Source: Streptomyces sp. L2 | GTDB taxonomy: Bacteria > Actinomycetota > Actinomycetes > Streptomycetales > Streptomycetaceae | Length of the DNA: 64,000 nt | Direction of reading: 5' to 3' | Assembly: GCF_004124325.1 (NCBI RefSeq) | Contig: NZ_QBDT01000001.1 | Coordinates: 7,068,001 to 7,132,000, forward strand | In this document: piece after piece, positions 1 to 64,000 of the stretch | Position numbering within the stretch: position 1 is the first letter of the stretch | Layout of the letters: the number at the start of each line of letters is the position of its first letter | The notes under the pieces: generated by a model | Databases searched by the model: none | Seen by the model: only the letters and a program-made list of their open reading frames with translations | What the model was told of the DNA's origin: nothing | Translations under genes and position numbers: made by a program

Positions 1-302
1 CGCCCTTCCCGACCTCCGGCGCCCAGCAGAACTGGGTCACCGGAGGCGGCGGCAACTACGGCGGGTACAGCAACAAGAAGGTCGACGCGCTCGTCGCGCA
101 GGCCGTCGGCGAGACCGACCCGGCCAAGGCCGCCCAACTGCTCGACCAAGCCGACCAGATCATGGTCGACGACGCCTACGTCCTGCCGCTGTACCAGAAG
201 CCGACGTTCCTCGCCGTGCAGACGCGGTTCGTGAACATGCGGAACAACTCGACGAACGTGGGCCCGGCGTACAACACCGGCGAGTGGGGTCTGAAGAAGT
301 GA
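1..302 (+). CDS. ABC transporter solute-binding protein, C-terminal fragment
   Basis: This is the last 99 codons of an extracytoplasmic solute-binding protein of the family 5 (peptide/nickel) type; the start lies before the window and the reading frame begins at base 3. Seen: the segment with GYSNKKVDALV, followed by a helix region with AAQLLDQADQIMVDDAYVLP and a closing TGEWGLKK, which is the usual C-terminal layout of these proteins (repeated aspartates, 'PLYQKP' and a final lobe strand). It is followed on the same strand by two permeases and two ATPases, so it supplies the substrate to that importer. Substrate cannot be told from this part. It ends at a TGA at 300-302, 45 bases before a strong hairpin. 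Confidence 0.9.
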   Translation, partial: PFPTSGAQQNWVTGGGGNYGGYSNKKVDALVAQAVGETDPAKAAQLLDQADQIMVDDAYVLPLYQKPTFLAVQTRFVNMRNNSTNVGPAYNTGEWGLKK

Positions 303-346
303 CCCGCCCGGCCGTCTGAACCGAACCGCCGGACGTCACCAGCCCC

Positions 347-377
347 GTCCCGGCCCCGGCAGCCCCGGGGCCGGGAC
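347..377 (+). terminator. Hairpin between binding protein and permease genes
   Basis: A 13-bp perfect stem (GTCCCGGCCCCGG paired with CCGGGGCCGGGAC) with a 5-base loop lies between the binding-protein stop and the first permease. No U-tract follows. In binding-protein operons such a hairpin commonly protects the upstream message or partly stops transcription, giving more binding protein than membrane parts; that role is inferred here. Confidence 0.7.
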
Positions 378-438
378 CGGAGCAGCGCCCCCGTCGCCGT
401 ACGGGGGGCCCGGCCCGCCCGTTCGAGGGAGGAACCGC

Positions 439-1425
439 ATGCTCGCCTACACCGTGCGCCGCATCCTCGTCTCCATACCCGTCCTGATCATCTCGACGTT
501 CATCGTGTTCCTGGTCGTCATCAACGCAGGCGACCCGGTCGCCAACTTCGCCACCTCGCGGCAGCCCGCCCCCAGCAAGGCCGCCGTCGCCGCGTTCGCC
601 CGGCACGTGCACGCCGACCAGCCGGCCGTGGAACGCTACTGGAACTGGATCACCGGAGTGCTGCACGGCGACTGGGGCCCCTCCGTACAGCCCAACCTGG
701 ACATCGGCCACGACCTGTTCACCCGCTTCCGGGTCACCGTCACCCTCGTGGCCGCCGCGATGCTCATCGCGCTCGTCCTCGCCGTGCTGTTCGGCGTGTT
801 CAGCGCGCTGCGCCAGTACAGCGCCGCCGACTACACCATCACCTTCTTCGGCTTCCTGTTCCTCGCCATGCCGGTGTTCTGGTTCGCCGTACTCCTCAAA
901 CAGGCCGGCATCTGGTTCAACGAACAGACCGGCAGCCAGTTCCTCGGCACCATCGGCGAGAAGTCGCCGTACCTCGAATCCGACACCTTCTGGAACGCGT
1001 TCACCGACCGCATCGGGCACCTCGTCCTGCCCACCATCACCCTCGCCCTGGTCTCCTTCGCCTCCTGGACGCGCTACACCCGCGCCTCGATGCTGGAGGT
1101 GATGGACAGCGACTACGTCCGCCTCGCCCGCGCCAAGGGACTGCGCCGGGGTCGCGTCCTCGTCCGGCACGCGCTGCGCACCGCCCTCATCCCGCTGGCC
1201 ACCGTCACCGCCCTCGACATCGCGATCATCCTGGGCGGCGCCGTCGTCACCGAGACGATCTTCCAGTGGCACGGCATGGGGGAGATGCTCGTCCAGTCCG
1301 CGACCACCGTCGATGTCTACCGGACCATGGCCTGGCTGCTGCTGTCCGCCGTCGTCGTCATCGGCTTCAACCTGGTCGCCGACCTCCTCTACGCCGTACT
1401 CGACCCGAGGATCCGCTATGACTGA
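439..1425 (+). CDS. ABC transporter permease, DppB/OppB type
   Basis: Inner-membrane permease of a peptide/nickel-type importer, 328 residues. The N-terminus MLAYTVRRILVSIPVLIIST is the typical first membrane helix of DppB/OppB proteins, followed by further helices (about residues 95-125, 130-155, 190-215, 245-270, 295-320). The EAA loop that contacts the ATPase is visible around YVRLARAKGLRRGRVLVRHA. An AGGGAGGA-like ribosome site precedes the ATG by about six bases. The stop overlaps the start of the next permease by eight bases, so the two are translated together and should form the heterodimeric channel. Substrate unknown. Confidence 0.93.
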   Translation: MLAYTVRRILVSIPVLIISTFIVFLVVINAGDPVANFATSRQPAPSKAAVAAFARHVHADQPAVERYWNWITGVLHGDWGPSVQPNLDIGHDLFTRFRVTVTLVAAAMLIALVLAVLFGVFSALRQYSAADYTITFFGFLFLAMPVFWFAVLLKQAGIWFNEQTGSQFLGTIGEKSPYLESDTFWNAFTDRIGHLVLPTITLALVSFASWTRYTRASMLEVMDSDYVRLARAKGLRRGRVLVRHALRTALIPLATVTALDIAIILGGAVVTETIFQWHGMGEMLVQSATTVDVYRTMAWLLLSAVVVIGFNLVADLLYAVLDPRIRYD

Positions 1426-2326
1426 GACCGAGGAGAGCACCCAGCCGGGGCACGTGGACAGCGAGTTCACCGTACGGCAGCGCACCCAGACCCAGCTCGT
1501 GCTCCGCCGCTTCCTGCGCCACCGGGCGGCCATGATCAGCCTCGCCGTGTTCCTGCTGATCCTGCTGTGGGCGTTCATCGGGCCGCACCTGTGGCACTAC
1601 TCGTACGGCAAGTACACCCCCGACAACTCCCAGCCCCCGTCCCTCAAGCACCCGTTCGGCACCAACGCCACCGGGTACGACTCCTACGCGCAGGTGATGC
1701 GGGGCACCCAGACCTCGCTGAAGATCGCCCTACTCATCGCGCTGGGCTCCACCGTGCTCGGCGCGGTGTGGGGCGCGGTCGCCGGCTTCTACCGGGGCCT
1801 CGTCGACGCGGTGATGATGCGGATCGCCGACCTGGTGCTCACCCTGCCGCTGCTCGCCATCGCCCTCGTCATCTCCTCCCGCAGCGGCGGCTCCTGGTAC
1901 TGGATCGCCCTGGTCATCGCCGGACTGACCTGGGCCTACGTCTCCCGCGTGGTGCGCTCCACCGTGCTGTCGCTGCGCGAGAAGGAGTTCGTGGAGGCCG
2001 CCCGCGCGCTCGGCGCCTCGGACGCCCGGATCATCTTCCGGCACCTGCTCCCCAACGCGCTAGGCCCGATCATCGTCAACGCCACGGTCCTGGTGGCCAC
2101 CGGCATCCTCACCGAGACCGCCCTGTCCTTCCTCGGGTTCGGCGTCCAGCCGCCCGACACCTCCCTCGGCCTGCTGGTCGCCCAGGCCCAGACGGCCGTC
2201 GACACCCGGCCCTGGCTGTTCTATATACCCGGCGCCTTCATCATCGCCATCGCCCTGACCATCAACTTCATCGGCGACGGGCTGCGCGACGCCTTCGACC
2301 CCCGGCAGCAAAGGGTGCGACAGTGA
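1418..2326 (+). CDS. ABC transporter permease, DppC/OppC type
   Basis: Second membrane subunit of the importer, 302 residues from the ATG at 1418 (MTETEESTQPGHVD). It has the DppC-type N-terminal cytoplasmic tail, a first helix around MISLAVFLLILLWAFIGPHL, and the OppC signature EAA loop EFVEAARALGASDARIIFRH. Longer upstream reading is possible in this frame but would run through the previous gene; the coupled ATG at the upstream stop is preferred. It overlaps the next gene by GTGA. The pairing with the upstream permease is standard for the family. Confidence 0.93.
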   Translation: MTETEESTQPGHVDSEFTVRQRTQTQLVLRRFLRHRAAMISLAVFLLILLWAFIGPHLWHYSYGKYTPDNSQPPSLKHPFGTNATGYDSYAQVMRGTQTSLKIALLIALGSTVLGAVWGAVAGFYRGLVDAVMMRIADLVLTLPLLAIALVISSRSGGSWYWIALVIAGLTWAYVSRVVRSTVLSLREKEFVEAARALGASDARIIFRHLLPNALGPIIVNATVLVATGILTETALSFLGFGVQPPDTSLGLLVAQAQTAVDTRPWLFYIPGAFIIAIALTINFIGDGLRDAFDPRQQRVRQ

Positions 2327-3468
2327 CCGTCATCGGCCAAGGAGAAGAGTCCGGCGCGATCCTCGACGTGACCGGCCTCAGCGTCGAGTTCCCGACCGAG
2401 GACGGAACCGTACGGGCCGTACGCGGCGTCGGCTACCGGCTGGAGCGGGGCGACTCGCTCGGCATCGTCGGCGAGTCCGGCTCCGGGAAGTCCGTCACCG
2501 CCCTCGCCGTGATGGGGCTGCTGCCCCGCACGGCCCGGGTGGGCGGCTCCGTCCGGTTCGACGGCCGGGAACTGCTCGGACTCTCCGACAACCGGCTCTC
2601 CGACGTCCGGGGCAGCGGCATCGCCATGGTCTTCCAGGACCCGATGACCTCCCTCAACCCCGTCTACACCGTCGGCTACCAGATCACCGAGACCCTGCGC
2701 CGGCACCGGCCCGGCCTGACGAACCGCGCCGCCCGCGAACGCGCCGTCGAACTCCTCGCCACCGTCGGCATCCCCGGCCCCGAGCGGCGCGTCGACAGCT
2801 ATCCGCACGAGATGTCCGGCGGGATGCGCCAGCGCGTCGTCATCGCCATCGCCATCGCCAACGACCCCGACGTCATCATCGCCGACGAGCCGACCACCGC
2901 CCTCGACGTCACCGTGCAGGCCCAGATCCTCGACGCCCTGGAGACCGCCCGCGCCGAGACCGGCGCCGCCCTCGTCCTCATCACGCACGACCTCGGCGTG
3001 GTCGCCGGCCACACCGACCGGGTCGCCGTGATGTACGCGGGACGCGTCGTGGAGACCGGCGCCGTCGAGGACATCTTCTACACCCCGCGCATGCCCTACA
3101 CCCTGGGCCTGCTCGGCTCCCTGCCCCGCCTCGACCGGGAGGAGGAGCGCCTGACCCCGATCAGCGGCTCCCCGCCCTCCCTGCTCAGCCTGCCGCCCGG
3201 CTGCCCCTTCGCCCCCCGCTGCCCGATGCGCCGGGACGTCTGCGACAGCACCGAGCCCGCGCTGCGCCCGGCCGGGTCCACCGCACACCTCAGCGCCTGC
3301 CACTTCGCCGACGAGCTGGCCGGCACCGGAGCCGGCGAGGTCTTCGACGCGGCCGGCGCCGACGCCGAGGCGCTGGCCCGCTTCGCCGACACCACCGTGA
3401 CCCGCCCCCGCCCCCGCCCCCACCCCCATACCGGCACCGGCACCGGCACCGAGGAGGACCCCGCATGA
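2323..3468 (+). CDS. ABC transporter ATP-binding protein, DppD/OppD type
   Basis: Cytoplasmic ATPase of the importer, 381 residues from a GTG that overlaps the permease stop (GTGA). Walker A is GESGSGKS, the ABC signature is MSGGMRQRV and Walker B is VIIADEP, followed by the H-loop THDLG. The C-terminal oligopeptide-transporter domain contains the conserved cysteine cluster [15 protein letters not shown]. The tail (last 25 residues) is low-complexity, with PRPRPHPH followed by TGTGTGT encoded by hexamer repeats near 3405-3450, and is probably not structured. An ATGA overlap couples it to the partner ATPase downstream. Confidence 0.94.
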
Positions 3469-4526
3469 CCGCGCCCGCCGCGCTCCTGCCGCCGCTGCCC
3501 GGCCACGGCGGTACCGGCGCACCCGTCCTCCAGGTCCGCGACCTCGTCAAGCACTTCCCGGTCATGTCCCGCGGCGTGATCCGCCGCCGTGTCGGCGACG
3601 TGCACGCCGTGTGCGGCGTCTCCTTCGACCTGTACGAGAACGAGACCCTGGGCCTGGTGGGGGAGTCCGGCTCCGGGAAGACCACGGTCGCCCGCACGCT
3701 GCTGGGCCTGGAGCGCGCCACCTCGGGCCGGGTGCGCTACGGCGGACACGAGCTGACCGAGCTGAGCAGGCGCCGCATGCGGCCGCTGCGCCGCGAGCTG
3801 CAGATCGTCTTCCAGGACCCGTACGCCTCCCTGGACCCCCGGATCTCCGTGCACGAGATCGTCGCCGAACCCCTGCGCATCCACGGCCGCTACGGCCCGA
3901 ACGGCGCCGGCGAGGTGCGGGAGCTGCTGCGGCTGGTCGGCCTCAACCCCGAGCACGGCAACCGCTTCGCGCACGAGTTCTCCGGCGGGCAACGCCAGCG
4001 GGTCGGCATCGCCCGGGCGCTGGCCCTGCGCCCCAAGGTGGTCGTCCTGGACGAGCCGGTCTCGGCACTGGACGTGTCGATCCAGGCGGGCGTCCTCAAC
4101 CTGCTGATGGACCTGCAGAGCGAACTGGGCCTGTCCTTCCTGTTCGTGGCGCACGACCTGTCGGTGATGCGGCATGTGGCCGGCCGGGTCGCGGTGATGT
4201 ACCTGGGCCGGCTCGTGGAGATCGCCCCGGCCCGGCGGCTCTTCGCCCGTCCCGCGCACCCGTACACCCAGGCCCTGGTGTCCGCGATCCCGCTGCCCGA
4301 CCCGCGCAAGGAACGCGCCCGGAAGCGGATCATCGTCCAGGGCGACGTGCCGAGCCCGGTCCGTCCGCCGAGCGGCTGCCGCTTCCGCACCCGCTGCCCC
4401 AAGTTCGCCCAGCAGCTCACCGAGTCCGAGCGCACGGCCTGCGTGGAAGAGGTGCCGGCGCTGGTCGACCGGGGCGGCGGCAACCCCGTGGCCTGCCACT
4501 ACGCCGAGAGCATCGAGCTGTTGTAG
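3465..4526 (+). CDS. ABC transporter ATP-binding protein, DppF/OppF type
   Basis: Second ATPase of the importer, 353 residues. Walker [12 protein letters not shown]-loop [12 protein letters not shown], signature [16 protein letters not shown], Walker [13 protein letters not shown] and H-loop AHDLSV are all intact, and the C-terminal cysteine-rich stretch [13 protein letters not shown] is the oligopeptide domain. YASLDPR after the Q-loop is typical of the DppF/OppF half. It starts inside the stop of the first ATPase and is the last gene of the operon. Its final 28 bases overlap the 3' end of the convergent kinase-like gene, leaving no room for a separate terminator. Confidence 0.94.
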
Positions 4527-5542
4527 GCGCGGCGCAGCTCCTGCTCCGGATACGGGGTCAGCCGGCTGTCGTGCACCAGCCGCCGGCTGAAGTCACCCAT
4601 GATCACGGCGAGCGGCGCGAGACGGGCCAGCAGATCGGCGGCGGCCGGGGGGACTCCCTCGGGGCGGACACCCGAAGCCCAGGCCCGGACGTGCTCGTCC
4701 CGCTCCTCCCGGCCGTACCCGTACAGCTCGGCGGCGAGCCGGATGACCAGGTGGTTGGCGGTGTAGACGCGGTCGTAGTCCCGGTGCCGGCCGAAGAACT
4801 GCCGTTCCGCGTCGTCCAGTCGGAACCCGGAACCGAGAGCGAGCCCGAAGTCGGTGAGGTACAGGGCGCGGCCGTCGGTCAGGATGTTGTCGAAGTGGGC
4901 GTCGAGATGGAGCAGTCCCAGGGCGTGCAGCGCGTCGGTCAGCGCGGTCAGGCCCCGCGCCACCCGCAGGCAGGCCGCGTCGGCCCGGTCCGAGCGGAGT
5001 TCGGCGCCGAACCAGTCGCCCAGGCTGTGCGGGAGGTACTCCAGGAAAAGCGCCAGACTAGCGGAGGCCGACCGCAGCCCCTCGACGCGCGCCCGTGCCT
5101 CGGGCCCCCAGTAGGCCACCGCCCGCTCCACGTCGGCCAGTTCACCATGCAGCGGCTGGGGCTCCTCGGGCAGCACGCGCCAGTGGTGCAGCAGCGGGAA
5201 GCCCGGGAAACCGCCGTTCAGCGCGTGCGCGGTGGTCAGCGTGTGCGCGGCCAGCTCGCGCCAGGCGGTGTAGCCGGGGCTGCCGATGCCGTAGTGGCAG
5301 TACGGCGGCAGCCCGAACAGGTTGGCGGTGGACCGCTCGTTGCCGGGCCGCCGCTCCAGGTCGGTCAACGGCACCCGCTTCACGAACACCGGGCGATCGT
5401 CCACCGTCAGCCGTACGGATCTGCCGCCGATGCCGGTGCCGAGGGGCTCGGCCTGAGCCAGCCGGGCGGCCAGCTCGCGGTCGTCCAGCCGGGCGAGGGA
5501 GGAGGCGATCCGGGCGTGGGCGGCGAAGCGCTTGGCGGTCAT
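4499..5542 (-). CDS. Protein kinase-like phosphotransferase
   Basis: A 347-residue cytoplasmic protein with a degenerate protein-kinase or aminoglycoside-kinase-like fold. Visible are a possible ATP-anchoring lysine in VFVKRVPL, a catalytic loop HLDAHFDNIL (the H-x-D-x4-N pattern) and a metal-binding LTDFGLAL (DFG). The glycine-rich loop is not obvious. Family members in Streptomyces are usually annotated as serine/threonine kinase-like proteins with unknown targets. The ATG at 5542 is chosen because upstream codons give unlikely sequence. It is convergent with the importer operon, overlapping by 28 bases, and is not obviously part of an operon. Confidence 0.8.
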   Translation of the reverse strand: MTAKRFAAHARIASSLARLDDRELAARLAQAEPLGTGIGGRSVRLTVDDRPVFVKRVPLTDLERRPGNERSTANLFGLPPYCHYGIGSPGYTAWRELAAHTLTTAHALNGGFPGFPLLHHWRVLPEEPQPLHGELADVERAVAYWGPEARARVEGLRSASASLALFLEYLPHSLGDWFGAELRSDRADAACLRVARGLTALTDALHALGLLHLDAHFDNILTDGRALYLTDFGLALGSGFRLDDAERQFFGRHRDYDRVYTANHLVIRLAAELYGYGREERDEHVRAWASGVRPEGVPPAAADLLARLAPLAVIMGDFSRRLVHDSRLTPYPEQELRRAYNSSMLSA

Positions 5543-5552
5543 GCCCCCATGA

Positions 5553-6269
5553 TCAGCCCCCGGCGGCCCGCCTGTCCGCCGCTTTCCGCAGGGCCGCCCC
5601 GGCCCCGCCCACCACCGGCTCACCGTGCCCGAAGCACGCCACGTCCACGTCCAGCTCCGCCAGCCGGTGGAAGGACGCGAGGAGTCGGTCCTTGTCCAGG
5701 TTGAACACACCCGGGATCACGGAGCCGTCGACGGGGGACGCGGCCACCGTGTCACCGGTGAACAGCACGCCCTCGCCGGGGAGCAGAAGCGCGATGCTGC
5801 CGTCCGTGTGGCCCGGGACGTGGAGCACCCGGGCGCCGCCGCCGAAGTCGAGCACCTCGCCGTCGGTGACGGGTGTGACCCGCTCCAGAGGCGTCGGCTC
5901 ACCCTGGGGCAGGTGCCGGGCCACCTCGGCCCGGATCGGCCGCTCCCAGTCCTCCAGGCGTGGTTCCGGGCCCGGGAGTTCGCCGGTGACGAAGGGCGCG
6001 TCCCGGGGATGGGCGAACACCTCGGCGCCGCTGAGTGCGGCCAGTTCGGTGGCCCCGCCGACGTGGTCCTCGTGGAAGTGGGTCAGCACGATCCGCCGTA
6101 CGTCCCTGGGCGAGCGGCCCATCGAGGCGATCGCGTCGGCGATCGGCCGGCCCGATCCGATCGTCCCGGAGTCGATCAGCGTCAGCGCGTCGTCGTCGTG
6201 CCAGAGATAGGCCTGGCCGACGGTGAAGCGCAGGAGGTGGAGGCGGGGGCGGAGCTGGATGACGTCCAT
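5553..6269 (-). CDS. Metallo-beta-lactamase fold hydrolase
   Basis: A 238-residue metal-dependent hydrolase. The metal-binding motif THFHEDHVGG (HxHxDH) is complete, and HVPGHTDGSIALLLP and FTGDT supply the further histidine and aspartate. The fold serves glyoxalase II, lactonase and thioesterase activities; nothing here fixes the substrate. The ATG at 6269 begins MDVIQLRPRLHLLRF, a usual family start. It lies 10 bases upstream, in reading direction, of the kinase-like gene, so both may share a transcript. Confidence 0.9.
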   Translation of the reverse strand: MDVIQLRPRLHLLRFTVGQAYLWHDDDALTLIDSGTIGSGRPIADAIASMGRSPRDVRRIVLTHFHEDHVGGATELAALSGAEVFAHPRDAPFVTGELPGPEPRLEDWERPIRAEVARHLPQGEPTPLERVTPVTDGEVLDFGGGARVLHVPGHTDGSIALLLPGEGVLFTGDTVAASPVDGSVIPGVFNLDKDRLLASFHRLAELDVDVACFGHGEPVVGGAGAALRKAADRRAAGG

Positions 6270-6331
6270 GCGCCGACCGTAGGCAGCGCCCCCGCCGGGC
6301 GGCGAGGGCGCTCTGCCCGTGGCAGAAGGGT

Positions 6332-7687
6332 TCAGCTCGCGGCGTAGTTGCGCAGGAAGAGGGCCTCGGCGACCGACAGCCGCTCCAGCTCCTCGGGGGA
6401 GACGCTCTCGTTGACCGCGTGGATCTGCGCGTCCGGCTCGCTCAGCCCGATCAGCAGGATCTCGGCCTGCGGGTAGAGGCCGGCGAGGGTGTTGCACAGC
6501 GGGATGGAGCCGCCCTGGCCGGCGTACTGCATGGTCTCGCCCGGGTAGGCGACCGCCATCGCGTCGGCCATCGCCTGGTAGGCCGGGCTGGAGGTGTCGG
6601 CGCGGAAGGGCTGGCCCTGGCCGATCTGCTCGGTGGTGACCCGGGCGCCCCACGGGGTGCGCGCCTCGATGTGGGCCTGGAGCAGCTTCGTCGCCTCCGC
6701 CGCGTCCACGCCCGGCGGCACCCGCAGGCTGACCAGCGCGCGGGCCCCGGCCTGCACCGAGGGGGTGGCGCCGACGACCGGCGGGCAGTCGATGCCGAGG
6801 ACCGTGACGGCCGGGCGGGCCCAGATGCGGTCGGCGACCGATCCGCCGCCGATCAGACCGACCCCGTCGAGCACCTTGGCGTCCCCGCGGAACTGCTCCT
6901 CGGTGTACTCCAGGCCCTCCCAGCGGGCGCCGGCGTCCAGACCGTCGATCGTGGTCGAGCCGTCCTCGGCGCGCAGCGAGTCCAGGACCCGGATCAGAGC
7001 GGCCAGCGCGTCCGGGGCGGCGCCGCCGAACTGGCCCGAGTGCAGGTTGCCGGCGAGGGTCTCGACCTGCACGCGGAGCAGGGTCATGCCGCGCAGGGTG
7101 GTGGTCACCGTGGGCAGGCCGACCCGGAAGTTGCCCGAGTCGCCGATCACGATGGTGTCCGCCGTCAGCAGGCCGGGGTGCTGCTCGGCGTAGCGCTCCA
7201 GGCCGCCCGTGCCCTGCTCCTCCGAGCCCTCGACGATGACCTTGACGTGGACCGGGACACCGCCGTCGGCCTTCAGGGCGCGCAGCGCGAGCAGGTGCAT
7301 GATCAGGCCGCCCTTGCAGTCGGCGGTCCCGCGGCCGTACCAGCGGCCGTCACGCTCGGTCAGCTCGAACGGCGGGGTGGCCCAGCCGGCCTCGTCCAGC
7401 GGGGGCTGCACGTCGTAGTGGGCGTAGAGCAGAACCGTTTTGGCGCCCTCCGGGCCCGGCAGGTAGCCGTATACCGACTGGGTGCCGTCCGGGGTGTCCA
7501 GCACGGCCACGTCGGTGAAGCCCTCGGCGCGCAGGGCGGTCACGATCCAGTTGGCGGCGCCCTCGCTCTCGCTCCTGGGGAACTGGTCGAAGTCCGCTAC
7601 CGACCGGAAGGCGACCAGCTCGGTCAGCTCCGCCTTCGCCCGGGGCAGCAGCGAGGCGACGGTCTCGGCGACCGGATTCGACGACAT
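6332..7687 (-). CDS. M20 family metallopeptidase (dipeptidase)
   Basis: A 451-residue zinc-dependent aminoacyl or dipeptide hydrolase of the M20 family. Metal-site motifs are seen in order: LLYAHYDVQPP, RGTADCKGG and the catalytic EGSEEQGTGGLE, followed by the dimerisation domain and a late histidine near IHAVNESV. Length fits the dipeptidase subgroup. The ATG at 7687 (MSSNPVAETVASLLPRAKAE) is preceded by GAGGAG at good spacing; an upstream in-frame start would add unlikely sequence. It is divergent from the flavoprotein gene at 7821, with 133 bases between them. Cytoplasmic, with no signal peptide. Confidence 0.93.
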   Translation of the reverse strand: MSSNPVAETVASLLPRAKAELTELVAFRSVADFDQFPRSESEGAANWIVTALRAEGFTDVAVLDTPDGTQSVYGYLPGPEGAKTVLLYAHYDVQPPLDEAGWATPPFELTERDGRWYGRGTADCKGGLIMHLLALRALKADGGVPVHVKVIVEGSEEQGTGGLERYAEQHPGLLTADTIVIGDSGNFRVGLPTVTTTLRGMTLLRVQVETLAGNLHSGQFGGAAPDALAALIRVLDSLRAEDGSTTIDGLDAGARWEGLEYTEEQFRGDAKVLDGVGLIGGGSVADRIWARPAVTVLGIDCPPVVGATPSVQAGARALVSLRVPPGVDAAEATKLLQAHIEARTPWGARVTTEQIGQGQPFRADTSSPAYQAMADAMAVAYPGETMQYAGQGGSIPLCNTLAGLYPQAEILLIGLSEPDAQIHAVNESVSPEELERLSVAEALFLRNYAAS

Positions 7688-7820
7688 GGGCACGCTCCTC
7701 GTAGGTGCGACGTTGAACTGGTGAGGTACCCCGATCCTCCCACAGCGGCCGGTGACGACGGCCGCCGTAGGATGCGGGGGACAGGTAGCGGCAGCGGCTT
7801 GATCGGAGCAGTAGACCAAC

Positions 7821-9062
7821 GTGAGCGGCGAGAACTCTTCGGCGGACGACGTGCAGCGGGTGTGGGACGTCGTCGTGGTGGGCGCGGGTCCCGCGGGGGC
7901 CTCGGCGGCCTATGCGGCGGCGGTCGCGGGGCGGCGGGTGCTGTTGCTGGAGAAGGCCGAGCTGCCCCGCTACAAAACGTGCGGCGGCGGCATCATCGGC
8001 CCCTCGCGCGACGCACTGCCCCCGGGCTTCGAGCTGCCCCTCCAGGACCGGGTGCACGCGGTCACCTTCTCGAACAACGGACGTTTCACCCGTACCCGCC
8101 GTTCCCGGCAGATGATGTTCGGGCTGATCAACCGGCCCGAGTTCGACCAGCAGCTCGTGGAGCACGCGCAGAAGGCCGGCGCCGAACTGCGCACCGGCGT
8201 CACCGTGCAGCGCGTCGAACAGCACGGCTCGGCGGTGCCGGACCGGCGGACGGTCGCCGTGGTGCTGCAGGGCGGCGAGACGGTGCTGGCCCGCGCGGTC
8301 GTCGGCGCCGACGGCAGCGCCAGCCGGATAGGGGCCCACGTCGGCGTGAAGCTGGACCAGGTCGACCTCGGCCTGGAGGCGGAGATCCCCGTCCCGGAGA
8401 CGGTCGCCGAGGACTGGAAGGGCCGGGTGCTCATCGACTGGGGCCCGATGCCCGGCAGTTACGGCTGGGTGTTCCCCAAGGGCGACACCCTGACGGTCGG
8501 GGTGATCTCGGCGCGCGGTGAAGGCGCCGCCACCAAGCGGTACTTGGAGGACTTCGTCGCCCGGCTGGGCCTCGCCGGGTTCGAGCCGAGCATCTCCTCC
8601 GGGCACCTGACCCGCTGCCGTGCCGACGACTCGCCGCTGTCCCGCGGCCGGGTGCTGGTCTGCGGCGACGCGGCCGGCCTGCTGGAGCCCTGGACCCGCG
8701 AGGGCATCTCGTTCGCGCTGCGCTCGGGCCGGCTGGCGGGGGAGTGGGCGGTCAGGATCGCCGAGGCGCACGACGCGGTGGACGCCCGGCGCCAGGCCCT
8801 GAACTACGCGTTCGCGATCAAGGCGGGGCTCGGCGTCGAGATGAGCGTCGGCAAGCGCATGCTGGCCGTGTTCGAGCGCCGCCCGGGCATCTTCCACGCC
8901 GCCCTCACCGGCTTCCGCCCGGCCTGGCGGGCGTTCCGGGACATCACGCAGGGGTCGACCTCGCTCGGCGAACTGGTCCGTTCCCACCCCATCGCCCAGC
9001 GTGCCCTGACCGCGATGGACCCGCGGCCGGCCGCTCCCGCGGAGGACCCGGCCGCGTCCTGA
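7821..9062 (+). CDS. Geranylgeranyl reductase family FAD oxidoreductase
   Basis: A 413-residue flavoprotein with an N-terminal Rossmann motif DVVVVGAGPAGASAAYAA and the TCGGGI segment of geranylgeranyl reductases. A later GDAAGLLEPWTREGISFAL is the second FAD-contact motif with the family-specific EGIS sequence. Such enzymes saturate isoprenoid chains of lipids or quinones, or act as halogenase-like monooxygenases. The GTG start gives MSGENSSADDVQRVWDVVVV. No coupled neighbour: the next gene is on the opposite strand. The likely role, inferred from family, is menaquinone or lipid side-chain reduction. Confidence 0.88.
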   Translation: MSGENSSADDVQRVWDVVVVGAGPAGASAAYAAAVAGRRVLLLEKAELPRYKTCGGGIIGPSRDALPPGFELPLQDRVHAVTFSNNGRFTRTRRSRQMMFGLINRPEFDQQLVEHAQKAGAELRTGVTVQRVEQHGSAVPDRRTVAVVLQGGETVLARAVVGADGSASRIGAHVGVKLDQVDLGLEAEIPVPETVAEDWKGRVLIDWGPMPGSYGWVFPKGDTLTVGVISARGEGAATKRYLEDFVARLGLAGFEPSISSGHLTRCRADDSPLSRGRVLVCGDAAGLLEPWTREGISFALRSGRLAGEWAVRIAEAHDAVDARRQALNYAFAIKAGLGVEMSVGKRMLAVFERRPGIFHAALTGFRPAWRAFRDITQGSTSLGELVRSHPIAQRALTAMDPRPAAPAEDPAAS

Positions 9063-9086
9063 GGACGGCAGCCCCGGCGCGGGTGG

Positions 9087-9542
9087 TCACTCGCCGACGG
9101 TGATCCGGAAGACCGGGTGGTCGGCGGCGGCCGCGAGCAGTTCCTCGTCCGAGGACGCGGCCGTCACCCCCGGGAAGTACTGCTTGACCTGCCAGCCCCA
9201 CTTCGCCAGGTAGGAGCGCAGCACCGGCAGCTTCTGCGCGTCGGGCAGTTCCACGGCGGTGAACCGGCTGACCGAGCGTCCGACCCGCAGCTCGCCGCCG
9301 CCGGCCACGCGCATGTTGCGCACCCACTGGGACAAGCCGCGCGCCGACACCAGGTACTGCCCGCCGTCGTGGCTGAGCGGGTTGACCGGGATGCGCTGCG
9401 GCGTGCCGCTCTTGCGGCCGCGCACGGACAGTTCGGCGCTGCCGGCGAAGCTGAGCCCGTGCCGCGCGAGCCAGCCGACGAACCCGTTCACGCGGACGCT
9501 CATCGGGCTGCCCTTGACGTAGTACGGCGTAGACGACGACAT
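9087..9542 (-). CDS. Deazaflavin (F420)-dependent nitroreductase family protein
   Basis: A 151-residue protein of the split beta-barrel family of F420H2-dependent reductases (Ddn-like). The cofactor-associated GRKSGTPQRIPV is clear, as are the short N-terminal helix and the C-terminal VFRITVGE. These enzymes reduce quinones or nitro-compounds with F420H2, a cofactor made by actinobacteria. The ATG at 9542 is divergent from a TetR gene at 9689. The 146-base gap holds two strong palindromes, so that regulator is expected to control this gene. Confidence 0.88.
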   Translation of the reverse strand: MSSSTPYYVKGSPMSVRVNGFVGWLARHGLSFAGSAELSVRGRKSGTPQRIPVNPLSHDGGQYLVSARGLSQWVRNMRVAGGGELRVGRSVSRFTAVELPDAQKLPVLRSYLAKWGWQVKQYFPGVTAASSDEELLAAAADHPVFRITVGE

Positions 9543-9561
9543 GGTGACCCCCACTGTTTGG

Positions 9562-9576
9562 GAGAGCGGTGCTCTC
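9562..9576. promoter_or_regulatory. Palindrome, probable TetR operator 1
   Basis: GAGAGCGGTGCTCTC is a perfect inverted repeat (6-bp arms, 3-bp spacer), 20 bases upstream of the reductase ATG. It shares the core GAGCnnnGCTCT with the second site nearby. Confidence 0.65.
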
Positions 9577-9614
9577 GCTCGACTCCAGTGTGGGGGAGGC
9601 GGCGTCTCAATGCA

Positions 9615-9627
9615 AGAGCAGTGCTCT
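9615..9627. promoter_or_regulatory. Palindrome, probable TetR operator 2
   Basis: AGAGCAGTGCTCT is a perfect 13-bp palindrome between the divergent reductase and TetR genes, matching the core of the site at 9562. A further related repeat, GCGCTGC at 9637-9643 with GCAGCGC at 9656-9662, lies nearer the TetR start. Two or three sites suggest cooperative binding. Confidence 0.65.
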
Positions 9628-9688
9628 CTTTTTTGGGCGCTGCTCACATTCGTGTGCAGCGCTCTTGCCCCGTGGCAGACTGGCCGGC

Positions 9689-10381
9689 ATGAGCAGCGCA
9701 CAGGGCGCCCGCGCGCGGGCCAGGACCGAAGTCACCGCCGCCATCAAGGACGAGGCCCGCAGACAGCTCGCGGCGGACGGCGCCACCAAGCTCTCCCTCA
9801 GGTCGGTCGCCCGCGCGCTGGGCATGGTCTCCTCGGCGCTGTACCGCTACTTCCCGAGTCGCGACGACCTGCTGACCGCGCTGATCATCGATGCCTACGA
9901 CTCCCTCGGCGAGGCGGCCGAGGCGGCACACGCCACGGTCCCCGAGGCCGACCACATGGGCCGCTGGACGGCCGTCTGCGAGGCGGTCCGCGGCTGGGCG
10001 CTCGCCCACCCGCACGAGTACGCCCTGATCTACGGCTCCCCGGTCCCCGGCTACTCCGCCCCCGAGACCACGATTCCGGCCGCCGCCCGCGTCGGCCTGC
10101 TCCTCATCGGCATCGTCCGCGACGCCCACCTCGGCCCCGGGCTGGCCGACCTGCCGCTGCCCGCCGACCTGCGCCCCGACGCCGAGCGGATGGCCGGCGA
10201 CCTCGCGCCCGGCCTGCCCCCCGAGGCCGCGGTGGCCCTGGCGGCGGCCTGGGCCCAGCTGTTCGGCCTGGTCGGGTTCGAGCTGTTCGGCCAGTTCCAC
10301 GGGATCGTCGAGGACCGGGAGCCCTTCTTCCGCCACGCGGCCACCCGGCTCGCCGAGGGGGTGGGCCTGCCCCGTCCGTGA
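9689..10381 (+). CDS. TetR family transcriptional regulator
   Basis: A 230-residue repressor. The N-terminal helix-turn-helix is visible in LSLRSVARALGMVSSALYRY followed by FPSRDDLLTALI, the hallmark TetR sequence. The C-terminal ligand domain (YALIYGSPVPGYSAPE, then a long variable region) matches the TetR_C_33-like group common in Streptomyces. Its ATG at 9689 follows a divergent promoter region with matching palindromes, so it likely represses itself and the F420-type reductase. The effector is unknown. It resembles the second TetR at 11588, which has the same YGTPVPGYRAP segment. Confidence 0.92.
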   Translation: MSSAQGARARARTEVTAAIKDEARRQLAADGATKLSLRSVARALGMVSSALYRYFPSRDDLLTALIIDAYDSLGEAAEAAHATVPEADHMGRWTAVCEAVRGWALAHPHEYALIYGSPVPGYSAPETTIPAAARVGLLLIGIVRDAHLGPGLADLPLPADLRPDAERMAGDLAPGLPPEAAVALAAAWAQLFGLVGFELFGQFHGIVEDREPFFRHAATRLAEGVGLPRP

Positions 10382-10418
10382 CGGCAGCCAGGACCATCCG
10401 TGGGCTGACGGCACCGCC

Positions 10419-11456
10419 CTACGCCTCGGGAACCAGGACGACCTTCCCGGCCACCGTCCCCGACTCGGCCAGCCGCATCGCCTCCGCCACCTCGGTCAGC
10501 GGCAGCTCGGCGGCGACGCGCGCCGTCACCTCGCCGCGTTGCAGGGCGTGGAACACCTCGGTGAGATCGGCGCGCAGCCGGGCCCGGAACCGGTCCTTGC
10601 CGAGGGCGCGCCCCGCCCACACGTTGAAGAAGTACGCGTGCCGGCCGTTGGGCAGCGCGTTCCACAGCCACACCCGGCCGAGGATCCTCAGCACCGGCCA
10701 CTGCTTGGAGCCGCTGTCGTCCCGGGTCGTGGCACTGCCGTAGGAGACGAGTGTCCCGCCGGGCGCCAGCAGCCGCCAGGAGTCGACGACGCTGCGGCCG
10801 CCGAGGTGGTCGAAGACCGCGTCGACCCCGCCGGGGGCCAGTTCCCGCACGCGCGCCGGGACGTCCTCCGTGCGGTAGTCGACCGGGGTCACGCCCAGCT
10901 CGCGCAGGGCGTCGTGGTGCCGGGCGGACGCCGTGCCGATCACCCGCAGCCCGGCGGCGAGGGCGAGCTGGACCAGGACCGTGCCCACGCCGCCGTTGGC
11001 GCCGTGAACGAGGACGGTCCCTCCCTCACGGACACGGGCCTTCCCGTGCAGCATCTGCCAGGCGGTGATCCCGTTGGCCACCAGCGTCTCCGCCTCCACC
11101 GCCCCGATCCCTGGCGGCACCTCCACCGCGTCGGCCGCGTCCAGCACCACGTGACTGGCCCAGCCGCCGACCTTGACCAGGGCGGCCACCCGCCGGCCGA
11201 CGAGGCCGGGCGCGACGCCGGGGCCGGCCGTCAGGACGGTGCCGACCAGGTCGTAACCGGGGACGAAGGGGAAGGGCGGCTGGTCGTAGTAGCGGCCCCG
11301 GCGCATCTGCTGCTCGGCGAAGGACACCCCGGTCGCCTCCATCCGGACCACTATCTGTCCGACACCCGGAACGGGCACCTCCCGGCGGCGCAGCCGCAGA
11401 CCCTCCGGCTCGACCACGCCCGGCAGGACGACCTCGACGAGTTCCTTGTTCTCCAT
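10419..11456 (-). CDS. Zinc-binding dehydrogenase / quinone oxidoreductase (MDR family)
   Basis: A 345-residue medium-chain dehydrogenase/reductase. The N-terminal GroES-like domain carries VPGYDLVGTV, and the NADPH-binding domain has VLVHGANGGVGTVLVQLALA, with GGVDAVFDHLGG further on. There is no cluster of structural zinc cysteines, so it is of the zinc-less quinone oxidoreductase type, reducing enones or quinones with NADPH. It is divergent from the TetR gene at 11588, a common pairing, and is probably repressed by it. The ATG at 11456 is preceded by a GGAGGTCG-like ribosome site. Confidence 0.92.
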   Translation of the reverse strand: MENKELVEVVLPGVVEPEGLRLRRREVPVPGVGQIVVRMEATGVSFAEQQMRRGRYYDQPPFPFVPGYDLVGTVLTAGPGVAPGLVGRRVAALVKVGGWASHVVLDAADAVEVPPGIGAVEAETLVANGITAWQMLHGKARVREGGTVLVHGANGGVGTVLVQLALAAGLRVIGTASARHHDALRELGVTPVDYRTEDVPARVRELAPGGVDAVFDHLGGRSVVDSWRLLAPGGTLVSYGSATTRDDSGSKQWPVLRILGRVWLWNALPNGRHAYFFNVWAGRALGKDRFRARLRADLTEVFHALQRGEVTARVAAELPLTEVAEAMRLAESGTVAGKVVLVPEA

Positions 11457-11510
11457 GACGACCTCCGGGAAGAGCCGGCTACCGCCTGTCCGCTAGGTAG
11501 CCTCGCTTGC

Positions 11511-11529
11511 GTTAGAACCTATAACTAAC
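11511..11529. promoter_or_regulatory. Inverted repeat in divergent MDR/TetR promoter
   Basis: GTTAG and CTAAC arms flank a 9-base AT-rich centre in the 131-base gap between the divergent oxidoreductase and TetR genes. A second small repeat, GCTAGGTAGC, is at 11492-11501. Both lie where an autoregulating TetR protein would bind; neither is proven. Confidence 0.5.
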
Positions 11530-11587
11530 ATGACTGTGTATGCTCTTGGTGTCAAGCGATAACGTGACGGCGAGGAGCGTGAACACG

Positions 11588-12286
11588 ATGGCGGCAGGTC
11601 CCGTGAGCCCCCGTGCGCGGTACCGCACCCAGGTGCGGGAGGAGATCAAGGCGCGGGCCTGGCAGCAGATCGGCACGGCCGGGGCGTCGGGCCTCTCCCT
11701 CAACGCGATCGCCAAGGAGCTGGGCATGAGCGGCCCGGCCCTCTACCGGTACTTCGCCGGCCGGGACGACCTGATCACCGAACTGGTCCGGGACGCCTAC
11801 CGCGACCTGGCCGGCACCTTCCGTGCCGCCGCCGACACCGGCGAGGGACTGGCAGGCCTCGCGCACGCCCTGCGCCGCTGGGCCCTGGCGGACCCCCAGC
11901 GCTACTTCCTCGTCTACGGCACGCCGGTCCCCGGGTATCGCGCGCCCGACGACATCACCGGCATCGCCCAGGAGATCATGGCGGCCCTGCTGGACGTGTG
12001 CGTGGCCGACGGGGCCGAAACGGAGGGGGCGGAAGCCGGGGGAGCGGCGGGCCAACCCGGCGACGCGGGCGAACCCGGCGACCCGCTCGTGTCCCACCTC
12101 GCCGAGCACCGCGGCTGGGCCGGCGACCACCCGGCGCCGCCCGCCGCCCTGCGCCGCGCCCTGTCCTTCTGGACCCGCCTGCACGGAGTCCTGTCCCTGG
12201 AACTGGCGGGCCACTTCACCGGCATGGAGTTCGACCCGGAGCTGCTGTTCGGCGCCGAACTCGCCGGGCTGACGGGGAAGCGCTGA
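11588..12286 (+). CDS. TetR family transcriptional regulator
   Basis: A 232-residue repressor with helix-turn-helix LSLNAIAKELGMSGPALYRY followed by FAGRDDLITELV. The ligand domain has YFLVYGTPVPGYRAPDD, as in the other TetR at 9689, and a glycine/alanine/proline-rich insert around residues 140-165 (GDAGEPGDP). The ATG at 11588 with GAGGAG upstream is preferred; in-frame starts further upstream (11540) would overlap the likely operator. Divergent from the MDR oxidoreductase, its probable target. Confidence 0.9.
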   Translation: MAAGPVSPRARYRTQVREEIKARAWQQIGTAGASGLSLNAIAKELGMSGPALYRYFAGRDDLITELVRDAYRDLAGTFRAAADTGEGLAGLAHALRRWALADPQRYFLVYGTPVPGYRAPDDITGIAQEIMAALLDVCVADGAETEGAEAGGAAGQPGDAGEPGDPLVSHLAEHRGWAGDHPAPPAALRRALSFWTRLHGVLSLELAGHFTGMEFDPELLFGAELAGLTGKR

Positions 12287-12301
12287 GGGCGCGGGCGGCC
12301 G

Positions 12302-12317
12302 TACTCCCCGGGGAGTA
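12302..12317. promoter_or_regulatory. Perfect 16-bp palindrome upstream of the sensor kinase
   Basis: TACTCCCCGGGGAGTA is a perfect palindrome 16 bases after the TetR stop and 61 bases before the kinase start. It could be a binding site for the response regulator encoded in the same operon, or part of the upstream gene's termination signal. Confidence 0.5.
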
Positions 12318-12377
12318 TCCGTGATCACCCCGCCCGGCTGACGCCCGCGCGGGCCGCCGCCGTCTAGCGTGGCGGTC

Positions 12378-13598
12378 ATGGAAGAGCAGTCCGGCCACGG
12401 CCCCGCGCGCTGGTGGCGCTACGGCCCCCCGTGGTCGCAGCACCCCGACGGCCCGGCGCCGGGGCGCACCCGCTGGCCCTGGCGCTCCACCGCACTGCTC
12501 ACCGCGTTCGTCCTCGTCGGCTCGAACTTCGCCGCGCACGCGCAGACGCACCGCCAGCCCCTGGACGGCTGGGCGCGCGTCCTGCTGCTCGCCGCCACGC
12601 TTCCGCTGCTGTGGCGGCAGCGCCACCCGGTGTCCGTCGTGTTCGGCGTCGCGGCGGCCACCCTGGTCTATCTGTGCGCCGGCTATCCGTACGGCCCGGT
12701 CTTCGTGGCCGTCGCCGTGGCGTGCGTCAGCGCCGTCGCCGCCGGGCACCGCCGGGCCGCGTGGACCGCGGTCGGTCTGCTCTGGGCCGGCCACGCCGTC
12801 GTCGCGGTGTGGCTCTACCGATGGCTGCCGCCGTCGGACGACCCGGCGGCGACCCTCACCCAGGAGGTCGTGGTCGGCACCTGGGTACTGGCCGTCGTCG
12901 CGATCTCCGAACTGGCCCGCGTACGGCGCGAGCAGTGGGCCCGCGAACGCGCGGACCGCGCCCAGGCGGCCCGGCGCCGCGCGGACGAGGAACGGCTGCG
13001 GATCGCCCGCGAACTGCACGACGTCCTCGCCCACAGCATCTCCGTCATCAACGTGCAGGCCGGGGTGGGCCTCGCCCTGCTCGACAGCGACCCCGAGCAG
13101 GCGCGCGAGGCGCTCACCACCATCAAGGCCGCCAGCAAGGAGGCGCTGGGCGAGGTGCGTCAGGTCCTCGACACCCTGCGCGCCCCGGGCGCAGCGCCGC
13201 GCGCCCCCGCACCCGGCCTGGACCGGCTGCCGGAACTCGTGGAGCAGGCGGCGGCCACCGGACTGACCGTGCGGGTCGAGGGCGAGCCGCCCCGGCTGCC
13301 ACCCGGCGCCGACCTCGCCGCGTTCCGCATCGTCCAGGAGGCGTTGACCAACGTCGTACGGCACTCCGGTTCCCGGCACGCGCGCGTGCGGTTCGAGCAC
13401 GACGGGGACCGGCTGCGGCTGCTGGTCGACGACGACGGTCCGGCGACCGGGGCGGACGCGGGCGGCAGCGGCAACGGGCTGGCCGGAATGCGGGAGCGGG
13501 CCGCCGCGCTCGGTGGCACGATCGAGGCGGGCCCGCGCCCGGACGGCGGCTTCCGGGTGCTCGCCGTACTGCCGTCGCACACCAGGGAGGACCAGTGA
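12378..13598 (+). CDS. Two-component sensor histidine kinase (NarL partner type)
   Basis: A 406-residue membrane kinase. About four or five membrane helices occupy roughly residues 35-165, then a coiled linker, then the HisKA_3 phosphoacceptor box RIARELHDVLAHSISVINVQ with the phosphorylated histidine, and a C-terminal ATPase with FRIVQEALTNVVRHSG, VDDDGP and NGLAGMRERAAALGG. The short extracellular loops suggest intramembrane or cell-envelope sensing. The ATG at 12378 is taken over a GTG nine bases earlier; TAGCGT at 12366 upstream could be a -10 for a leaderless message. It overlaps the response regulator start by GTGA. Confidence 0.93.
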   Translation: MEEQSGHGPARWWRYGPPWSQHPDGPAPGRTRWPWRSTALLTAFVLVGSNFAAHAQTHRQPLDGWARVLLLAATLPLLWRQRHPVSVVFGVAAATLVYLCAGYPYGPVFVAVAVACVSAVAAGHRRAAWTAVGLLWAGHAVVAVWLYRWLPPSDDPAATLTQEVVVGTWVLAVVAISELARVRREQWARERADRAQAARRRADEERLRIARELHDVLAHSISVINVQAGVGLALLDSDPEQAREALTTIKAASKEALGEVRQVLDTLRAPGAAPRAPAPGLDRLPELVEQAAATGLTVRVEGEPPRLPPGADLAAFRIVQEALTNVVRHSGSRHARVRFEHDGDRLRLLVDDDGPATGADAGGSGNGLAGMRERAAALGGTIEAGPRPDGGFRVLAVLPSHTREDQ

Positions 13599-14260
13599 TC
13601 CGGGTACTGCTCGCCGACGACCAGTCGCTCGTGCGGGCCGGCTTCAGGGCACTGCTCGACGCGCAGCCCGACATCGAGGTGGCCGGGGAGGCCGCGGACG
13701 GCGAGGAGGCGCTGCGCGCGGTGCGTGAACAGCGGCCCGATGTCGTCCTGATGGACATCCGCATGCCGCTGCTGGACGGACTGGCCGCCACCCGGAAGAT
13801 CACCGGGGAGCCCGGTCTGGCGGACGTGAAGGTGGTCATGCTCACCACCTTCGAACTCGACGAGTACGTCTTCGAGGCGATCCGCTCCGGCGCCTCCGGC
13901 TTCCTGGTGAAGGACACCGAGCCGGCCGAACTGCTGCGCGCGGTACGGGCGGTGGTCCAGGGTGACGCACTGCTGTCGCCGGGTGTCACCCGCCGTCTCA
14001 TCGCCGAGTTCGCGGCCCGCTCCAAGGAACCCGCGGCGGCGGACGCCCTCGCCGGTCTCACCGAGCGGGAGCGCGAGGTGATGGCCCTGGTCGGCATCGG
14101 CCTGTCCAACGAGGAGATCGCCCGCCGCCTGGTCGTCAGCCCCCTCACCGCCAAGACCCATGTGAGCCGCACGATGGTGAAGCTGGGCGCCCGCGACCGC
14201 GCCCAACTCGTCGTCCTCGCCTACGAGTCGGGTCTCGTGCGCCCCGGCTGGCTGGGCTGA
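13595..14260 (+). CDS. Two-component response regulator, NarL/LuxR family
   Basis: A 221-residue regulator starting at a GTG inside the kinase stop. The receiver domain has the acidic pair D8-D9, the phosphoacceptor D54 in VVLMDIRMP, and T/K switch residues (MLTTF, LVKDT). The C-terminal LuxR helix-turn-helix is LTEREREVMALVGIGLSNEE and onward. Phosphorylated by the coupled kinase, it should bind DNA as a dimer; the palindrome at 12302 is a candidate site. Targets are not evident from the neighbours. Confidence 0.94.
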   Translation: MIRVLLADDQSLVRAGFRALLDAQPDIEVAGEAADGEEALRAVREQRPDVVLMDIRMPLLDGLAATRKITGEPGLADVKVVMLTTFELDEYVFEAIRSGASGFLVKDTEPAELLRAVRAVVQGDALLSPGVTRRLIAEFAARSKEPAAADALAGLTEREREVMALVGIGLSNEEIARRLVVSPLTAKTHVSRTMVKLGARDRAQLVVLAYESGLVRPGWLG

Positions 14261-14305
14261 GTGGCGGGCTCGGCCGAGTGGCGCGGCTCGGCCGAGTGGC
14301 CCGGG

Positions 14306-14575
14306 TCAGCTGACCGGCCCGGCTCGCCCACCGGCCCGCCGGAACCGCACCAGCACGCTGACCACCCGGGCCGCGAACAGCACGGCCCCGAGGGCCAGTC
14401 CCAGGCGGAGCAGCACCGCCTCCAGCAGGTGCGGGAGTGCGAACAGCAGCGCCGGCCCCGCGACGGCCCCGAACACCACGGCCGCCGCGAAACCGGCGCT
14501 GAGCAGCGCGTATCCGATCTCGACCGTCGCCGCGTCCTGCTCGGCCTTGCGGCGCCGTCCCCCGTACTCGTCCAT
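14306..14575 (-). CDS. Small two-helix membrane protein (DUF6332-like)
   Basis: An 89-residue protein from the ATG at 14575 (MDEYGGRRRKAEQDAATVEI). A charged N-terminus is followed by two hydrophobic helices, about residues 22-42 and 48-72, and a basic tail. The segment AEQDAATVEIGYALLSAGF resembles a small Streptomyces family I recall as DUF6332; the assignment is from memory and uncertain. Function unknown. It is convergent with the response regulator and has the transposon-like element immediately upstream, which may have displaced or altered its promoter. Confidence 0.65.
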   Translation of the reverse strand: MDEYGGRRRKAEQDAATVEIGYALLSAGFAAAVVFGAVAGPALLFALPHLLEAVLLRLGLALGAVLFAARVVSVLVRFRRAGGRAGPVS

Positions 14576-14621
14576 CGGACCAGTGTCACAGGGGCGCGCC
14601 CGACGGGGCAACCGGCCCTAG

Positions 14622-14844
14622 GCCCTGTCGTCACATTCCCCCCCAGCCTCCGGCCGGGTGGTGCCCCCAGCCCCGCGACGCCATGCACGCTCCCCCAGCC
14701 TCCGGCCGGGGGGACCCCCAGAGCACGCACCTACGGCGACATCAGCCTCCCCCACGCTCGGCTTCGCTCGCGCGGGAGGTGCCCCCATCGCGGCGGGCGC
14801 GCGGCCCGCCCTCCGGGCGGACGGCGGGAATTTGACGACAGGAC
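14622..14844. mobile_element. MITE with 19-bp terminal repeats and CTAG duplication
   Basis: Left end GCCCTGTCGTCACATTCCC (14622-14640) and right end GGGAATTTGACGACAGGAC (14826-14844) are inverted repeats with two mismatches. CTAG flanks both sides (14618-14621, 14845-14848), matching a 4-bp target duplication. The 223-bp body has no transposase gene and is made largely of CCCCCA-bearing modules. IS5-group elements duplicate YTAR sites such as CTAG, so a transposase of that group acting in trans is the likely mover (family knowledge, not shown here). It sits between the small membrane protein and the DHA2 exporter. Confidence 0.8.
14637..14787. repeat. Three CCCCCA/GGGG modules inside the MITE
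   Basis: Three palindromic modules lie at about 14637-14669, 14689-14720 and 14746-14787. Each has CCCCCA on the left, a CCTCCGGCC or CTCGGCTTCGCTCG centre and a GGGGGACCCCCA-like right part. The third closely resembles the module at 56093-56134. Confidence 0.6.
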
Positions 14845-14875
14845 CTAGCCGGACGCGAGTTCCGCGCGACTGGCG

Positions 14876-16366
14876 TCAGTCGCGGACGGGCACTCGTTCG
14901 ACGGGCGTCTCCTCCGCAGCGGACCGGGCGACCACGACCGACGGTGTGGTACGGCGGCTGCGCAGGCCGGTGAGGGTGATCAGCAGGCCGGCCACGGCGA
15001 TGCCGGTGACGACCATGAAGCCGGGACGGTAGCTGTCCAGGACGCCCTGCGGGGTGGCGTGCGCGGGTGCCCCCGCGGTGACCACGGCCGTCACCACCGC
15101 GAGGAAGACCGCGCCGCCGACCTGCACCGAGGTGTTGAGCAGGCCCGAGACCATGCCCTGTTCATGGTCCTCGACCCCGTTGGTGGCCTGGATGTTGAGC
15201 GAGGGGAAGACCAGCGCGCAGGCCGCCCCGATCAGCAGCATCGACGGCAGGACGACCGCCGCGTAGACCGGGTCGAGGTCGACGCGCAGGAACAGGGCGT
15301 AGCCGAGCACCATCAGGGCGAAGCCCGTGGCGATGAGACGCGGGGTGCCGAAGCGGTCGACGATCGCACCGACCTTCGTCGACGACACCGCCACCAGCGC
15401 GCCCGCCGGCAGGAACGCGAGCGCGGTGTGCAGCGCCGACCAGCCGAGCAGGGACTGCATGTACAGGGTGGTCAGGAACTGGAAGCCGACGTACGACCCG
15501 AAGAAGGCCACCGCGCCGAGCTGGGCGCGGACCTGGCTGCCGGAACGCAGCACCCCGAGCCGGACCAGCGGGCTCGGCGAACGCCGCTCGACGAGGACGA
15601 AGGCGGTCAGCAGGACGGCGACGGCGAGGAACGACAGCAGCGTGCGGGCGGACGCCCAGCCGTCCTCGGGTGCGCGGACGACGGTGAACACCAGCAGCAG
15701 CATGGAGGCGGTGCCGAGGATCGCGCCGGGGATGTCGTACCCGTCGTGGTTCTTCTCGCGGGCGCTGCGCGGCAGCAGCTTCAGGCCGGCGGCGAGGGCG
15801 ACGAGGGCGATGGGCGCGGGCAGCAGCATCGTGAAGCGCCAACTCGCCTCCGTCAGCAGGCCGGACAGCACCAGGCCCATGGAGAAGCCGGTGGCCGCGC
15901 AGGTGGTGTAGATGGAGAGCGCGCGGTTGCGCAGCGGGCCCTCCGGGAACGTCGTCGTGATGATCGACAGGCCCGCCGGCGCCGTGAAGGCCGCGCTGAG
16001 GCCCTTGATGAAGCGGCTGGCGATCAGCAGCGGACCGGAGTCGACCAGCCCGCCCAGCAGCGAGGCGAGCGCGAAGACGCCGAGGGCCACCAGGAACACC
16101 TGGCGCCGGCCGAGCAGGTCGGCGGTGCGGCCGCCGAGGAGGAGCAGCCCGCCGTATCCCAGGATGTAGCCGCTGACGATCCACTGGAGCGTCGACGTGG
16201 ACAAGTGGAGGTCGGAGCCGATGGAGGGCAGGGCGACGCCAACCATCGACACGTCGAGCGCGTCCAGGAACATCGCGGCGCAGAGCACGAGCAGCGTGCC
16301 CCAGAGCCGGGGGGTCCAGCGCACCGCCGAGGAGGGCGCGGTGGGAGTGGTGAGCGGAGAGGTCAT
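14876..16366 (-). CDS. MFS drug exporter, DHA2 (14-helix) family
   Basis: A 496-residue proton-driven exporter. The first helix has the family motif LDALDVSMVGVALPSI, and motif A, GGRTADLLGRRQVF, sits in the loop between helices 2 and 3. Fourteen hydrophobic stretches fit the DHA2 group (QacA/EmrB type), which expels drugs or natural products. Its ATG at 16366 is divergent from a MarR regulator at 16452; the 85-base AT-rich gap holds a clean inverted repeat, so MarR control is expected. The MITE lies about 30 bases past its 3' end. Confidence 0.94.
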   Translation of the reverse strand: MTSPLTTPTAPSSAVRWTPRLWGTLLVLCAAMFLDALDVSMVGVALPSIGSDLHLSTSTLQWIVSGYILGYGGLLLLGGRTADLLGRRQVFLVALGVFALASLLGGLVDSGPLLIASRFIKGLSAAFTAPAGLSIITTTFPEGPLRNRALSIYTTCAATGFSMGLVLSGLLTEASWRFTMLLPAPIALVALAAGLKLLPRSAREKNHDGYDIPGAILGTASMLLLVFTVVRAPEDGWASARTLLSFLAVAVLLTAFVLVERRSPSPLVRLGVLRSGSQVRAQLGAVAFFGSYVGFQFLTTLYMQSLLGWSALHTALAFLPAGALVAVSSTKVGAIVDRFGTPRLIATGFALMVLGYALFLRVDLDPVYAAVVLPSMLLIGAACALVFPSLNIQATNGVEDHEQGMVSGLLNTSVQVGGAVFLAVVTAVVTAGAPAHATPQGVLDSYRPGFMVVTGIAVAGLLITLTGLRSRRTTPSVVVARSAAEETPVERVPVRD

Positions 16367-16393
16367 GCCGGAGACATTACATGTGCATGCATG

Positions 16394-16409
16394 AAATGCA
16401 AACGCATTT
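16394..16409. promoter_or_regulatory. Probable MarR operator
   Basis: AAATGC and GCATTT are perfect 6-bp arms around AAAC, centred between the divergent exporter and MarR genes. Related ATGCATG sequence precedes it (16384-16392) and GATGCAAC follows. The local base composition is far more AT-rich than its surroundings, as expected for overlapping promoters and a MarR site. Confidence 0.65.
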
Positions 16410-16451
16410 AATTACGATGCAACAAAGCGCTTTCTCTGCTACGGTGCGCTC

Positions 16452-16847
16452 ATGGCGGCGAACAGGGCCGAGCAGGCGCTCGTGGAGCAGTGGCGGGACA
16501 TCCTCGCGCTGCACGCCCGCACCCAGTGCGAGCTGGACCGGGTGCTGCACGGACACGGCCTGTGCGCCAGCGACTTCGAGGTGCTCGACCTCCTCTCCGA
16601 GGGCGTCGCCGCCGACGGCGGCTGCGCCTACCGCGTCCAGGAGATCTCCGAGCGGATCCACCTCAGCCAGAGCGCGCTGTCCCGGCTGGTCGGCCGCCTG
16701 GAGAAGGACGGCCTCGTCGAGCGCGCGATGTGCCCCGAGGACCGCCGGGGCGTGCGGGTGGCCCTCACGGAGAAAGGCCGCGCACTGCACGGCAGGGTCC
16801 TGCCGGTGCAGCGCGCGGCACTGGCCCGGATGCTGGCGGAGACCTAG
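16452..16847 (+). CDS. MarR family transcriptional regulator
   Basis: A 131-residue winged-helix repressor. The recognition segment is IHLSQSALSRLVGRLEKDGL and the wing follows with CPEDRRGVRVALTEKG, the DRR-G signature of MarR proteins. It is shorter than average (usually about 145) at the C-terminus but has both dimerisation helices. Divergent from the DHA2 exporter, it most likely represses exporter and itself until a drug-like ligand binds. Confidence 0.93.
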   Translation: MAANRAEQALVEQWRDILALHARTQCELDRVLHGHGLCASDFEVLDLLSEGVAADGGCAYRVQEISERIHLSQSALSRLVGRLEKDGLVERAMCPEDRRGVRVALTEKGRALHGRVLPVQRAALARMLAET

Positions 16848-16893
16848 TACGGCCAGCTCCCACGTGTGCTCGGTCCGTCAGCCCCTCGGTCCG

Positions 16894-17982
16894 TCAGTCC
16901 ACCAGGGAAAGCAGCGGGAAGGCGTCGACGCCGGGACGGTGCCGGGCCAGCAGATCGCGGACGTGCTCGGTCACGCGCCAGTCGTAGCCCAGGGACTCGA
17001 TGGCGCAGCGCACGCTCACGTACCGGGCGCCGGGGTGGCCGGCCCGCTGAACCTGGAGCCAGGCGTCCAGTTCCCCCAGGAAGGTCCCCCGGTCGATGCG
17101 ATCCCGCGTGACGTGCCGACGGACGGCCTGCCGGCGCTCGCGCGCGACCTCGTTGAATCCATACAGCTTCAGACTCACCTCCTCCGCGCCCGCCAGGGTG
17201 GCCGGACGAGCGCTCAGCAGGCCCCGGGCGAGGGGGTTGTGCTCCAGGGCCCGTGACAGCGGCAGGCTCCACACCCGGCCGCTGCGATCGGTGAGGGGGA
17301 GCGCGCCGGACCTCGTGAGACAGGGGCCGCGCAGACCGGCGGCGGCCGCGGCGAGCAGGGCGCTGGCCTCCGACGGATGCCAGCGCAGGACGTCCGCCGC
17401 CCACGGGGGAAGGGTGGGTCCGAGGCCGCTGCCCGCACCGGGGAGGCGGGCCAGAAGGGTTTCCTCGGGCACTTCGCCGTCGAGGCCGGGGCCGGTGACG
17501 TGGACGGTGGTTCGGACGCCCGCCAGCCGGCACGCCGCGAGCGCGAGCGCGTCCAGCAGGGGGCTGGCGAGGGTGGGTTCGTCGCCGTGGGCGAGGACGT
17601 CGCCGCCCACGTCCACGACGCTGACGCGGTCGGCGCCGAGTGCCCGAGCGGTCCGCCCGATCTGATCGGCGAGGCCCTCGACTCCCTCGTGGGGGTCGAG
17701 GAGCGCGAGGCGGGTGGGCAGGTGCCCCGCGAGCCGGGGCAGGGTGGAGACGCGTGGTGCGACCGGCCTGGTGCCGGTGGTGACGAGCGCTACCGGCAAG
17801 GCATCGTGGTCGAGGCCGGTGAAGTCGTGCGCGGCGAACGGCCCCGGAACCGGATCCACGCTGGGACGCTCCCAGCCGTAGGTGAGGACGACCGCGTCGG
17901 CCCCGGCGCCCGTGCTTGTGTGGACGAGTGCGGTGCCGACCGGGTCACCGCCGCCGCCCGCCGCGATGAACAGCTCCGTCAC
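16894..17982 (-). CDS. DUF1152 domain protein coupled to the radical SAM gene
   Basis: A 362-residue soluble protein starting at a GTG that overlaps the radical SAM stop (GTGA). The N-terminus FIAAGGGGDPVGTALVHT, with a run of four glycines then DPVG, and the later SVVDVGGDVLAHGDEPTLAS match the DUF1152 family as I recall it. That family has no established function; the glycine-rich start suggests a nucleotide or phosphate site. Further on are SARPATLAGAEEVSLKLYGFN and a C-terminal helical part. Tight coupling to a radical SAM enzyme suggests it acts on that enzyme's substrate or product. Confidence in the gene is high, in function low. Confidence 0.85.
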   Translation of the reverse strand: MTELFIAAGGGGDPVGTALVHTSTGAGADAVVLTYGWERPSVDPVPGPFAAHDFTGLDHDALPVALVTTGTRPVAPRVSTLPRLAGHLPTRLALLDPHEGVEGLADQIGRTARALGADRVSVVDVGGDVLAHGDEPTLASPLLDALALAACRLAGVRTTVHVTGPGLDGEVPEETLLARLPGAGSGLGPTLPPWAADVLRWHPSEASALLAAAAAGLRGPCLTRSGALPLTDRSGRVWSLPLSRALEHNPLARGLLSARPATLAGAEEVSLKLYGFNEVARERRQAVRRHVTRDRIDRGTFLGELDAWLQVQRAGHPGARYVSVRCAIESLGYDWRVTEHVRDLLARHRPGVDAFPLLSLVD

Positions 17983-19412
17983 GAAGCCGCTCGCGCGGTA
18001 CGGATGCCCGAGATGCCGAGCGTCGTGCCCATGTGCTTCCGGGCGCGCTTGTTCTGCTCGTGCAGGCGCTCGTAGTACGCGCGGTCGAGCCGGACGACGG
18101 TGTCGGAGAAGAACATCCAGGACAGGATGTCGCGGTACTTGAAGCCCCGCGGGGTGAGCTGGACGCGGCGGCCCAGGCGGCGCAGGAGTCCGGTCTCCTC
18201 GGCCGCGTCCAGGATCGGCTCCCACAGGTGGGCCTTCTCCTGGTAGCCGAAACGGTCCAGTTCGGCGAGGTCGAGGTCGAAGGTGTCCAGGACGAGGCGC
18301 TTGCGGATCAGCTCCTCGTCGTCGAGGACGAAGCCGGTGACGGGCCGCAGGGTGTGGGCGCCGGCCCGGCGGATGTACTCCGCCACTTCGGACATGGACG
18401 GTTTGACGGAGCCCATCATGTAGTCGAGGACGCCGGTGTAGGAGCGGGCCCCGACGCCGAGGCCGAGCAGCGGCACGCCGTGGAAGGTGAGCACCTTCTG
18501 CCGGTAGCCGCCGCGGCCGAGCTTCTTGTAGCGGACGGAGCCCTCCTGCACGTAGCCGTGGTCGGTGAAGACCTGGCGGGCGTAGTCGTAGCGCTCGTAC
18601 AGGTTCGGCGACTGCGCGTACTGGTAGGCGCCGGTCCGGGAGAACCAGGCGTCCGGGCGGACGGTCAGGAAGTACGTGCTGATCGTGGTCGGTTCGAGCT
18701 TGGCGAGCTCGTCGACGGACGTCCGCCACGTCTCGTCGGTCTGGCCGGCGAACCCCATGATGAGGTCGGTCGACAGGTCCGGCAGACCCTTGTCGTGCAC
18801 GATCTCGACGGCCTGGCGGATGACCCGCTCGCCCGCCTGGCCCCGGCCGGCTTCACGGATCTCCTTCGGTACGAGGGACTGGATCCCGATGTTGGCCCGG
18901 GTCAGGCCGAGGTGCAGCAGGCCCTCCAGGGTGCCGGGATCGCTGACGATCGAGTCCGGGGTGGCCTCGATCGCCACTTCCTCCACGGTGGAACGCCAGT
19001 TGGGGTACACCTCGTCCAGCGTGCTGAACAACTGCTCGAAGTGGCGCAGGGACAGCAGGCTCGGGGTGCCGCCGCCGATGTAGACCGTGCGCAGCCGGCG
19101 GGCGCGGATGATGTCGGCGTGGTCGCGCAGTTGCGTGCAGAGCGCGTCCATGTACGCCGTGTAGACGTCGGTGTCCTCGCTGATGACGGTGTACAGATTG
19201 CAGAAGCCGCACTTGTAGCGGCAGAACGGCACGTGCAGGTACAGGTTCAGCTCGGGGACCTGATACAGGCTCAGGTCCCGCTCCCAGAGGTCCTCGACGG
19301 TCCACCGGCCCTCCAGCGGCCGGTAGGCGGAACGGGACGGATAGGAGTAGTTGTACGGCGGGATGACGCCCTGTCGGATGTAGTCGGTGAGCTGTGCGGC
19401 GTAGCCGGTCAC
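17979..19412 (-). CDS. Radical SAM protein, HemN/HemW-like
   Basis: A 477-residue enzyme from a GTG start with GAGAGGGG upstream. The iron-sulfur cluster motif CRYKCGFC (C64, C68, C71) is the CX3CX2C radical SAM signature, and YIGGGTPS (111-118) is the SAM-binding GGGTP motif shared with coproporphyrinogen III oxidase-like proteins. A HemN_C-like winged domain is at about 380-450. Many HemN-like proteins in biosynthetic loci catalyse cyclopropanation, methylation or other radical C-C chemistry rather than haem synthesis. No haem genes are nearby, and the gene faces two ATP-grasp ligases, so a natural-product role is more likely. It is the first gene of a two-gene operon. Confidence 0.9.
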   Translation of the reverse strand: MTGYAAQLTDYIRQGVIPPYNYSYPSRSAYRPLEGRWTVEDLWERDLSLYQVPELNLYLHVPFCRYKCGFCNLYTVISEDTDVYTAYMDALCTQLRDHADIIRARRLRTVYIGGGTPSLLSLRHFEQLFSTLDEVYPNWRSTVEEVAIEATPDSIVSDPGTLEGLLHLGLTRANIGIQSLVPKEIREAGRGQAGERVIRQAVEIVHDKGLPDLSTDLIMGFAGQTDETWRTSVDELAKLEPTTISTYFLTVRPDAWFSRTGAYQYAQSPNLYERYDYARQVFTDHGYVQEGSVRYKKLGRGGYRQKVLTFHGVPLLGLGVGARSYTGVLDYMMGSVKPSMSEVAEYIRRAGAHTLRPVTGFVLDDEELIRKRLVLDTFDLDLAELDRFGYQEKAHLWEPILDAAEETGLLRRLGRRVQLTPRGFKYRDILSWMFFSDTVVRLDRAYYERLHEQNKRARKHMGTTLGISGIRTARAAS

Positions 19413-19703
19413 GCGAAGCGGCCCCTCTCGTGCACGTACGACGGCTGGGTCGCACGAAAGTCAATCCGTGACCGGCGGCGGTCATCCAGGCCCGGTTTCC
19501 ACGAACCCCGGGGTGGTGGGAGCGCGCCCTCCTGTGGGATGGTCCGAACTCCCGTGGAGTGGTCGCTTCCGCAAAGCCGGGCCCCTAGGATCCGGCCCCC
19601 GGCCGGGGCTGGAGGTTGCTACAACGGTTGTCGTGAAATCGCCCTCCCGCTCTGGTTGTTACGTTCATGGCCCGGGCCCGCCGGCTGCGGTCTACTGCGC
19701 GGC
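19413..19703. promoter_or_regulatory. Divergent promoter region of the radical SAM/ATP-grasp locus
   Basis: This 291-base gap separates the two operons. It contains two small inverted repeats, ACTCC-CGT-GGAGT at 19548-19560 and ACAACGGTTGT (one-base centre) at 19621-19631. The stretch 19616-19670 is less GC-rich than its surroundings and holds TACGTT at 19660. The ATP-grasp GTG has no evident ribosome site, and TCTACT lies about eight bases before it, so a leaderless message is possible. No regulator gene is present in the locus. Confidence 0.5.
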
Positions 19704-20936
19704 GTGAAAAGGATCCTGCTGATCGAAGCGCTCGCAAACTCAGGCCCCTATCTGCTGGACGCCGCCCGCGCACTCGGCGCGCACGTCTTCGTCGCCACCC
19801 ACGAGGACGTCTGGGAGAGCTACCCCGCCGCCCTGCGCGAGAAGATCCACGGCACGGTGTTCACCGACCTCACGGACCCGGGCCGGGCCCTGTCGGATCT
19901 GACCGCGTTCGCCGGGACGACGCGGATCGACGCGGTGGCCGGCTGCTGGGAGTTCTTCACACCGCTCGTCGCCCACCTGGCAAGCCGCCTGGACCTGCCC
20001 GGCAACGACCCCCTGCGGGCCCAGGCGTGCCGGAACAAGGCGGCCATGGCGCGGGCCTTCCGGACGGGCCGGGTGCCCGCGCCGAGAACCGTCAGCGGGT
20101 ACACGACCGCTGAGGTGACCCGTGCCCTCGACCGTCTCGGCATCGGGTTCCCGGTCGTCGTCAAACCCGCCGAGCAGGGCGGCTCCTGGGGCGTCAGCGT
20201 AGTCACCGGACACGAACAGCTCGACGCCGCCGTACGGCACGCCCAGTCCTGGCCGGTCGCCGCGCCGCACGGCCTGGCCCTGGACCAGCGCGTCCTCGTC
20301 CAGGAATACGTCCCCGGGCCCGAGTTCAGCCTCGACACCGTGGTCTGGCGCGACGAGTACTTCCACCTCCCCGTGGTCGAGAAGCACACCACCGACGGCG
20401 CCTACCGGGCCGAGACCGGACACACCTGCCCGGCGCCGCTTCCGCCCGCCACCCTCACCGCGGTCCGGGCGGCGGCCGAACGGGCTCTGCGGGCGCTCGG
20501 CATCCGCAACGGCGTCGCGCACACCGAACTCAAGATCCCGCCCGAGGCCGGTCCCACCGTCATCGAGGTGGGCGCACGCCTCCCCGGAGACCACCTCGTG
20601 CACGTCGTCCGCCACGCCTCCGGCATCGACGAGGCCCGGGCCTACCTCCAGGCCGTCCTCGACGAGAAACCGGACATGCCCGAGCCCCGGGAAGGGGCGT
20701 GCGCCATCCGCTTCCTCACCCCGCCACGGGCGGGCACCTTCCGCGGCGTGACCGTCCCCGGCCGGCCCGCCGGCCTGATCGGCCGGCACATCACCACCGA
20801 GCCCGGCGCCACCGTCGGCGGCGCCCACGACAACTCGGCCCGCCTCGGCCACCTGGTGTTCACCGCCCCCACGCCCGCCCAGGTCAAGGCCCACGCCGCC
20901 CACGTACTGGCCCACACCCGCATAGAAGTGAGCTGA
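19704..20936 (+). CDS. ATP-grasp ligase 1
   Basis: A 410-residue ATP-dependent carboxylate-amine ligase from a GTG (VKRILLIEALANSGPYLLDA). The ATP-grasp core is visible: FPVVVKPAEQGGSWGVSVV (149-167, with lysine 154), VLVQEYVPGPEFSLD (197-211) and the metal site VIEVGARLPGDHL (286-298). Such enzymes activate a carboxylate as an acyl phosphate and join it to an amine. The last 50 residues (VTVPGRPAGLIG and onward) form a small C-terminal domain as in BtrJ/PurK-like ligases. It is separated from the second ligase by one base, so the two probably act in sequence. Substrate unknown. Confidence 0.9.
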   Translation: MKRILLIEALANSGPYLLDAARALGAHVFVATHEDVWESYPAALREKIHGTVFTDLTDPGRALSDLTAFAGTTRIDAVAGCWEFFTPLVAHLASRLDLPGNDPLRAQACRNKAAMARAFRTGRVPAPRTVSGYTTAEVTRALDRLGIGFPVVVKPAEQGGSWGVSVVTGHEQLDAAVRHAQSWPVAAPHGLALDQRVLVQEYVPGPEFSLDTVVWRDEYFHLPVVEKHTTDGAYRAETGHTCPAPLPPATLTAVRAAAERALRALGIRNGVAHTELKIPPEAGPTVIEVGARLPGDHLVHVVRHASGIDEARAYLQAVLDEKPDMPEPREGACAIRFLTPPRAGTFRGVTVPGRPAGLIGRHITTEPGATVGGAHDNSARLGHLVFTAPTPAQVKAHAAHVLAHTRIEVS

Positions 20937-20937
20937 C

Positions 20938-22188
20938 ATGCAGCGCATCGCCTTCCTCCGGTCCGCCCACATCAAGCGGGCCGACCCGTACATCCACGGC
21001 ATCGCCCCCGTACTGACGGCGCTCGGCGCCGAGGCCCGCCTCTTCCACACCCACGGCGACTGCGATCCCCGGCTGTTCCCGGGGACCAGCGAGCGGCTCG
21101 ACCCCGCCGCGACCCCGGACGAGTTCGTCGCCCGCGTGCGCGCCTGGGGAGCGGACGCCGCCGTCTCCATCTCGCTGCCGGACGAGAACGCCCTGCGCGA
21201 CGCGGTCGTCAAGGCCAAGCTCGAAGCCGCCGGTGTCCGCACCGTCATGACGCCCCTCGCCGCGACGCGCGTCCTGTGCGACAAATGGGAGACCAAACGG
21301 GTCCTGAACGCGCACGGCCTCCTCACCCCGCCCGGCGTCCTGGTCGACAGCGACCTCCTCAACGGCCGGGCGCTGCCCGTCCCGGCCTACCCGGACGCCG
21401 TCCGCCTCGCGGCCCACGACCTCGGCCATCCCCTCCTGGCGAAGCCGCTGTGGGACTCCACCAGCATGGGCATCGAGTTCCTCCCCGATCCGGCCGCCCT
21501 CGACCGCTACCTGGCCGCGCGGCCGGCGGCGCACGCCGTCCTGGAGAAGTGCGTCACCGGACGGCTCTGCTCGGTCGACATCGTCGGCGCCGGAGGCCAC
21601 TACACGGTCATGCCCCTCGTCCGGACCGGCACCGCGGGCGGCCCCCCGGCGTTCACCTTCGAGGACCTGCGATACGTCGACCCCGCCGAGGGCGACGACT
21701 TCGCGCCCACCGCCCGGCGCCTGGTGGACCTGTGCACGGAACTCGGCGTCGAGGGGTCCGTCAACGTCGACATGATCCACGCCGACGGCGAGTACCACGT
21801 CCTGGAGATCAACCCCAGGATCGGTGGCGCCACCACGCTGTCCATCGCCGCCAGTGGACTCAACACCTTCGTCGCCCTCCTCGCCATCCTCGACGGCACC
21901 TGGCCCACCCGCACCGAGGCGCCGGCCGAGCGCCTCGCCGTCGAATGCCTGACCGCGAACCCCAGCCCCACCCTCCTTGACGAACTCGGCGCCCGCGTCG
22001 ACCTCGTCACCTGCCACGACCTGGTCATCGACGGCCACGACCACGGCGGCATCCTCACGTTCACCGTGGAACCGGGCGACGAGCGGCGGGTGCTCAAGGA
22101 ACTCACCGAGCTGTGCGCGCAGACCGGCTTCATCCCGGCCCCCATGCTCGACAAGATCCGCCGCCTCCTGACCCGCGCGGCCCGGTGA
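20938..22188 (+). CDS. ATP-grasp ligase 2
   Basis: A 416-residue ligase different in sequence from its neighbour. It begins MQRIAFLRSAHIKRADPYIH, has the ATP-binding HPLLAKPLWDSTSMGIEF (164-181, lysine 169), a cysteine-containing VLEKCVTGRLCSVDIV strand and the metal-binding YHVLEINPRIGGATTLSIA (286-304, glutamate 290 and asparagine 292). It resembles D-Ala-D-Ala ligase/carbamoyl phosphate synthase-like ATP-grasp proteins with a carboxylate acceptor. It overlaps the transporter gene by GTGA. A pair of unlike ATP-grasp enzymes suggests stepwise assembly of a short amide-linked product. Confidence 0.9.
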   Translation: MQRIAFLRSAHIKRADPYIHGIAPVLTALGAEARLFHTHGDCDPRLFPGTSERLDPAATPDEFVARVRAWGADAAVSISLPDENALRDAVVKAKLEAAGVRTVMTPLAATRVLCDKWETKRVLNAHGLLTPPGVLVDSDLLNGRALPVPAYPDAVRLAAHDLGHPLLAKPLWDSTSMGIEFLPDPAALDRYLAARPAAHAVLEKCVTGRLCSVDIVGAGGHYTVMPLVRTGTAGGPPAFTFEDLRYVDPAEGDDFAPTARRLVDLCTELGVEGSVNVDMIHADGEYHVLEINPRIGGATTLSIAASGLNTFVALLAILDGTWPTRTEAPAERLAVECLTANPSPTLLDELGARVDLVTCHDLVIDGHDHGGILTFTVEPGDERRVLKELTELCAQTGFIPAPMLDKIRRLLTRAAR

Positions 22189-23561
22189 GCATCCCCGCCG
22201 GCAGGCGTCCGGCGCGCCACAGCGAACCACCGGACCGTGGCCGTAGCCGAGCCGTACGCCCGGACGGCCGCCGTGACCGGCGCCGTGCCCTGTTCCCGGA
22301 CGGCCGCCGGGGACGGCGGGCGCGGGCCGGGCTGCCCGACCTCACCGGAGCGGGCCGCCTCGTCGCCGCCCACGCGGTCGACAGCCTCGGCACCGGGCTC
22401 GTCTTCGCCTTCACCGTCGTCTACCTCACCCACACCACCCACCTCCCCCTCGACCGGATCGGGGCGGCCCTCACCGTGGGGAACCTCCTCGCGCTGCCCG
22501 CCCCGGCACTCGGCGGAGTCCTCCTCGACCGCCTCGGCCCGAAGAAGGTCGTCGCGCTCGCCAACCTCGTCTGCGCCGCCGGATTCGCGGCGTTCCTCGC
22601 GGTGCGCCCGGCGTGGCAGATCAGCCTCGCCTACTTCGTGGTGCAGGCCGGTATCAACCTGTACTGGACCGCCGCCCGCAACCTGGTCCCCCTGGCCTGC
22701 GTGCCCGGCGAGGAGCGCCTGTGGTTCGGGTTCATCTCGTCCCTGCGCAACCTCGGCATCGGCGCGGGCGCGGCCGCGTCCGCGCTCGCCCTGGCCCTGT
22801 TCGGACCGGGCAGCCTGTCCGCCCTCATCGCAGTGAACGCGGGGACGTTCCTGTGCGCGGCGCTGCTGTACCTCACCTGGAAGCCCGCGAGGGACCCGGC
22901 CACGCCGGACACCACCGGCCCCGCCGACGACGGCGGGGCCGTCCGGCAGGGGACCTGGAAGGAAGTGGCGCGGGACGGCCGCTACCTGCTGCTCGTCGCG
23001 GCCAACCTGGCCTTCGTCCTCGCGCAGATGGTCCCCCCGGTCCTGCTCGCCGTGTACGTCACCGGCACCCTGCACGCGGGTGCCTGGATCCCCGGCACCC
23101 TCCTGGTCGTCAACACGGTCGCCGTCGCCGTCCTCACCCCGGCCATCACCCGACGCTCGGCACGGCACGGCCCGGACCGCGCGATCGCCGGCGGTTTCCT
23201 CGTCGCCGTCGGCTCCTTCGGCCTCTTCGCCGCACCCCTCGCCTGGACGGGCGCGCCCGGCTGGGCCGTGCCGGCAGTCCTCGCGGCGGCGATGCTGCTG
23301 TTCACCCTCTCCGAGATCCTCAGCTCTCCCGCGCTCAACGAACTCTCCGTCGCCCGCGCTCCCGCCCGGGGCAACGGCCGCCACCAGGCCGCCTTCCAGC
23401 TGTCCTGGTCCGTCGGCGGCGCCGCCGCTCCCGTCGTGCTCACCGCGCTCCTGAGCCGGCAGCCTGCCCTGCCGTGGCTGCTCCTCGCCCTCCTCAGCGT
23501 GCTCGCCGTCCCCGTCGCCCGCGCCCTCGCCCCACCCGACCCGGAGGAACCCCAGCCGTGA
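22185..23561 (+). CDS. MFS transporter of the ATP-grasp operon
   Basis: A 458-residue transporter with about twelve membrane helices, starting at a GTG coupled to the ligase stop. The first 50 or so residues are rich in arginine and proline (RRPARHSEPPDRGRSRAV) before the first helix at LVAAHAVDSLGTGLVFAFTV; this is unusually long for the family. The helix 2-3 loop has LDRLGPKKVVALAN in the motif A position. Placed between biosynthetic-type genes and coupled to both sides, it is the best candidate exporter (or self-resistance pump) for the locus product. Confidence 0.88.
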   Translation: MSIPAGRRPARHSEPPDRGRSRAVRPDGRRDRRRALFPDGRRGRRARAGLPDLTGAGRLVAAHAVDSLGTGLVFAFTVVYLTHTTHLPLDRIGAALTVGNLLALPAPALGGVLLDRLGPKKVVALANLVCAAGFAAFLAVRPAWQISLAYFVVQAGINLYWTAARNLVPLACVPGEERLWFGFISSLRNLGIGAGAAASALALALFGPGSLSALIAVNAGTFLCAALLYLTWKPARDPATPDTTGPADDGGAVRQGTWKEVARDGRYLLLVAANLAFVLAQMVPPVLLAVYVTGTLHAGAWIPGTLLVVNTVAVAVLTPAITRRSARHGPDRAIAGGFLVAVGSFGLFAAPLAWTGAPGWAVPAVLAAAMLLFTLSEILSSPALNELSVARAPARGNGRHQAAFQLSWSVGGAAAPVVLTALLSRQPALPWLLLALLSVLAVPVARALAPPDPEEPQP

Positions 23562-24559
23562 ACCTCACCTGCGTCCACGACATCGCAGACGTCCCCGCCG
23601 CGGAGTGGGACGCCCTGGACACCCCGGCCGGTCTCTACCTCTCCCACCGGTGGCTCGCCGCCCAGCAGCGGGATCCCACCGCCCACGTCCGCTACGCCCT
23701 CGTCCGCGAGGCAGGCCGGCTGATCGCCGCGGCGCCGATGCACGTCGTGGACACCGAGCCCAACGACCTCTACCGGGTGCACGAGCTCGTCGCCGGCCGC
23801 GCGCCGGCCAGGACCCTGCTCGCGGGAGCCCGCCGCGGCTACCTCAACGGCCCGCTCCTGCACCCCGGTCTCAGTCCGTGCCGGCGGCGCGCGGCACTGA
23901 ACCGGCTGGTGTCAGCGGCCGGTTCGCTCGCCGCCGCCCAGGGAGCGCGGCCCTGGTGGCTGTACGTCACCGACCCGGCCGCCGCCGAACTCGCCGACGC
24001 GTGCGGCACCGAGCCCGTCCAGGTGGGCCAGGACGCCCGCATCCCGCTGCCCGGCACCACGTTCGACGACTACCTCGCGGGCCTGCCCTCCAAGCGGCGC
24101 GTCGCCGTCCGCCGCGAACGCCGCGCGTTCGCCGAAGCCGGGTACGAGCTGCGCATCCTGCGACTGTCCGAGTGCGCCGACACGGCCGGCGCGCTCCTCG
24201 CCCAACTCCAGGCGCGTCACGGCCATGCGGTCGACCCCGACGCCATGGCCCGGCTGCTGCGCGACCAGGCGGACGGCATGGCCGACAGCGGGATCGTCCT
24301 CGCCGCCCACGCCGGCGCGCACATGGTCGCCTTCAGCCTCTTCTACCGCCACGCGGACACCGTCTGGCTCCGGGCCACCGGCTACGACTACGCCCGGCTG
24401 CGCGCCGCGCACGAGTACTTCAACCTGGTCTACTACCTCCCCATCGAGCACGCCTACGCGCACGGCGCGACCGCACTCCATGTCGGCATGGAGTCCCTCC
24501 GGGCCAAGGCCCTTCGAGGAGCGGTGATTTCCCCGCTGTGGGCGGTCGAAGGGGCTTGA
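23558..24559 (+). CDS. FemAB/GNAT-like acyltransferase
   Basis: A 333-residue soluble protein starting at a GTG inside the transporter stop. The second half has the features of the GNAT-fold, FemAB-like group (BioF2-like or 'peptidogalycan biosynthesis' families): SKRRVAVRRERRAFAEAGYE, then FSLFYRHADTVWLRATGYDY, EYFNLVYYLPIEHAYAHGAT and HVGMESLRAKALRG. FemAB-type proteins transfer aminoacyl groups from tRNA, related ones transfer acyl groups from CoA. It is the last gene of the operon and probably decorates or extends the ATP-grasp product. Exact donor unknown. Confidence 0.82.
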   Translation: MNLTCVHDIADVPAAEWDALDTPAGLYLSHRWLAAQQRDPTAHVRYALVREAGRLIAAAPMHVVDTEPNDLYRVHELVAGRAPARTLLAGARRGYLNGPLLHPGLSPCRRRAALNRLVSAAGSLAAAQGARPWWLYVTDPAAAELADACGTEPVQVGQDARIPLPGTTFDDYLAGLPSKRRVAVRRERRAFAEAGYELRILRLSECADTAGALLAQLQARHGHAVDPDAMARLLRDQADGMADSGIVLAAHAGAHMVAFSLFYRHADTVWLRATGYDYARLRAAHEYFNLVYYLPIEHAYAHGATALHVGMESLRAKALRGAVISPLWAVEGA

Positions 24560-24587
24560 GAGCGGCGAGAGCCGTGAGGGCGGGACG

Positions 24588-25328
24588 CTAGATCTGCGAG
24601 GTCTCCCGCCACAGGTCGGCCAGCGCCCGGTCACCGGTCACCGTGGGCACCGTCGCCCTGTTCCACAGGGCCAGGTACAACCGGCCCGCGGGTCCGGACA
24701 GTTCGGCCTCAGCCTCCTCGGACGCGTCCCGCGAGGTCACCGGCGGCTCGGCGGACAGCCGTACGGTCCACACCGCGTTCGGACCCGCGTCGGTCGCGCG
24801 GACGCGCAGCACGCGCGGCGTCTCCGTCCGGACCCGGCTCCTGGGGCGGGCGTGGAAGCCGCGCAGCAACTCGTCGATGCCGTCGGCCGCGAAGTCGGTG
24901 GCGACGGGGGCCGGTGTGCCGCCCCGCGCGGCCTCGGCGTCGTACCGGTGGACGGTGGTCTCGTGCGCCTGACGCCGGGTCCAGAACGCCAGTGGCGAGG
25001 GGCAGGGCGCCGGATGGAAGGTCCAGCAGTCCAGGTCGGCCGGTGCGGCGGCCAGCGTGTCGACCAGCCGGCGGTGACCGTCCCGGTACCAGCCGATCAG
25101 GTCGGCGCCGTCCAGGTCCGGGAGGTCACCGGCCGGGCGGGGCTCCGTGTGCCCCTCGGCGACGAGCTCGGTGGCCCAGCGGTGCACCGCGCCCGTGTGC
25201 CTGAGCAGGTCCCGGACCCGCCATCCCGGGCACGTCGGGACCTCGGCGCCGGTCCCCGCCTCCTCGGCGGCTCCGCCCAGCAACCGCCCTTCCTGGTCCA
25301 GCGTCTTGAGGAACTCCGCAGTCTCCAT
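24588..25328 (-). CDS. Maleylpyruvate isomerase family mycothiol-dependent enzyme
   Basis: A 246-residue protein of the DinB-like mycothiol-dependent family. The N-terminal four-helix domain has TCPGWRVRDLLRHTGAVHRW and the metal-binding RQAHETTVHRYDAEAARGG with the usual H-E-H spacing; a C-terminal SCP2-like domain follows. Members use mycothiol, the actinobacterial thiol, for isomerisation or detoxification. The ATG at 25328 is chosen over upstream codons with poor sequence. It is convergent with the acyltransferase gene. Confidence 0.88.
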   Translation of the reverse strand: METAEFLKTLDQEGRLLGGAAEEAGTGAEVPTCPGWRVRDLLRHTGAVHRWATELVAEGHTEPRPAGDLPDLDGADLIGWYRDGHRRLVDTLAAAPADLDCWTFHPAPCPSPLAFWTRRQAHETTVHRYDAEAARGGTPAPVATDFAADGIDELLRGFHARPRSRVRTETPRVLRVRATDAGPNAVWTVRLSAEPPVTSRDASEEAEAELSGPAGRLYLALWNRATVPTVTGDRALADLWRETSQI

Positions 25329-25629
25329 GGAGCAGAGTCTGCCGGACGAGCGGACGAGAGGACGATCATTTTCGGCAGGGCTGTGGCCGGCCGGCGAGGG
25401 TGGCTTCCGCCCCGGGCCGCCCGGGCGCGGCCTGCCGCCACCCGACTCCCCGTGTGAAGCGAGCCGGTTGTGCATCTTCGGTGCCCCGTCCGTGCCGCCA
25501 CGCGGTCTCCCACCGTGCGGGACGGAGAGGGCGATCGGCAGATGAGGGTGCCGCTCGTACCGGCCTGCCGCCCCGCCGCACGACCCCGTGCCGTGCCGTC
25601 CGCCTCGGATCTGATGCGCCGGCCGTGGC
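25329..25629. other. Intergenic region without a gene
   Basis: 301 bases between two same-strand genes. It should hold the promoter of the maleylpyruvate isomerase-like gene. I see no convincing reading frame with a start signal, no strong hairpin and no repeat; the small open frames here are artefacts of high GC content. Confidence 0.6.
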
Positions 25630-26889
25630 TCAGCCGGCCAGCGCCCTGCGCGTCGACGCCCCGATCAGCGCGGCCGTGGCCGCCAGTGCGGCGACGCTGG
25701 TGAGGGCCGCGGGGAGGGACAGCCAGTCGGCCATGAAGCCGATCGCCGGGGGTCCGAGGAGCATGCCGCCGTAGCCGAACGTGGACGCGACCGCGACGCC
25801 GGACGGACCTGCCAGCACGCCGGCCCGTTCCACGGCGACCGGGAACAGGTTCGCGAGTCCGAGTCCCGTGACGGCGAAGCCCGCCAGCGCCACCCACACG
25901 GAGGGAGCGAGGGAGCCGAGCAGCATGCCCGCCGTCGCCGTGGCGCCGCCGGCGATCACCGTCCGGGTCCGGCCCAGGCGTTCCAGCAGGCTCGTCCCGC
26001 TCAGCCGGCCGATCGTCATGGCGAGCGCGAAGCAGGAGTAGCCGGCCGCCGCGAGAGCCGGGGACGCGCCCAGGTCCTGCTGGAGGTGCAGGGCGCCCCA
26101 GTCGGCCATGGCGCCCTCGCCGTAGGCCGTGCACAGGGCGACCAGGCCGAGGACGACGACCAGGCCGCGGGTCCGGCTGCCCCCGGGGCGCCCCGGGCCG
26201 CCGGCCAATCCCGCCCCCGGACGGTCCGACCGGGCGACCGGGTCCGGCACGTCCGGTCGGCTCGACGGGGCTCGCCGGTCCGGCGTGGCTGGGGCCTCCT
26301 GCCGTAGCAGCGTGCGGCCGGCGACGGCTGTGACCAGCAGGGCGACGACTGTCAGGCCCAGCAGGTGCCGGGCCGGGGAGAGGGCGCCCGCGACCAGCCC
26401 GCCGACGCCCGCGCCGAGCATGCCGCCCAGGCTGAACGCCGCGTGGAAGCTCGGCATGACGGGCCTGCGCAGCGCGGCGATCAGATCCACGGCGGCGCTG
26501 TTGAACGCCACGTTGACGCCGCCGTAGGCCGCTCCGAAGAGCAGCAGCACACCGCCGAGTGCCGGTGCGGAGCGGGTGAGCGGGGGCAGCGCCACGCTGA
26601 GGGCGAGGACGGTCATCCAGGCCACGGTGACCGGATGGCTGCCGTAACGGCGGCACAGCCGTCCGGTCAGCGTCATGGTGAGCACGGCGCCCGCCGAGAC
26701 GCCCAGCAGGGCGAGCCCGAGCGTGCCGGCGGAAGCGTGCGTCTGCTGTTTGATGTCGGGGATGCGGACGACCCAGCCCGCGAAGACGAAGCCGTCCAGG
26801 GCGAAGAAGGCGGTGATCGCCGCCCGGAGCCGAGTGAGGCCGTTGCCCGGCACGACGCTGTGCGATCGGGTTTTGTTTATTTGCGGCAC
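25630..26889 (-). CDS. MFS transporter (FucP/Bcr-like)
   Basis: A 419-residue transporter with twelve helices. Seen: AFFALDGFVFAGWVVRIPDI in helix 1, a helix 2-3 loop LTGRLCRRYGSHPVTVAWM and YGGVNVAFNSAAVDL in helix 4, a pattern of actinobacterial MFS proteins distantly related to sugar permeases. A proline/glycine-rich loop of about 55 residues links the two halves. The GTG start at 26889 gives an AT-rich N-terminus (MPQINKTRSHS) and has no clear ribosome site, so a later GTG at residue 14 is possible. Substrate unknown. Confidence 0.85.
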   Translation of the reverse strand: MPQINKTRSHSVVPGNGLTRLRAAITAFFALDGFVFAGWVVRIPDIKQQTHASAGTLGLALLGVSAGAVLTMTLTGRLCRRYGSHPVTVAWMTVLALSVALPPLTRSAPALGGVLLLFGAAYGGVNVAFNSAAVDLIAALRRPVMPSFHAAFSLGGMLGAGVGGLVAGALSPARHLLGLTVVALLVTAVAGRTLLRQEAPATPDRRAPSSRPDVPDPVARSDRPGAGLAGGPGRPGGSRTRGLVVVLGLVALCTAYGEGAMADWGALHLQQDLGASPALAAAGYSCFALAMTIGRLSGTSLLERLGRTRTVIAGGATATAGMLLGSLAPSVWVALAGFAVTGLGLANLFPVAVERAGVLAGPSGVAVASTFGYGGMLLGPPAIGFMADWLSLPAALTSVAALAATAALIGASTRRALAG

Positions 26890-27078
26890 AAAAGGAGCCT
26901 AGGTGCCGCCTGAAGGTGAGGCAAGGGGGTTCCACCGGGGTCCCCGGTAGGCGCCCGGTGACCGCCGCCGCACGGTGCGTGGCAGCGTGGGGCGGCTTGG
27001 CGATCCACCGCGTGCAAAGGTCGGTCAATCCTTGTTCACCTGCTGGTTGCGGGCGGGTGAGCGGTCCATGATGGGCGC

Positions 27079-27474
27079 ATGACGTTGGCCTCGCGCGCGT
27101 TCGCGCAACTGGCGACCTGGCCGGACCTGCGACAGGCCGTCCCGAGTTGTGGCCTGGGACAGGCGCTGCGCTCGGCCGACGGCGAGATAGTCCATTTCCA
27201 CTCCGGCCGCGATGTCGATCTGCGGCTGACGCACCGGGCCATCCGGCGGTTCGCCGAGGATCTCAGGGGCGCGGGGGCGATCCGGATCGTGCCGGGGTCG
27301 CAGTGGGTGACGCTGCGGCTCGACGCCGCGAGCGACGTCGATCTGCTGCTCACCCTGATGAGCGTGGCGCTCCAGGCGCGGCTGAGCTGGCCCGACCCGG
27401 CCGGCGGACCGGCCGCCGGCTGCAACGACCAGCGCGGCGCGGGCTTCGTGACGGCGGAACACAGCGGGTTCTGA
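27079..27474 (+). CDS. Luciferase-domain (DUF5519-like) small protein
   Basis: A 131-residue protein. LRSADGEIVHFHSGRDVDLR and IRIVPGSQWVTLRLDAASDV, followed by DVDLLLTLMSVALQA, are features of the family annotated as 'luciferase domain', whose members are small alpha/beta proteins without demonstrated light emission. No signal peptide or membrane helix. It stands alone, divergent from the MFS gene at 25630 and convergent with a DeoR gene. Confidence 0.75.
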   Translation: MTLASRAFAQLATWPDLRQAVPSCGLGQALRSADGEIVHFHSGRDVDLRLTHRAIRRFAEDLRGAGAIRIVPGSQWVTLRLDAASDVDLLLTLMSVALQARLSWPDPAGGPAAGCNDQRGAGFVTAEHSGF

Positions 27475-27495
27475 CGCCCCGTCGGGGTATGGCGT

Positions 27496-27528
27496 GCCGC
27501 CGGGGTGTGACACCCCGCCGGGGTGTGG
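27496..27528. terminator. Overlapping GC hairpins between convergent genes
   Basis: GGGGTGTGACACCCC (27502-27516) and ACCCCGCCGGGGT (27512-27524) overlap and arise from a repeated CCGCCGGGGTGTG unit. They lie between the ends of the luciferase-domain gene and the DeoR gene and could form alternative terminator stems. The very short loops make this uncertain. Confidence 0.4.
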
Positions 27529-27549
27529 CGCGCCGCCGCACAGGACCGC

Positions 27550-28356
27550 TCACACCGTGAGGACCCGGAGGCCCGCCTCCTCGAAGGCGTGCACGGTCTC
27601 CGGCCTCACCGCCGCGTCCGTGACGAGCGTGTCCACGGCGTCCGTCGCGCAGATCCGGGCGAACGCGCGCTGCCCCAGCTTGCTGGAGTCGGCCGCGACC
27701 ACCACGCGCGCGGCACGTTCGCACAGCAGCCGGTTGATCGCCGCCTCCGCCTCGTCGTGTGCCGCCGCGCCGTGGGCCGCGTCGAAGCCGACGACTCCGA
27801 GCACCGCCACGTCGAGCGTGATCTGGCCGAGCACCCCGTCCGCGAGCGGACCGATCAGCTCGTACGACTGCGGGCGCGCGACCCCGCCCGTGAGCACGAT
27901 CTTGAACTGGGGGCGTACCGCCAGCTCGTTGGCGATGTTGAGCGCGTTGGTGACGATCGTCAGCGCGGGCGCACCGGTCCCGAGGTCGCCGCGAGCCGCC
28001 CCGGTGCCCAGATCTCCGCGCACGGCGAGGGCGCGGGCCACCTCTGTGGTGGTCGTGCCCCCGGTCAGCCCCACGGTCTCGCCCGGCGCGACGAGCTCCG
28101 CCACCGCCTTGGCGATCCGCTGCTTCTCGGAGGCCCGGCGGGCCGTCTTGTAGCGCAGGGGCAGCTCGTACGACACCCCGTGCGCCACCGCGCCGCCCCG
28201 CGTGCGCACCAGCATCTGCTGCTCGGCGAGCTGGTCGAGGTCCCGGCGGATGGTCGCCGCCGACACCGACAGCCCGGCCGCCGCCTCCTCGACGTCCAGC
28301 CGGCCGCGCTCGACGAGCAGTTCCAGCAGCGCCTTCCATCGGGCGTCCCGGGACAT
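27550..28356 (-). CDS. DeoR family regulator, AgaR-like
   Basis: A 268-residue repressor. The N-terminal helix-turn-helix is LDVEEAAAGLSVSAATIRRD and the C-terminal sensor domain of sugar-phosphate isomerase fold has GLTGGTTTTEVARAL and TIVTNALNIANELA. Residues 113-130 contain a direct duplication (RGDLGTGAA then RGDLGTGAP). It is divergent from an AgaS-like isomerase and an aldolase, so it probably represses them until a phosphorylated amino sugar binds. It is clearly paralogous to the regulator at 59907. Confidence 0.93.
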   Translation of the reverse strand: MSRDARWKALLELLVERGRLDVEEAAAGLSVSAATIRRDLDQLAEQQMLVRTRGGAVAHGVSYELPLRYKTARRASEKQRIAKAVAELVAPGETVGLTGGTTTTEVARALAVRGDLGTGAARGDLGTGAPALTIVTNALNIANELAVRPQFKIVLTGGVARPQSYELIGPLADGVLGQITLDVAVLGVVGFDAAHGAAAHDEAEAAINRLLCERAARVVVAADSSKLGQRAFARICATDAVDTLVTDAAVRPETVHAFEEAGLRVLTV

Positions 28357-28417
28357 CCGCCGCCTCCGTTCTCCCTGTGTGGCGACCCTAGCGCACCAGG
28401 CCCCCGGAGCCGCTTGC

Positions 28418-28445
28418 TTGATTCTGCTCGAAAGTTCGCTATATC
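28418..28445 (+). promoter_or_regulatory. Promoter of the isomerase/aldolase operon
   Basis: TTGATT (28418-28423) and TATATC (28440-28445) are separated by 16 bases and lie 33 bases upstream of the isomerase ATG, in an unusually AT-rich stretch. TTGATT also pairs with AATCAA at 28456-28461, flanking the promoter, which may form part of a DeoR operator. Confidence 0.6.
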
Positions 28446-28478
28446 TTGCAGGAATAATCAACATGGGGAGAGTCTGGG

Positions 28479-29360
28479 ATGACCTACGTCGAGGACGAGC
28501 TGAACAGCCAGCCCGAGTGCTGGACGCGTGCCGCCGAGGAGACGGCGCGCCACGCGGGAGCGCTGCCCGCCGCGGGGGAGCGGGTCGCGATCGTCGGGTG
28601 CGGTACGTCCTACTTCATGGCGCAGTCCGCGGCCGTGCTGCGCGAGACCGCCGGCCAGGGCGAGACCGACGCGTTCGCCGCCTCCGAGTTCCCGCACGGA
28701 CGGCGCTACGACCGGGTCGTCGCCCTCACCCGCTCCGGCACCACCACCGAAGTCCTGGACCTGCTCGCCCGGTTGCGGGGCACCACCCGGACCACGGCGG
28801 TCACCGCGGACCCGGACACCCCCGTCCGGGCGGCCGCCGACGACCTCGTCGTGCTGGACTTCGCCGACGAACGCTCCGTCGTGCAGACCCGGTTCGCCAC
28901 CACCGCCCTCACCCTGCTCCGCGCGCACCTCGGCCTGCACACCGACTCCGTCGTCGCCGACTGCCGTACGGCCCTGGCGAAGCCGCTGCCCGAAGGGCTC
29001 GTCGGCCGCACGCAGTTCAGCTTCCTCGGCCGCGGCTGGACGGTCGGGCTGGCCAGCGAGGCCGGCCTGAAGATGCGCGAGGCCTCGCTGTCCTGGACCG
29101 AGGCGTACCCGGCCATGGAGTACCGGCACGGCCCGATCAGCGTCACCACCCGGTCCACCGCGACCTGGATGCTCGGCGAGGCACCCGACGGACTCGCCCA
29201 GCAGGTCCGCGACACCGGCGCGCTGTGGGTCGAGGGCACGCTCGACCCGCTCGCCGAACTCGTCCGCGTCCAGCGGCTCGCGGTCGCGGTGGCCGCCGCC
29301 CGCGGTCTCGACCCGGACCGCCCCCGTCACCTCACCCGCTCGGTGATCCTCGCCCCGTGA
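28479..29360 (+). CDS. SIS-domain sugar isomerase/deaminase, AgaS-like
   Basis: A 293-residue protein with two sugar isomerase (SIS) domains. The first has VGCGTSYFMAQSAAVLRET and LTRSGTTTEVLDLL, the phosphosugar-binding SGTTxE motif; the second has FLGRGWTVGLASEAGLKMRE and MEYRHGPISV, as in the isomerase half of glucosamine-6-phosphate synthase and AgaS. AgaS deaminates galactosamine-6-phosphate. It is shorter than typical AgaS (about 380). Followed after 22 bases by an aldolase and facing an AgaR-like regulator, it is likely the isomerising/deaminating step of amino-sugar catabolism. Confidence 0.9.
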   Translation: MTYVEDELNSQPECWTRAAEETARHAGALPAAGERVAIVGCGTSYFMAQSAAVLRETAGQGETDAFAASEFPHGRRYDRVVALTRSGTTTEVLDLLARLRGTTRTTAVTADPDTPVRAAADDLVVLDFADERSVVQTRFATTALTLLRAHLGLHTDSVVADCRTALAKPLPEGLVGRTQFSFLGRGWTVGLASEAGLKMREASLSWTEAYPAMEYRHGPISVTTRSTATWMLGEAPDGLAQQVRDTGALWVEGTLDPLAELVRVQRLAVAVAAARGLDPDRPRHLTRSVILAP

Positions 29361-29382
29361 CCCGCCCCGAAGGGAACCAGCC

Positions 29383-30240
29383 GTGCCCCTAGCGACCACC
29401 GGCGAGCTGATCACCCGGGCCGCCGAGGCCCGCTCCGCCATCGCCGCCTTCAACATCATCACCCTGGAACACGTCGAGGCCGTCATCGCCGGCGCGGAGG
29501 CCGCCGGCGCCCCCGTGGTCCTCCAGGTCAGCGAGAACGCCGTCAAGTTCCGCTACGGCCGGCTGGCGCCCCTGGCCCGCGCCGCCGTCGCCGCCGCCGA
29601 ACGGGCCGACGTGCCCGTCGCGCTGCACCTCGACCACGTGCAGAGCGACGACCTGCTGCGCCAGGCGCCCGGCGCCGGGTTCAGCTCGGTGATGTACGAC
29701 GCGGCCCGCCTCCCGTACGCCGAGAACCTCGCCGCGACCCGGGCGGCCACCGACTGGGCGCACAGCCAAGGCCTGTGGATCGAGGCCGAGTTGGGGCAGG
29801 TCGGCGGCAAGGACGGCAGCCTCCCCCTCGACGCCCACGCGCCCGGCGCCCGCACCGACCCCGACCAGGGGCGGGACTTCGTCACCCGCACCGGCGTCGA
29901 CGCCCTGGCCGTGGCCATTGGCAGCGTGCACGCCATGACGACCCGCAGCGCGGCCCTCGACCACGTCCTCCTGAGGCGGCTCTCCGCCGCCCTGGGCGTC
30001 CCGCTCGTCCTGCACGGCTCCTCCGGGGTACCGGACGACGGCCTGGTCGCCGCCGTCGCCGACGGCATCGCCAAGGTCAACGTCGGCACCGCCCTCAACG
30101 TGGCCATGACCAGCGCCATCCGCACGTTCCTCGCCGCCCACCCCCAGGCCGTCGACTCCCGCAAGTACCTCAGCGTGGGCCGCGAGGCGATGGCCCGGGA
30201 GGTGACCCGGATCATCGGCGTCCTGACTACCGCCCCCTGA
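29383..30240 (+). CDS. Class II fructose/tagatose-bisphosphate aldolase
   Basis: A 285-residue zinc-dependent aldolase. Seen: AAFNIITLEHVEAVIAGAE at the N-terminus, the metal/substrate region HLDHVQSDDLL, the later IGSVHAM histidine and LHGSSGVPDDGL near the C-terminus. The family splits fructose or tagatose 1,6-bisphosphate into triose phosphates. Its position after an AgaS-like gene favours a tagatose-bisphosphate (AgaY/KbaY/GatY) role, but sugar kinase and transporter genes are not adjacent. GTG start with GAAGGGAA upstream. Its last 14 bases overlap the convergent methyltransferase gene. Confidence 0.92.
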   Translation: MPLATTGELITRAAEARSAIAAFNIITLEHVEAVIAGAEAAGAPVVLQVSENAVKFRYGRLAPLARAAVAAAERADVPVALHLDHVQSDDLLRQAPGAGFSSVMYDAARLPYAENLAATRAATDWAHSQGLWIEAELGQVGGKDGSLPLDAHAPGARTDPDQGRDFVTRTGVDALAVAIGSVHAMTTRSAALDHVLLRRLSAALGVPLVLHGSSGVPDDGLVAAVADGIAKVNVGTALNVAMTSAIRTFLAAHPQAVDSRKYLSVGREAMAREVTRIIGVLTTAP

Positions 30241-31375
30241 CCGCCCGCAGTACGACGAACTTCCGGTCGCTCGCGACCAGTTCGCTGTTGCCGAACAGCC
30301 GCCTCAGCTTGACGTGGTAGCCCAGGTGCCGGTTGCCGATCACCCACAACTCGCCGCCGGGCCGCAGCGCGCGCCGCGCACCGGTGAACATCCGCCACGC
30401 CGTCGCGTCCGTCGTCGCCTGGTGGGAGTGGAACGGCGGGTTGTTCAGCACCAGGTCCGCACTGCCCGGCGCCACGCCGGCCAGCCCGTCCCCGACCCGG
30501 AACTCGGCGTGCCCCGGCACCCCGTTCGCCTTGTACGTCGCCTCCGCCGAGGCCACCGCCTGGAAGGACTCGTCGACGAACAGCACCTCGGCGCCCGGGT
30601 CGGCCAGCGCCATCGCCGTACCCACGACGCCGTTCCCGCACCCCAGGTCCACCACCCGGCCGGCACCCGGGCCGGCCGGCAGGTGCTGGAGGAAGAACCG
30701 GGTGCCGATGTCGAGCCGGTCGGCACAGAACACCCCCGCGTGGTTCACGACCGTACGCCCGGACGCCGGGCCGATCCCCTCCGGGAGACGGTACGTGTAC
30801 GGCCACGGGTTCGCCGGCCGCTCCAGCGACGGGTCCGGGGTGCAGAAGATCAGCCGGGCCTTCTGCCGGGCCAGGGAGGTGCGGGTCGGACCGAGGATCC
30901 GCTCGAACAGCTGGAGCGTGGAGGTGTGGATCTCCTTCACCATCCCGGTGCCGATCACCACCGTTCCCGCGTGCACGGCGGGCGCCAGCCGCAGCAACTG
31001 GTCCTCCAGCAGCGCCAGGCTCTTCGGGACCCGCACCAGCAGTACGTCCACCCGCTCCGGCGGCGGATCCTGCGTGGTCAGCAGCCGCACCGCGCTGGGC
31101 TCGACGCCGGCCCGTGCCAGGTTCGCCCGCGTCGACTCCTGACTCAGGAAGGACTCGGTGACCTGGTACGGCCGGTGCGCCGCGAGCGCCGTGACCAGGG
31201 CACCCCAGCGGTCGCCGACCACCACGACCGCCCCCGACAGCGGCACGCCCTCCTCGGCGAGGTGCCGCAGCAGATACGCGTCGGAGGCATCCCAGGCGCG
31301 CAGCTGGTCCTTCGGATCCGCGGGAAACCGGGCCAGCTCGTACTCGCCCCAGGGCGTCGTCATACGGTCGTTCAT
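30227..31375 (-). CDS. rRNA guanine-N2 methyltransferase, RlmG/RsmC-like
   Basis: A 382-residue SAM-dependent methyltransferase with the tandem arrangement of RlmG/RsmC: an N-terminal degenerate methyltransferase domain and a C-terminal active one. The active half has VVDLGCGNGVVGTAMALADP (SAM binding) and LVLNNPPFHSH, the NPPF catalytic motif for methylating guanine N2 in rRNA. Length and order fit. It is convergent with the aldolase gene (14-base overlap) and divergent from the AlkB-like gene at 31446. Confidence 0.9.
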   Translation of the reverse strand: MNDRMTTPWGEYELARFPADPKDQLRAWDASDAYLLRHLAEEGVPLSGAVVVVGDRWGALVTALAAHRPYQVTESFLSQESTRANLARAGVEPSAVRLLTTQDPPPERVDVLLVRVPKSLALLEDQLLRLAPAVHAGTVVIGTGMVKEIHTSTLQLFERILGPTRTSLARQKARLIFCTPDPSLERPANPWPYTYRLPEGIGPASGRTVVNHAGVFCADRLDIGTRFFLQHLPAGPGAGRVVDLGCGNGVVGTAMALADPGAEVLFVDESFQAVASAEATYKANGVPGHAEFRVGDGLAGVAPGSADLVLNNPPFHSHQATTDATAWRMFTGARRALRPGGELWVIGNRHLGYHVKLRRLFGNSELVASDRKFVVLRAVRGR

Positions 31376-31445
31376 CGTGCGTCCAGGCTAGCCGAGCCGC
31401 AGCTCAGCCCCGCCCGGCCGGCCCGGCGCCGGGGACGATGGACGC

Positions 31446-32099
31446 ATGGACGACGGTGAGCTGTTCCCCCGGACGCGGGCCCGGGTCGCGGCCGGCGCCG
31501 TGCACGCGCCGCACTGGCTGGGCGCGGAGCGGCAGGCCGACCTGCTCGGCGCGTGCCGGGAGTGGGCGCGGCCCCCGGCCGGCCTGCGCACGGTCCGCAC
31601 ACCCGGCGGCGGCACCATGACCGCCCGGCAGGTCTGCCTCGGCCGGCACTGGTACCCGTACGGCTACGCCCGCACGGCCGTGGACGGCGACGGCGCCCCC
31701 GTCAAGCCCTTCCCGGCCTGGCTCGGCGAACTCGGCCGCCGCGCGGTCGCCGACGCGCTCGGCCCCGAGGCGCTGCCGCCGGAGCCGTACGACATCGCGC
31801 TGATCAACTTCTATGACGGCGACGCCCGCATGGGCATGCACCGCGACAGCGACGAGGAGTCCGACGCCCCCGTGGTGTCCGTGAGCCTCGGCGACACCTG
31901 CGTGTTCCGCTTCGGCAACACGCGTACGCGGACGAGGCCGTACACGGACGTGGAGCTGCGCAGCGGCGACCTGTTCGTCTTCGGCGGCCCGGCCCGGCTC
32001 GCGTACCACGGGGTGCCGCGCGTGCTCCCGGGCACCGCACCGCCCGCGCTGGGCCTCACGGGACGGCTGAACATCACCCTCCGGGTGAGCGGGTTGTAG
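31446..32099 (+). CDS. AlkB-like 2-oxoglutarate/Fe(II) dioxygenase
   Basis: A 217-residue oxidative demethylase. The iron site is visible as HRDSDEE (HxD) in INFYDGDARMGMHRDSDE and the later histidine of YHGVPRVLPG, with the 2-oxoglutarate-binding arginines in LNITLRVSG. AlkB removes methyl lesions from DNA or RNA bases. The WYPYGYARTAVDGDG segment is the nucleotide-recognition lid of the family. It stands alone and has its own divergent promoter with the methyltransferase gene (70-base gap). Confidence 0.93.
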   Translation: MDDGELFPRTRARVAAGAVHAPHWLGAERQADLLGACREWARPPAGLRTVRTPGGGTMTARQVCLGRHWYPYGYARTAVDGDGAPVKPFPAWLGELGRRAVADALGPEALPPEPYDIALINFYDGDARMGMHRDSDEESDAPVVSVSLGDTCVFRFGNTRTRTRPYTDVELRSGDLFVFGGPARLAYHGVPRVLPGTAPPALGLTGRLNITLRVSGL

Positions 32100-32145
32100 C
32101 CGGGCACGGCCACCGGGGTTTGCGGATCATGACAGACTCGCCTCC

Positions 32146-33384
32146 ATGAGCGGCAAGGCGGACCCCCGGGCGGCGGGGGAAGGGACCACGTCGAGGGGGC
32201 GGCTGGACCGCGGGCGCGGAGCCCTCGGACCCGCGCTGGAGCTGGTGCACACCGGGCGGGCACCGACCCGGGCCGTGCTCACCGCCGAACTCGGCGTGAC
32301 CCGGGCGACGGCCGGAGCGGTCGCCGCCGAACTCGAGGCGCTCGGGCTGATCCGCGTGGACGCCCGGCCGGGCGCCGCGGCCGGCTCGCAGGGCCGCCCC
32401 TCGCACCGGCTGGAGGTCGCCGAGGACGGTCCGGTCGCGCTCGCCGCCCAGGTCCACGCCGACGGGTTCCGGGCCGCGCTCGTCGGTCTCGGCGGCCGGA
32501 TCGTCGCCACCGCGCCCGGCTGCGAGACGATCGAACCCGACCCGGCGAAGGTGCTCGGCTCCGTCGTCGAGGCGGGCGCCGACCTGCTGCGCACGACCGG
32601 CCGGCGCTGCGTGGGCGCCGGACTGGCCGTGCCGTCCGCCGTCGCCGAACCCGACGGTCTCGCCCTCAACCCCCTCCACCTGGCCTGGCCCGTGGGCGCT
32701 CCGGTCCGTCGGCTCTTCGCCGAGTGCGTGCGCGCCGCCGGGATCGCCGGTCCGGCGTTCGCGGGCAACGACGTCAACCTCGCCGCGCTCGCCGAACACC
32801 GGCACGGCGCCGGCCGGGGCGCCCGGGACCTGCTGTGCGTGGCCACCGGGCACCGCGGCGTCGGCGGCGCACTGGTCCTCGACGGCCGCCTGCACACCGG
32901 CAGTTCGGGCCTCGCCCTGGAGGTCGGGCACCTCACCGTCAACCCCGAGAGCCGCCCCTGCCACTGCGGCGGCCGCGGCTGCCTGGACGTCGAGGCCGAT
33001 CCCCTCGCCCTGCTCATCGAGGCCGGCCGCGCGCCGGGACCCGAGGTGTCCCTGCTCCAGCAGGCCAACGACCTGCTGCGCACCCAGTACGCCGACCCGG
33101 CCGTCCGGCGCGCCGCCGAGGCCCTCATCGACCGCCTGGGCCTGGGCCTGGCCGGGCTGGTGAACATCCTCAACCCCGACCGCATCATCCTCGGCGGCCT
33201 GCACCGCACCCTGCTCGACGCCGACCCCGAACGGCTCCGCGCCGTCGTCGCCGACCGCAGCCTCTGGGGCCAGAGCGGCGGCGTCCCGATCCTCCCCTGC
33301 ACCCTGGACCACAACAGCCTGGTAGGCGCCGCCGAACTGGCCTGGCAACCGGTCCTCGACGACCCCCTGGGAGCGCTGCGGTGA
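32146..33384 (+). CDS. ROK family regulator/sugar kinase
   Basis: A 412-residue protein with an N-terminal winged helix (RAVLTAELGVTRATAGAVAA) and a C-terminal ROK (repressor, ORF, kinase) domain. The ROK zinc motif is visible as CHCGGRGCLDVEA, and GNDVNLAALAEHRHGAGRGA is the conserved sugar-domain segment. ROK regulators of the XylR/NagC type bind sugars or sugar phosphates. No kinase-specific neighbour is evident, so a regulator role is preferred. Convergent with the phosphotriesterase gene across a tandem repeat. Confidence 0.9.
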   Translation: MSGKADPRAAGEGTTSRGRLDRGRGALGPALELVHTGRAPTRAVLTAELGVTRATAGAVAAELEALGLIRVDARPGAAAGSQGRPSHRLEVAEDGPVALAAQVHADGFRAALVGLGGRIVATAPGCETIEPDPAKVLGSVVEAGADLLRTTGRRCVGAGLAVPSAVAEPDGLALNPLHLAWPVGAPVRRLFAECVRAAGIAGPAFAGNDVNLAALAEHRHGAGRGARDLLCVATGHRGVGGALVLDGRLHTGSSGLALEVGHLTVNPESRPCHCGGRGCLDVEADPLALLIEAGRAPGPEVSLLQQANDLLRTQYADPAVRRAAEALIDRLGLGLAGLVNILNPDRIILGGLHRTLLDADPERLRAVVADRSLWGQSGGVPILPCTLDHNSLVGAAELAWQPVLDDPLGALR

Positions 33385-33430
33385 GGGCACCGGTGGAACT
33401 CGGGGGCGTGTCCCCGAGCGCGGACGGGGC

Positions 33431-33514
33431 GAGCTGGTCCGCGCGTCGGCCGAGCTGATCCGTAGGCCGGCCGAGCAGATCCGCGCGTCGGCCGCGCTGG
33501 TCCGCACGTCGGCA
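33431..33514. repeat. Four 21-bp tandem repeats
   Basis: Four consecutive 21-bp units begin at 33431, 33452, 33473 and 33494, with the pattern GAGCTGGTCCGCGCGTCGGCC and few substitutions. They occupy the 163-base gap between the convergent ROK and phosphotriesterase genes. The unit is a multiple of three, but no gene convincingly runs through it. Confidence 0.85.
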
Positions 33515-33547
33515 CCGGCGCCTCGGCCTGAAGAGGGCTCGGGCCCG

Positions 33548-34456
33548 TCAGCCCCAGTCCACCCCGAACGCCTGCCCCGGATGCACCCCGAGGATCCGGT
33601 CCACGAGTTCCGCGCCCACCGCGTCCGCCAGCCTGGGCCGCACCCGGCGCAGCAGGTACGGCATTCCGGGGCCGCCGTCGACCGAGCGGGCACCGGCGGT
33701 CACCGTGTCCCCGCCGAGCAGGAGCCGGTCCCCGAACCCGGCCTCGGCCAGGGCCCGTACGGCGTCCGGCATGCGCCAGTCGGTGGCGTGGTTCGCCCGG
33801 GACGGGCCGTCGAACGCCAGCCAGCAGCCCGACTCGGCCGCCTGCCGCTGGACGACGAGGTCGGGGGAGCGGTTGAGGTGACCGAGGATCACCCGGTGCG
33901 CCGGTACCCCCAACTCGCCGCACAGCAGGTCGAGGACGTCCAGAGCGCCGGTTCCCAGCTCCAGGTGGACGGCGATCGGGGCGCCGGTGGCGTGGTGCGC
34001 CTCGGCCGCCGCGCCCATCGTCCAGCGGGCGTGCGCGTCGAGCCCGTGGAAGCCGCCCGCCACCTTGATCAGCCCGGCCCGAACGCCGGACGTCCCGATG
34101 CCCTCGGTCAGTTCGGCGACGAACACCTCGGCCAGCCGCCCGCGCAGCCCCTCCACCACCTCGGGCAGGTAGTGACCTGCCTGGTGCAGCCCCGTCGCGC
34201 AGACCACGTGCACCCCGGCGGCCCGGGACAGCCGGGGCAGGTCCGCCGCCCGTCGTCCCATCCCGTACGGCGTCCACTGCACGACGGCACCGCCGCCCGC
34301 CCTCCGGAACGCGTGCAGCTCGGCCCGCGCGGCCGAGGCGTCGTTCAGCTCCTGGCCCGGCAGCTGCGCGCTGCTGAGGAAGAGATGGTCGTGGGCGTCG
34401 CACAGACCCAGCTCCCCGGGTCGTACGTCACCGAGGACCGTGCGGACGCGTGTCAC
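33548..34456 (-). CDS. Phosphotriesterase family metal-dependent hydrolase
   Basis: A 302-residue amidohydrolase-fold enzyme from a GTG that overlaps the stop of the DUF4865 gene. Metal ligands of the family are visible: DAHDHL (HxH), LIKVAGG with the lysine normally carbamylated, VHLELGTG, VILGHLNRSPDL and the aspartate in LLGGDTV. Members hydrolyse phosphoesters, lactones or related esters; the natural substrate is open. Co-transcribed with DUF4865 under the TetR gene upstream. Confidence 0.88.
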   Translation of the reverse strand: MTRVRTVLGDVRPGELGLCDAHDHLFLSSAQLPGQELNDASAARAELHAFRRAGGGAVVQWTPYGMGRRAADLPRLSRAAGVHVVCATGLHQAGHYLPEVVEGLRGRLAEVFVAELTEGIGTSGVRAGLIKVAGGFHGLDAHARWTMGAAAEAHHATGAPIAVHLELGTGALDVLDLLCGELGVPAHRVILGHLNRSPDLVVQRQAAESGCWLAFDGPSRANHATDWRMPDAVRALAEAGFGDRLLLGGDTVTAGARSVDGGPGMPYLLRRVRPRLADAVGAELVDRILGVHPGQAFGVDWG

Positions 34457-35037
34457 CACTGGCGGCCGCGCGGCAGGCGGTCCCGGCCGGGGGCGGAGAC
34501 ATGCAGGACCTGGAAGAGGTCGCCCTCGGCCTTGGGAGTGTCGTGCTCCCAGAGGGAGAAGTGCACCAGTTCCCAGCGGTGCGGATCCACCGCCGTCGCG
34601 GCGAGCACCGCACCGTCCTCGCCGGCCAGCCGGCGTGTCTCGGCGACGGCCTCCTCCATCAGTACGGCCAACTCGACGCCGTCCGGCACCGGTTGCCGCC
34701 GTCGTACGGCGAACGCCGTGAGGCCGGGTGCGCCGCGGCCCTCCTCGTGGGCGAGCCCGGTCCACTGCCGCACCGCGGGCCGTCCGAAGTCGCCGACCAG
34801 CCGCTGGAAGGCGCCGCCCCACAGGAAGCGGTTCATGCCCTCCACGCTGTTCCACAGGTAGAACGGCGTGTACTGGTTCACCGGTGAGCCGTGCCTGCCG
34901 CGCTCCCGCATCAGGTAGGTCTTGAGGCCGAGCCCGTCCCAGTCGTCGAGCAGGTGCCCGACCCGGGCGACCCGGCCCCGGATGATGTCCATGTCGTAGT
35001 CGGCGGGGAGGGTCAACTCGTACTGCATGGCGTGCAT
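34453..35037 (-). CDS. DUF4865 family protein
   Basis: A 194-residue soluble protein starting MHAMQYELTLPADYDMDIIR, the characteristic N-terminus of DUF4865, followed by YTPFYLWNSVEGMNRFLWGG. The fold is ferredoxin-like in appearance (alternating strands and helices), reminiscent of EthD or monooxygenase-like dimeric barrels, but function is not established. It lies between a TetR gene (32-base gap) and the phosphotriesterase (4-base overlap), forming a three-gene operon probably induced by a ligand that both enzymes process. Confidence 0.85.
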   Translation of the reverse strand: MHAMQYELTLPADYDMDIIRGRVARVGHLLDDWDGLGLKTYLMRERGRHGSPVNQYTPFYLWNSVEGMNRFLWGGAFQRLVGDFGRPAVRQWTGLAHEEGRGAPGLTAFAVRRRQPVPDGVELAVLMEEAVAETRRLAGEDGAVLAATAVDPHRWELVHFSLWEHDTPKAEGDLFQVLHVSAPGRDRLPRGRQW

Positions 35038-35069
35038 GAGGAAGCCTTTCTCCGGGGCGGAGGGTCAAC

Positions 35070-35645
35070 TCAGTTCGTCTGCGGGCAGGTTCGGGGCGCC
35101 AGCAGGGACAGCAGGCCCCGGACGCCCGCGTCGAACGCGGCGGGGGAGCCGGCGGCGCGGGCCAGGACGTAGCCGCCCTGGACCGTCGCGAGGACGGCGG
35201 CGCCGATCTGCCCGCCGTCCAGATCGGGCGCGAACTGCCCGTCCCGCTTGCCCTCTTCGACGATCGCCGCGATCCGGTCGCGGATCGCCGCGATCGTCTC
35301 GTCGACCGGTGCCCGCAGCTCCTCGCTGGCGATGACGTCCGGGTCCATGGTCAGCCGGCCGATCGGGCAGCCGCGCAGCACGTCGCGCTCGCGCAGCAGG
35401 TACGCCTCGATCCGCTCGTACGGCGTCCCGGGCCCGTCCAGAACACCCTCCGCCGCGGCCCGGAGTTCCTCCGCGGTCCGGCGGATCGCCGCCAGGGCCA
35501 GATCCGGCTTGCCCTTGAAGTGGTGGTACATGCTGCCCTGGCCGGCCTCCGCGCGCTCCAGGATGGCCTTGGGGCTCGTGCCGACGTAGCCCCGCTCCCA
35601 CAGCAGCTCGCGCGTGGACTCGATCAGTCGCTCCGGGGTGCTCAT
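35070..35645 (-). CDS. TetR family regulator of the DUF4865/phosphotriesterase operon
   Basis: A 191-residue repressor with helix-turn-helix GYVGTSPKAILERAEAGQGS and MYHHFKGKPDLALAAI, then a C-terminal domain containing RGCPIGRLTMDPDV, typical of the group annotated TetR_C_13/YxaF/LmrA-like. It is the first gene of the operon and a clear palindrome lies nine bases before its ATG, so autorepression is expected. Confidence 0.92.
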   Translation of the reverse strand: MSTPERLIESTRELLWERGYVGTSPKAILERAEAGQGSMYHHFKGKPDLALAAIRRTAEELRAAAEGVLDGPGTPYERIEAYLLRERDVLRGCPIGRLTMDPDVIASEELRAPVDETIAAIRDRIAAIVEEGKRDGQFAPDLDGGQIGAAVLATVQGGYVLARAAGSPAAFDAGVRGLLSLLAPRTCPQTN

Positions 35646-35653
35646 GCCGCAAC

Positions 35654-35673
35654 TGTACATACTAGTAGTTACA
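35654..35673. promoter_or_regulatory. Operator of the TetR-DUF4865-phosphotriesterase operon
   Basis: TGTACATACTAGTAGTTACA is a 20-bp imperfect palindrome (eight matched positions per side out of ten) with a TACTAGTA centre, immediately upstream of the TetR ATG. The AT-rich composition against a GC-rich background supports a regulatory site. Confidence 0.75.
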
Positions 35674-35825
35674 ATCCGCCAGTCTCCTGGGAGCAGCCAG
35701 GACGGAGCCATGTACTCCCCGGGAGGTACGCACAGTGCCGCCGGCCGCACGACGACCCGGACCCCCTGCCGGAGGGAGCCTCGGGACATACCCCAAGACC
35801 CTGCGGACGACGGAGATGAACCGAC

Positions 35826-36116
35826 ATGCAGACCCTGGCGAACTGGGACGGCGGACCCGGCCCGTGGATCCTGTTCTTCCCGCTGATCTGGGCGGCCGTC
35901 GGGATCGGCGCCGTCACCCTCCTGCGCCGCACCGCCTGGCGCGGCCGGGGCGGCCCCTGGCGGACCGTGGACGGCGGCCGCCCGGCCGGTGACTCGCCGC
36001 TGGCGGTCCTCGGCCGCCGCTTCGCCTCCGGCGAGATCGACGAGGACGAGTACTGGCGCCGGCTGTCCGTCCTGGAGGAGCAGTTCGGCCGCACCGGCAA
36101 GGGCGGTGCGGCATGA
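35826..36116 (+). CDS. SHOCT domain membrane protein
   Basis: A 96-residue protein with one membrane helix (about residues 13-35, WILFFPLIWAAVGIGAVTLL) and a C-terminal SHOCT motif, PLAVLGRRFASGEIDEDEYW, that ends many small actinobacterial proteins and is thought to mediate oligomerisation. It overlaps the ATPase gene by ATGA and is the first gene of the exporter operon, possibly an accessory part of that complex. Confidence 0.85.
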   Translation: MQTLANWDGGPGPWILFFPLIWAAVGIGAVTLLRRTAWRGRGGPWRTVDGGRPAGDSPLAVLGRRFASGEIDEDEYWRRLSVLEEQFGRTGKGGAA

Positions 36117-36862
36117 CCACGGCGACCGCGCTGCGGACGGCCGCCCGGGTGGCCGGCGCGGTGAAGGTGTACGGCGGTGGCGACACCGCCGTACGCGCCC
36201 TGGACGGCGTGGACGTGGACTTTCCCGCCGGCCGCTTCACCGCGATCATGGGCCCCTCGGGCTCCGGCAAATCCACCCTCATGCACTGCGCCGCCGGCCT
36301 CGACACCCTCACCTCGGGCGCCGCCTACATCGGCGACACCGAACTCGGCGCGCTCGACGACCGCCGGCTGACCCTGCTGCGCCGCGACCGGGTCGGCTTC
36401 GTCTTCCAGGCGTTCAACCTGGTGCCGACGCTGACGGTCGAGGAGAACATCACGCTGCCGCTGGACCTGGCCGGCCGGCGCGGCGACCGCGAGTGGATCG
36501 ACGCGCTCGTCGACGTCGTCGGACTGCGCGACCGGCTGCACCACCGGCCCACCGAACTCTCGGGCGGCCAGCAGCAACGCGTCGCCGTCGCCCGCGCGTT
36601 CGCGGGCCGCCCCGACGTCGTCTTCGCGGACGAGCCGACCGGCAACCTCGACTCCCGCTCCGGCCAGGAGGTCCTCGGCCTCCTCGGCCGGGCCGTACGG
36701 CGGACCGGCCGCACCGTCGTCATGGTCACTCACGACCCGGTCGCCGCCGCGCACGCGGACGAGGTGCTCTTCCTCGCCGACGGGCGGCTGGTCGACCGGA
36801 TGCCGTCGCCGACCGCCGACACGGTCCTGGACCGGATGAAAGCCTTCGAGGTGGGGTCATGA
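36113..36862 (+). CDS. ABC transporter ATP-binding protein, MacB/LolD type
   Basis: A 249-residue ATPase. Walker A is [10 protein letters not shown], the Q-loop [13 protein letters not shown], the signature [15 protein letters not shown], Walker [13 protein letters not shown] and the H-loop [29 protein letters not shown] is typical of the MacB/LolD class, which powers FtsX-type permeases for lipoprotein or drug extrusion from the membrane. It couples to the permease by ATGA. Confidence 0.94.
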
Positions 36863-39420
36863 ACTCCTCGTTCCGCATCGGCCTCACCTCGCTGCGCACC
36901 CACCGGCGGCGCTTCGCCGGCACCTTCTTCGCCGTATTCCTGGGCGTCGCCTTCCTGGCCGGCACCCTCGTCATGGGCGACACGCTGCGCGCCAGTTTCG
37001 ACACCATGTTCGGTGAGGCCACCAGCGGCACGGACGTCGTCGTGCGCGGCGCCGACGCCATCACGACTCCGGGAGAGGCCCAGGGCGTACGACGGCCCGT
37101 CGACACGTCGCTGGTGAAGACCATCGAGCGCGTTCCGGGCGTGGCCGCCGCCGCACCGGACATCCAGGGCGCGGGCCAACTCGTCGGCTCCGACGGCAAG
37201 CCGGTCGGCGGTCAGGGCCCGCCCACCGTCGCGGGCAACTGGATCACCGACAAGCAGCTCAACCCGTACCGGCTGGCCGAGGGCCGCGCCCCCGCCCGGT
37301 CCGGCGACGTGGTGGTCAACCGGGGTGCCGCCGAGAAGGGCGGCCTCAAGATCGGCGACACCACCATCCTGCGCACCCCGGACCCCGTACGGGTGAGGAT
37401 CGTCGGTCTCGCCACCTTCGGCGGGCAGGACGGCATGGCCCAGGTGACCTACACCGGCATGACCCGGGCCGACGCCGAGAAGTACCTCACGGCGCGGCCG
37501 GGGCAGGCGGCGAGCATCGAGGTCCGGGCCGTGCCCGGCGTCGGCCCGCAGGATTTGGTGAAGCGGCTGGCCCCGGTGCTGCCCGGGGGAGTCGAGGCGA
37601 TCACCGGTCAGCAGGCGGCACAGGAGAACACCGACATGATCTCCAGCCAGTTCCTGACCCTCTTCACGACCCTCCTGCTCGTCTTCTCCGGCATCGCCCT
37701 GCTCGTGGCGACCTTCTCCATCCACAACACGTTCGCCATCGTCGTCGCCCAACGCGCCCGTGAGAACGCCCTGTTGCGCGCGCTCGGCGCCTCCCGCCGG
37801 CAGGTGTCCGCAGCCGCTCTCGCCGAGGCGGCCGTCGTCGCCGTCGCCGCCTCACTGGCCGGACTCGCGGGCGGCATCGGCATCGCCGCCGGCCTCCAGG
37901 CGCTCTTCCCGGCGATCGGATTCCCCTTCCCCGGCGGCACCCTGGTCCTCACCGCCCTGTCCATGACCCTGCCGCTCGCCGTCGGCGTGGCCGTCTGCCT
38001 GGGCTCCGCACTGCTGCCAGCCGTACGCGCCGGACGCACCGCCCCGCTGGCGGCCCTGCGCGAGACGGCCGTCGACTCCTCCGGAGCCTCACGCGGGCGC
38101 ACGGTCGCCGGCACGGCCCTCGGGGCGGCGGCCCTGCTGACGACGCTCACCGGCGTCCTGGACACCCCGTCCGTATGGCTCGCGGCGCTCGGCGCGCTGC
38201 TCGCCCTGGCGTCCTTCGTGGTCCTCGGCCCGGTCGCCGCCTCCACCGCCGTACGACTCCTCGGCAGCCCGCTGGGCAGGCTGCGCGGGGTCACCGGCCG
38301 ACTCGCCCGCCGCAACGCGCTGCGCAGCCCCCGGCGGACCGCCGCCACCGCGAGCGCGCTGATGATCGGCGTGGCCGTCGTGTCCCTGTTCACCGTGTTC
38401 GGTGCCTCGCTGAAGGCAACCATGGACCGGACGGTGTCCCGGTCCTTCGCGGGCGACGTCGCCGTCAGCGCCCCGTCCTTCGGCGCGGGCGGCAGCGGGC
38501 TGAGCCCCGGGCTGGCTCCCGCCCTGCAGCGGCTGCCCCAGGTCGGTACCGCCGTCGGACTCGGCCGTGGTGTCGCCGAGGTCGACGGCAGGGGCAGGGC
38601 GCTGACCGTCACCGACCCCGCCGCGCTCGCCCGCACCTTCGACCTCGGCACCGTCACGGGCTCCCTGCGCCACCTCGGCACCGACGGCATCGCGCTCACC
38701 CGGGCCGAGGCCGGCGAGCAGGGCCTGCGCACCGGGGACAGCGCACGCCTGACCTTCACCGACGGCAGCACCAAGGTGTTCACGGTCCGGGCGGTCTACG
38801 GCCAGTCGGAACTCGCCGGCGACTACGTCATCACCCGGGCCGCGTGGGCCCCGCACCGCACCCAGGACTCCGACAGGCTGGTCGCCGTCACCTTCAAGCC
38901 GGGGGTGAGCACCGGCGCGGGCAAGGCCGCGGTGCGCACGGTGGCCGACCGCTACGGCAACCCGGAGGTGCAGACTCGCGCGGAGTACGCGCAGTCCTCG
39001 GCCGGCGGGATCGACATGATGCTGACGCTGGTCTACGCGCTGCTCGCCCTCGCGGTCGCCATCGCCCTGCTCGGCATCGCCAACACCCTGACCCTCGCGG
39101 TCCACGAGCGCACCAGGGAACTGGGGCTGCTGCGGGCCGTAGGCCAGACCCGCGCCCAGCTCCGGGCCATGGTCCGCTGGGAGTCGGTCCTGGTCGCCGC
39201 GTTCGGCACGGCCGGCGGGCTCGGTCTCGGCGCCTTCCTCGGCTGGGTCCTGGTACAGGCCTCCGACGGCGCGAGCGACACCGCGTTCGCCTTCGCGCTG
39301 CCTCCGGCCCGCCTCGCCGTCGTAGCCCTCATCGGCCTCCTCTCAGGCGCCCTGGCAGCCCTCCGCCCGGCGCGCAGAGCAGCCCGGTTGGACGTGCTCC
39401 GAGCGATCGCCACGGACTGA
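36859..39420 (+). CDS. FtsX-like ABC permease
   Basis: An 853-residue permease with two FtsX/MacB repeats. Each half has an N-terminal helix (first at about 20-40), a large external domain and three helices; the paired sequences VVAQRARENALLRALGASRR and LAVHERTRELGLLRAVGQTR mark the coupling helices of the two halves. It pairs with the ATPase upstream to form a type VII (mechanotransmission) ABC transporter that acts on envelope substrates rather than importing. Last gene of the operon; a strong terminator follows 250 bases later. Confidence 0.93.
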   Translation: MNSSFRIGLTSLRTHRRRFAGTFFAVFLGVAFLAGTLVMGDTLRASFDTMFGEATSGTDVVVRGADAITTPGEAQGVRRPVDTSLVKTIERVPGVAAAAPDIQGAGQLVGSDGKPVGGQGPPTVAGNWITDKQLNPYRLAEGRAPARSGDVVVNRGAAEKGGLKIGDTTILRTPDPVRVRIVGLATFGGQDGMAQVTYTGMTRADAEKYLTARPGQAASIEVRAVPGVGPQDLVKRLAPVLPGGVEAITGQQAAQENTDMISSQFLTLFTTLLLVFSGIALLVATFSIHNTFAIVVAQRARENALLRALGASRRQVSAAALAEAAVVAVAASLAGLAGGIGIAAGLQALFPAIGFPFPGGTLVLTALSMTLPLAVGVAVCLGSALLPAVRAGRTAPLAALRETAVDSSGASRGRTVAGTALGAAALLTTLTGVLDTPSVWLAALGALLALASFVVLGPVAASTAVRLLGSPLGRLRGVTGRLARRNALRSPRRTAATASALMIGVAVVSLFTVFGASLKATMDRTVSRSFAGDVAVSAPSFGAGGSGLSPGLAPALQRLPQVGTAVGLGRGVAEVDGRGRALTVTDPAALARTFDLGTVTGSLRHLGTDGIALTRAEAGEQGLRTGDSARLTFTDGSTKVFTVRAVYGQSELAGDYVITRAAWAPHRTQDSDRLVAVTFKPGVSTGAGKAAVRTVADRYGNPEVQTRAEYAQSSAGGIDMMLTLVYALLALAVAIALLGIANTLTLAVHERTRELGLLRAVGQTRAQLRAMVRWESVLVAAFGTAGGLGLGAFLGWVLVQASDGASDTAFAFALPPARLAVVALIGLLSGALAALRPARRAARLDVLRAIATD

Positions 39421-39859
39421 GGGGGGCGCGGGTGGGCACGGAACCGCCCGAGACCTTCCCGGCCGGACCGCATCAGCACACTCCCGGCCCGGCGGACACC
39501 CACCCGGCCCGGCCGGGCCCGGCGGCAGGAGGTCCGGCGGCGGGCCCGGCCGCGAGGGGAAGGCACGAGCGGCCCGCGACCGGCCGCGCCTCCGAGGCCG
39601 GCGGCCAGGCCCGACGCCCGGCCGGGCCGAGAAACGCCCGGCCGGCTTCAACACCTTTCGGCCCTGCTGAACACCGCGCGGGCGGCGGGTCGTCGTGACC
39701 CGCCGCCCGCGCGGTGTTTCAGCGGTCTCACCGGCTGCGCGCTGCAGGCGGCTTCCCGGGCGTGGGGCGCGTGCGGCGGACCTCCGGCCCGACCGCAGGC
39801 GCGCCTCGCCGCTCACCCGCCCCGGGCGCCTCGCTCCCGCCCGAGCGCCGCAGGCGGTC
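39421..39859. other. Long GC-rich intergenic region
   Basis: 439 bases after the permease operon. The first 240 bases are low-complexity CGGCCCGGCC-type sequence without a credible gene. The strong terminator hairpin at 39670-39718 is the only clear element, followed by 140 bases before the end of the convergent RsbW-like gene. Confidence 0.65.
39670..39718. terminator. Very strong bidirectional terminator hairpin
   Basis: A perfect 22-bp stem runs from AACACCGCGCGGG through GGCGGGTC and pairs with its complement at 39697-39718 around a GTCGT loop. It has A-A and T-T at its outer ends, so it can work in both directions, serving the ABC operon on one strand and the RsbW-like gene on the other. 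Confidence 0.88.
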
Positions 39860-40444
39860 TCAGCCCGGGACGGCCGACCGGGCGGGCGTGGGGGCCGCGG
39901 CCTCGGCGTGGGCGACGGCCGGGGCCGCGGCCGGTACGGTGGCCGGGGTCGGCTGGACCTCGACGAAGCGCGGGGCGGACGGCTGCGCCTCGGTGCGGCG
40001 CGGGGTGCGGGCCGGCTGCCTGCGGGCCACGGGTGCGGCCGGCAGGGTGAACCAGACGGTCTTGCCGCTGTCGCCGTCCGGACGCGCGCCCCAGCTCTCG
40101 CTCATCGCGGCGACCATCGCCAGCCCCCGCCCGCAGGTGGCCATCGGCGCGATGTCGGCCGCGTCGGACACCTCGGCCACCACCGGAAGGCGCGGATCGT
40201 GGTCGCGCACCGACACCGTGAGCCGGTCGGGGCGCAGCTCCAGCTCGACCGTGCACGACTTGTCCGGCTGGGCGTGCCGGTGCACGTTGCTGAGCAACTC
40301 GGTCACACCGAGCGCGGCGCGGTCTATCAACGGGTCCATATGCCAGTAGCGCAACTGCGCAGATACGATTCTGCGGACCTGGCCGATCCGCGACGGCAGG
40401 GCTTGGAGCTCCACCGTGCAGTGCCTGCTTGGGTGACTGATCAC
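39860..40444 (-). CDS. RsbW-like anti-sigma/serine kinase ATP-binding protein
   Basis: A 194-residue protein of the GHKL ATPase group from a GTG with GGGGAG upstream. The N-box is ELLSNVHRHA, the G1 box VRDHDPRLP and the G2 box GRGLAMVAAM. Streptomyces has dozens of such RsbW/SpoIIAB-like proteins acting as anti-sigma kinases or signalling ATPases. An alanine/proline-rich tail of about 50 residues follows the domain. No sigma factor or anti-sigma antagonist gene is adjacent. Confidence 0.87.
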   Translation of the reverse strand: MISHPSRHCTVELQALPSRIGQVRRIVSAQLRYWHMDPLIDRAALGVTELLSNVHRHAQPDKSCTVELELRPDRLTVSVRDHDPRLPVVAEVSDAADIAPMATCGRGLAMVAAMSESWGARPDGDSGKTVWFTLPAAPVARRQPARTPRRTEAQPSAPRFVEVQPTPATVPAAAPAVAHAEAAAPTPARSAVPG

Positions 40445-40650
40445 GGCTGCGACTCCCCGATGCAGAGGTCCGGACGAACCGGAGGAACACGGAGAACAAC
40501 GGATCCAGCAGGGAGCTTGCGTCCAAACGTCCGCCTGCTGTCATGGCCGGCGGGCTGGTTCGCAGCGTTATCGCCGGTAAACCCAGAGTGACGTGAGACC
40601 AGCGTGACGTAGCGCACGCGCTCCCGCAACTCGCCACGACGGCGGGCCGC

Positions 40651-40974
40651 TCAGCCGCCACGTCCGGCGGCCCGGCGCACCGCCTCGATGAACCGCCGCG
40701 CGGCGGGCGGCCCCGGCTCGCCCGGAGCGGGGTCGTGGTCGCCCAGGGTCAGCAGGTACCGCTTGCCGTTGAGGTCGGCCAGCGCGCGGTCGTCCGCCGC
40801 GAACCACGGTTTGGACGCGCGCACCGCCTGCACGGGCGCGCTGTCGATCTCACTGCCGTAGCTGGTGAGCAACTCCAGCCTGCCGTCGTTGATCCGGACC
40901 TGTCCGGCCCGGGTGAGCGAACGCAGCCGTTTGCCGATCCGCACGCCCATGGCCGTGAACTCCGGCTCCGCCAT
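40651..40974 (-). CDS. Small hypothetical protein
   Basis: A 107-residue basic, soluble protein from the ATG at 40974 (MAEPEFTAMGVRIGKRLRSL). It reads as a well-formed small domain: RINDGRLELLTSYGSEIDSA with alternating strands, then AVRASKPWFAADDRALADL and a helical end. I do not recognise the family with confidence; similar short proteins occur widely in Streptomyces. It lies upstream of the RsbW-like gene on the same strand with a 206-base gap. Confidence 0.65.
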   Translation of the reverse strand: MAEPEFTAMGVRIGKRLRSLTRAGQVRINDGRLELLTSYGSEIDSAPVQAVRASKPWFAADDRALADLNGKRYLLTLGDHDPAPGEPGPPAARRFIEAVRRAAGRGG

Positions 40975-41280
40975 TCCTCGCCGCCCCCTCGCGCGTCTCC
41001 CTGCGTGATCCAGTGTGCGCCCCGTGCGGGACGACCGTCCCGTCCGGAGCAGTCTGCTCCGATGCGGCGTGCTGCACCAGTACGCGCGGGGCAGGTGCGA
41101 CGAGCGCCCGGAGCACTTGGCCGAATGCGCCCCCGAATGTTTCGTACGCCTGTGCCCCAGGCCGGTCTTGGGGTGGCTCAAAGATACGTTTATGCAGGTG
41201 GGAAGTGGTGCTAAGGGTGCTTATGATCGAGGTGTCGGCCGCGCGCAGCGCCGTCGGCGACCACCCTAAGGAGCACCGCC
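40975..41280. other. Divergent region upstream of the PLP enzyme
   Basis: 306 bases containing an inverted repeat at 41045-41061 and a less GC-rich stretch near 41180-41200 (CAAAGATACGTTTATGCA) that could hold the PLP-enzyme promoter. No gene is evident. Confidence 0.6.
41045..41061. promoter_or_regulatory. Inverted repeat upstream of the PLP enzyme
   Basis: CGGAGCA and TGCTCCG are perfect 7-bp arms around GTC. It lies 70 bases upstream of the hypothetical gene's ATG and 220 bases before the PLP enzyme. It may be an operator; which gene it serves is open. Confidence 0.5.
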
Positions 41281-42405
41281 GTGAGCCCCGTCCCCCAGAT
41301 CCGCACCGGCGACACCCTCGACGTCGACCGCAGCGACGTCGCCTACCGCGACTGGCTGAAAGAAGCCGTCCGCAAGGTTCAGGCCGACGCCAACCGCTCG
41401 GCGGACACCCACCTGCTGCGCTTCCCGCTGCCCGAGCACTGGGGCATCGACCTGTACCTGAAGGACGAGTCGACGCACCCGACCGGCAGCCTCAAGCACC
41501 GCCTCGCCCGCTCGCTGTTCCTCTACGGCCTCTGCAATGGCTGGATCCGGCCGGACCGGCCGGTGATCGAGGCGTCCAGCGGTTCCACTGCCGTCTCCGA
41601 GGCCTACTTCGCCAAGCTGATCGGCGTGCCGTTCATCGCGGTGATGCCGCGCACGACGAGCGCCGAGAAGTGCCGTCTGATCGAGTTCCACGGCGGCCGG
41701 TGCCACTTCGTGGACGACTCCCGGAAGATGTACGAGGAGTCCGCCCGCCTCGCGGTGGAGACCGGCGGCCACTACATGGACCAGTTCACCTACGCCGAAC
41801 GGGCGACCGACTGGCGCGGCAACAACAACATCGCCGAGTCGATCTTCCGCCAGCTGGAGCTGGAGCGGTATCCCGAACCCGCCTGGATCGTCGCCACCGC
41901 GGGCACCGGCGGCACCTCCGCGACCCTCGCCCGCTACGTCCACTACATGCAGTACGACACCCTCGTCTGCGTCGCCGACCCGGAGAACTCCTGCTTCTTC
42001 GAGGGCTGGACCACCGGCGACCCGGACGTCGGCTGCGACTGCGGCTCCCGCATCGAGGGCATCGGCCGCCCGCGCATGGAGCCGAGCTTCGTGCCCGGCG
42101 CCATCGACCGCATGATGAAGGTGCCGGACGCGGCCAGCGTCGCCGCCGTGCGCGCCCTGGAGCGGGCCATCGGCCGCAAGGCGGGCGGCTCCACCGGCAC
42201 CGGCCTGTGGAGCGCGCTGAAGATCGTCTCCGAGATGGTCGCCCAGGGCCGCACCGGCAGCGTGGTCACCCTGCTGTGCGACCCCGGCGACCGCTACCTC
42301 GACAAGTACTACTCGGACGCGTGGCTGGCCGAACAGGGCCTCGACATCACGCCGTACACCACCGCCATCGACACCCTGCTCGCGACGGGCAGCTGGCCGG
42401 ACTGA
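41281..42405 (+). CDS. PLP-dependent cysteine synthase-like enzyme (Cds1-type)
   Basis: A 374-residue fold-type II PLP enzyme. The Schiff-base lysine is K72 in [11 protein letters not shown], the phosphate-binding loop is [12 protein letters not shown], and [20 protein letters not shown] is the substrate loop. The overall layout matches actinobacterial cysteine desulfhydrase (Cds1) better than CysK/CysM. Cds1 releases sulfide and pyruvate from cysteine. GTG start with AAGGAG upstream at good spacing. No sulfur-assimilation genes are adjacent. Confidence 0.88.
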
Positions 42406-42420
42406 CGCCGCGGCCGGAAC

Positions 42421-42885
42421 CTAACCGGCGAGCCGGCGCTCCAGGGCGCGGGCCGCGTCCCGGAAGGCGCGGCCCACGCCCGGACGGACCAGGCGCCACA
42501 GAAGACGGAACGCGGCGGTCCCGTCCAGAGCGAAGGTCATCCGGATCCGGGTCCCGCCGGCGGCCGGGGTGAGCTGCCACTCCTCGACCCAGGCGCGGGC
42601 CCCCGGCGCGTTGGTCACGTCGACGCGGTACGCGTACACCTCCGGTGCCTTCGCCACCAGCACCGACTCCTCGAAGCGGGTACCGCCCCGCAGCCGGACC
42701 TCGCGCCCGCCCTCGGTCGGACGGGCCGAGGTCACCGCCGAGAACCACTCCGGCCAGCCGGACACGTCCTCGGCGAGCGCGCGGAACACCGCCTCCGGAG
42801 CGGCGGCGACGTCCCGGGTGAACACGAGCCGTACCGGCGCGGTCCCGACGAAGTCGATCCCCACCGGGCGCAGACGACGAGCCAT
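42421..42885 (-). CDS. SRPBCC/polyketide cyclase-like protein
   Basis: A 154-residue soluble protein of the START/SRPBCC fold. VRLVFTRDVAAAPEAVFRAL followed by WPEWFSAVTSA is the N-terminal signature, then EEWQLTPAAGGTRIRMTF and a C-terminal helix. These proteins bind hydrophobic ligands or act as cyclases. The ATG at 42885 has AGGGGG nine to ten bases upstream and is preferred to a GTG 12 bases earlier. Convergent with the PLP enzyme and 92 bases downstream of a DeoR gene. Confidence 0.85.
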   Translation of the reverse strand: MARRLRPVGIDFVGTAPVRLVFTRDVAAAPEAVFRALAEDVSGWPEWFSAVTSARPTEGGREVRLRGGTRFEESVLVAKAPEVYAYRVDVTNAPGARAWVEEWQLTPAAGGTRIRMTFALDGTAAFRLLWRLVRPGVGRAFRDAARALERRLAG

Positions 42886-42976
42886 GAACGACGACACCCC
42901 CTGTGCAGTCCCTTGAACCGCCCGAGTCCCTCGGCAGGACCGGGAGACGACGGGGCTCAGGGTAGCTGGCGGGCCG

Positions 42977-43801
42977 TCAGATGTCGTCGTCCTCGGTCTC
43001 GCCCGCCACCACCAGCCGCAGGTGCTCGGAGATCTCCGCCCGCGCCTCGCCCGGCAGCCCGGCGTCGGTGACCAGCGTGTCCACCTGCTCCAGGGCGGCG
43101 AACGAACTCAGGCCCACCGTGCCCCACTTGGTGTGGTCGGCGACCACCACGACCCGCCGCGCCGACTGCACCAGCCGCCGGTTGGTCTCGGCCTCCGCGA
43201 GGTTCGGCGTGGACAGGCCCGCCTCCAGCGATATGCCGTGTACGCCCAGGAAGAGCAGGTCGAAGTGGAGACTGCCGATCGCCTGGTCGGCGACCGGTCC
43301 CACGAGCGAGTCGGACGGCGTGCGCACCCCGCCGGTCAGCACCACCGTGGCCGCGCCCTGCCGCTGCCCCGAGGTGCGCTGCGCCGCGTGGAAGACGTCC
43401 GCGACCCGCACCGAGTTCGTCACCACGGTCAGCTCGGGCACCTCCAGCAGGTGCTGAGCCAGCGCGTACGTCGTCGTACCGCCGGACAGGGCGATCGCCG
43501 TGCCCGGGCTGACCAGGCGGGCGGCGGAGCGCGCGATGTCCTCCTTGGCGGTCAGCTCCAGACCCGACTTGGCCTCGAACCCCGGCTCGTGCGTGCTCGC
43601 CTCGACCACCGGCACCGCGCCGCCGTGCACCTTCTCCAGCACACCCTGGCGGGCGAGCGCGTCCAGGTCGCGGCGCACGGTCATGTCCGACACGCCGAGC
43701 TTGCGGGTCAGTTCGTTGACCCGCACACCGCCCCGGCGCCGGACCTCGTCCAGGATCAGGGCGCGGCGCTGCTCCGCGAGGAGGTTCTGATTCTCGCTCA
43801 C
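42977..43801 (-). CDS. DeoR/GlpR family regulator
   Basis: A 274-residue repressor from a GTG with GGAG upstream. Helix-turn-helix: VNELTRKLGVSDMTVRRDLD; sensor domain: IALSGGTTTYALAQHLLE and TVVTNSVRVADVF. It is a distinct DeoR subgroup from the two AgaR-like proteins in this window. It is divergent from the large hydrolase gene at 44094, with an inverted repeat at 43933 between, and 92 bases upstream of the SRPBCC gene on the same strand. Confidence 0.92.
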   Translation of the reverse strand: MSENQNLLAEQRRALILDEVRRRGGVRVNELTRKLGVSDMTVRRDLDALARQGVLEKVHGGAVPVVEASTHEPGFEAKSGLELTAKEDIARSAARLVSPGTAIALSGGTTTYALAQHLLEVPELTVVTNSVRVADVFHAAQRTSGQRQGAATVVLTGGVRTPSDSLVGPVADQAIGSLHFDLLFLGVHGISLEAGLSTPNLAEAETNRRLVQSARRVVVVADHTKWGTVGLSSFAALEQVDTLVTDAGLPGEARAEISEHLRLVVAGETEDDDI

Positions 43802-43932
43802 GTACGCTCCGGTCCTTTCGCCGCCAGCCGTCCGACACACCCGTCACACCTGCCGCGACCAGGGTGTTCGGCCGTCCCCGGTGTGGGGGCGTCCCATCTT
43901 TTCACGTGGGGGCACCGGTTGCGCCATTACCC

Positions 43933-43951
43933 GGCACGAGGTGATCGTGCC
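43933..43951. promoter_or_regulatory. Inverted repeat between DeoR and hydrolase genes
   Basis: GGCACGA and TCGTGCC are perfect 7-bp arms around GGTGA, in the 292-base divergent region. A candidate operator for the DeoR protein, or an untranslated-region hairpin for the hydrolase transcript. Confidence 0.5.
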
Positions 43952-44093
43952 AGTCGCCCCGCGACGGGCCGGCCGGTGTCACCCGGATCGGGGAGATTCC
44001 GCGCCGGGAGCTGCGTTCCGCCCCGCAACCGGAGGATCCTGGTGCCCGCACGGGCAGGAGGCCTCAAGGAGCGTCACGGGGGAAGTGCGGACA

Positions 44094-46469
44094 GTGGAGC
44101 GTGCGCAGGAACGCGGCGCGGGGCGGCGGACGAGCGGCCCGGCCGGGCGGCCGGCCCCGGAGCCCGACCTGGAACTCCTCGTCCACGGCGTCGGCGGCAC
44201 CACCCCGCAGAAGATGCTCGGCGACCCGCGCACCGTCCGGATCACCGGCGACGACACGGCCGCGATCTTCCGGCGCGCCGAGGACGTCCACGCGGAGGAC
44301 GTCCACGCCGAGGCGGTTCACACCGGTGACGTCCACGCCCAGATCCGGCCCGGTGGCCACCGCGACGGGCCGGTGCGGGAGGCGTACGTCTGGTGCAACC
44401 TCACCTCCGGCGACTCCACCCGCGCCCTGTGGCTGTTGCTGCTGCCGTTCATGGTGGTCAACCTCGCGCACTGGATGCGCCCCGCGGCCCCCGGCCGCCC
44501 GCGCGCCGTCCGGCTCTACGGCCTCCTCGTGCGGCTGACCGCGCTCACCCTGACCGTCCTGCTCGTCGCCGCCGCCTGCGAAGTCGCCCTGGACCTGGTG
44601 GCCTGGCAGTGCGCCGGTACGGCCGCCTGCGCCGGACGCCACTCCTGGCTGGCCTTCCTCACGCCCGGCGCCACCGGCGGCCCCTGGTGGAGCGCGCCCG
44701 GCCGCCGGCTCGCCCTCGCCGCCGTGGCCCCGGCGGCCCTCACCGCCCTGCTGTGGTACCTCTCCCACCGCACCTGGAGCGCGTACGAGTCTCACCAGCC
44801 GATGGCCCGGGACCCCGAACCCGACCCGGACGGCAGCGCGCTGGCCCGGCCCGGCTTCTGGTACGGCCGTCGCCTGGTGGCCCGGCTGCGCGCCGCGCAC
44901 ACCGCGGCCGGGCTGCTCACAGTCGCCGCCGCCGTCACCGCGCCCGCCGCCCGCTTCGACCACCGGACCGGCGGCCCGGCGGCACTGGACGCGCTGAGCT
45001 GGGCGCTCACCGCCGCCCTCGGCGCCGGGGCGCTCGCCGTGACCGGCGTGGTCTGCCGACGCGGCCGCAGCGAGCGCAGCCCCGACCGCACCCTGGACCG
45101 CCGTCTCGTCCGCCTGCTGCCGCTCGGCGCCCTCGCCGTGCTCCTGCTCGCCCTGCTGTACGCCGGCTGGTCCCGGCCGGGCTGGCGGTCCGCAGGCCGG
45201 CTGCCCGGCGACGCGGCGTTCGGCACCCTCATGCTGGTCCAAGGACTGCTGGTCGTCGTCCTCGGCGCCGTCGCCCACAGGCTGTACCGCCGCGACCCCG
45301 ACCCGCGCGCCGGGATGCGTGGTCTCGGCGGACCGGCCGTCGCCCTGCTCGCGTGCGCGCTCGGCGGTGTCATCTCCGGCGGTCTCGCCCAGCGGGTCGC
45401 CGACTGGCTGGACGGCACCCGGGCCGGCCTCGACGGGCCGGCGCTGCTGCTGACCTGGCAGGCGTCCACCATCCCGCCCGTGCTGGCGGTGCTGCTGGTC
45501 CTGGCCGCCGTGCTGGCCGTGCGCACCGCTCGCCGCAGCCGCGCCGAACGCGTGCGGGTGCGCCAGGAGCACCCGGGGGAGCCGGAGTACCCGGCCCGCA
45601 CCCGCGCCATCGCCCACGCGCGGGCCATGGCTACCCTCACGGACCGCGCCCCGCTCGTCGTCACGGTCCTGTCCGCCGCCACCCTGCTGCTGGGCGCCGC
45701 CGCCCTGTCCGGCGCCCTGGCCACCGGGCGCACACCCGACGGCGCGGCCCGCAGGACGTTCACCGCCGTCCAGGGTGTCGCCGAGACGTCACAGGCGCTC
45801 GGCTCCTGGCTGGTCGGCCTCGGCTTCCTGACCTTCGTCACCTGGGGCCGGCGCGCCTACAAGGACGCCTCCGCCCGGCGCACCATCGGCATCCTGTGGG
45901 ACGTCGGCACGTTCTGGCCGCGGGCCGCCCACCCGTTCGCCCCGCCCTGCTACGCCGAACGCGCGGTCCCCGACCTGACCTGGCGGATGGCGACCTGGAC
46001 CGAGCGGACCGGTGGCCGTCTGGTCCTCTCCGGCCACTCCCAGGGCAGCGTCCTCGCCGCGGCGGCCGCCTGGCAGCTGACCCCGTCCGTGCGCCGCCGG
46101 GTCGCCCTGCTCACCTACGGCTCCCCACTGGAACGGCTCTACGGCCGATGGTTCCCCGCCCACTTCGGGCCGCCCGCGCTCAGCGCCCTGCACCGGGAGA
46201 TCGCCTGCTGGCGCAACCTGTACCGGCGCACCGACCCCATCGGCGGCCCGGTCCGGCTCCCCGACGACCACGGCCCCGACGTGGACCACGCCCCGCTGAA
46301 GGACCCCCTCGCCTACGGCCGCACCGCCGAACACCCGCTCCCGGCCCCGGTCCTGGGCCACTCCGACTACCAGGCCGACCCCGTGTTCGCGCGCGTACGC
46401 GGCCGGCTCCTGGCCCGGCTGCACCCGGAGCTGCCCGCCCAGCGCCCCGAACCGGAACCGCCGGGCTGA
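44094..46469 (+). CDS. Membrane-interrupted alpha/beta hydrolase
   Basis: A 791-residue protein, starting at a GTG with GGGGGA upstream. An alpha/beta hydrolase-like strand and oxyanion motif ELLVHGVGGTTPQKML is at 27-42; the nucleophile elbow GHSQGS is only at 647-652 (serine 649), followed by a TYGSPLERLYGRWFP segment and late HSDY histidine. Between them are roughly eight hydrophobic helices and charged loops. A four-fold 15-bp repeat encodes AEDVH units at residues 62-81. This membrane-embedded lipase-like layout has analogues in actinobacteria but no known function. Real and expressed as a single gene seems likely, since the frame is intact. Confidence 0.8.
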   Translation: MERAQERGAGRRTSGPAGRPAPEPDLELLVHGVGGTTPQKMLGDPRTVRITGDDTAAIFRRAEDVHAEDVHAEAVHTGDVHAQIRPGGHRDGPVREAYVWCNLTSGDSTRALWLLLLPFMVVNLAHWMRPAAPGRPRAVRLYGLLVRLTALTLTVLLVAAACEVALDLVAWQCAGTAACAGRHSWLAFLTPGATGGPWWSAPGRRLALAAVAPAALTALLWYLSHRTWSAYESHQPMARDPEPDPDGSALARPGFWYGRRLVARLRAAHTAAGLLTVAAAVTAPAARFDHRTGGPAALDALSWALTAALGAGALAVTGVVCRRGRSERSPDRTLDRRLVRLLPLGALAVLLLALLYAGWSRPGWRSAGRLPGDAAFGTLMLVQGLLVVVLGAVAHRLYRRDPDPRAGMRGLGGPAVALLACALGGVISGGLAQRVADWLDGTRAGLDGPALLLTWQASTIPPVLAVLLVLAAVLAVRTARRSRAERVRVRQEHPGEPEYPARTRAIAHARAMATLTDRAPLVVTVLSAATLLLGAAALSGALATGRTPDGAARRTFTAVQGVAETSQALGSWLVGLGFLTFVTWGRRAYKDASARRTIGILWDVGTFWPRAAHPFAPPCYAERAVPDLTWRMATWTERTGGRLVLSGHSQGSVLAAAAAWQLTPSVRRRVALLTYGSPLERLYGRWFPAHFGPPALSALHREIACWRNLYRRTDPIGGPVRLPDDHGPDVDHAPLKDPLAYGRTAEHPLPAPVLGHSDYQADPVFARVRGRLLARLHPELPAQRPEPEPPG
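44277..44336 (+). repeat. 15-bp coding repeat in the membrane hydrolase
   Basis: Four 15-bp units encode AEDVH, AEDVH, AEAVH and TGDVH in succession. It lies just after the first hydrolase strand and before the first membrane helix, so its copy number probably varies between strains. Confidence 0.75.
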
Positions 46470-46475
46470 CTCCGG

Positions 46476-46826
46476 TCAGCCGAAGTGCTCGACGTACTCC
46501 AGGACGACTCCACCGGTGTGCCGGACGGTGGCGTTGCGGCCGGTGGGGACCTGGTTCGGGCCGTCGACGATCTCCCCGCCGTGTTCCCGCAGCAGCGCCG
46601 GCAGCCCGTCCAGGTCGTCCACGAGGACCGTGCTCTGCGTGGCCCGGAACGGGGCGAGCGCTTCCTCGCCCCCCGCGACGACCAGGAAGCCGCCGATGCC
46701 GGCCACCTCCACGCCCCGGTGGTGGAAACGGGTGCGGGTGTCCTCACCCGTCAGGGCGCGCAGCGCCGGCAGCGCGGCGTCGAGGTCGTCGACGTAGAGC
46801 CGGGCGAGCGTGGCCAGCACCTTCAT
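46476..46826 (-). CDS. VOC/glyoxalase family protein
   Basis: A 116-residue protein with two beta-alpha-beta-beta-beta modules of the vicinal oxygen chelate fold: ARLYVDDLDAALPALRALTG and STVLVDDLDGLPALLREHGG, ending in VVLEYVEHFG. The metal ligands of true glyoxalases are only partly present (a single histidine, FHHRG), so a ligand-binding or immunity role is as likely as lyase activity. Convergent with the membrane hydrolase gene, six bases apart. Confidence 0.82.
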   Translation of the reverse strand: MKVLATLARLYVDDLDAALPALRALTGEDTRTRFHHRGVEVAGIGGFLVVAGGEEALAPFRATQSTVLVDDLDGLPALLREHGGEIVDGPNQVPTGRNATVRHTGGVVLEYVEHFG

Positions 46827-46879
46827 ACGGGATCCTCCAGGAGCGTGAGCGGTCGTCGGGTGGCTGGGGCAGACGGGCC

Positions 46880-49315
46880 CTAGGGCAGGTCCGGCAGGTC
46901 GTCGGCGTACAGCAGAGTCAGGTCGTCGGTGCTCGGGTCGTCGAGCTGGGCGACCCGGCTCGCGTGCCGCTCGACCATCGCCTCGAACGTCTGCCGTGCC
47001 GTGCGGCCGTTGCCGAACGCGGGCCCCTTGGGGAGCGCCGTGAAGTACGTCAGCAGCGCCTCGGACGCGTCCGGCGCGATCCGGTACTCGTGCTCGTCGG
47101 CCTGCTGTTCCACGATCCGCAGCAGTTCTCCGGGGCCGTAGTCGCCGAAGGTGATGGTCCGGGAGAAGCGGGAGGCCACACCGGGGTTGACGGACAGGAA
47201 GCGTTCCATCTCCGCCGTGTACCCGGCGACGATCACCACGACCGCGTCCCGGTGGTCCTCCATCAGCTTCACGAGCGTGTCGATGGCCTCCTTGCCGAAG
47301 TCCCGGCCGGCGTCCTCGGGGGAGAGCGCGTACGCCTCGTCGATGAACAGCACGCCGCCGTGCGCCCGCTGGAAGGCCTCCTGGGTGCGGATCGCGGTCG
47401 AGCCGATGTGCTCCCCGACCAGGTCCACCCGGGACACCTCCACCAGGTGGCCCTTCTCCAGCACGCCCAGGGAGGCGAGGATCTCGCCGTAGAGCCGGGC
47501 GACCGTCGTCTTGCCGGTGCCGGGGGAGCCGGTGAACACCAGGTGCCGCTTGACCGAGGCCGCCTTCAGGCCGGCCCGCTGCCGGCGCCGGCCCACCTCG
47601 ATCATGTCGGTCAGCGCCCGTACCTCCCGCTTGACGCTCTCCAGACCCACCAGCGCGTCGAGTTCACCGAGGACGGCCTTCGACGTCCGGGCCGGCTCCG
47701 GCTCGGAAGCCGCCACGAGAGGCTCCTGTTCCGTGCTGCGCTGTCCCGGGATCGCACCCAGCAGCCCGGCCGGCCGGGACGCCGTCTCCACCGCCGTCTC
47801 CCGGGCGGCCGGGGGCCGCGGGCCGCCGCTCTCGTCGCTCGTGCACTCCTCCACCACCGGGCCCGACCCGGCCACCCCGTCGGGGCCGCCGTCCGCGAAC
47901 TCGTAGCCCCCGCGGGCGCACCGCTCCGTGCGGCACTTCCTGAGCGTCGTGCGGCAGCCGTCGATCACATGGAAGCCGTAGCCCCCGCTGCCCGTGACAC
48001 GGCAGCCCAGGAAGCTGCCCCGGCCGCCCGCCGAGACGTAGAAGCCCGCCTCGGCGGGGGAGTCGACCGTGCACCGCTCGATGACCGGGTCCGCGCCCTT
48101 GGTGACGATCACCCCGGTCTGCGTGCCGTCCACGGTGCAGTTGTTGAGCGTGCCGCCGCTGCCGTGGTCACGGAACCAGGCGCCGGTGGCCGCCTCCCGG
48201 ATCCGGCAGTCGTCGAGCTGCGCGGTCGCGCCGTCGCTCACCGACACCGCCGTGTTGCGCACCTGAGACAGATCGCTGTCGACGACGTCCGCGCGCGAGC
48301 CGCGGTCCAGCACGAACAGGGCGTCCGGCACGTCGTGCACCCGGCACGAGTCGAGCACCACCGTGGCCCCGTCGCTCACCCACACCGCCGGGTAGTCGCC
48401 GGTGCTGTCGAAGATCTCGCACTGGTTGGCGTCCACCCGGGTGCCCGGATCCCACACCGACAGGCCGTTGCGCCCGAACTGACGGACCGTCGTCCGGGTC
48501 AGGGTCAGCACCGAGCGGGAGCGCAGGTCCACCGCGTTCTCCGGGATGTCGTGGATCCGGCAGTCGGCCAGCGTCAGCACCGCGTCGGTGTCCAGCGTGA
48601 CCCCGTCGGCGGTGGTGCGGTGCACGTCGCAGTCCGTCAGCTGCGCCATGGCCGCCTGGGTGACCTGCAGCCCGGCGCCCCGGACCTCGTACACCTCGCA
48701 ACCGAACGCCTCCAGCGCGGAGTTCTCGCCGGTCACCGTCAGCCCGGTGCCCGAGGCGTGGTGCACCCGGCAGCGCTCCAGCCGGGGCCGGGCACCGCCG
48801 CGGACGGCGACGCCCGCCTGCCCGGCCGCGACGACCTCGCACTCCTCGAACACCCCGCCCGCGCCGTCCAGGACGGCGATGCCGATGCCGGCCGGGTTGT
48901 CGACCGTGCAGCGGCGCACGGTCGGCCGGGCCCCGCCGCGCACCTCGACGCCGGCCGCGGACCGGGTGACGATCCTCAGGTCGTGCAGCTCGGGCGTGCC
49001 CTCCTCGACGAGCAGCGCGGGCGCGGCCGCGTCCTGGCCCTCGACATGCAGGTCCCGCACCACGGCCGAGGCGCACACCGTCAGCGGCACCCCGTCGGCC
49101 GGCGCGATCCGCACCGAGCCCGGGGAGCCCTCCGGTCCGCGCAGCGTCACCGCCCGCTGGACGACGAGGTTCTCCCGGTAGGTGCCGGGTGCGACGGTGA
49201 GGACGTCGCCGTCGGCGGCGGCCTCCAGGGCGGCGGCGAGCGACGCGTACTCACCCGTGCGGCGCCGCCACCGCGATGTGCCGGTGTGCGTCACCTGGAC
49301 CGTGCCCTGTGCCAT
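46880..49315 (-). CDS. Right-handed beta-helix/AAA+ ATPase fusion protein
   Basis: An 811-residue protein combining two modules. Residues about 15-510 form a pectate-lyase-like right-handed beta-helix: repeated units such as GVEVRGGARPTVRRCTV, GVAVRGGARPRLERCRV and GVTLDTDAVLTLADCRI, with a cysteine stacked at the end of most turns. Residues about 540-811 are an AAA+ ATPase of the CbbX/SpoVK/EccA type, with Walker A GSPGTGKTT (596-604), Walker B LFIDEA and a sensor region SVNPGVASRFSRTI. The start at 49315 (MAQGTVQVTHTGTSRW) is chosen. Beta-helix domains bind long linear polymers; CbbX-type ATPases remodel proteins. The target is unknown. Confidence 0.88.
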   Translation of the reverse strand: MAQGTVQVTHTGTSRWRRRTGEYASLAAALEAAADGDVLTVAPGTYRENLVVQRAVTLRGPEGSPGSVRIAPADGVPLTVCASAVVRDLHVEGQDAAAPALLVEEGTPELHDLRIVTRSAAGVEVRGGARPTVRRCTVDNPAGIGIAVLDGAGGVFEECEVVAAGQAGVAVRGGARPRLERCRVHHASGTGLTVTGENSALEAFGCEVYEVRGAGLQVTQAAMAQLTDCDVHRTTADGVTLDTDAVLTLADCRIHDIPENAVDLRSRSVLTLTRTTVRQFGRNGLSVWDPGTRVDANQCEIFDSTGDYPAVWVSDGATVVLDSCRVHDVPDALFVLDRGSRADVVDSDLSQVRNTAVSVSDGATAQLDDCRIREAATGAWFRDHGSGGTLNNCTVDGTQTGVIVTKGADPVIERCTVDSPAEAGFYVSAGGRGSFLGCRVTGSGGYGFHVIDGCRTTLRKCRTERCARGGYEFADGGPDGVAGSGPVVEECTSDESGGPRPPAARETAVETASRPAGLLGAIPGQRSTEQEPLVAASEPEPARTSKAVLGELDALVGLESVKREVRALTDMIEVGRRRQRAGLKAASVKRHLVFTGSPGTGKTTVARLYGEILASLGVLEKGHLVEVSRVDLVGEHIGSTAIRTQEAFQRAHGGVLFIDEAYALSPEDAGRDFGKEAIDTLVKLMEDHRDAVVVIVAGYTAEMERFLSVNPGVASRFSRTITFGDYGPGELLRIVEQQADEHEYRIAPDASEALLTYFTALPKGPAFGNGRTARQTFEAMVERHASRVAQLDDPSTDDLTLLYADDLPDLP

Positions 49316-49481
49316 GGCGTTGCCGTGCCCCCACCTCGTCGTACCGATGACTCGTTCGCCGCCGGGGCGCCAGGAACGCGCCGCGGCGGGTTTGTCCACG
49401 CGCGGGTCGTCGCCGAAAGCGTCTCGGCCGGTCCACCGTAGCGTGCGCGCGGACCATGGGTTGACCAGAGGCTTCAGGCCG

Positions 49482-50087
49482 TCAGCTGCCGGTGCCTGCC
49501 TTGCCCCAGTCCGGGCCCGCCCGGTCCCAGGCCCGGTCCCAGCCCGCGTACCGCCGGCGGACCATGCGCCAGACGATCAGCCGGCGGACGCTCTCGACCA
49601 GCCCGCCGACCGCCAGGGCCGCGCCGAGCCCGGCCAGCACGGCGTGGGTCGTCGCCGTGGCGGGATCCAGCGGGCGGGTCGCTATCTGGCCGCGCGTGTC
49701 CGTCCAGACCTGGAAGTGGTCGCCCTGGCGCGGGGACTTGAGGGCGGCCAGGACCGGGCCGCGCCGCTCGCTGCCGTCCGGCGCGCGCCAGTCGGCGAGG
49801 ACGCGGCTGCGGATGCGGCGTGCGGTGGCGGAGTCCGGATCGTTCGCCGCGGGAGCGCCGCCCAGCCGGCGCACCACCGTGGCCGTCACGAGGTGGCGGG
49901 CGTGCCGCTGCTCCCGCACGGACCGCTGCAGGGAGTTCTGGGCGGCGGCGCCGACCAGGGATCCGGTCAGCGGTGCGGCCACGGCGATCAGCAGCAGAGC
50001 CACGAGGGCCACCCACGCCTCGGTCAGATCGGTCGCGCGGCGCAGCGGATTGCGCCGCCAGCGCCACAGGCCGGTGATCACCCGCAC
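49482..50087 (-). CDS. Two-helix membrane protein (Rv1733c-like)
   Basis: A 201-residue membrane protein with two helices, about residues 25-48 (WVALVALLLIAVAAPLTGSL) and 142-165 (THAVLAGLGAALAVGGLVES), around an external or cytoplasmic domain of about 90 residues containing GDHFQVWTDTRGQIATRPL. The layout matches the actinobacterial family called Rv1733c-like, whose function is unknown. GTG start chosen with a purine-rich upstream sequence; the exact start (50087 or 50081) is uncertain. Confidence 0.75.
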   Translation of the reverse strand: MRVITGLWRWRRNPLRRATDLTEAWVALVALLLIAVAAPLTGSLVGAAAQNSLQRSVREQRHARHLVTATVVRRLGGAPAANDPDSATARRIRSRVLADWRAPDGSERRGPVLAALKSPRQGDHFQVWTDTRGQIATRPLDPATATTHAVLAGLGAALAVGGLVESVRRLIVWRMVRRRYAGWDRAWDRAGPDWGKAGTGS

Positions 50088-50312
50088 GCTCCCGCACCCC
50101 CTTCCCGCTCGTGAAGGCCCCGGCCTCAGCCGCCCGCCGCCGACGCGTCGAGCAGTGCGCGGCATCCCCTGTGACCGGGACCTCTCATGAACTTCTCACA
50201 ATCACGCAACGACCGGGGCCCGTCTTCGGGTTCCCGGTCGCGGCACTCGTTCGGGGTGTCTTCCCGCGGCTGTCGCGGGGGTCTCGTCCGGGGTGTGGAG
50301 TCCGGCGGCCGG

Positions 50313-51137
50313 CTACGCGAGGATCCGCACCGGGTCCCCGACTCGGATGACGCCGGGGGAGAGGGGCACCAGGTTCTGACCGAACAGGAGGCTCTGTCCG
50401 AACCGGCGGTAGCGCGCCAGCGTCCGCAGCGGTTCCCGGCCGCGGACGCCCGTGTCCTGGCCGGTCGTCGTGACGACGCAGCGCGCGCACGGCTTGGTCA
50501 CCCGGAACTCGACCTCGCCGACCGCGAGGCGCGACCAGTCGTCCTCGGCCCACGGCTCGGTCCCGGCGACGACCACGCTCGGCCGGAAACGGTTCATGGG
50601 CAGGGGGCCCTCGGCCGCGCGATCGCCCGCGGCGATCAGGGAGTTCAGCGAGTCCAGGGAGGCGACGGTGGTCACCATCAGGGGGTAGCCGTCGGCGAAG
50701 CTCACCGTCTCGCCGGGCCGGGCGAAGTCGGGGTCGAGCGGGCGGCGGGCGGCCGGGTCGTCCATGTGGACCAGCCGCGCCCCGGCCCCCAGATACGTGG
50801 AGCACCAGGCATGGGCGGCCTCCGCCGCCGGCACCGCCTCGACCTTCGTGCCGAAGATGTCCACCGGCACGGTCACGGTGGGCTCCGGCACGGCCACCGC
50901 CAGCGGCTCGTGTCCGGGCGCGGACAGCCGGATGCCGCCGCCGGGCATCGGCTCGGCGGCGGCCAGTGCGAGGCGCGGCTGCTCCCGCTGGGTGACGACC
51001 TTTCCCCCGTCGTCGATCAGCACCCAGCGGCGGTCACCGGCCAGGCCCCATGGCTCCACCACGGCCTCCCGGGGCGAGAAGCCCCGGAGCGCCTTGACCG
51101 GATGGACGTGGATCGACTGCAGCTCGGCGTACCCCAT
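50313..51137 (-). CDS. MOSC domain protein
   Basis: A 274-residue protein with an N-terminal MOSC beta-barrel (IHVHPVKALRGFSPREAVVE, GDRRWVLIDD) and a C-terminal MOSC domain carrying the conserved cysteine motif VTKPCARCVVTTTGQDTG. These proteins, including mARC and YcbX, use a molybdenum cofactor to reduce N-hydroxylated compounds. The two cysteines in CARC fit the sulfur ligand. It follows the DUF6643-like gene on the same strand by 43 bases. Confidence 0.9.
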   Translation of the reverse strand: MGYAELQSIHVHPVKALRGFSPREAVVEPWGLAGDRRWVLIDDGGKVVTQREQPRLALAAAEPMPGGGIRLSAPGHEPLAVAVPEPTVTVPVDIFGTKVEAVPAAEAAHAWCSTYLGAGARLVHMDDPAARRPLDPDFARPGETVSFADGYPLMVTTVASLDSLNSLIAAGDRAAEGPLPMNRFRPSVVVAGTEPWAEDDWSRLAVGEVEFRVTKPCARCVVTTTGQDTGVRGREPLRTLARYRRFGQSLLFGQNLVPLSPGVIRVGDPVRILA

Positions 51138-51180
51138 ACGGCCATCGTGCCAGGCGGCGCCGACAGCCGGGGCGCGCCGG

Positions 51181-51606
51181 TCAGTAGCCGCGGTACTGCT
51201 GGTTGTTGTACGGGTCCTGGTATGGGGCCTGCGGTCGCGGTGCCGCCGGACGCATCGCCTCGTACCCCGTGCCCGGGGCCATCGGGCGCTGCTGCGGGGC
51301 CTGCGGTCCCGGATAGCCGCGCGGCGCGCTCGCCTGCTGCGGGATGTACGCCGTGGGCGCCTGCTGCAGCGGCTGGGGCGTCATCTGCGGATAGCCGTAG
51401 GCCGGAGCCTGCGAGGGGCCCGCGGGGAGGGCGGGCAGCGCCGACGGCAGGGCGGGCAGGCTGCTGCCCATGTCGTAGGCGGCCGGGACCCGGATCGGGG
51501 CGATCTGCGGGGTGCCCCGCTCGGCGACGAGCGAGTCGTAGATCGGGGTGTCCGGGAAGGAGGCGGAGTAGTAGCCGCCACCATAAGTGGAGCGGGGGGA
51601 GGTCAT
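51181..51606 (-). CDS. Proline/glutamine-rich protein (DUF6643-like)
   Basis: A 141-residue low-complexity protein beginning MTSPRSTYGGGYYSASFPDT, rich in proline, glutamine, tyrosine and alanine, with repeated YPxxxxQQ segments. It resembles the DUF6643 family (name from memory). No catalytic motifs or membrane helix. It is divergent from the TerD-type gene at 51886 with an AT-rich gap, so both may respond to the same stress. Function unknown. Confidence 0.7.
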   Translation of the reverse strand: MTSPRSTYGGGYYSASFPDTPIYDSLVAERGTPQIAPIRVPAAYDMGSSLPALPSALPALPAGPSQAPAYGYPQMTPQPLQQAPTAYIPQQASAPRGYPGPQAPQQRPMAPGTGYEAMRPAAPRPQAPYQDPYNNQQYRGY

Positions 51607-51885
51607 GGCACATAAGTTAAGCCCACGATGTGCTGGTTGGGGAGACCGATAAGAGGGTTGTTTTCCGTGTCGCCAGTGAGTTGGGATCCCCAATCCGAGC
51701 GAACTTGGCAAAAATGGACGTCGAACACGGTTTGATTCGTGTAAAGCCCGAGCTCCTGGCGGGTTACCGGCGGTTGACCGGTGATCTTCGTGTGCCGTTC
51801 GCACGCGTTCCGCGGCCGACGGGAATAGGTTGAGCGGGTAGGGATGACCGGGACGGCCGGGCGCCGACACCTGATGGGGGCGGAC
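51607..51885. promoter_or_regulatory. AT-rich divergent promoter region
   Basis: 279 bases, noticeably less GC-rich than the rest of the window. An inverted repeat, TTGGG-ATC-CCCAA, is at 51681-51693 and a TTGACCGGTGATC segment is near 51775. It probably contains promoters for both the proline-rich gene and the TerD-type gene. Confidence 0.55.
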
Positions 51886-53277
51886 ATGTCAATGGCGAAA
51901 GGATCGAATGCGCCGGTGCCGACCACGGCCCTGCGCGTCGAATTGGGCTGGCGCTCCGGTGCCGGCGTACCCGACGCGGACGCCTCGGCGCTGCTGTTGG
52001 CCGCCGGAAAGGTGCGCTCCGACGGCGACTTCGTCTTCTACAACGAGCCCGCGCACACCTCCGGAGCGGTCCGTCACGAGGGCAAGCGGACGACCGGCGG
52101 CCGCGTCACCGACACTCTTTTTGTGGACCTCGCGCGCGTGGAGGGCGCCATCGAGCGCGTCGTCCTCGCCGCGTCCGCGGACGGGGGCACCTTCGGCCAG
52201 GTCCCGGACCTCTACATCGAGGTGAGCGACGCGGCCGCCGGCGGTGTCGTCGCCCGCTTCGACAGCCCCGGCGCCACGGCCGAAACCGCGTTCGTGCTCG
52301 GCGAGTTCTACCGCCGCCAGGGCGGCTGGAAGTTCCGGGCCGTCGGCCAAGGCTACAGCAGCGGACTCGAAGGCCTCGCGACGGACTTCGGCATCACCGT
52401 CGACGAGCCGCAGCACACCGCACCGGCCACCGCTCCGACCGCCCCTCCTGTCCCGCCACCTCTGACGACACAGGCGCCGGCCACCCCGGCCCCGGCTCCC
52501 GTCACACTGCCGCCGCCCCCGCCCGGTGCGACGCCTGTCCCGCTGCCCCCGCCCCCGGCCGGTGCGACCCCCGCCCCGCTGCCGCCGCCCCCGAACACCC
52601 GGCCCGCTCCCGTGCCCCCGCCGCCCCCGGCCGCCCCGGCAGCGCCCGCCGCCCCGGTCCGTCTGTCCAAGGTCACCCTCACCAAAGCCGCCCCCTCGGT
52701 CTCGCTGGCGAAACAGGGCGGCACCTCCGGCACCATGCGGGTCAACCTCAACTGGCAGACCCGCAAACGCTTCGGCGGCCGGTGGGGCGCCGGGGGCGGT
52801 GACCTCGATCTGGACCTGTGCGCCCTGTACGAACTCGCGGACGGCCGCAAGGGCGTCGTGCAGGCCCTCGGCAACGCGTTCGGATCGCTGCACCGGCCGC
52901 CGTACATCCACCTCGACGGCGACGACCGCACCGGCGCCGTCGCGAGCGGCGAGAACCTCACCATCAACCTCGACCACCGCGGCGACTTCCGGCGCATCCT
53001 GGTCTTCGTCACCATCTACGAAGGAGCCACCTCCTTCGCCGACCTGCACGCCACGGTCACTCTCCAGCCGCAGCACGGCGCACCGGTCGACTTCTCCCTG
53101 GACGAGTGCACCGTCCCCTCCACGGTGTGCGCGCTCGCCCTCCTCACCAACACCGGCGGCGACCTCGTCGTCCAGCGGGAGGCGCGGTACCTGGTGCCGG
53201 AGCGCGGGGTGAGTCCGCAGCGGACCATAGACCGCTCCTACGGGTGGGGCATGAACTGGACGCCCGGCCGCAAGTAG
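51886..53277 (+). CDS. Tandem TerD domain protein
   Basis: A 463-residue protein with two TerD domains joined by a proline/alanine-rich linker of about 75 residues. The first domain has [20 protein letters not shown] and [20 protein letters not shown]; the second has [20 protein letters not shown] and [19 protein letters not shown] with the acidic calcium-binding residues of the family. Streptomyces has several TerD-like proteins linked to stress, sporulation or phage defence. The start at 51886 is taken over an upstream in-frame ATG with poor sequence. It stands alone and is divergent from the proline-rich protein. Confidence 0.9.
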
Positions 53278-53300
53278 CCGCCGGGGCGACGGCGGCCCGG

Positions 53301-53336
53301 TGACCCGGTGCCCCGCGGTGTGCGGACGCCGGGTCA
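53301..53336. terminator. Inverted repeat at the end of convergent genes
   Basis: TGACCCGG and CCGGGTCA are perfect 8-bp arms with a 20-base spacer; the right arm covers the stop of the glycosyltransferase gene. A weak shared terminator for the convergent TerD and glycosyltransferase genes. Confidence 0.4.
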
Positions 53337-54509
53337 GCCCTCGTCCGGCACGGCACCCGGACGCGCGTACGTCCGGCCCTTCCAGGCGGCCCCGCGCCCC
53401 CGGTAGTGCTGCACGGCCGAATCGACCGTCATGAGGAGATAGAGGAACGCGGTGAACGGCAGCAGCGGGGCGAGCCACAGCGGCTGCCCGTAGTAACGGA
53501 GCATCGGCAGGTACGTCGCCGTCATCACCGCCCACGCCAGCGCACCGGCCGCCATCGTCGCCGCACTGCCCGCGACCGCGCCCGCCACGACCGCCGCCGG
53601 CGGCACCAGGTACACCAGCGCCAGACCCGCGACCGTGCCGAGGAGCAGCAGCGGGTTGTGCCGCAGCTGCGCGTACGCGCTGCGCGAGACCATCCGCCAC
53701 AGGTCGTGCAGCCGCGGGTAGGGCCGCACGCTGTCCACCCGCTCGGCCAGCCCCAGCCAGATGTGTCCGCCACCGCCCTTCACCGCGCGCGCGAGCGCCA
53801 CGTCGTCGATGACGGCGTGCCGGATGGCGTCCGGGATCCGCGCCCGCTCGGCCGCGCCGGCGCGCAGCAGCACACAGCCGCCCGCCGCGGCCGCCGTCCG
53901 CGACCCTCGCCGGCCGATCCACCGGAACGGGTACAGCTGCGCGAAGAAGTAGACGAACGCCGGCACCACGAGCCGCTCCCACAGGCTCTCCACCCGCAGC
54001 CGGGCCATCTGCGACACCATGTCGAAGCCCCCGGTGCGGGCTGCCGCCACCAGCGTGCGCAGGCTGTCCGGCGCGTGCGCGATGTCCGCGTCCGTCAGCA
54101 GCAGGAACTCGGGCTCACGCGCGCGTGCCAGACCGATGCCGTGCCGCACCGCCCACAGCTTGCCCGTCCAGCCCGCCGGCGGCTCACCGGGGGAGCCCAC
54201 CGTGAGCGGCAGCCCCCCGGTCCGCGCGGCCAGCTCGCGGGCCACTTCACCGGTGCCGTCCGTGCTGCCGTCGTCGACGAGGAAGACCTCGGCCCGCCCC
54301 GGATAGTCCTGCGCCAGCAGCGAGGGCAGGCTCAGCGGCAGCACCTCGGCCTCGTCCCGCGCGGGGACCACGACGGCCACCGACGGCCACACCCCCGGAT
54401 CGTCTCGGGGCGGCAGCCGCACATCGGTGCGCCAGAAGAAGCCCTGACAGAGCGACAGCCACAACCAGGAGAGGAGGGACACGACGGCGATCCACACGAT
54501 GGCGCTCAC
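53334..54509 (-). CDS. Membrane glycosyltransferase (HpnB-like, family 2)
   Basis: A 391-residue enzyme. One N-terminal helix (residues 3-22), then a family 2 glycosyltransferase domain: VAVVVPARDEAEVLPLSLPS, the nucleotide-sugar motif FLVDDGSTDGTGEVAREL and LLLTDADIAHAPDSL, with DDVALARAVKGGGG further on. The C-terminal part (about 260-360) holds four more helices. It resembles hopanoid biosynthesis glycosyltransferase HpnB; the other hopanoid genes are not in this window. GTG start at 54509, possibly a leaderless message. Confidence 0.9.
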   Translation of the reverse strand: MSAIVWIAVVSLLSWLWLSLCQGFFWRTDVRLPPRDDPGVWPSVAVVVPARDEAEVLPLSLPSLLAQDYPGRAEVFLVDDGSTDGTGEVARELAARTGGLPLTVGSPGEPPAGWTGKLWAVRHGIGLARAREPEFLLLTDADIAHAPDSLRTLVAAARTGGFDMVSQMARLRVESLWERLVVPAFVYFFAQLYPFRWIGRRGSRTAAAAGGCVLLRAGAAERARIPDAIRHAVIDDVALARAVKGGGGHIWLGLAERVDSVRPYPRLHDLWRMVSRSAYAQLRHNPLLLLGTVAGLALVYLVPPAAVVAGAVAGSAATMAAGALAWAVMTATYLPMLRYYGQPLWLAPLLPFTAFLYLLMTVDSAVQHYRGRGAAWKGRTYARPGAVPDEG

Positions 54510-54566
54510 GGGCGCAGTCTGCCCCACGCCACCGGCCCGAACCGGCTCATCGACTATCGTGGCCGG

Positions 54567-55361
54567 GTGAAGATCGCGCTCATGGACTCCGGAATCGGCC
54601 TCCTCCCCGCCGCCGCCGCGGTACGCCGGCTGCGGCCCGACGCGGAGCTGGTGCTGTCCTGGGACCCGGACGGCATGCCGTGGGGCCCGCGCACCCCCGA
54701 GGACATCACCGAGCGGGCCATCGCCGTGGCCGAGGCCGCCGCCGCGCACCGGCCCGACGTGCTGATCGTCGCCTGCAACACGGCCTCCGTGCACTCCCTG
54801 CCGCAGATGCGCGCGCGGTTCGAACCACAGCTGCCGATCATCGGCACCGTCCCGGCGATCAAGCCGGCCGCGGCGGGCGGCGGGCCCGTGGCCATCTGGG
54901 CGACCCCCGCCACCACCGGGAGCGCCTACCAGCGCGACCTGATCGACCGGTTCGCCGACGGTGTGACCGTCACCGAGGTGCCCTGCCCAGGGCTCGCGGA
55001 CGCCGTGCACCACGCCGACGAGGCGGCCGTCTCCGTCGCCGTCGCCGCCGCGGCCGCCCGCACCCCCGACGACGTGACCACCGTCGTCATGGGCTGCACC
55101 AACTACGAACTGGTCGCCGACCGCATCCGCGCCGCCGTCCAGCGGCCCGGCCGACCGCCGCTCATCCTGCACGGGTCCGCCGGCGCCGTCGCCGCCCAGG
55201 CGCTGCGCCGTATCGGAGCGGAGCCGCAACCGGACGCCCCCGCGGAGACCGCGCTCACCGTGCTGCTCAGCGGACGTGAGGCGGAACTGCCCGACACCGC
55301 GCTGAGCTACGCGGAGGGGCGGCTGCTGACCGCCGTCGGCCCCCTCGCCGACCGGCGCTGA
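54567..55361 (+). CDS. Aspartate/glutamate racemase family protein
   Basis: A 264-residue cofactor-independent racemase of the MurI family. MDSGIGLLPAAAAVRRL, with DSG, VACNTASVH with the first catalytic cysteine and GCTNYELVADRI with the second are all present. The family inverts glutamate, aspartate or hydantoin; MurI proper has DSGVGGL, so this variant may have another substrate. GTG start at 54567 with TATCGT 12 bases upstream, possibly leaderless. It is divergent from the glycosyltransferase gene (57-base gap). Confidence 0.88.
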   Translation: MKIALMDSGIGLLPAAAAVRRLRPDAELVLSWDPDGMPWGPRTPEDITERAIAVAEAAAAHRPDVLIVACNTASVHSLPQMRARFEPQLPIIGTVPAIKPAAAGGGPVAIWATPATTGSAYQRDLIDRFADGVTVTEVPCPGLADAVHHADEAAVSVAVAAAAARTPDDVTTVVMGCTNYELVADRIRAAVQRPGRPPLILHGSAGAVAAQALRRIGAEPQPDAPAETALTVLLSGREAELPDTALSYAEGRLLTAVGPLADRR

Positions 55362-55444
55362 GAGACGTACGGCCGCTGGGCCGCCCGGAGCAGTCACGCC
55401 GCGGAACGGCTCCCGCGCGGTGAAAGCTGAGTAACCTCGTAGAC

Positions 55445-55990
55445 ATGAGGGACCACTCGCGTACCGAGGACGCCCCGCACCCCGACATCTGGACCGGACG
55501 CGCCACCAACCGGGTCCAGTGGCTGCTCGCGCTGGTCGGCGCGGCCTGCATGGCGCTCGGCGTCGAGCTGGCCGTCGACTCGGCGTGGACCTCGGGGGTC
55601 GCCCCGCTGGTGATGTCCGTGGTGGGCTGCATCGCGGCCGGACTGCTGGTCCTGTTCGGCACCCTCGCCTTCGTGCACGTCGACCTCCGGCTCGACCGGG
55701 AGTCCCTCGAAGTGCGCTGCGGCCACATCGGGCTGCCGCGCCGCCGCATCCCGCTGTCCCAGGTGGTCGGCGCGGACTTCACCGCCCACGTCACGCCGCG
55801 GCACTGGGGCGGCTGGGGGTACCGGTGGCTTCCCGAGAAGGGCACGGCGGTCGTCGTCCGGCGCGGCGAGGGCATCGTGCTGAGCCTGTGGGACGGACAC
55901 ACATTCACCATCACCGTGGACAACGCGGAGTCAGCGGTGCGGGTGATCAGGGCCCGCCTGCGCACGATCACACCGGGGACGGCGCGCTGA
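55445..55990 (+). CDS. Two-helix membrane protein with PH-like domain
   Basis: A 181-residue protein: two adjacent helices at about 25-45 (LLALVGAACMALGVELAVDS) and 52-72, then a beta-rich domain of about 100 residues (HVDLRLDRESLEVRCGHIGL, HWGGWGYRWLPEKGTAVVVR, FTITVDNAESAVRVIRAR). The beta domain has the outline of bacterial PH-like domains placed after a membrane hairpin. Function unknown; such proteins occur throughout Streptomyces. Monocistronic. Confidence 0.8.
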   Translation: MRDHSRTEDAPHPDIWTGRATNRVQWLLALVGAACMALGVELAVDSAWTSGVAPLVMSVVGCIAAGLLVLFGTLAFVHVDLRLDRESLEVRCGHIGLPRRRIPLSQVVGADFTAHVTPRHWGGWGYRWLPEKGTAVVVRRGEGIVLSLWDGHTFTITVDNAESAVRVIRARLRTITPGTAR

Positions 55991-56302
55991 GGGATTCGGG
56001 CGGGCCGGGGGTGGGGTTCCCGCACCGGTGCTGAGAGGGTGCGGTCGGCCGCAGCTGGGGTACGGGGTGTCACTTACCGGCGCTGCCAGGGTGCCTCCCC
56101 CACTCTCGGCTTCGCTCGACCGGGGGGACCCCCACCGCCCACCCGTGCCGCCCTGGGGTCCCCCCAGGCACTTAAGACTCTGGGGGAGACACGCATGCCC
56201 GCAGCTAGGGGGTGTAGCGGCGCGTGCCCGCGGGCTTGGGCGATCCGTGTAGCGGCGCGTGCCCGCGGCTAGGGCGATCCGTGTAGCGGCGCGTGCCCGC
56301 GG
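55991..56302. other. Repeat-rich intergenic region
   Basis: 312 bases between two genes in opposite orientation. It holds two CCCCCA modules (56093-56189) and most of the 34/35-bp tandem array, and no gene. Confidence 0.7.
56093..56189. repeat. Two CCCCCA/GGGGGG modules in opposite orientation
   Basis: GCCTCCCCCACTCTCGGCTT continues to GGGGGGACCCCCA (56093-56134), and a second module reads the other way (56154-56189, TCTCCCCCAGAGTC on the minus strand). The first resembles the third module inside the MITE at 14746-14787, including the CTCGGCTTCGCTCG centre. Confidence 0.65.
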
Positions 56303-56314
56303 CTAGGGCGATCC
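56212..56314. repeat. 34/35-bp tandem repeat over a stop codon
   Basis: Three units begin at 56212 (35 bp), 56247 (34 bp) and 56281 (34 bp). Each reads GTGTAGCGGCGCGTGCCCGC and ends in GCGATCC; a further half unit lies at 56192-56210. The last unit contains the TAG stop of the O-antigen ligase-like gene. Confidence 0.88.
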
Positions 56315-57337
56315 CGGGGTGTCCGGGGCGGTCCATGGGCGGGATGTTGCCCAGCCTGCCAGGAGGCCCACGCCCGCGGTCACCGCTGTGAAGCTCAGGG
56401 CGTCGCCCAGCATGGCGAGGGCGGCCACGGCTGTCAGGGCCGCGCCCGCGGTGAGGGCGATCGGGGTGGAGCGCGGGGTGCGCCACAGGGCGTAGAGGAT
56501 CCAGGCGAAGGCGGCGGCGAGCAGGAGGACCCCCGGCACGCCCTGTTCCGCCGCCTGCTGGAGCGGGGCCGAGTGCGGTTTGCCGTCGGGCTGGAGGAGC
56601 TGGGGCACGGCGGGGCTCAGCTCGCCGAAGCGGCCCGGACCGACGCCGAGGCCGGTGTTGCGGTGGGCCAGCCGGAGGGCGTCCTGCCACAGCTGGACCC
56701 GCTGCGGGGTGAGCCGTCCTTCGAGGGCCGAGCCGAGCCCCTCGGGCAGGATGCCGCCGGCGACGGCCCAGGTCACCGCCGCCACCAGGGCCGAGGCCAG
56801 GCCCAGGCCCGCGATCCCGGGGCCCCGGTGCCGCATCGACCCCGCGGCGAGGGAGCACAACAGCACAGCCGCCCCGGCCGCGCAGCCGCCGGCCGAACCC
56901 AGGGCGGCACCGGACAGCGCGATCCCGGCGGCGAGCAGGCGCAGGCCCAGCCGCAGCGCGGGCGATCGCGCGGCCCAGGCGGCGCAGCAGGCAGCGCCCG
57001 TGGCCAGCGCCAGCAGCGCCGCCGTGGCACCGGCGTGCCCGAGCGGCGCGGCGAACCGGGGGCCGGGGGAGAGGTCGGGCACCGTGACGGCGAGGGCGAG
57101 TCCGGCGAGCGATCCGGCGCAGGGCGCGGCCACCGGAAGCAGCGCGCCGGAGATCCGGCCCGCCGCGTATCCGGCGGCCACGGCGAGCACCGCGAGGAGC
57201 ATGCCCTCGGGCCGCCCGTCGTGGACCGCCGCCGTGATCAGGGACCAGGCGGCGCAGATCCCCAGCAGGATCATCCCCGCCCCGTCGGAAACGTTTCGTC
57301 TGGCGCTGTCCGCGTCCGCACCGGCCGCGGACGTCAT
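56303..57337 (-). CDS. O-antigen ligase-like membrane protein
   Basis: A 344-residue integral membrane protein with about nine or ten helices. The late segment HRNTGLGVGPGRFGELSPAV is the Wzy_C/O-antigen ligase signature, positioned before a large loop and the last helices. In actinobacteria such proteins are of unknown function and may polymerise or transfer surface polysaccharides. The ATG at 57337 is chosen (MTSAAGADADSARRNVSDG). The perfect palindrome GAAACGTTTC (57288-57297) lies inside its coding sequence. It is divergent from lnt. Confidence 0.82.
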   Translation of the reverse strand: MTSAAGADADSARRNVSDGAGMILLGICAAWSLITAAVHDGRPEGMLLAVLAVAAGYAAGRISGALLPVAAPCAGSLAGLALAVTVPDLSPGPRFAAPLGHAGATAALLALATGAACCAAWAARSPALRLGLRLLAAGIALSGAALGSAGGCAAGAAVLLCSLAAGSMRHRGPGIAGLGLASALVAAVTWAVAGGILPEGLGSALEGRLTPQRVQLWQDALRLAHRNTGLGVGPGRFGELSPAVPQLLQPDGKPHSAPLQQAAEQGVPGVLLLAAAFAWILYALWRTPRSTPIALTAGAALTAVAALAMLGDALSFTAVTAGVGLLAGWATSRPWTAPDTPGSP

Positions 57338-57614
57338 CCCCGTCGACCCCACCCGTCGCCTCTCGTACCCGGTCCCCCGACCGCCTGCCCCGTCCGTTTG
57401 CCACGACCGCTCGGTCCACCGCCGGGTCCCCCGACCCGTCGCGGGCCCCCGCCGTGCACACCGGGACTCGGCCGCACCGCTGAGGCTGGCCCACACCGTA
57501 GCGGCTGATGACCGGTTTGTGGACGAGTTGAGCAGGAAGATGACGGTTCCCGCACGGATCCCGGGCCGGGGGCCGCCGTACGGTCCGCGCTGTCGGCGGC
57601 AAGGTCACCCGCCG

Positions 57615-57629
57615 TACACTCCCGGGGTG
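57615..57629 (+). promoter_or_regulatory. Leaderless promoter of lnt
   Basis: TACACT (57615-57620) is placed seven bases before the GTG (57627), with a weak -35 TGTCGG 18 bases upstream. No ribosome site precedes the GTG, so transcription starting at or next to it would give a leaderless mRNA, common in Streptomyces. Confidence 0.5.
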
Positions 57630-59237
57630 ACCGTCACCGCCCCTCCCGTGGACCAGGACCGACTCGGGCCGCCGCCCTCGCCCGCCGGGCGCGGCCGGCG
57701 CCTGCTGCTGCGTCTGGCCCCGGCCGCCGCCTCCGCCCTGTGCGGCGTGCTGCTCTACGTCAGCTTCCCGCCGCGCCACCTGTGGTGGCTGGCCCTGCCC
57801 GCCTTCGCCGGCTTCGCCTGGGTGCTGCGCGGCCGGACCTGGAAGGCGGCGTTCGGTCTCGGCTACCTCTTCGGCCTCGGATTCCTGCTCCCCCTGCTGG
57901 TGTGGACCGGCGTCGAGGTCGGCCCCGGTCCCTGGCTGGCGCTGGTCGCCGTCGAGGCGCTGTTCATCGCCCTCGTCGCGGTCGGCGTCACCGCGGTGTC
58001 CAAGCTGCCGGCCTGGCCGCTGTGGGCGGCGGCCGTCTGGATCGCCGGCGAGGCCGTACGCGCGCGCGTACCGTTCCGCGGCTTCCCCTGGGGCAAGATC
58101 GCGTTCGGTCAGGCGGACGGTGTGTTCCTGCCGCTCGCCGCGGTGGGCGGCACCCCCGTGCTCGGCTTCGCTGTCGTCCTGTGCGGGTTCGGGCTGTACG
58201 AGGCGGGGCGCGTGCTCGTCGAGGGCCGGCGGACCCGGGCCCTGCGGCGCGGGGCCGCGGCCGCCGCCGTACTGAGCGTCGCCGTGCCCGTAGTGGGAGC
58301 CGTCGCCGCCCGTTCCCTGGTGAGCGACAAGGCCGAGGACGGCACCGCCAGGGTCGCCGTCATCCAGGGCAACGTGCCCCGCTCCGGACTGGAGTTCAAC
58401 GCCCAGCGCCGCGCCGTGCTCGACTACCACGCGCGCGAGACGCTCAAGCTCGCCGCCGACGTCAAGGCCGGCAAGGTCGCCAGGCCCGACTTCGTGCTGT
58501 GGCCCGAGAACTCCTCCGACATCGACCCCTTCGCCAATCCCGACGCGGCCGCCGTGATCGACAACGCGGCCAAGGCGATCGGCGCGCCCATCTCCGTCGG
58601 CGCCGTAGTCGAGAGGGACGGCAAGCTGCTCAACGAGCAGATCCTCTGGGACCCGGTCAAGGGCCCGACCCAGACCTACGACAAGCGGCAGGTGCAGCCC
58701 TTCGGCGAGTACCTTCCGCTGCGCCCGCTGATCGGCGCCGTCAACAAGAACTGGACCAGCATGGTCCGCCAGGACTTCAGCCGGGGCAGCAAGCCCGGCG
58801 TGTTCGACATCGACGGCGCCAAGGTCGGCCTCGCCACCTGCTACGAGGCCGCGTTCGACTGGGCCGTCCGGGACACCGTCACCCACGGCGCCCAGATGAT
58901 CTCCGTACCCAGCAACAACGCGACCTTCGACCGCAGCGAGATGACCTACCAGCAGCTAGCCATGTCCCGCGTCCGGGCGGTCGAACACAGCCGCACCGTG
59001 ACCGTGCCGGTGACCAGCGGCGTCAGCGCGGTCATCATGCCGGACGGGAGGATCACCCAGAAGACCGGCATGTTCGTCCCCGCCTACCTGGTGCAGGACG
59101 TGCCACTGCGGACCTCGAAGACGCCCGCCACCCAGCTCGGCATCCTGCCCGAGATGGCCCTCGTGCTCATCGCCGCGGGCGGACTCGGCTGGGCGGTCGG
59201 CGCGGGGATCCGCGGCCGGCGCACGGCCGGGAAGTAG
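57627..59237 (+). CDS. lnt: Apolipoprotein N-acyltransferase
   Basis: A 536-residue membrane enzyme that adds the third acyl chain to lipoproteins. Five to six helices occupy residues 30-225, followed by a nitrilase-like extracytoplasmic domain (240-500) and one last helix (about 505-525). The catalytic triad is visible as E294 in LWPENSSD, K353 in YDKRQVQPFGEY and C405 in ATCYEAAF. The GTG start gives VTVTAPPVDQDR. Streptomyces has one or more Lnt homologues that act on only part of its lipoproteins. Nothing nearby shares the pathway. Confidence 0.94.
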   Translation: MTVTAPPVDQDRLGPPPSPAGRGRRLLLRLAPAAASALCGVLLYVSFPPRHLWWLALPAFAGFAWVLRGRTWKAAFGLGYLFGLGFLLPLLVWTGVEVGPGPWLALVAVEALFIALVAVGVTAVSKLPAWPLWAAAVWIAGEAVRARVPFRGFPWGKIAFGQADGVFLPLAAVGGTPVLGFAVVLCGFGLYEAGRVLVEGRRTRALRRGAAAAAVLSVAVPVVGAVAARSLVSDKAEDGTARVAVIQGNVPRSGLEFNAQRRAVLDYHARETLKLAADVKAGKVARPDFVLWPENSSDIDPFANPDAAAVIDNAAKAIGAPISVGAVVERDGKLLNEQILWDPVKGPTQTYDKRQVQPFGEYLPLRPLIGAVNKNWTSMVRQDFSRGSKPGVFDIDGAKVGLATCYEAAFDWAVRDTVTHGAQMISVPSNNATFDRSEMTYQQLAMSRVRAVEHSRTVTVPVTSGVSAVIMPDGRITQKTGMFVPAYLVQDVPLRTSKTPATQLGILPEMALVLIAAGGLGWAVGAGIRGRRTAGK

Positions 59238-59318
59238 CCGTACGACACCGGGTCCGCTGCCGCGCGTGCGCCCCTGATCCCCTACGGAGGCCGTGGACCC
59301 GCCCGTTAGGGTCGGTCC

Positions 59319-59804
59319 ATGGCTACTCCTGACTTCATCCGCACACTGCGGTCGACGGCCGGCCGGCAGTTGCTGTGGCTTCCCGGGGTCACGGCGATCG
59401 TCTTCGACGACGACGGAAGAGTGCTCCTCGGCCGCCGGACGGACACCCGCAGGTGGTCGGTGATCGGCGGCATCCCGGAGCCGGGGGAGCAGCCGGCGGC
59501 CTGCGCCGTGCGGGAGGTCTTCGAGGAGACGGCCGTGCACTGCGTCGCCGAACGGGTCGTTCTCGTCCAGGCCCTGAAGCCGGTCACCTACACCAACGGC
59601 GACGTCTGCCAGTACATGGACATCACCCTGCGCTGCCGGGCCGTCGGCGGCGAGGCCCGGGTCAACGACGACGAGTCGCTGGAGGTCGGCTGGTTCGCCG
59701 TCGACGCGCTGCCCGACCTGAACGAGTTCGGCCGCTTCCGGATCAAGCAGGCCCTGTCCCCGGCCGAGGCCCCCACCTGGTTCGACCCGGCCACCCCCGC
59801 CTGA
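59319..59804 (+). CDS. Nudix hydrolase
   Basis: A 161-residue pyrophosphohydrolase. The Nudix box reads GGIPEPGEQPAACAVREVFE followed by ETAV, with all conserved acidic residues, preceded by GVTAIVFDDDGRVLLGRRTD. A C-terminal helix with DLNEFGRFRIKQAL follows. Substrate unknown (nucleoside diphosphate derivatives, ADP-ribose or damaged nucleotides). Monocistronic, convergent with a DeoR gene. Confidence 0.93.
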   Translation: MATPDFIRTLRSTAGRQLLWLPGVTAIVFDDDGRVLLGRRTDTRRWSVIGGIPEPGEQPAACAVREVFEETAVHCVAERVVLVQALKPVTYTNGDVCQYMDITLRCRAVGGEARVNDDESLEVGWFAVDALPDLNEFGRFRIKQALSPAEAPTWFDPATPA

Positions 59805-59906
59805 CAAGGCCGGACCGCCCCCGCCGCCTGAGAAGGCCGCACCCACGTCCTGCGGCCTGTCCGCGCCCGAGCGCCGACGGGCCGCACGTCGCTCCCGTAG
59901 CTCCCG

Positions 59907-60707
59907 TCAGACGGTGATCACCTTGACGCCGGCCTCCGTGAGACGGTCGACCGTGTCGGAGGGAATCCCCTTGTCCGTCACCAGCACATCGAGGGCGGAG
60001 AGGTCGCAGATCCGGGCGAAGGCCCGCCTGCCGATCTTCGAGGAGTCGGCCGCGACCACCACCCGCTGGGCACGCTCGGCGAACAGCCGGCTGATGCTCG
60101 CCTCGTCCTCCTGGTGCGTCATGACACCCAGCCGGGGATCGATCCCGTCGACTCCGAGCACGGCCACGTCCAGCGCGATCTGGTGGAGCACCCCGGCGGT
60201 CAGCGGCCCGACCAGCTCGTACGTCTGCGGACGGGCCACGCCCCCGGTCAGCACGATCTTGATCTGCTGCCGCACCGTCAGCTCGCTGGCGATGTTGAGC
60301 GCGTTGGTGACCACGGTCAGCCGGGGCGCGTCGCCCGAGGGGCGGTCCGGCTGCCGGCCGCCGGCCACGCGCAGCGCCAGGGCCCGCCCGACCTCGGTGG
60401 TCGTCGTCCCGCCGTTGAGCCCGACCACGGCTCCCTCGTCGATCAGATCGGCGACCGCGGCGGCGATCCGCTGCTTCTCGGAGGCGTTCCGGGAGGACTT
60501 GTAGCGCAGCGGCAGCTCGAAGGAGACGCCGTGCGCGACGGCCCCGCCCCGGGTCCGGACGAGCATCTGCTGTTCGGCGAGTTCGTCGAGGTCGCGGCGG
60601 ATGGTCGCGGCGGAGACGCCCACCGTCGACGCGGCCTCCTCGACGTCCAGCCTGCCGTTCGCGGCGAGGAGTTCGAGAAGCGCGTTCCACCGCTCATGTT
60701 TGGACAT
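59907..60707 (-). CDS. DeoR family regulator, AgaR-like (paralogue)
   Basis: A 266-residue repressor very similar to the regulator at 27550: RWNALLELLAANGRLDVEEA, SAATIRRDLDELAEQQMLVR, and GLNGGTTTTEVGRALAL in the sensor domain. The loop that is duplicated in the other protein reads RVAGGRQPDRPSGDAPRL here. No sugar-metabolism gene is adjacent, so it may act at a distance, possibly on the isomerase/aldolase operon at 28479 or on unlinked genes. It is divergent from the sigma factor gene. Confidence 0.92.
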   Translation of the reverse strand: MSKHERWNALLELLAANGRLDVEEAASTVGVSAATIRRDLDELAEQQMLVRTRGGAVAHGVSFELPLRYKSSRNASEKQRIAAAVADLIDEGAVVGLNGGTTTTEVGRALALRVAGGRQPDRPSGDAPRLTVVTNALNIASELTVRQQIKIVLTGGVARPQTYELVGPLTAGVLHQIALDVAVLGVDGIDPRLGVMTHQEDEASISRLFAERAQRVVVAADSSKIGRRAFARICDLSALDVLVTDKGIPSDTVDRLTEAGVKVITV

Positions 60708-60995
60708 CCCCCGGGCTCCCTTCCGCGTGAGCACAGAGTGTACCGCTCAGTAGTAAGCGCGTACGGTGCGCGGGGACCCCCTTGCTCCGCCCGCGACGCC
60801 CTTGCTCCGCCCCGCGACCCCTTGCTCCGTTCGCCGCATCAGGTTCCCCGGATGTGACCTCTCCCATTGCGGTCCCCGGCGGGTGCGGTGAACCTCTCGT
60901 GAACGAGTTCCGGAAGAACTGTTATGCCGGGCTCACCGAGCGGTCTCCCAGATATCGGACAGCATCGTTCGGCATCGAGGACAGGGAAGCTTTTG

Positions 60996-62663
60996 ATGAG
61001 TACACAGCACCCGGTGGCGTCGGCGGCACTGGTGAGCGCGGCCCGGTCGGGAGACCCGGCGGCCCAGGACGCCCTGGTCAGCGCGTACCTTCCGCTGGTC
61101 TACAACATCGTGGGGCGGGCTCTGGACGGCTCGGTCGATGTCGACGACGTCGTCCAGGAGACGATGCTGCGCGCCCTGGACGCGCTGGGCGGGCTGCGTA
61201 CTCCCGAGAGTTTCCGCTCCTGGCTGGTGGCCATCGCCATGAACCAGGTCCGGGCCCACTGGCAGGGCCGGCAGGTCACCCCGGGCGCCGTGGAGGACGC
61301 CGGGGACGTCGTGGACCCGGGCGCCGACTTCGTGGACCTGACCATGGTGCGGCTGCAGCTCACCGGCCAGCGCCAGGAGACCGCGCGGGCGACCCGCTGG
61401 CTGGAGCCCGACGACCGGGGGCTGCTGTCCGTGTGGTGGCTGGAGTGCGCCGGTGAGCTGACCCGGGCCGAGGTCGCCACGGCCCTGGAACTGACCCCGG
61501 AGCACACGGCGGTCCGGGTGCAGCGGATGAAGGCGCAGCTGGAGGCGGCCCGGGTGGTGGTGCGGGCGCTCGACGCACAGCCGCCGTGCGGGGAACTGCG
61601 GGGTGTGCTCGCCGCCTGGGACGGCCGGCCCTCCGCGCTGTGGCGCAAGCGAATAGCCCGGCACGCCCGCGGCTGCGTGCGCTGCTCCGGGCTGTGGAGC
61701 GGGCTGATGCCCGCGGAGGGGCTGCTGGCCGGCCTGGCGCTGGTCCCGGTGTCGGCCGTGCTGCTCGCGAAGATACGATCCGCCGCCGCGGGCGGCGGGA
61801 TGACCCTGGCCGGCTCCACGTCCCCGTTCGACGCGACCGCCGAGCACACCGCACTGGGAGCTGACGCCGGTCCGGGCGCCGGGCATCGCGCGGGCGGGGG
61901 CGGCCGGGCCGGCGCCCGTGGCGAGGCCCGCCGACGGCGGCGCAACCGCCGCCGCGTCGCGGGCGCCGCCTTCGTGGCGGCCTGCCTGGCGGGCGGCGGC
62001 CTCTGGTACGCCGGCACGTACTCCGGGACCGGGCACGATGCCGCGGACCGCACCGCGGGTGACCCCGTCGTCGACCTCTCGGCACCCAGCGCCGACGCGA
62101 TCTCACCCTCGGCGTCGGCCTCGGCCTCCGCCTCTCCGTCGCCGTCCGCGTCGAAGTCCAAGAAGCCGACACCGTCCAAGAGCCCCCGCACGGCCAGGAA
62201 GAAGCACACCGCCACTCCTACCCCGACCCCGCGGCGGACCCGGACACCGGTCGCCGCGCCGCCGGCCCAGTCGGCCCCCTCCGACACCGTGTCGCAGGTC
62301 GTGGCCCTGGTGAACAAGGAGCGCGCGACCGCCGGCTGCGGGCCGGTCACGGAGAACGCGCAGCTGGAGAAGGCGGCACAGGGCCACTCCGACGACATGG
62401 CCGCCCGCAACTTCTTCGACCACACCAACCCGGACGGCGCCGACCCCGGGCAGCGCATCACCGCCGCCGGGTACCGCTGGTCCACGTACGGCGAGAACAT
62501 CGCCATGGGCCAGCAGACCCCGCAGGCGGTGATGGACGCCTGGATGAACAGCCCCGGCCACCGCGCCAACATCCTCAACTGCTCCTTCAAGGACATCGGC
62601 GTCGGTGTGCACCGGGGCTCGGGCGGCCCGTGGTGGACCCAGGACTTCGGCGCCAAACTCTGA
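60996..62663 (+). CDS. ECF sigma factor with zinc anti-sigma motif, membrane helix and CAP domain
   Basis: A 555-residue protein. Residues about 15-90 are sigma region 2 (AYLPLVYNIVGRALDGSVDV, DDVVQETMLRALDALGG) and about 145-190 sigma region 4 (LTRAEVATALELTPEHTAVR). A C-X24-H-X3-C-X2-C pattern (C198, H223, C227, C230) matches zinc-dependent anti-sigma domains. One helix follows at about 321-340, then a Ser/Pro/Lys/Thr-rich stretch, then a CAP/SCP domain (430-555, with YGENIAMG and MNSPGHRANIL). Sigma regions would be cytoplasmic and the CAP domain outside. ATG at 60996 with an AGGGAAG upstream. Fusions of this kind are known in some actinobacterial ECF groups; the CAP ligand is unknown. Confidence 0.9.
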   Translation: MSTQHPVASAALVSAARSGDPAAQDALVSAYLPLVYNIVGRALDGSVDVDDVVQETMLRALDALGGLRTPESFRSWLVAIAMNQVRAHWQGRQVTPGAVEDAGDVVDPGADFVDLTMVRLQLTGQRQETARATRWLEPDDRGLLSVWWLECAGELTRAEVATALELTPEHTAVRVQRMKAQLEAARVVVRALDAQPPCGELRGVLAAWDGRPSALWRKRIARHARGCVRCSGLWSGLMPAEGLLAGLALVPVSAVLLAKIRSAAAGGGMTLAGSTSPFDATAEHTALGADAGPGAGHRAGGGGRAGARGEARRRRRNRRRVAGAAFVAACLAGGGLWYAGTYSGTGHDAADRTAGDPVVDLSAPSADAISPSASASASASPSPSASKSKKPTPSKSPRTARKKHTATPTPTPRRTRTPVAAPPAQSAPSDTVSQVVALVNKERATAGCGPVTENAQLEKAAQGHSDDMAARNFFDHTNPDGADPGQRITAAGYRWSTYGENIAMGQQTPQAVMDAWMNSPGHRANILNCSFKDIGVGVHRGSGGPWWTQDFGAKL

Positions 62664-62679
62664 CCGGCCGCGGGCCCGG

Positions 62680-62787
62680 CACAGCAGGACGTGCTTGGCC
62701 TGTCCGCGGCCGGCTCACCACATGACGTGCCTGCCGGGCCGCGGACGGGCTCACAGCATGACGTGCTTGACCTGTGTGTAGTCCAGC
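62680..62787. repeat. 36-bp tandem repeat over the aldehyde dehydrogenase stop
   Basis: Units at 62680-62715 and 62716-62751 and a third, partial one reaching into the aldehyde dehydrogenase gene (62752 onward) share CACxxCAxGACGTGCxTGxC and a CCGCGGxCGGCT end. Each unit repeats the coding end of the dehydrogenase (KHVML-stop on the minus strand) with its stop codon. Confidence 0.85.
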
Positions 62788-64000
62788 AGCCCGGTGAGCG
62801 AGAGGTCGCTGCCGTAGCCGGAGTGCCGTACCCCGCCGTGCGGCATCTCCGAGACCGTCGTGCCGTGCGTGTTGACCCAGACGATGCCCGTCGCCAGGGC
62901 GCGGCTCGCCCGCATCGCCCGGTCGTGGTCACGGGTCCACACACTCGCCGCGAGGCCCTGCGGGACGGCGTTCGCCAGACGGAGGGCCTCGGCCTCCTCG
63001 CGGAACGGCTGCACGGTGACGACCGGGCCGAACACCTCCCCGCGGACGACCTCGTCCTCCTGCCGGACCCCGGCGACCACCGTGGCCCGGTGGAAGAAGC
63101 CGGGGCGGTCCACGGCCGTGCCGCCGGCGACCACCTCGGCGTGGCCCGGCAGGCGCTCCAGCACGCCCCGCACCGAGGCGAGGTGGGCCGCGCTCGCGAG
63201 CGGCCCGAAGTCGGTGTCCGGGTCGCCGGGGCCGCCCGGCCGCAGCGCGCCCGCCCGGTCGGCGAAGGCCCGCAGGAACGTGTCGTGGATCCGGTGGTGG
63301 ACGAGGACGCGGGTGGCGGCCGTGCAGTCCTGGCCCGCGTTGTAGAAGGCCAGGGGCGCCAACTGAGCGACGGCGTCCTCGAGATCGGCGTCCTCGTGGA
63401 TCACCACCGGTGCGTTGCCGCCCAGTTCCAGATGGGTCCGCTTGAGGTCCGCCGCGGCCGCCGCGGCGATCTCCTGCCCGGCCCGCACACTGCCGGTGAC
63501 GGCGACCATCCGGACGTCCGGGTGGGCGACCAGCCGGCGCCCGGTGTCCCGGTCGCCGCACACCACGTTCAGCACACCGGGCGGCAGGTGCGCGGCGGCC
63601 AGCCGGGCCAGCAGCGCGGCCGACGTCGGCGTGGTCTCCGACGGCTTCAGGACGACGGTGTTGCCGGCGGCGAGCGCCGGGGCGACCTTCCACACGGCCA
63701 TCATCAGCGGGTAGTTCCACGGAGTGATCTGCGCGCAGACCCCGACCGGCTCCCGGCGCAGCACGGAGGTGCGGCCCGGTGTGTACTCGGCCGCGGCGGC
63801 GCCCGGCAGGTTCCGGGCCGCCCCAGCGAAGTACCGCAACACGTCCACGATCGCGGGCAGTTCGTCCGCCAGGAACAGGGCGCGCGGCTTGCCGGTGTCG
63901 GTGATCTCGGCCCGTGCGACCGTGTCCGCCTGCCGCTCCAGCGCGTCGGCGAGGTGCAGCAGCGCGGTCTGCCGCTGCGCGGGGGTGGTGGCCGCCCAGC
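62751..64000 (-). CDS. Aldehyde dehydrogenase, C-terminal part (aminobutyraldehyde type)
   Basis: The C-terminal 416 residues of an NAD-dependent aldehyde dehydrogenase; the start lies beyond the window. Visible are WNYPLMMAVWKVAPALAAGN in the cofactor domain, the general base in LELGGNAPVV, the catalytic cysteine in NAGQDCTAATR and the late GEVFGPVVTVQPF. The pattern, with AGQDCTAATRVLVH, fits gamma-aminobutyraldehyde/betaine aldehyde dehydrogenases of putrescine catabolism. The 3' end lies inside the 36-bp repeat array and is convergent with the sigma factor gene. Confidence 0.93.
   Translation of the reverse strand, partial: WAATTPAQRQTALLHLADALERQADTVARAEITDTGKPRALFLADELPAIVDVLRYFAGAARNLPGAAAAEYTPGRTSVLRREPVGVCAQITPWNYPLMMAVWKVAPALAAGNTVVLKPSETTPTSAALLARLAAAHLPPGVLNVVCGDRDTGRRLVAHPDVRMVAVTGSVRAGQEIAAAAAADLKRTHLELGGNAPVVIHEDADLEDAVAQLAPLAFYNAGQDCTAATRVLVHHRIHDTFLRAFADRAGALRPGGPGDPDTDFGPLASAAHLASVRGVLERLPGHAEVVAGGTAVDRPGFFHRATVVAGVRQEDEVVRGEVFGPVVTVQPFREEAEALRLANAVPQGLAASVWTRDHDRAMRASRALATGIVWVNTHGTTVSEMPHGGVRHSGYGSDLSLTGLLDYTQVKHVML

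Follow-up and report, generated by a model that had tools for sequence, protein, structure and literature searches.

A co-inherited radical SAM, DUF1152 and ATP-grasp cassette that probably makes and exports an amide-linked small molecule

Six adjacent genes of a Streptomyces chromosome, lying in the window (the whole 64,000-nucleotide stretch of DNA that was analysed), form a co-inherited unit that is shared by many species of the genus, encoding a DUF1152 protein, a HemN-type radical SAM enzyme (rSAM), two ATP-grasp proteins, an MFS transporter and a FemAB-like/GNAT protein. It would seem probable that the unit makes and exports an amide-linked small molecule. A self-contained specialised-metabolite cassette is, by a modest degree, our favoured explanation of the six genes taken in full. 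They are arranged as follows.

16894..17982, minus strand: DUF1152 protein, 362 aa; the GTG start overlaps the rSAM stop; PF06626
17979..19412, minus strand: HemN-type radical SAM enzyme (rSAM), 477 aa; C64-x3-C68-x2-C71
19413..19703, no strand: 291-bp gap between the divergent operons; presumed to hold the promoters of both
19704..20936, plus strand: ATP-grasp 1, L-amino-acid-ligase family, 410 aa; PF18603 LAL_C2 and PF13535
20938..22188, plus strand: ATP-grasp 2, 416 aa; ATP-grasp_3; kin of Ddl and carbamoyl-phosphate synthase types
22185..23561, plus strand: MFS transporter, predicted exporter, 458 aa as called; PF07690, 92 bits
23558..24559, plus strand: predicted FemAB-like/GNAT acyl- or aminoacyltransferase, 333 aa; PF04339, 60.1 bits, and PF13480 (Acetyltransf_6), 35 bits

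The DUF1152 and rSAM genes are joined by a GTGA overlap, ATP-grasp 1 and ATP-grasp 2 are one base apart, and GTGA overlaps recur at the ATP-grasp 2/MFS and MFS/FemAB-GNAT junctions. An earlier note on this DNA had described two divergent operons with GTGA couplings and gaps of at most one base, all of which can be read in the sequence; the divergent layout would give both operons a common promoter region. The families that it named agree with the Pfam profiles matched by each of the six genes (DUF1152, Radical_SAM, ATP-grasp_4 with LAL_C2, ATP-grasp_3, MFS_1, and FemAB_like with Acetyltransf_6). None of the genes has an internal stop, and dN/dS against two relatives is 0.21-0.49 (MFS from 22317 only), values for which dS in GC-rich DNA makes a rough guide only.

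All six genes were present in one fetched locus in 26 of the 27 assessable public loci, selected for an rSAM at least 70% identical, and in 11 of 11 loci of an overlapping set. This is the opposite of the scattering into unrelated contexts that the earlier note had said would count against its proposal when co-occurrence was checked. The sole assessable locus without the full set (L034) is missing DUF1152. An alignable flank of at least 800 bp is found in only 5 of 351 locus pairs; the cassette thus recurs whole although the DNA on either side of it is for the most part not alignable between genomes, which is more than chance would give. The distance matrices of the six genes correlate at 0.83-0.96, without a species-tree control, and mean pairwise identity across the 26 loci is highest for the rSAM (0.78), the other five genes lying at 0.54-0.61. 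The distribution is sporadic: of 297 genomes in the family 14 have the cassette rSAM, its own genome counted, and a phylum-wide sample gave rSAM matches in 8 of 396 genomes, five of these being weaker. Complete counterparts of this compact and intact gene set exist in Streptomyces filipinensis, S. virginiae, S. parvulus, S. xanthophaeus and S. candidus, so that deletion and heterologous expression in public strains offer direct tests.

The flanking DHA2-MFS and MarR genes were rejected as members, the 14 fetched stretches giving no match to MarR and one weak match to the MFS gene (L023). Carriage by a virus was likewise rejected, as the viral collection gave 56 pattern matches and no encoded relative in any of them, and so was carriage by plasmids, where 387 records match, all below 60% identity and with the top-ranked at 33%, among the matches listed. 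Four other loci carry the ligase pair but lack the rSAM, and in three of these the MFS gene is also there, so the pair looks like a reusable coupling module. Two loci (L039 and L040) carry an extra 2OG-Fe dioxygenase (PF10014, run on L040 only), of a family that we take to hydroxylate free amino acids, together with a gene labelled AG3 that resembles an ATP-grasp by eye only and has no match in Pfam.

ATP-grasp 1 contains PF13535 (ATP-grasp_4, 67.5 bits) and PF18603 (LAL_C2, 52.5 bits), both above cut-off, and its profile matches the L-amino acid ligase BL00235 (3vot) with 140 bits and BacD with about 110 bits. Having an ATP-grasp fold with a LAL C-terminal domain, it belongs by profile to the L-amino-acid-ligase family, as the earlier note's claim of a ligase had it, and the MFS transporter is also in place. 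In ATP-grasp 2, whose nearest solved relatives are Ddl and carbamoyl-phosphate synthase types, E290, N292, P293 and R294 are invariant in 20 sequences. The MFS protein is a probable exporter, judging by its sequence. Matches to its relatives mostly start at about query residue 38-51, and few relatives have anything matching the first 40-50 residues, so that the GTG at 22185, though present, may not be the true start. The FemAB/GNAT protein scores 60.1 bits against PF04339, where the gathering score is 27; by sequence no solved relative of it was found, and its target could instead be peptidoglycan or lipid.

The FemAB_like label, together with the resemblance of ATP-grasp 2 to D-Ala-D-Ala ligases, would suit a cassette for cell-envelope modification or self-protection, in which the ATP-grasps and the FemAB-like protein produce an altered building block for peptidoglycan or lipid and no natural product is exported. 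We consider this improbable, given the sporadic distribution (14/297 family genomes), the presence of the MFS transporter, the absence of mur and transpeptidase genes from the cassette and the higher scores of ATP-grasp 1 against L-amino-acid ligases than against Ddl. RiPP pathways can also combine rSAM and ATP-grasp enzymes, and in a graspetide-like pathway these would modify a small precursor encoded nearby. Linked sets of 18-120 aa ORFs, however, never span all loci: the largest covers 8 of 23 in the divergent gaps, and in the two 1-kb outer flanks the largest cover 14 and 17 of 27. The most loci that any one ORF matches is 8 in the gaps and 7 in each flank, and ORFs of the window match 1 or 2. 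With a LAL_C2 domain on ATP-grasp 1 as well, a RiPP is very unlikely.

The rSAM scores 71 bits against the Pfam Radical_SAM family, and by homology of this domain with a CX3CX2C motif it counts by sequence as a HemN-like or class C enzyme. A 16-row profile (A2) matches HemN 1olt over most of the length (157 bits, E 6.7e-45) and NocN (9p2u) over the radical SAM part (121 bits, E 5.6e-34), with CX3CX2C and GGGT lining up in both. The HemN, HemW and HutW profiles also match the window rSAM, as would be expected if this were a haem or other primary-metabolism locus, a HemN/HemW-like enzyme with unrelated neighbours. The scores are far below the cut-offs, though, at 121.5 bits against the NCBIfam equivalog cut-off of 325 for HemN, 130 against 205 for HemW and 131 against 400 for HutW, and even the best NCBIfam match, STM4012, gives 271.6 bits against a cut-off of 380. 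The HemN motif CX3CX2CXC is incomplete, the window having CRYKCGFCNLYT where 1olt has CHKLCYFCGCNK, with the last cysteine missing. On these scores and the missing fourth cysteine haem biosynthesis, which the earlier note had named as an outcome that would overturn its reading, was rejected; as the cassette rSAM is in few genomes and the genes are conserved as a unit, a primary-metabolism locus of any such kind is scarcely credible.

By placing the cassette rSAMs in a tree we found them to be monophyletic (99/100) and nested in a 19-row clade (100/100). Nine rows of this clade lie outside the cassette, and in 8 of them PurA and/or GuaA is encoded no more than two genes from the rSAM; L063 (Myxococcaceae) has neither in its 21-kb locus. 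Thymidylate-kinase-like, DNMK, HAD, PfkB, nucleoside phosphorylase, YfbR-like and deaminase genes are also neighbours. These enzymes around the closest kin of the rSAM outside the cassette had been overlooked in the earlier note. The rSAMs of the PurA/GuaA-linked relatives (L060, L064, L070 and Clostridia MAGs) are 39-65% identical to that of the window over most of their length (L072 cut short), with L060 at 65%.

This proximity, and the identity of the L060 enzyme in particular, raise the alternative that a purine nucleotide or nucleoside is itself the substrate of the rSAM, which might carry out methylene transfer or C-C bond formation on it, to name two examples. The cassette would then make a peptidyl purine nucleoside, the ATP-grasps and the GNAT adding amino acids and the MFS protein exporting it. 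Consistent with such chemistry, passages in PMC12871812 and PMC6050322 describe a second SAM as able to supply the one-carbon unit transferred by HemN-type enzymes. The cassette itself, however, has neither PurA nor GuaA, nor any other nucleotide enzyme. Furthermore, if the altered loop of the PurA paralogs is the aspartate site, as we take it to be, the change would imply a different nucleophile and not only a different nucleotide. We therefore regard direct action on a purine as rather unlikely.

Three of the PurAs beside an rSAM are extra copies without the TGR motif, which is kept in 5 of 5 housekeeping PurAs. The L060 genome has a further, very divergent PurA homologue away from the rSAM that is also without TGR, and the loss is thus not unique to rSAM neighbours. 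One GuaA was found in each of the six Clostridia genomes searched, so the GuaA beside the rSAM may be the housekeeping enzyme. The PurAs of the clusters score 112, 109 and 128 where the cut-off for PurZ (2-aminoadenine) is 300, and were rejected as members of that family. As judged from their sequences, the altered-loop PurA paralogs that accompany this rSAM branch in three distinct lineages (two belonging to Actinomycetota) suggest that there is a purine modification yet to be described.

The DUF1152 protein scores 229.5 bits against PF06626 (gathering score 27). An alignment of 27 sequences, including that of the window, has 56 invariant columns, among them A7-A8-G9-G10-G11-G12-D13, G126-G127-D128, E135, G166, D168, E170, W201, P203 and E205. 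A distant homology search against solved structures gave nothing useful, and the name DUF1152 is absent from the literature searched. Of 30 DUF1152 loci, 14 have an rSAM next to the gene: 10 are this cassette and 4 have a different HemN-type rSAM with an EamA-type transporter gene nearby, a pairing overlooked in the earlier note. In L167 the adjoining rSAM is of the STM4012 family (590 bits, above the 380 cut-off), and similar rSAMs are in three other loci. The other 16 of the 30 show no rSAM out to a distance of about 1.5 kb and, with L034 having no DUF1152, the protein may be dispensable to the rSAM. The cassette nonetheless gives a first functional handle on DUF1152, and one on a branch of HemN-type rSAMs that reaches no NCBIfam equivalog cut-off.

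In the specialised-metabolite reading that we favour, the rSAM, perhaps partnered by DUF1152, would generate an unusual nitrogen-bearing building block. The chances are close to even, though slightly short of it, that this product is an amine or amino acid that gets ligated. ATP-grasp 1, of the L-amino-acid-ligase type, and ATP-grasp 2 would each spend ATP to form an amide bond to this block. An additional acyl or aminoacyl group would come from the FemAB/GNAT protein. The product, probably a peptide-like antimetabolite of two or three residues, would leave the cell through the MFS protein. In other bacteria a purine nucleotide may be what the same kind of block is attached to or made from, since rSAM relatives there adjoin PurA-like and GuaA genes; that these relatives share the rSAM chemistry is put forward tentatively. 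More speculative still, and on present evidence doubtful, is that two coupling routes exist for the nitrogen-bearing block of one rSAM family. In the first, ATP-grasp ligases would build it into a peptide-like antimetabolite for export, with DUF1152 as partner enzyme; in the second, a new subfamily of PurA-like enzymes, its aspartate site rebuilt, would attach it to the ring of a purine, the bacteria concerned being Streptosporangium, Streptomyces and a Levyibacteriota bacterium. If true, this would amount to a biosynthetic logic of a new kind, having an undescribed purine modification at its other end. The earlier note knew of no characterised pathway with exactly these six genes, and the literature searched likewise gave none with this gene set, among the matches listed.

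Over the radical SAM domain the cassette rSAM is like HemN and the class C methylases (1olt, NocN 9p2u, C10P), but the fourth cysteine of HemN is replaced, its score falls under the equivalog cut-offs, and the cassette has no methyltransferase partner of the C10Q kind. STM4012, of the STM4011-STM4015 operon, is its best NCBIfam match yet belongs to a different clade, and the cassette has no STM4011, STM4013 or STM4015 partner. In S. cadmiisoli the STM4012 operon includes STM4014, which is presumably ATP-grasp-like. The PurA/GuaA-linked loci have an rSAM of the same clade, while none of the other five cassette genes was found there and purine-nucleotide enzymes take their place. With bacilysin-type dipeptide pathways the cassette shares an L-amino-acid-ligase-type ATP-grasp, as in BacD, and an MFS protein. 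Relative to the bacilysin gene set as generally described, the cassette has the rSAM and DUF1152 where bacilysin has the anticapsin genes, and adds a second ATP-grasp and the FemAB/GNAT protein.

The earlier note had read a six-gene biosynthesis and export locus in the window. The positions and overlaps that it gave for the genes are borne out by the sequence, and its family label for each of the six agrees with Pfam:

16894-17982, minus strand, DUF1152 gene
17979-19412, minus strand, HemN-type radical SAM gene (rSAM)
19704-20936, plus strand, ATP-grasp 1
20938-22188, plus strand, ATP-grasp 2
22185-23561, plus strand, MFS gene
23558-24559, plus strand, FemAB/GNAT gene

The DUF1152 and rSAM genes overlap by GTGA, a divergent gap of 291 bp separates the rSAM gene from ATP-grasp 1, one base lies between the two ATP-grasp genes, and the MFS and FemAB/GNAT genes both start at GTGA overlaps. 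The GTG start of the MFS gene is uncertain because the match in most relatives begins at query residue 38-51. Within its 7.78-Mb contig the cassette is separated from one of the ends by about 0.69 Mb. Adjoining DUF1152, at 14876-16847, is a divergent pair that does not accompany the cassette in the loci of relatives: a DHA2-type MFS gene (minus strand), which matches drug-efflux models with scores below their cut-offs, and a MarR-family gene (plus strand). The cassette is followed, at 24588-26889, by two minus-strand genes, one for a member of the mycothiol-dependent maleylpyruvate isomerase family and one for a further MFS protein.

The locus is a real, conserved and uncharacterised biosynthetic cassette. 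The earlier note had proposed looking for co-occurrence of the six families across genomes, and this was found. A scan of a one-genome-per-species collection, not exhaustive because it relied on a pair of conserved peptide patterns, gave 43 loci. In 31 of them the rSAM shares 70% or more identity with that of the window. All six genes are present in 26 of the 27 of these with enough flanking sequence to be assessed, with the complete loci spanning 7.4-10.7 kb. In the single incomplete locus (L034, Streptomyces sp. SID486) five of the genes are present, with no match to DUF1152 at the expected place, from 11431. When 297 genomes of this family were searched, 15 had an rSAM match at E 1e-50 or better. 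One of the matches is 33% identical, and the remaining 14, which include the window's own genome, are 73-100% identical; in the overlapping set of loci obtained in this way all six genes are present in 11 of 11 assessable loci. Flanking sequence is mostly unalignable, with at least 800 bp alignable in 5 of the 351 pairs formed by the 26 complete loci and the window. Correlations among the distance matrices of the six proteins, computed with no control for the species tree, are 0.83-0.96. None of the six genes contains an internal stop and their dN/dS against two close relatives is 0.21-0.49 (computed from 22317 for the MFS gene), though at such a high GC dS can serve only as a rough indication. 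Conservation is highest for the rSAM, with a mean pairwise identity of 0.78 as against 0.54-0.61 for the other five. Searches of the literature, which took in few subscription papers, turned up no pathway with this six-gene set, nor either of the words DUF1152 and STM4012; a published description outside the literature covered is possible.

Variants of the arrangement are also seen. In L039 and L040 ATP-grasp 1 is located beyond DUF1152, and there are in addition a 2OG-Fe dioxygenase and AG3, a gene resembling an ATP-grasp by eye but without a Pfam hit (Pfam was run on L040). L029 and L031 have an additional MFS gene, identified by eye, and L165, with neither rSAM nor ATP-grasp 1, is a decayed copy. 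ATP-grasp 1 has the C-terminal domain of L-amino-acid ligases and matches the ligase BL00235 with 140 bits and BacD with about 110, while the nearest types to ATP-grasp 2 are Ddl and carbamoyl-phosphate synthase. Sequence searches for a solved relative of FemAB/GNAT found none. Among 200 family genomes (own genome included) ATP-grasp 2 occurs in 14 (E 1e-30), FemAB/GNAT in 29 (E 1e-20) and DUF1152 in 36 (E 1e-12). The ATP-grasp pair is found without the rSAM in L161-L163, with MFS and AG3, and in L164. Near the pair are a LOG-type protein and a xanthine/uracil-type permease in L161 (Pfam) and L164 (by eye), and L161 also has two 2OG-Fe oxygenases. DUF1152 adjoins an rSAM in 14 of the 30 loci that this DUF1152 search yielded, which supports, short of proof, the two acting together. 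Ten of these are this cassette and four have a different rSAM with an EamA-type gene also nearby (EamA and STM4012 assignments were profile-checked on L167 only); in the remaining 16 there is no rSAM within about 1.5 kb.

None of the other five cassette genes is present in the loci of rSAM relatives at 39-65% identity, where the neighbours are as follows:

L060, Streptosporangium: thymidylate-kinase-like, SDR, GuaA, rSAM, PurA
L064, Streptomyces cylindrosporus: DNMK, PurA, rSAM, nucleoside phosphorylase, YfbR-like HD
L070, Levyibacteriota: PurA, DUF362, rSAM, HAD, PfkB
L065, L066, L067, L069 and L073, Clostridia MAGs: HAD, DUF362, PfkB, small TIGR04076 protein, rSAM, GuaA (conserved operon, 7228-13219 in L065)

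For the Clostridia operon Pfam was run on L065 only; in the other four loci GuaA was confirmed through a 78-89% match and the remaining genes were assigned by eye. At about 617 aa this GuaA exceeds the length of the NCBIfam model, which has 512 positions. In L072, also from Clostridia and the sixth such locus, the sequence ends inside the rSAM, and the Myxococcaceae locus L063 has HAD and deaminases with neither PurA nor GuaA. In a 27-row rSAM tree, which took in some of the known loci, the cassette rSAMs form one clade (99/100) inside a 19-row clade (100/100), and in eight of the other nine rows of the latter PurA and/or GuaA is at most two genes from the rSAM. The S. cylindrosporus strain of L064 also has the full cassette (L071). 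L064 has a lower GC, about 0.56-0.64, at 6000-14200, a region resembling a nucleotide-modification or defence island, and its nucleoside phosphorylase domain sits in a 643-aa protein. Near the rSAM of L060, at 13905-20343, prolyl-oligopeptidase-like, asparagine-synthetase-like and nucleotidyltransferase-like genes, assigned by eye, are possibly a separate lasso-peptide cluster.

STM4012-type and rhizobial rSAMs fall outside the 19-row clade. Plasmid-borne rSAM genes of the STM4012 type in Rhizobium tropici CIAT 899 (L076, 10001-12318) and Cupriavidus taiwanensis (L077, 9938-12273) each overlap a gene for a class I methyltransferase, and in this pairing they resemble the C10P/C10Q cyclopropanase.

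The genomes of L060, L064 and L070 each have a canonical PurA elsewhere, additional to the one beside the rSAM, and that of L060 also has a second GuaA. In an alignment that includes five housekeeping PurAs, WGDEGKGK is kept by all three cluster PurAs, which have GGPN in place of the GGNN or GGAN of the housekeeping enzymes. The loop TGR, constant in the five, is replaced by TDL, RGE and TNL. Two cluster PurAs score below the NCBIfam adenylosuccinate synthase cut-off of 402 (290 and 316) and one passes (434). TGR is likewise missing from another, very divergent PurA homologue, which the L060 genome encodes at a site apart from the rSAM. If the TGR-bearing loop binds aspartate, as in E. coli PurA, the cluster PurAs probably act with a different nucleophile. 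A common thread is suggested by this, in which the rSAM would make a building block containing nitrogen, to be attached to a purine by PurA-like enzymes and, in the cassette, placed into amides by the ATP-grasp ligases. Alternatively, the rSAM may act on the nucleotide itself. The link of the rSAM to purine genes is weakened by the finding of a single GuaA in each of six Clostridia genomes, which may therefore be housekeeping.

Against HemN the rSAM profile gives a match along most of its length, and against NocN one over the radical SAM part; unlike HemN, the rSAM lacks the fourth cysteine, and that of the window scores under the cut-offs for HemN, HemW, HutW and STM4012 alike. Published accounts describe NocN and C10P, which belong to the same family, as using two SAM molecules and moving a one-carbon unit to an sp2 carbon (PMC12871812, PMC6050322).
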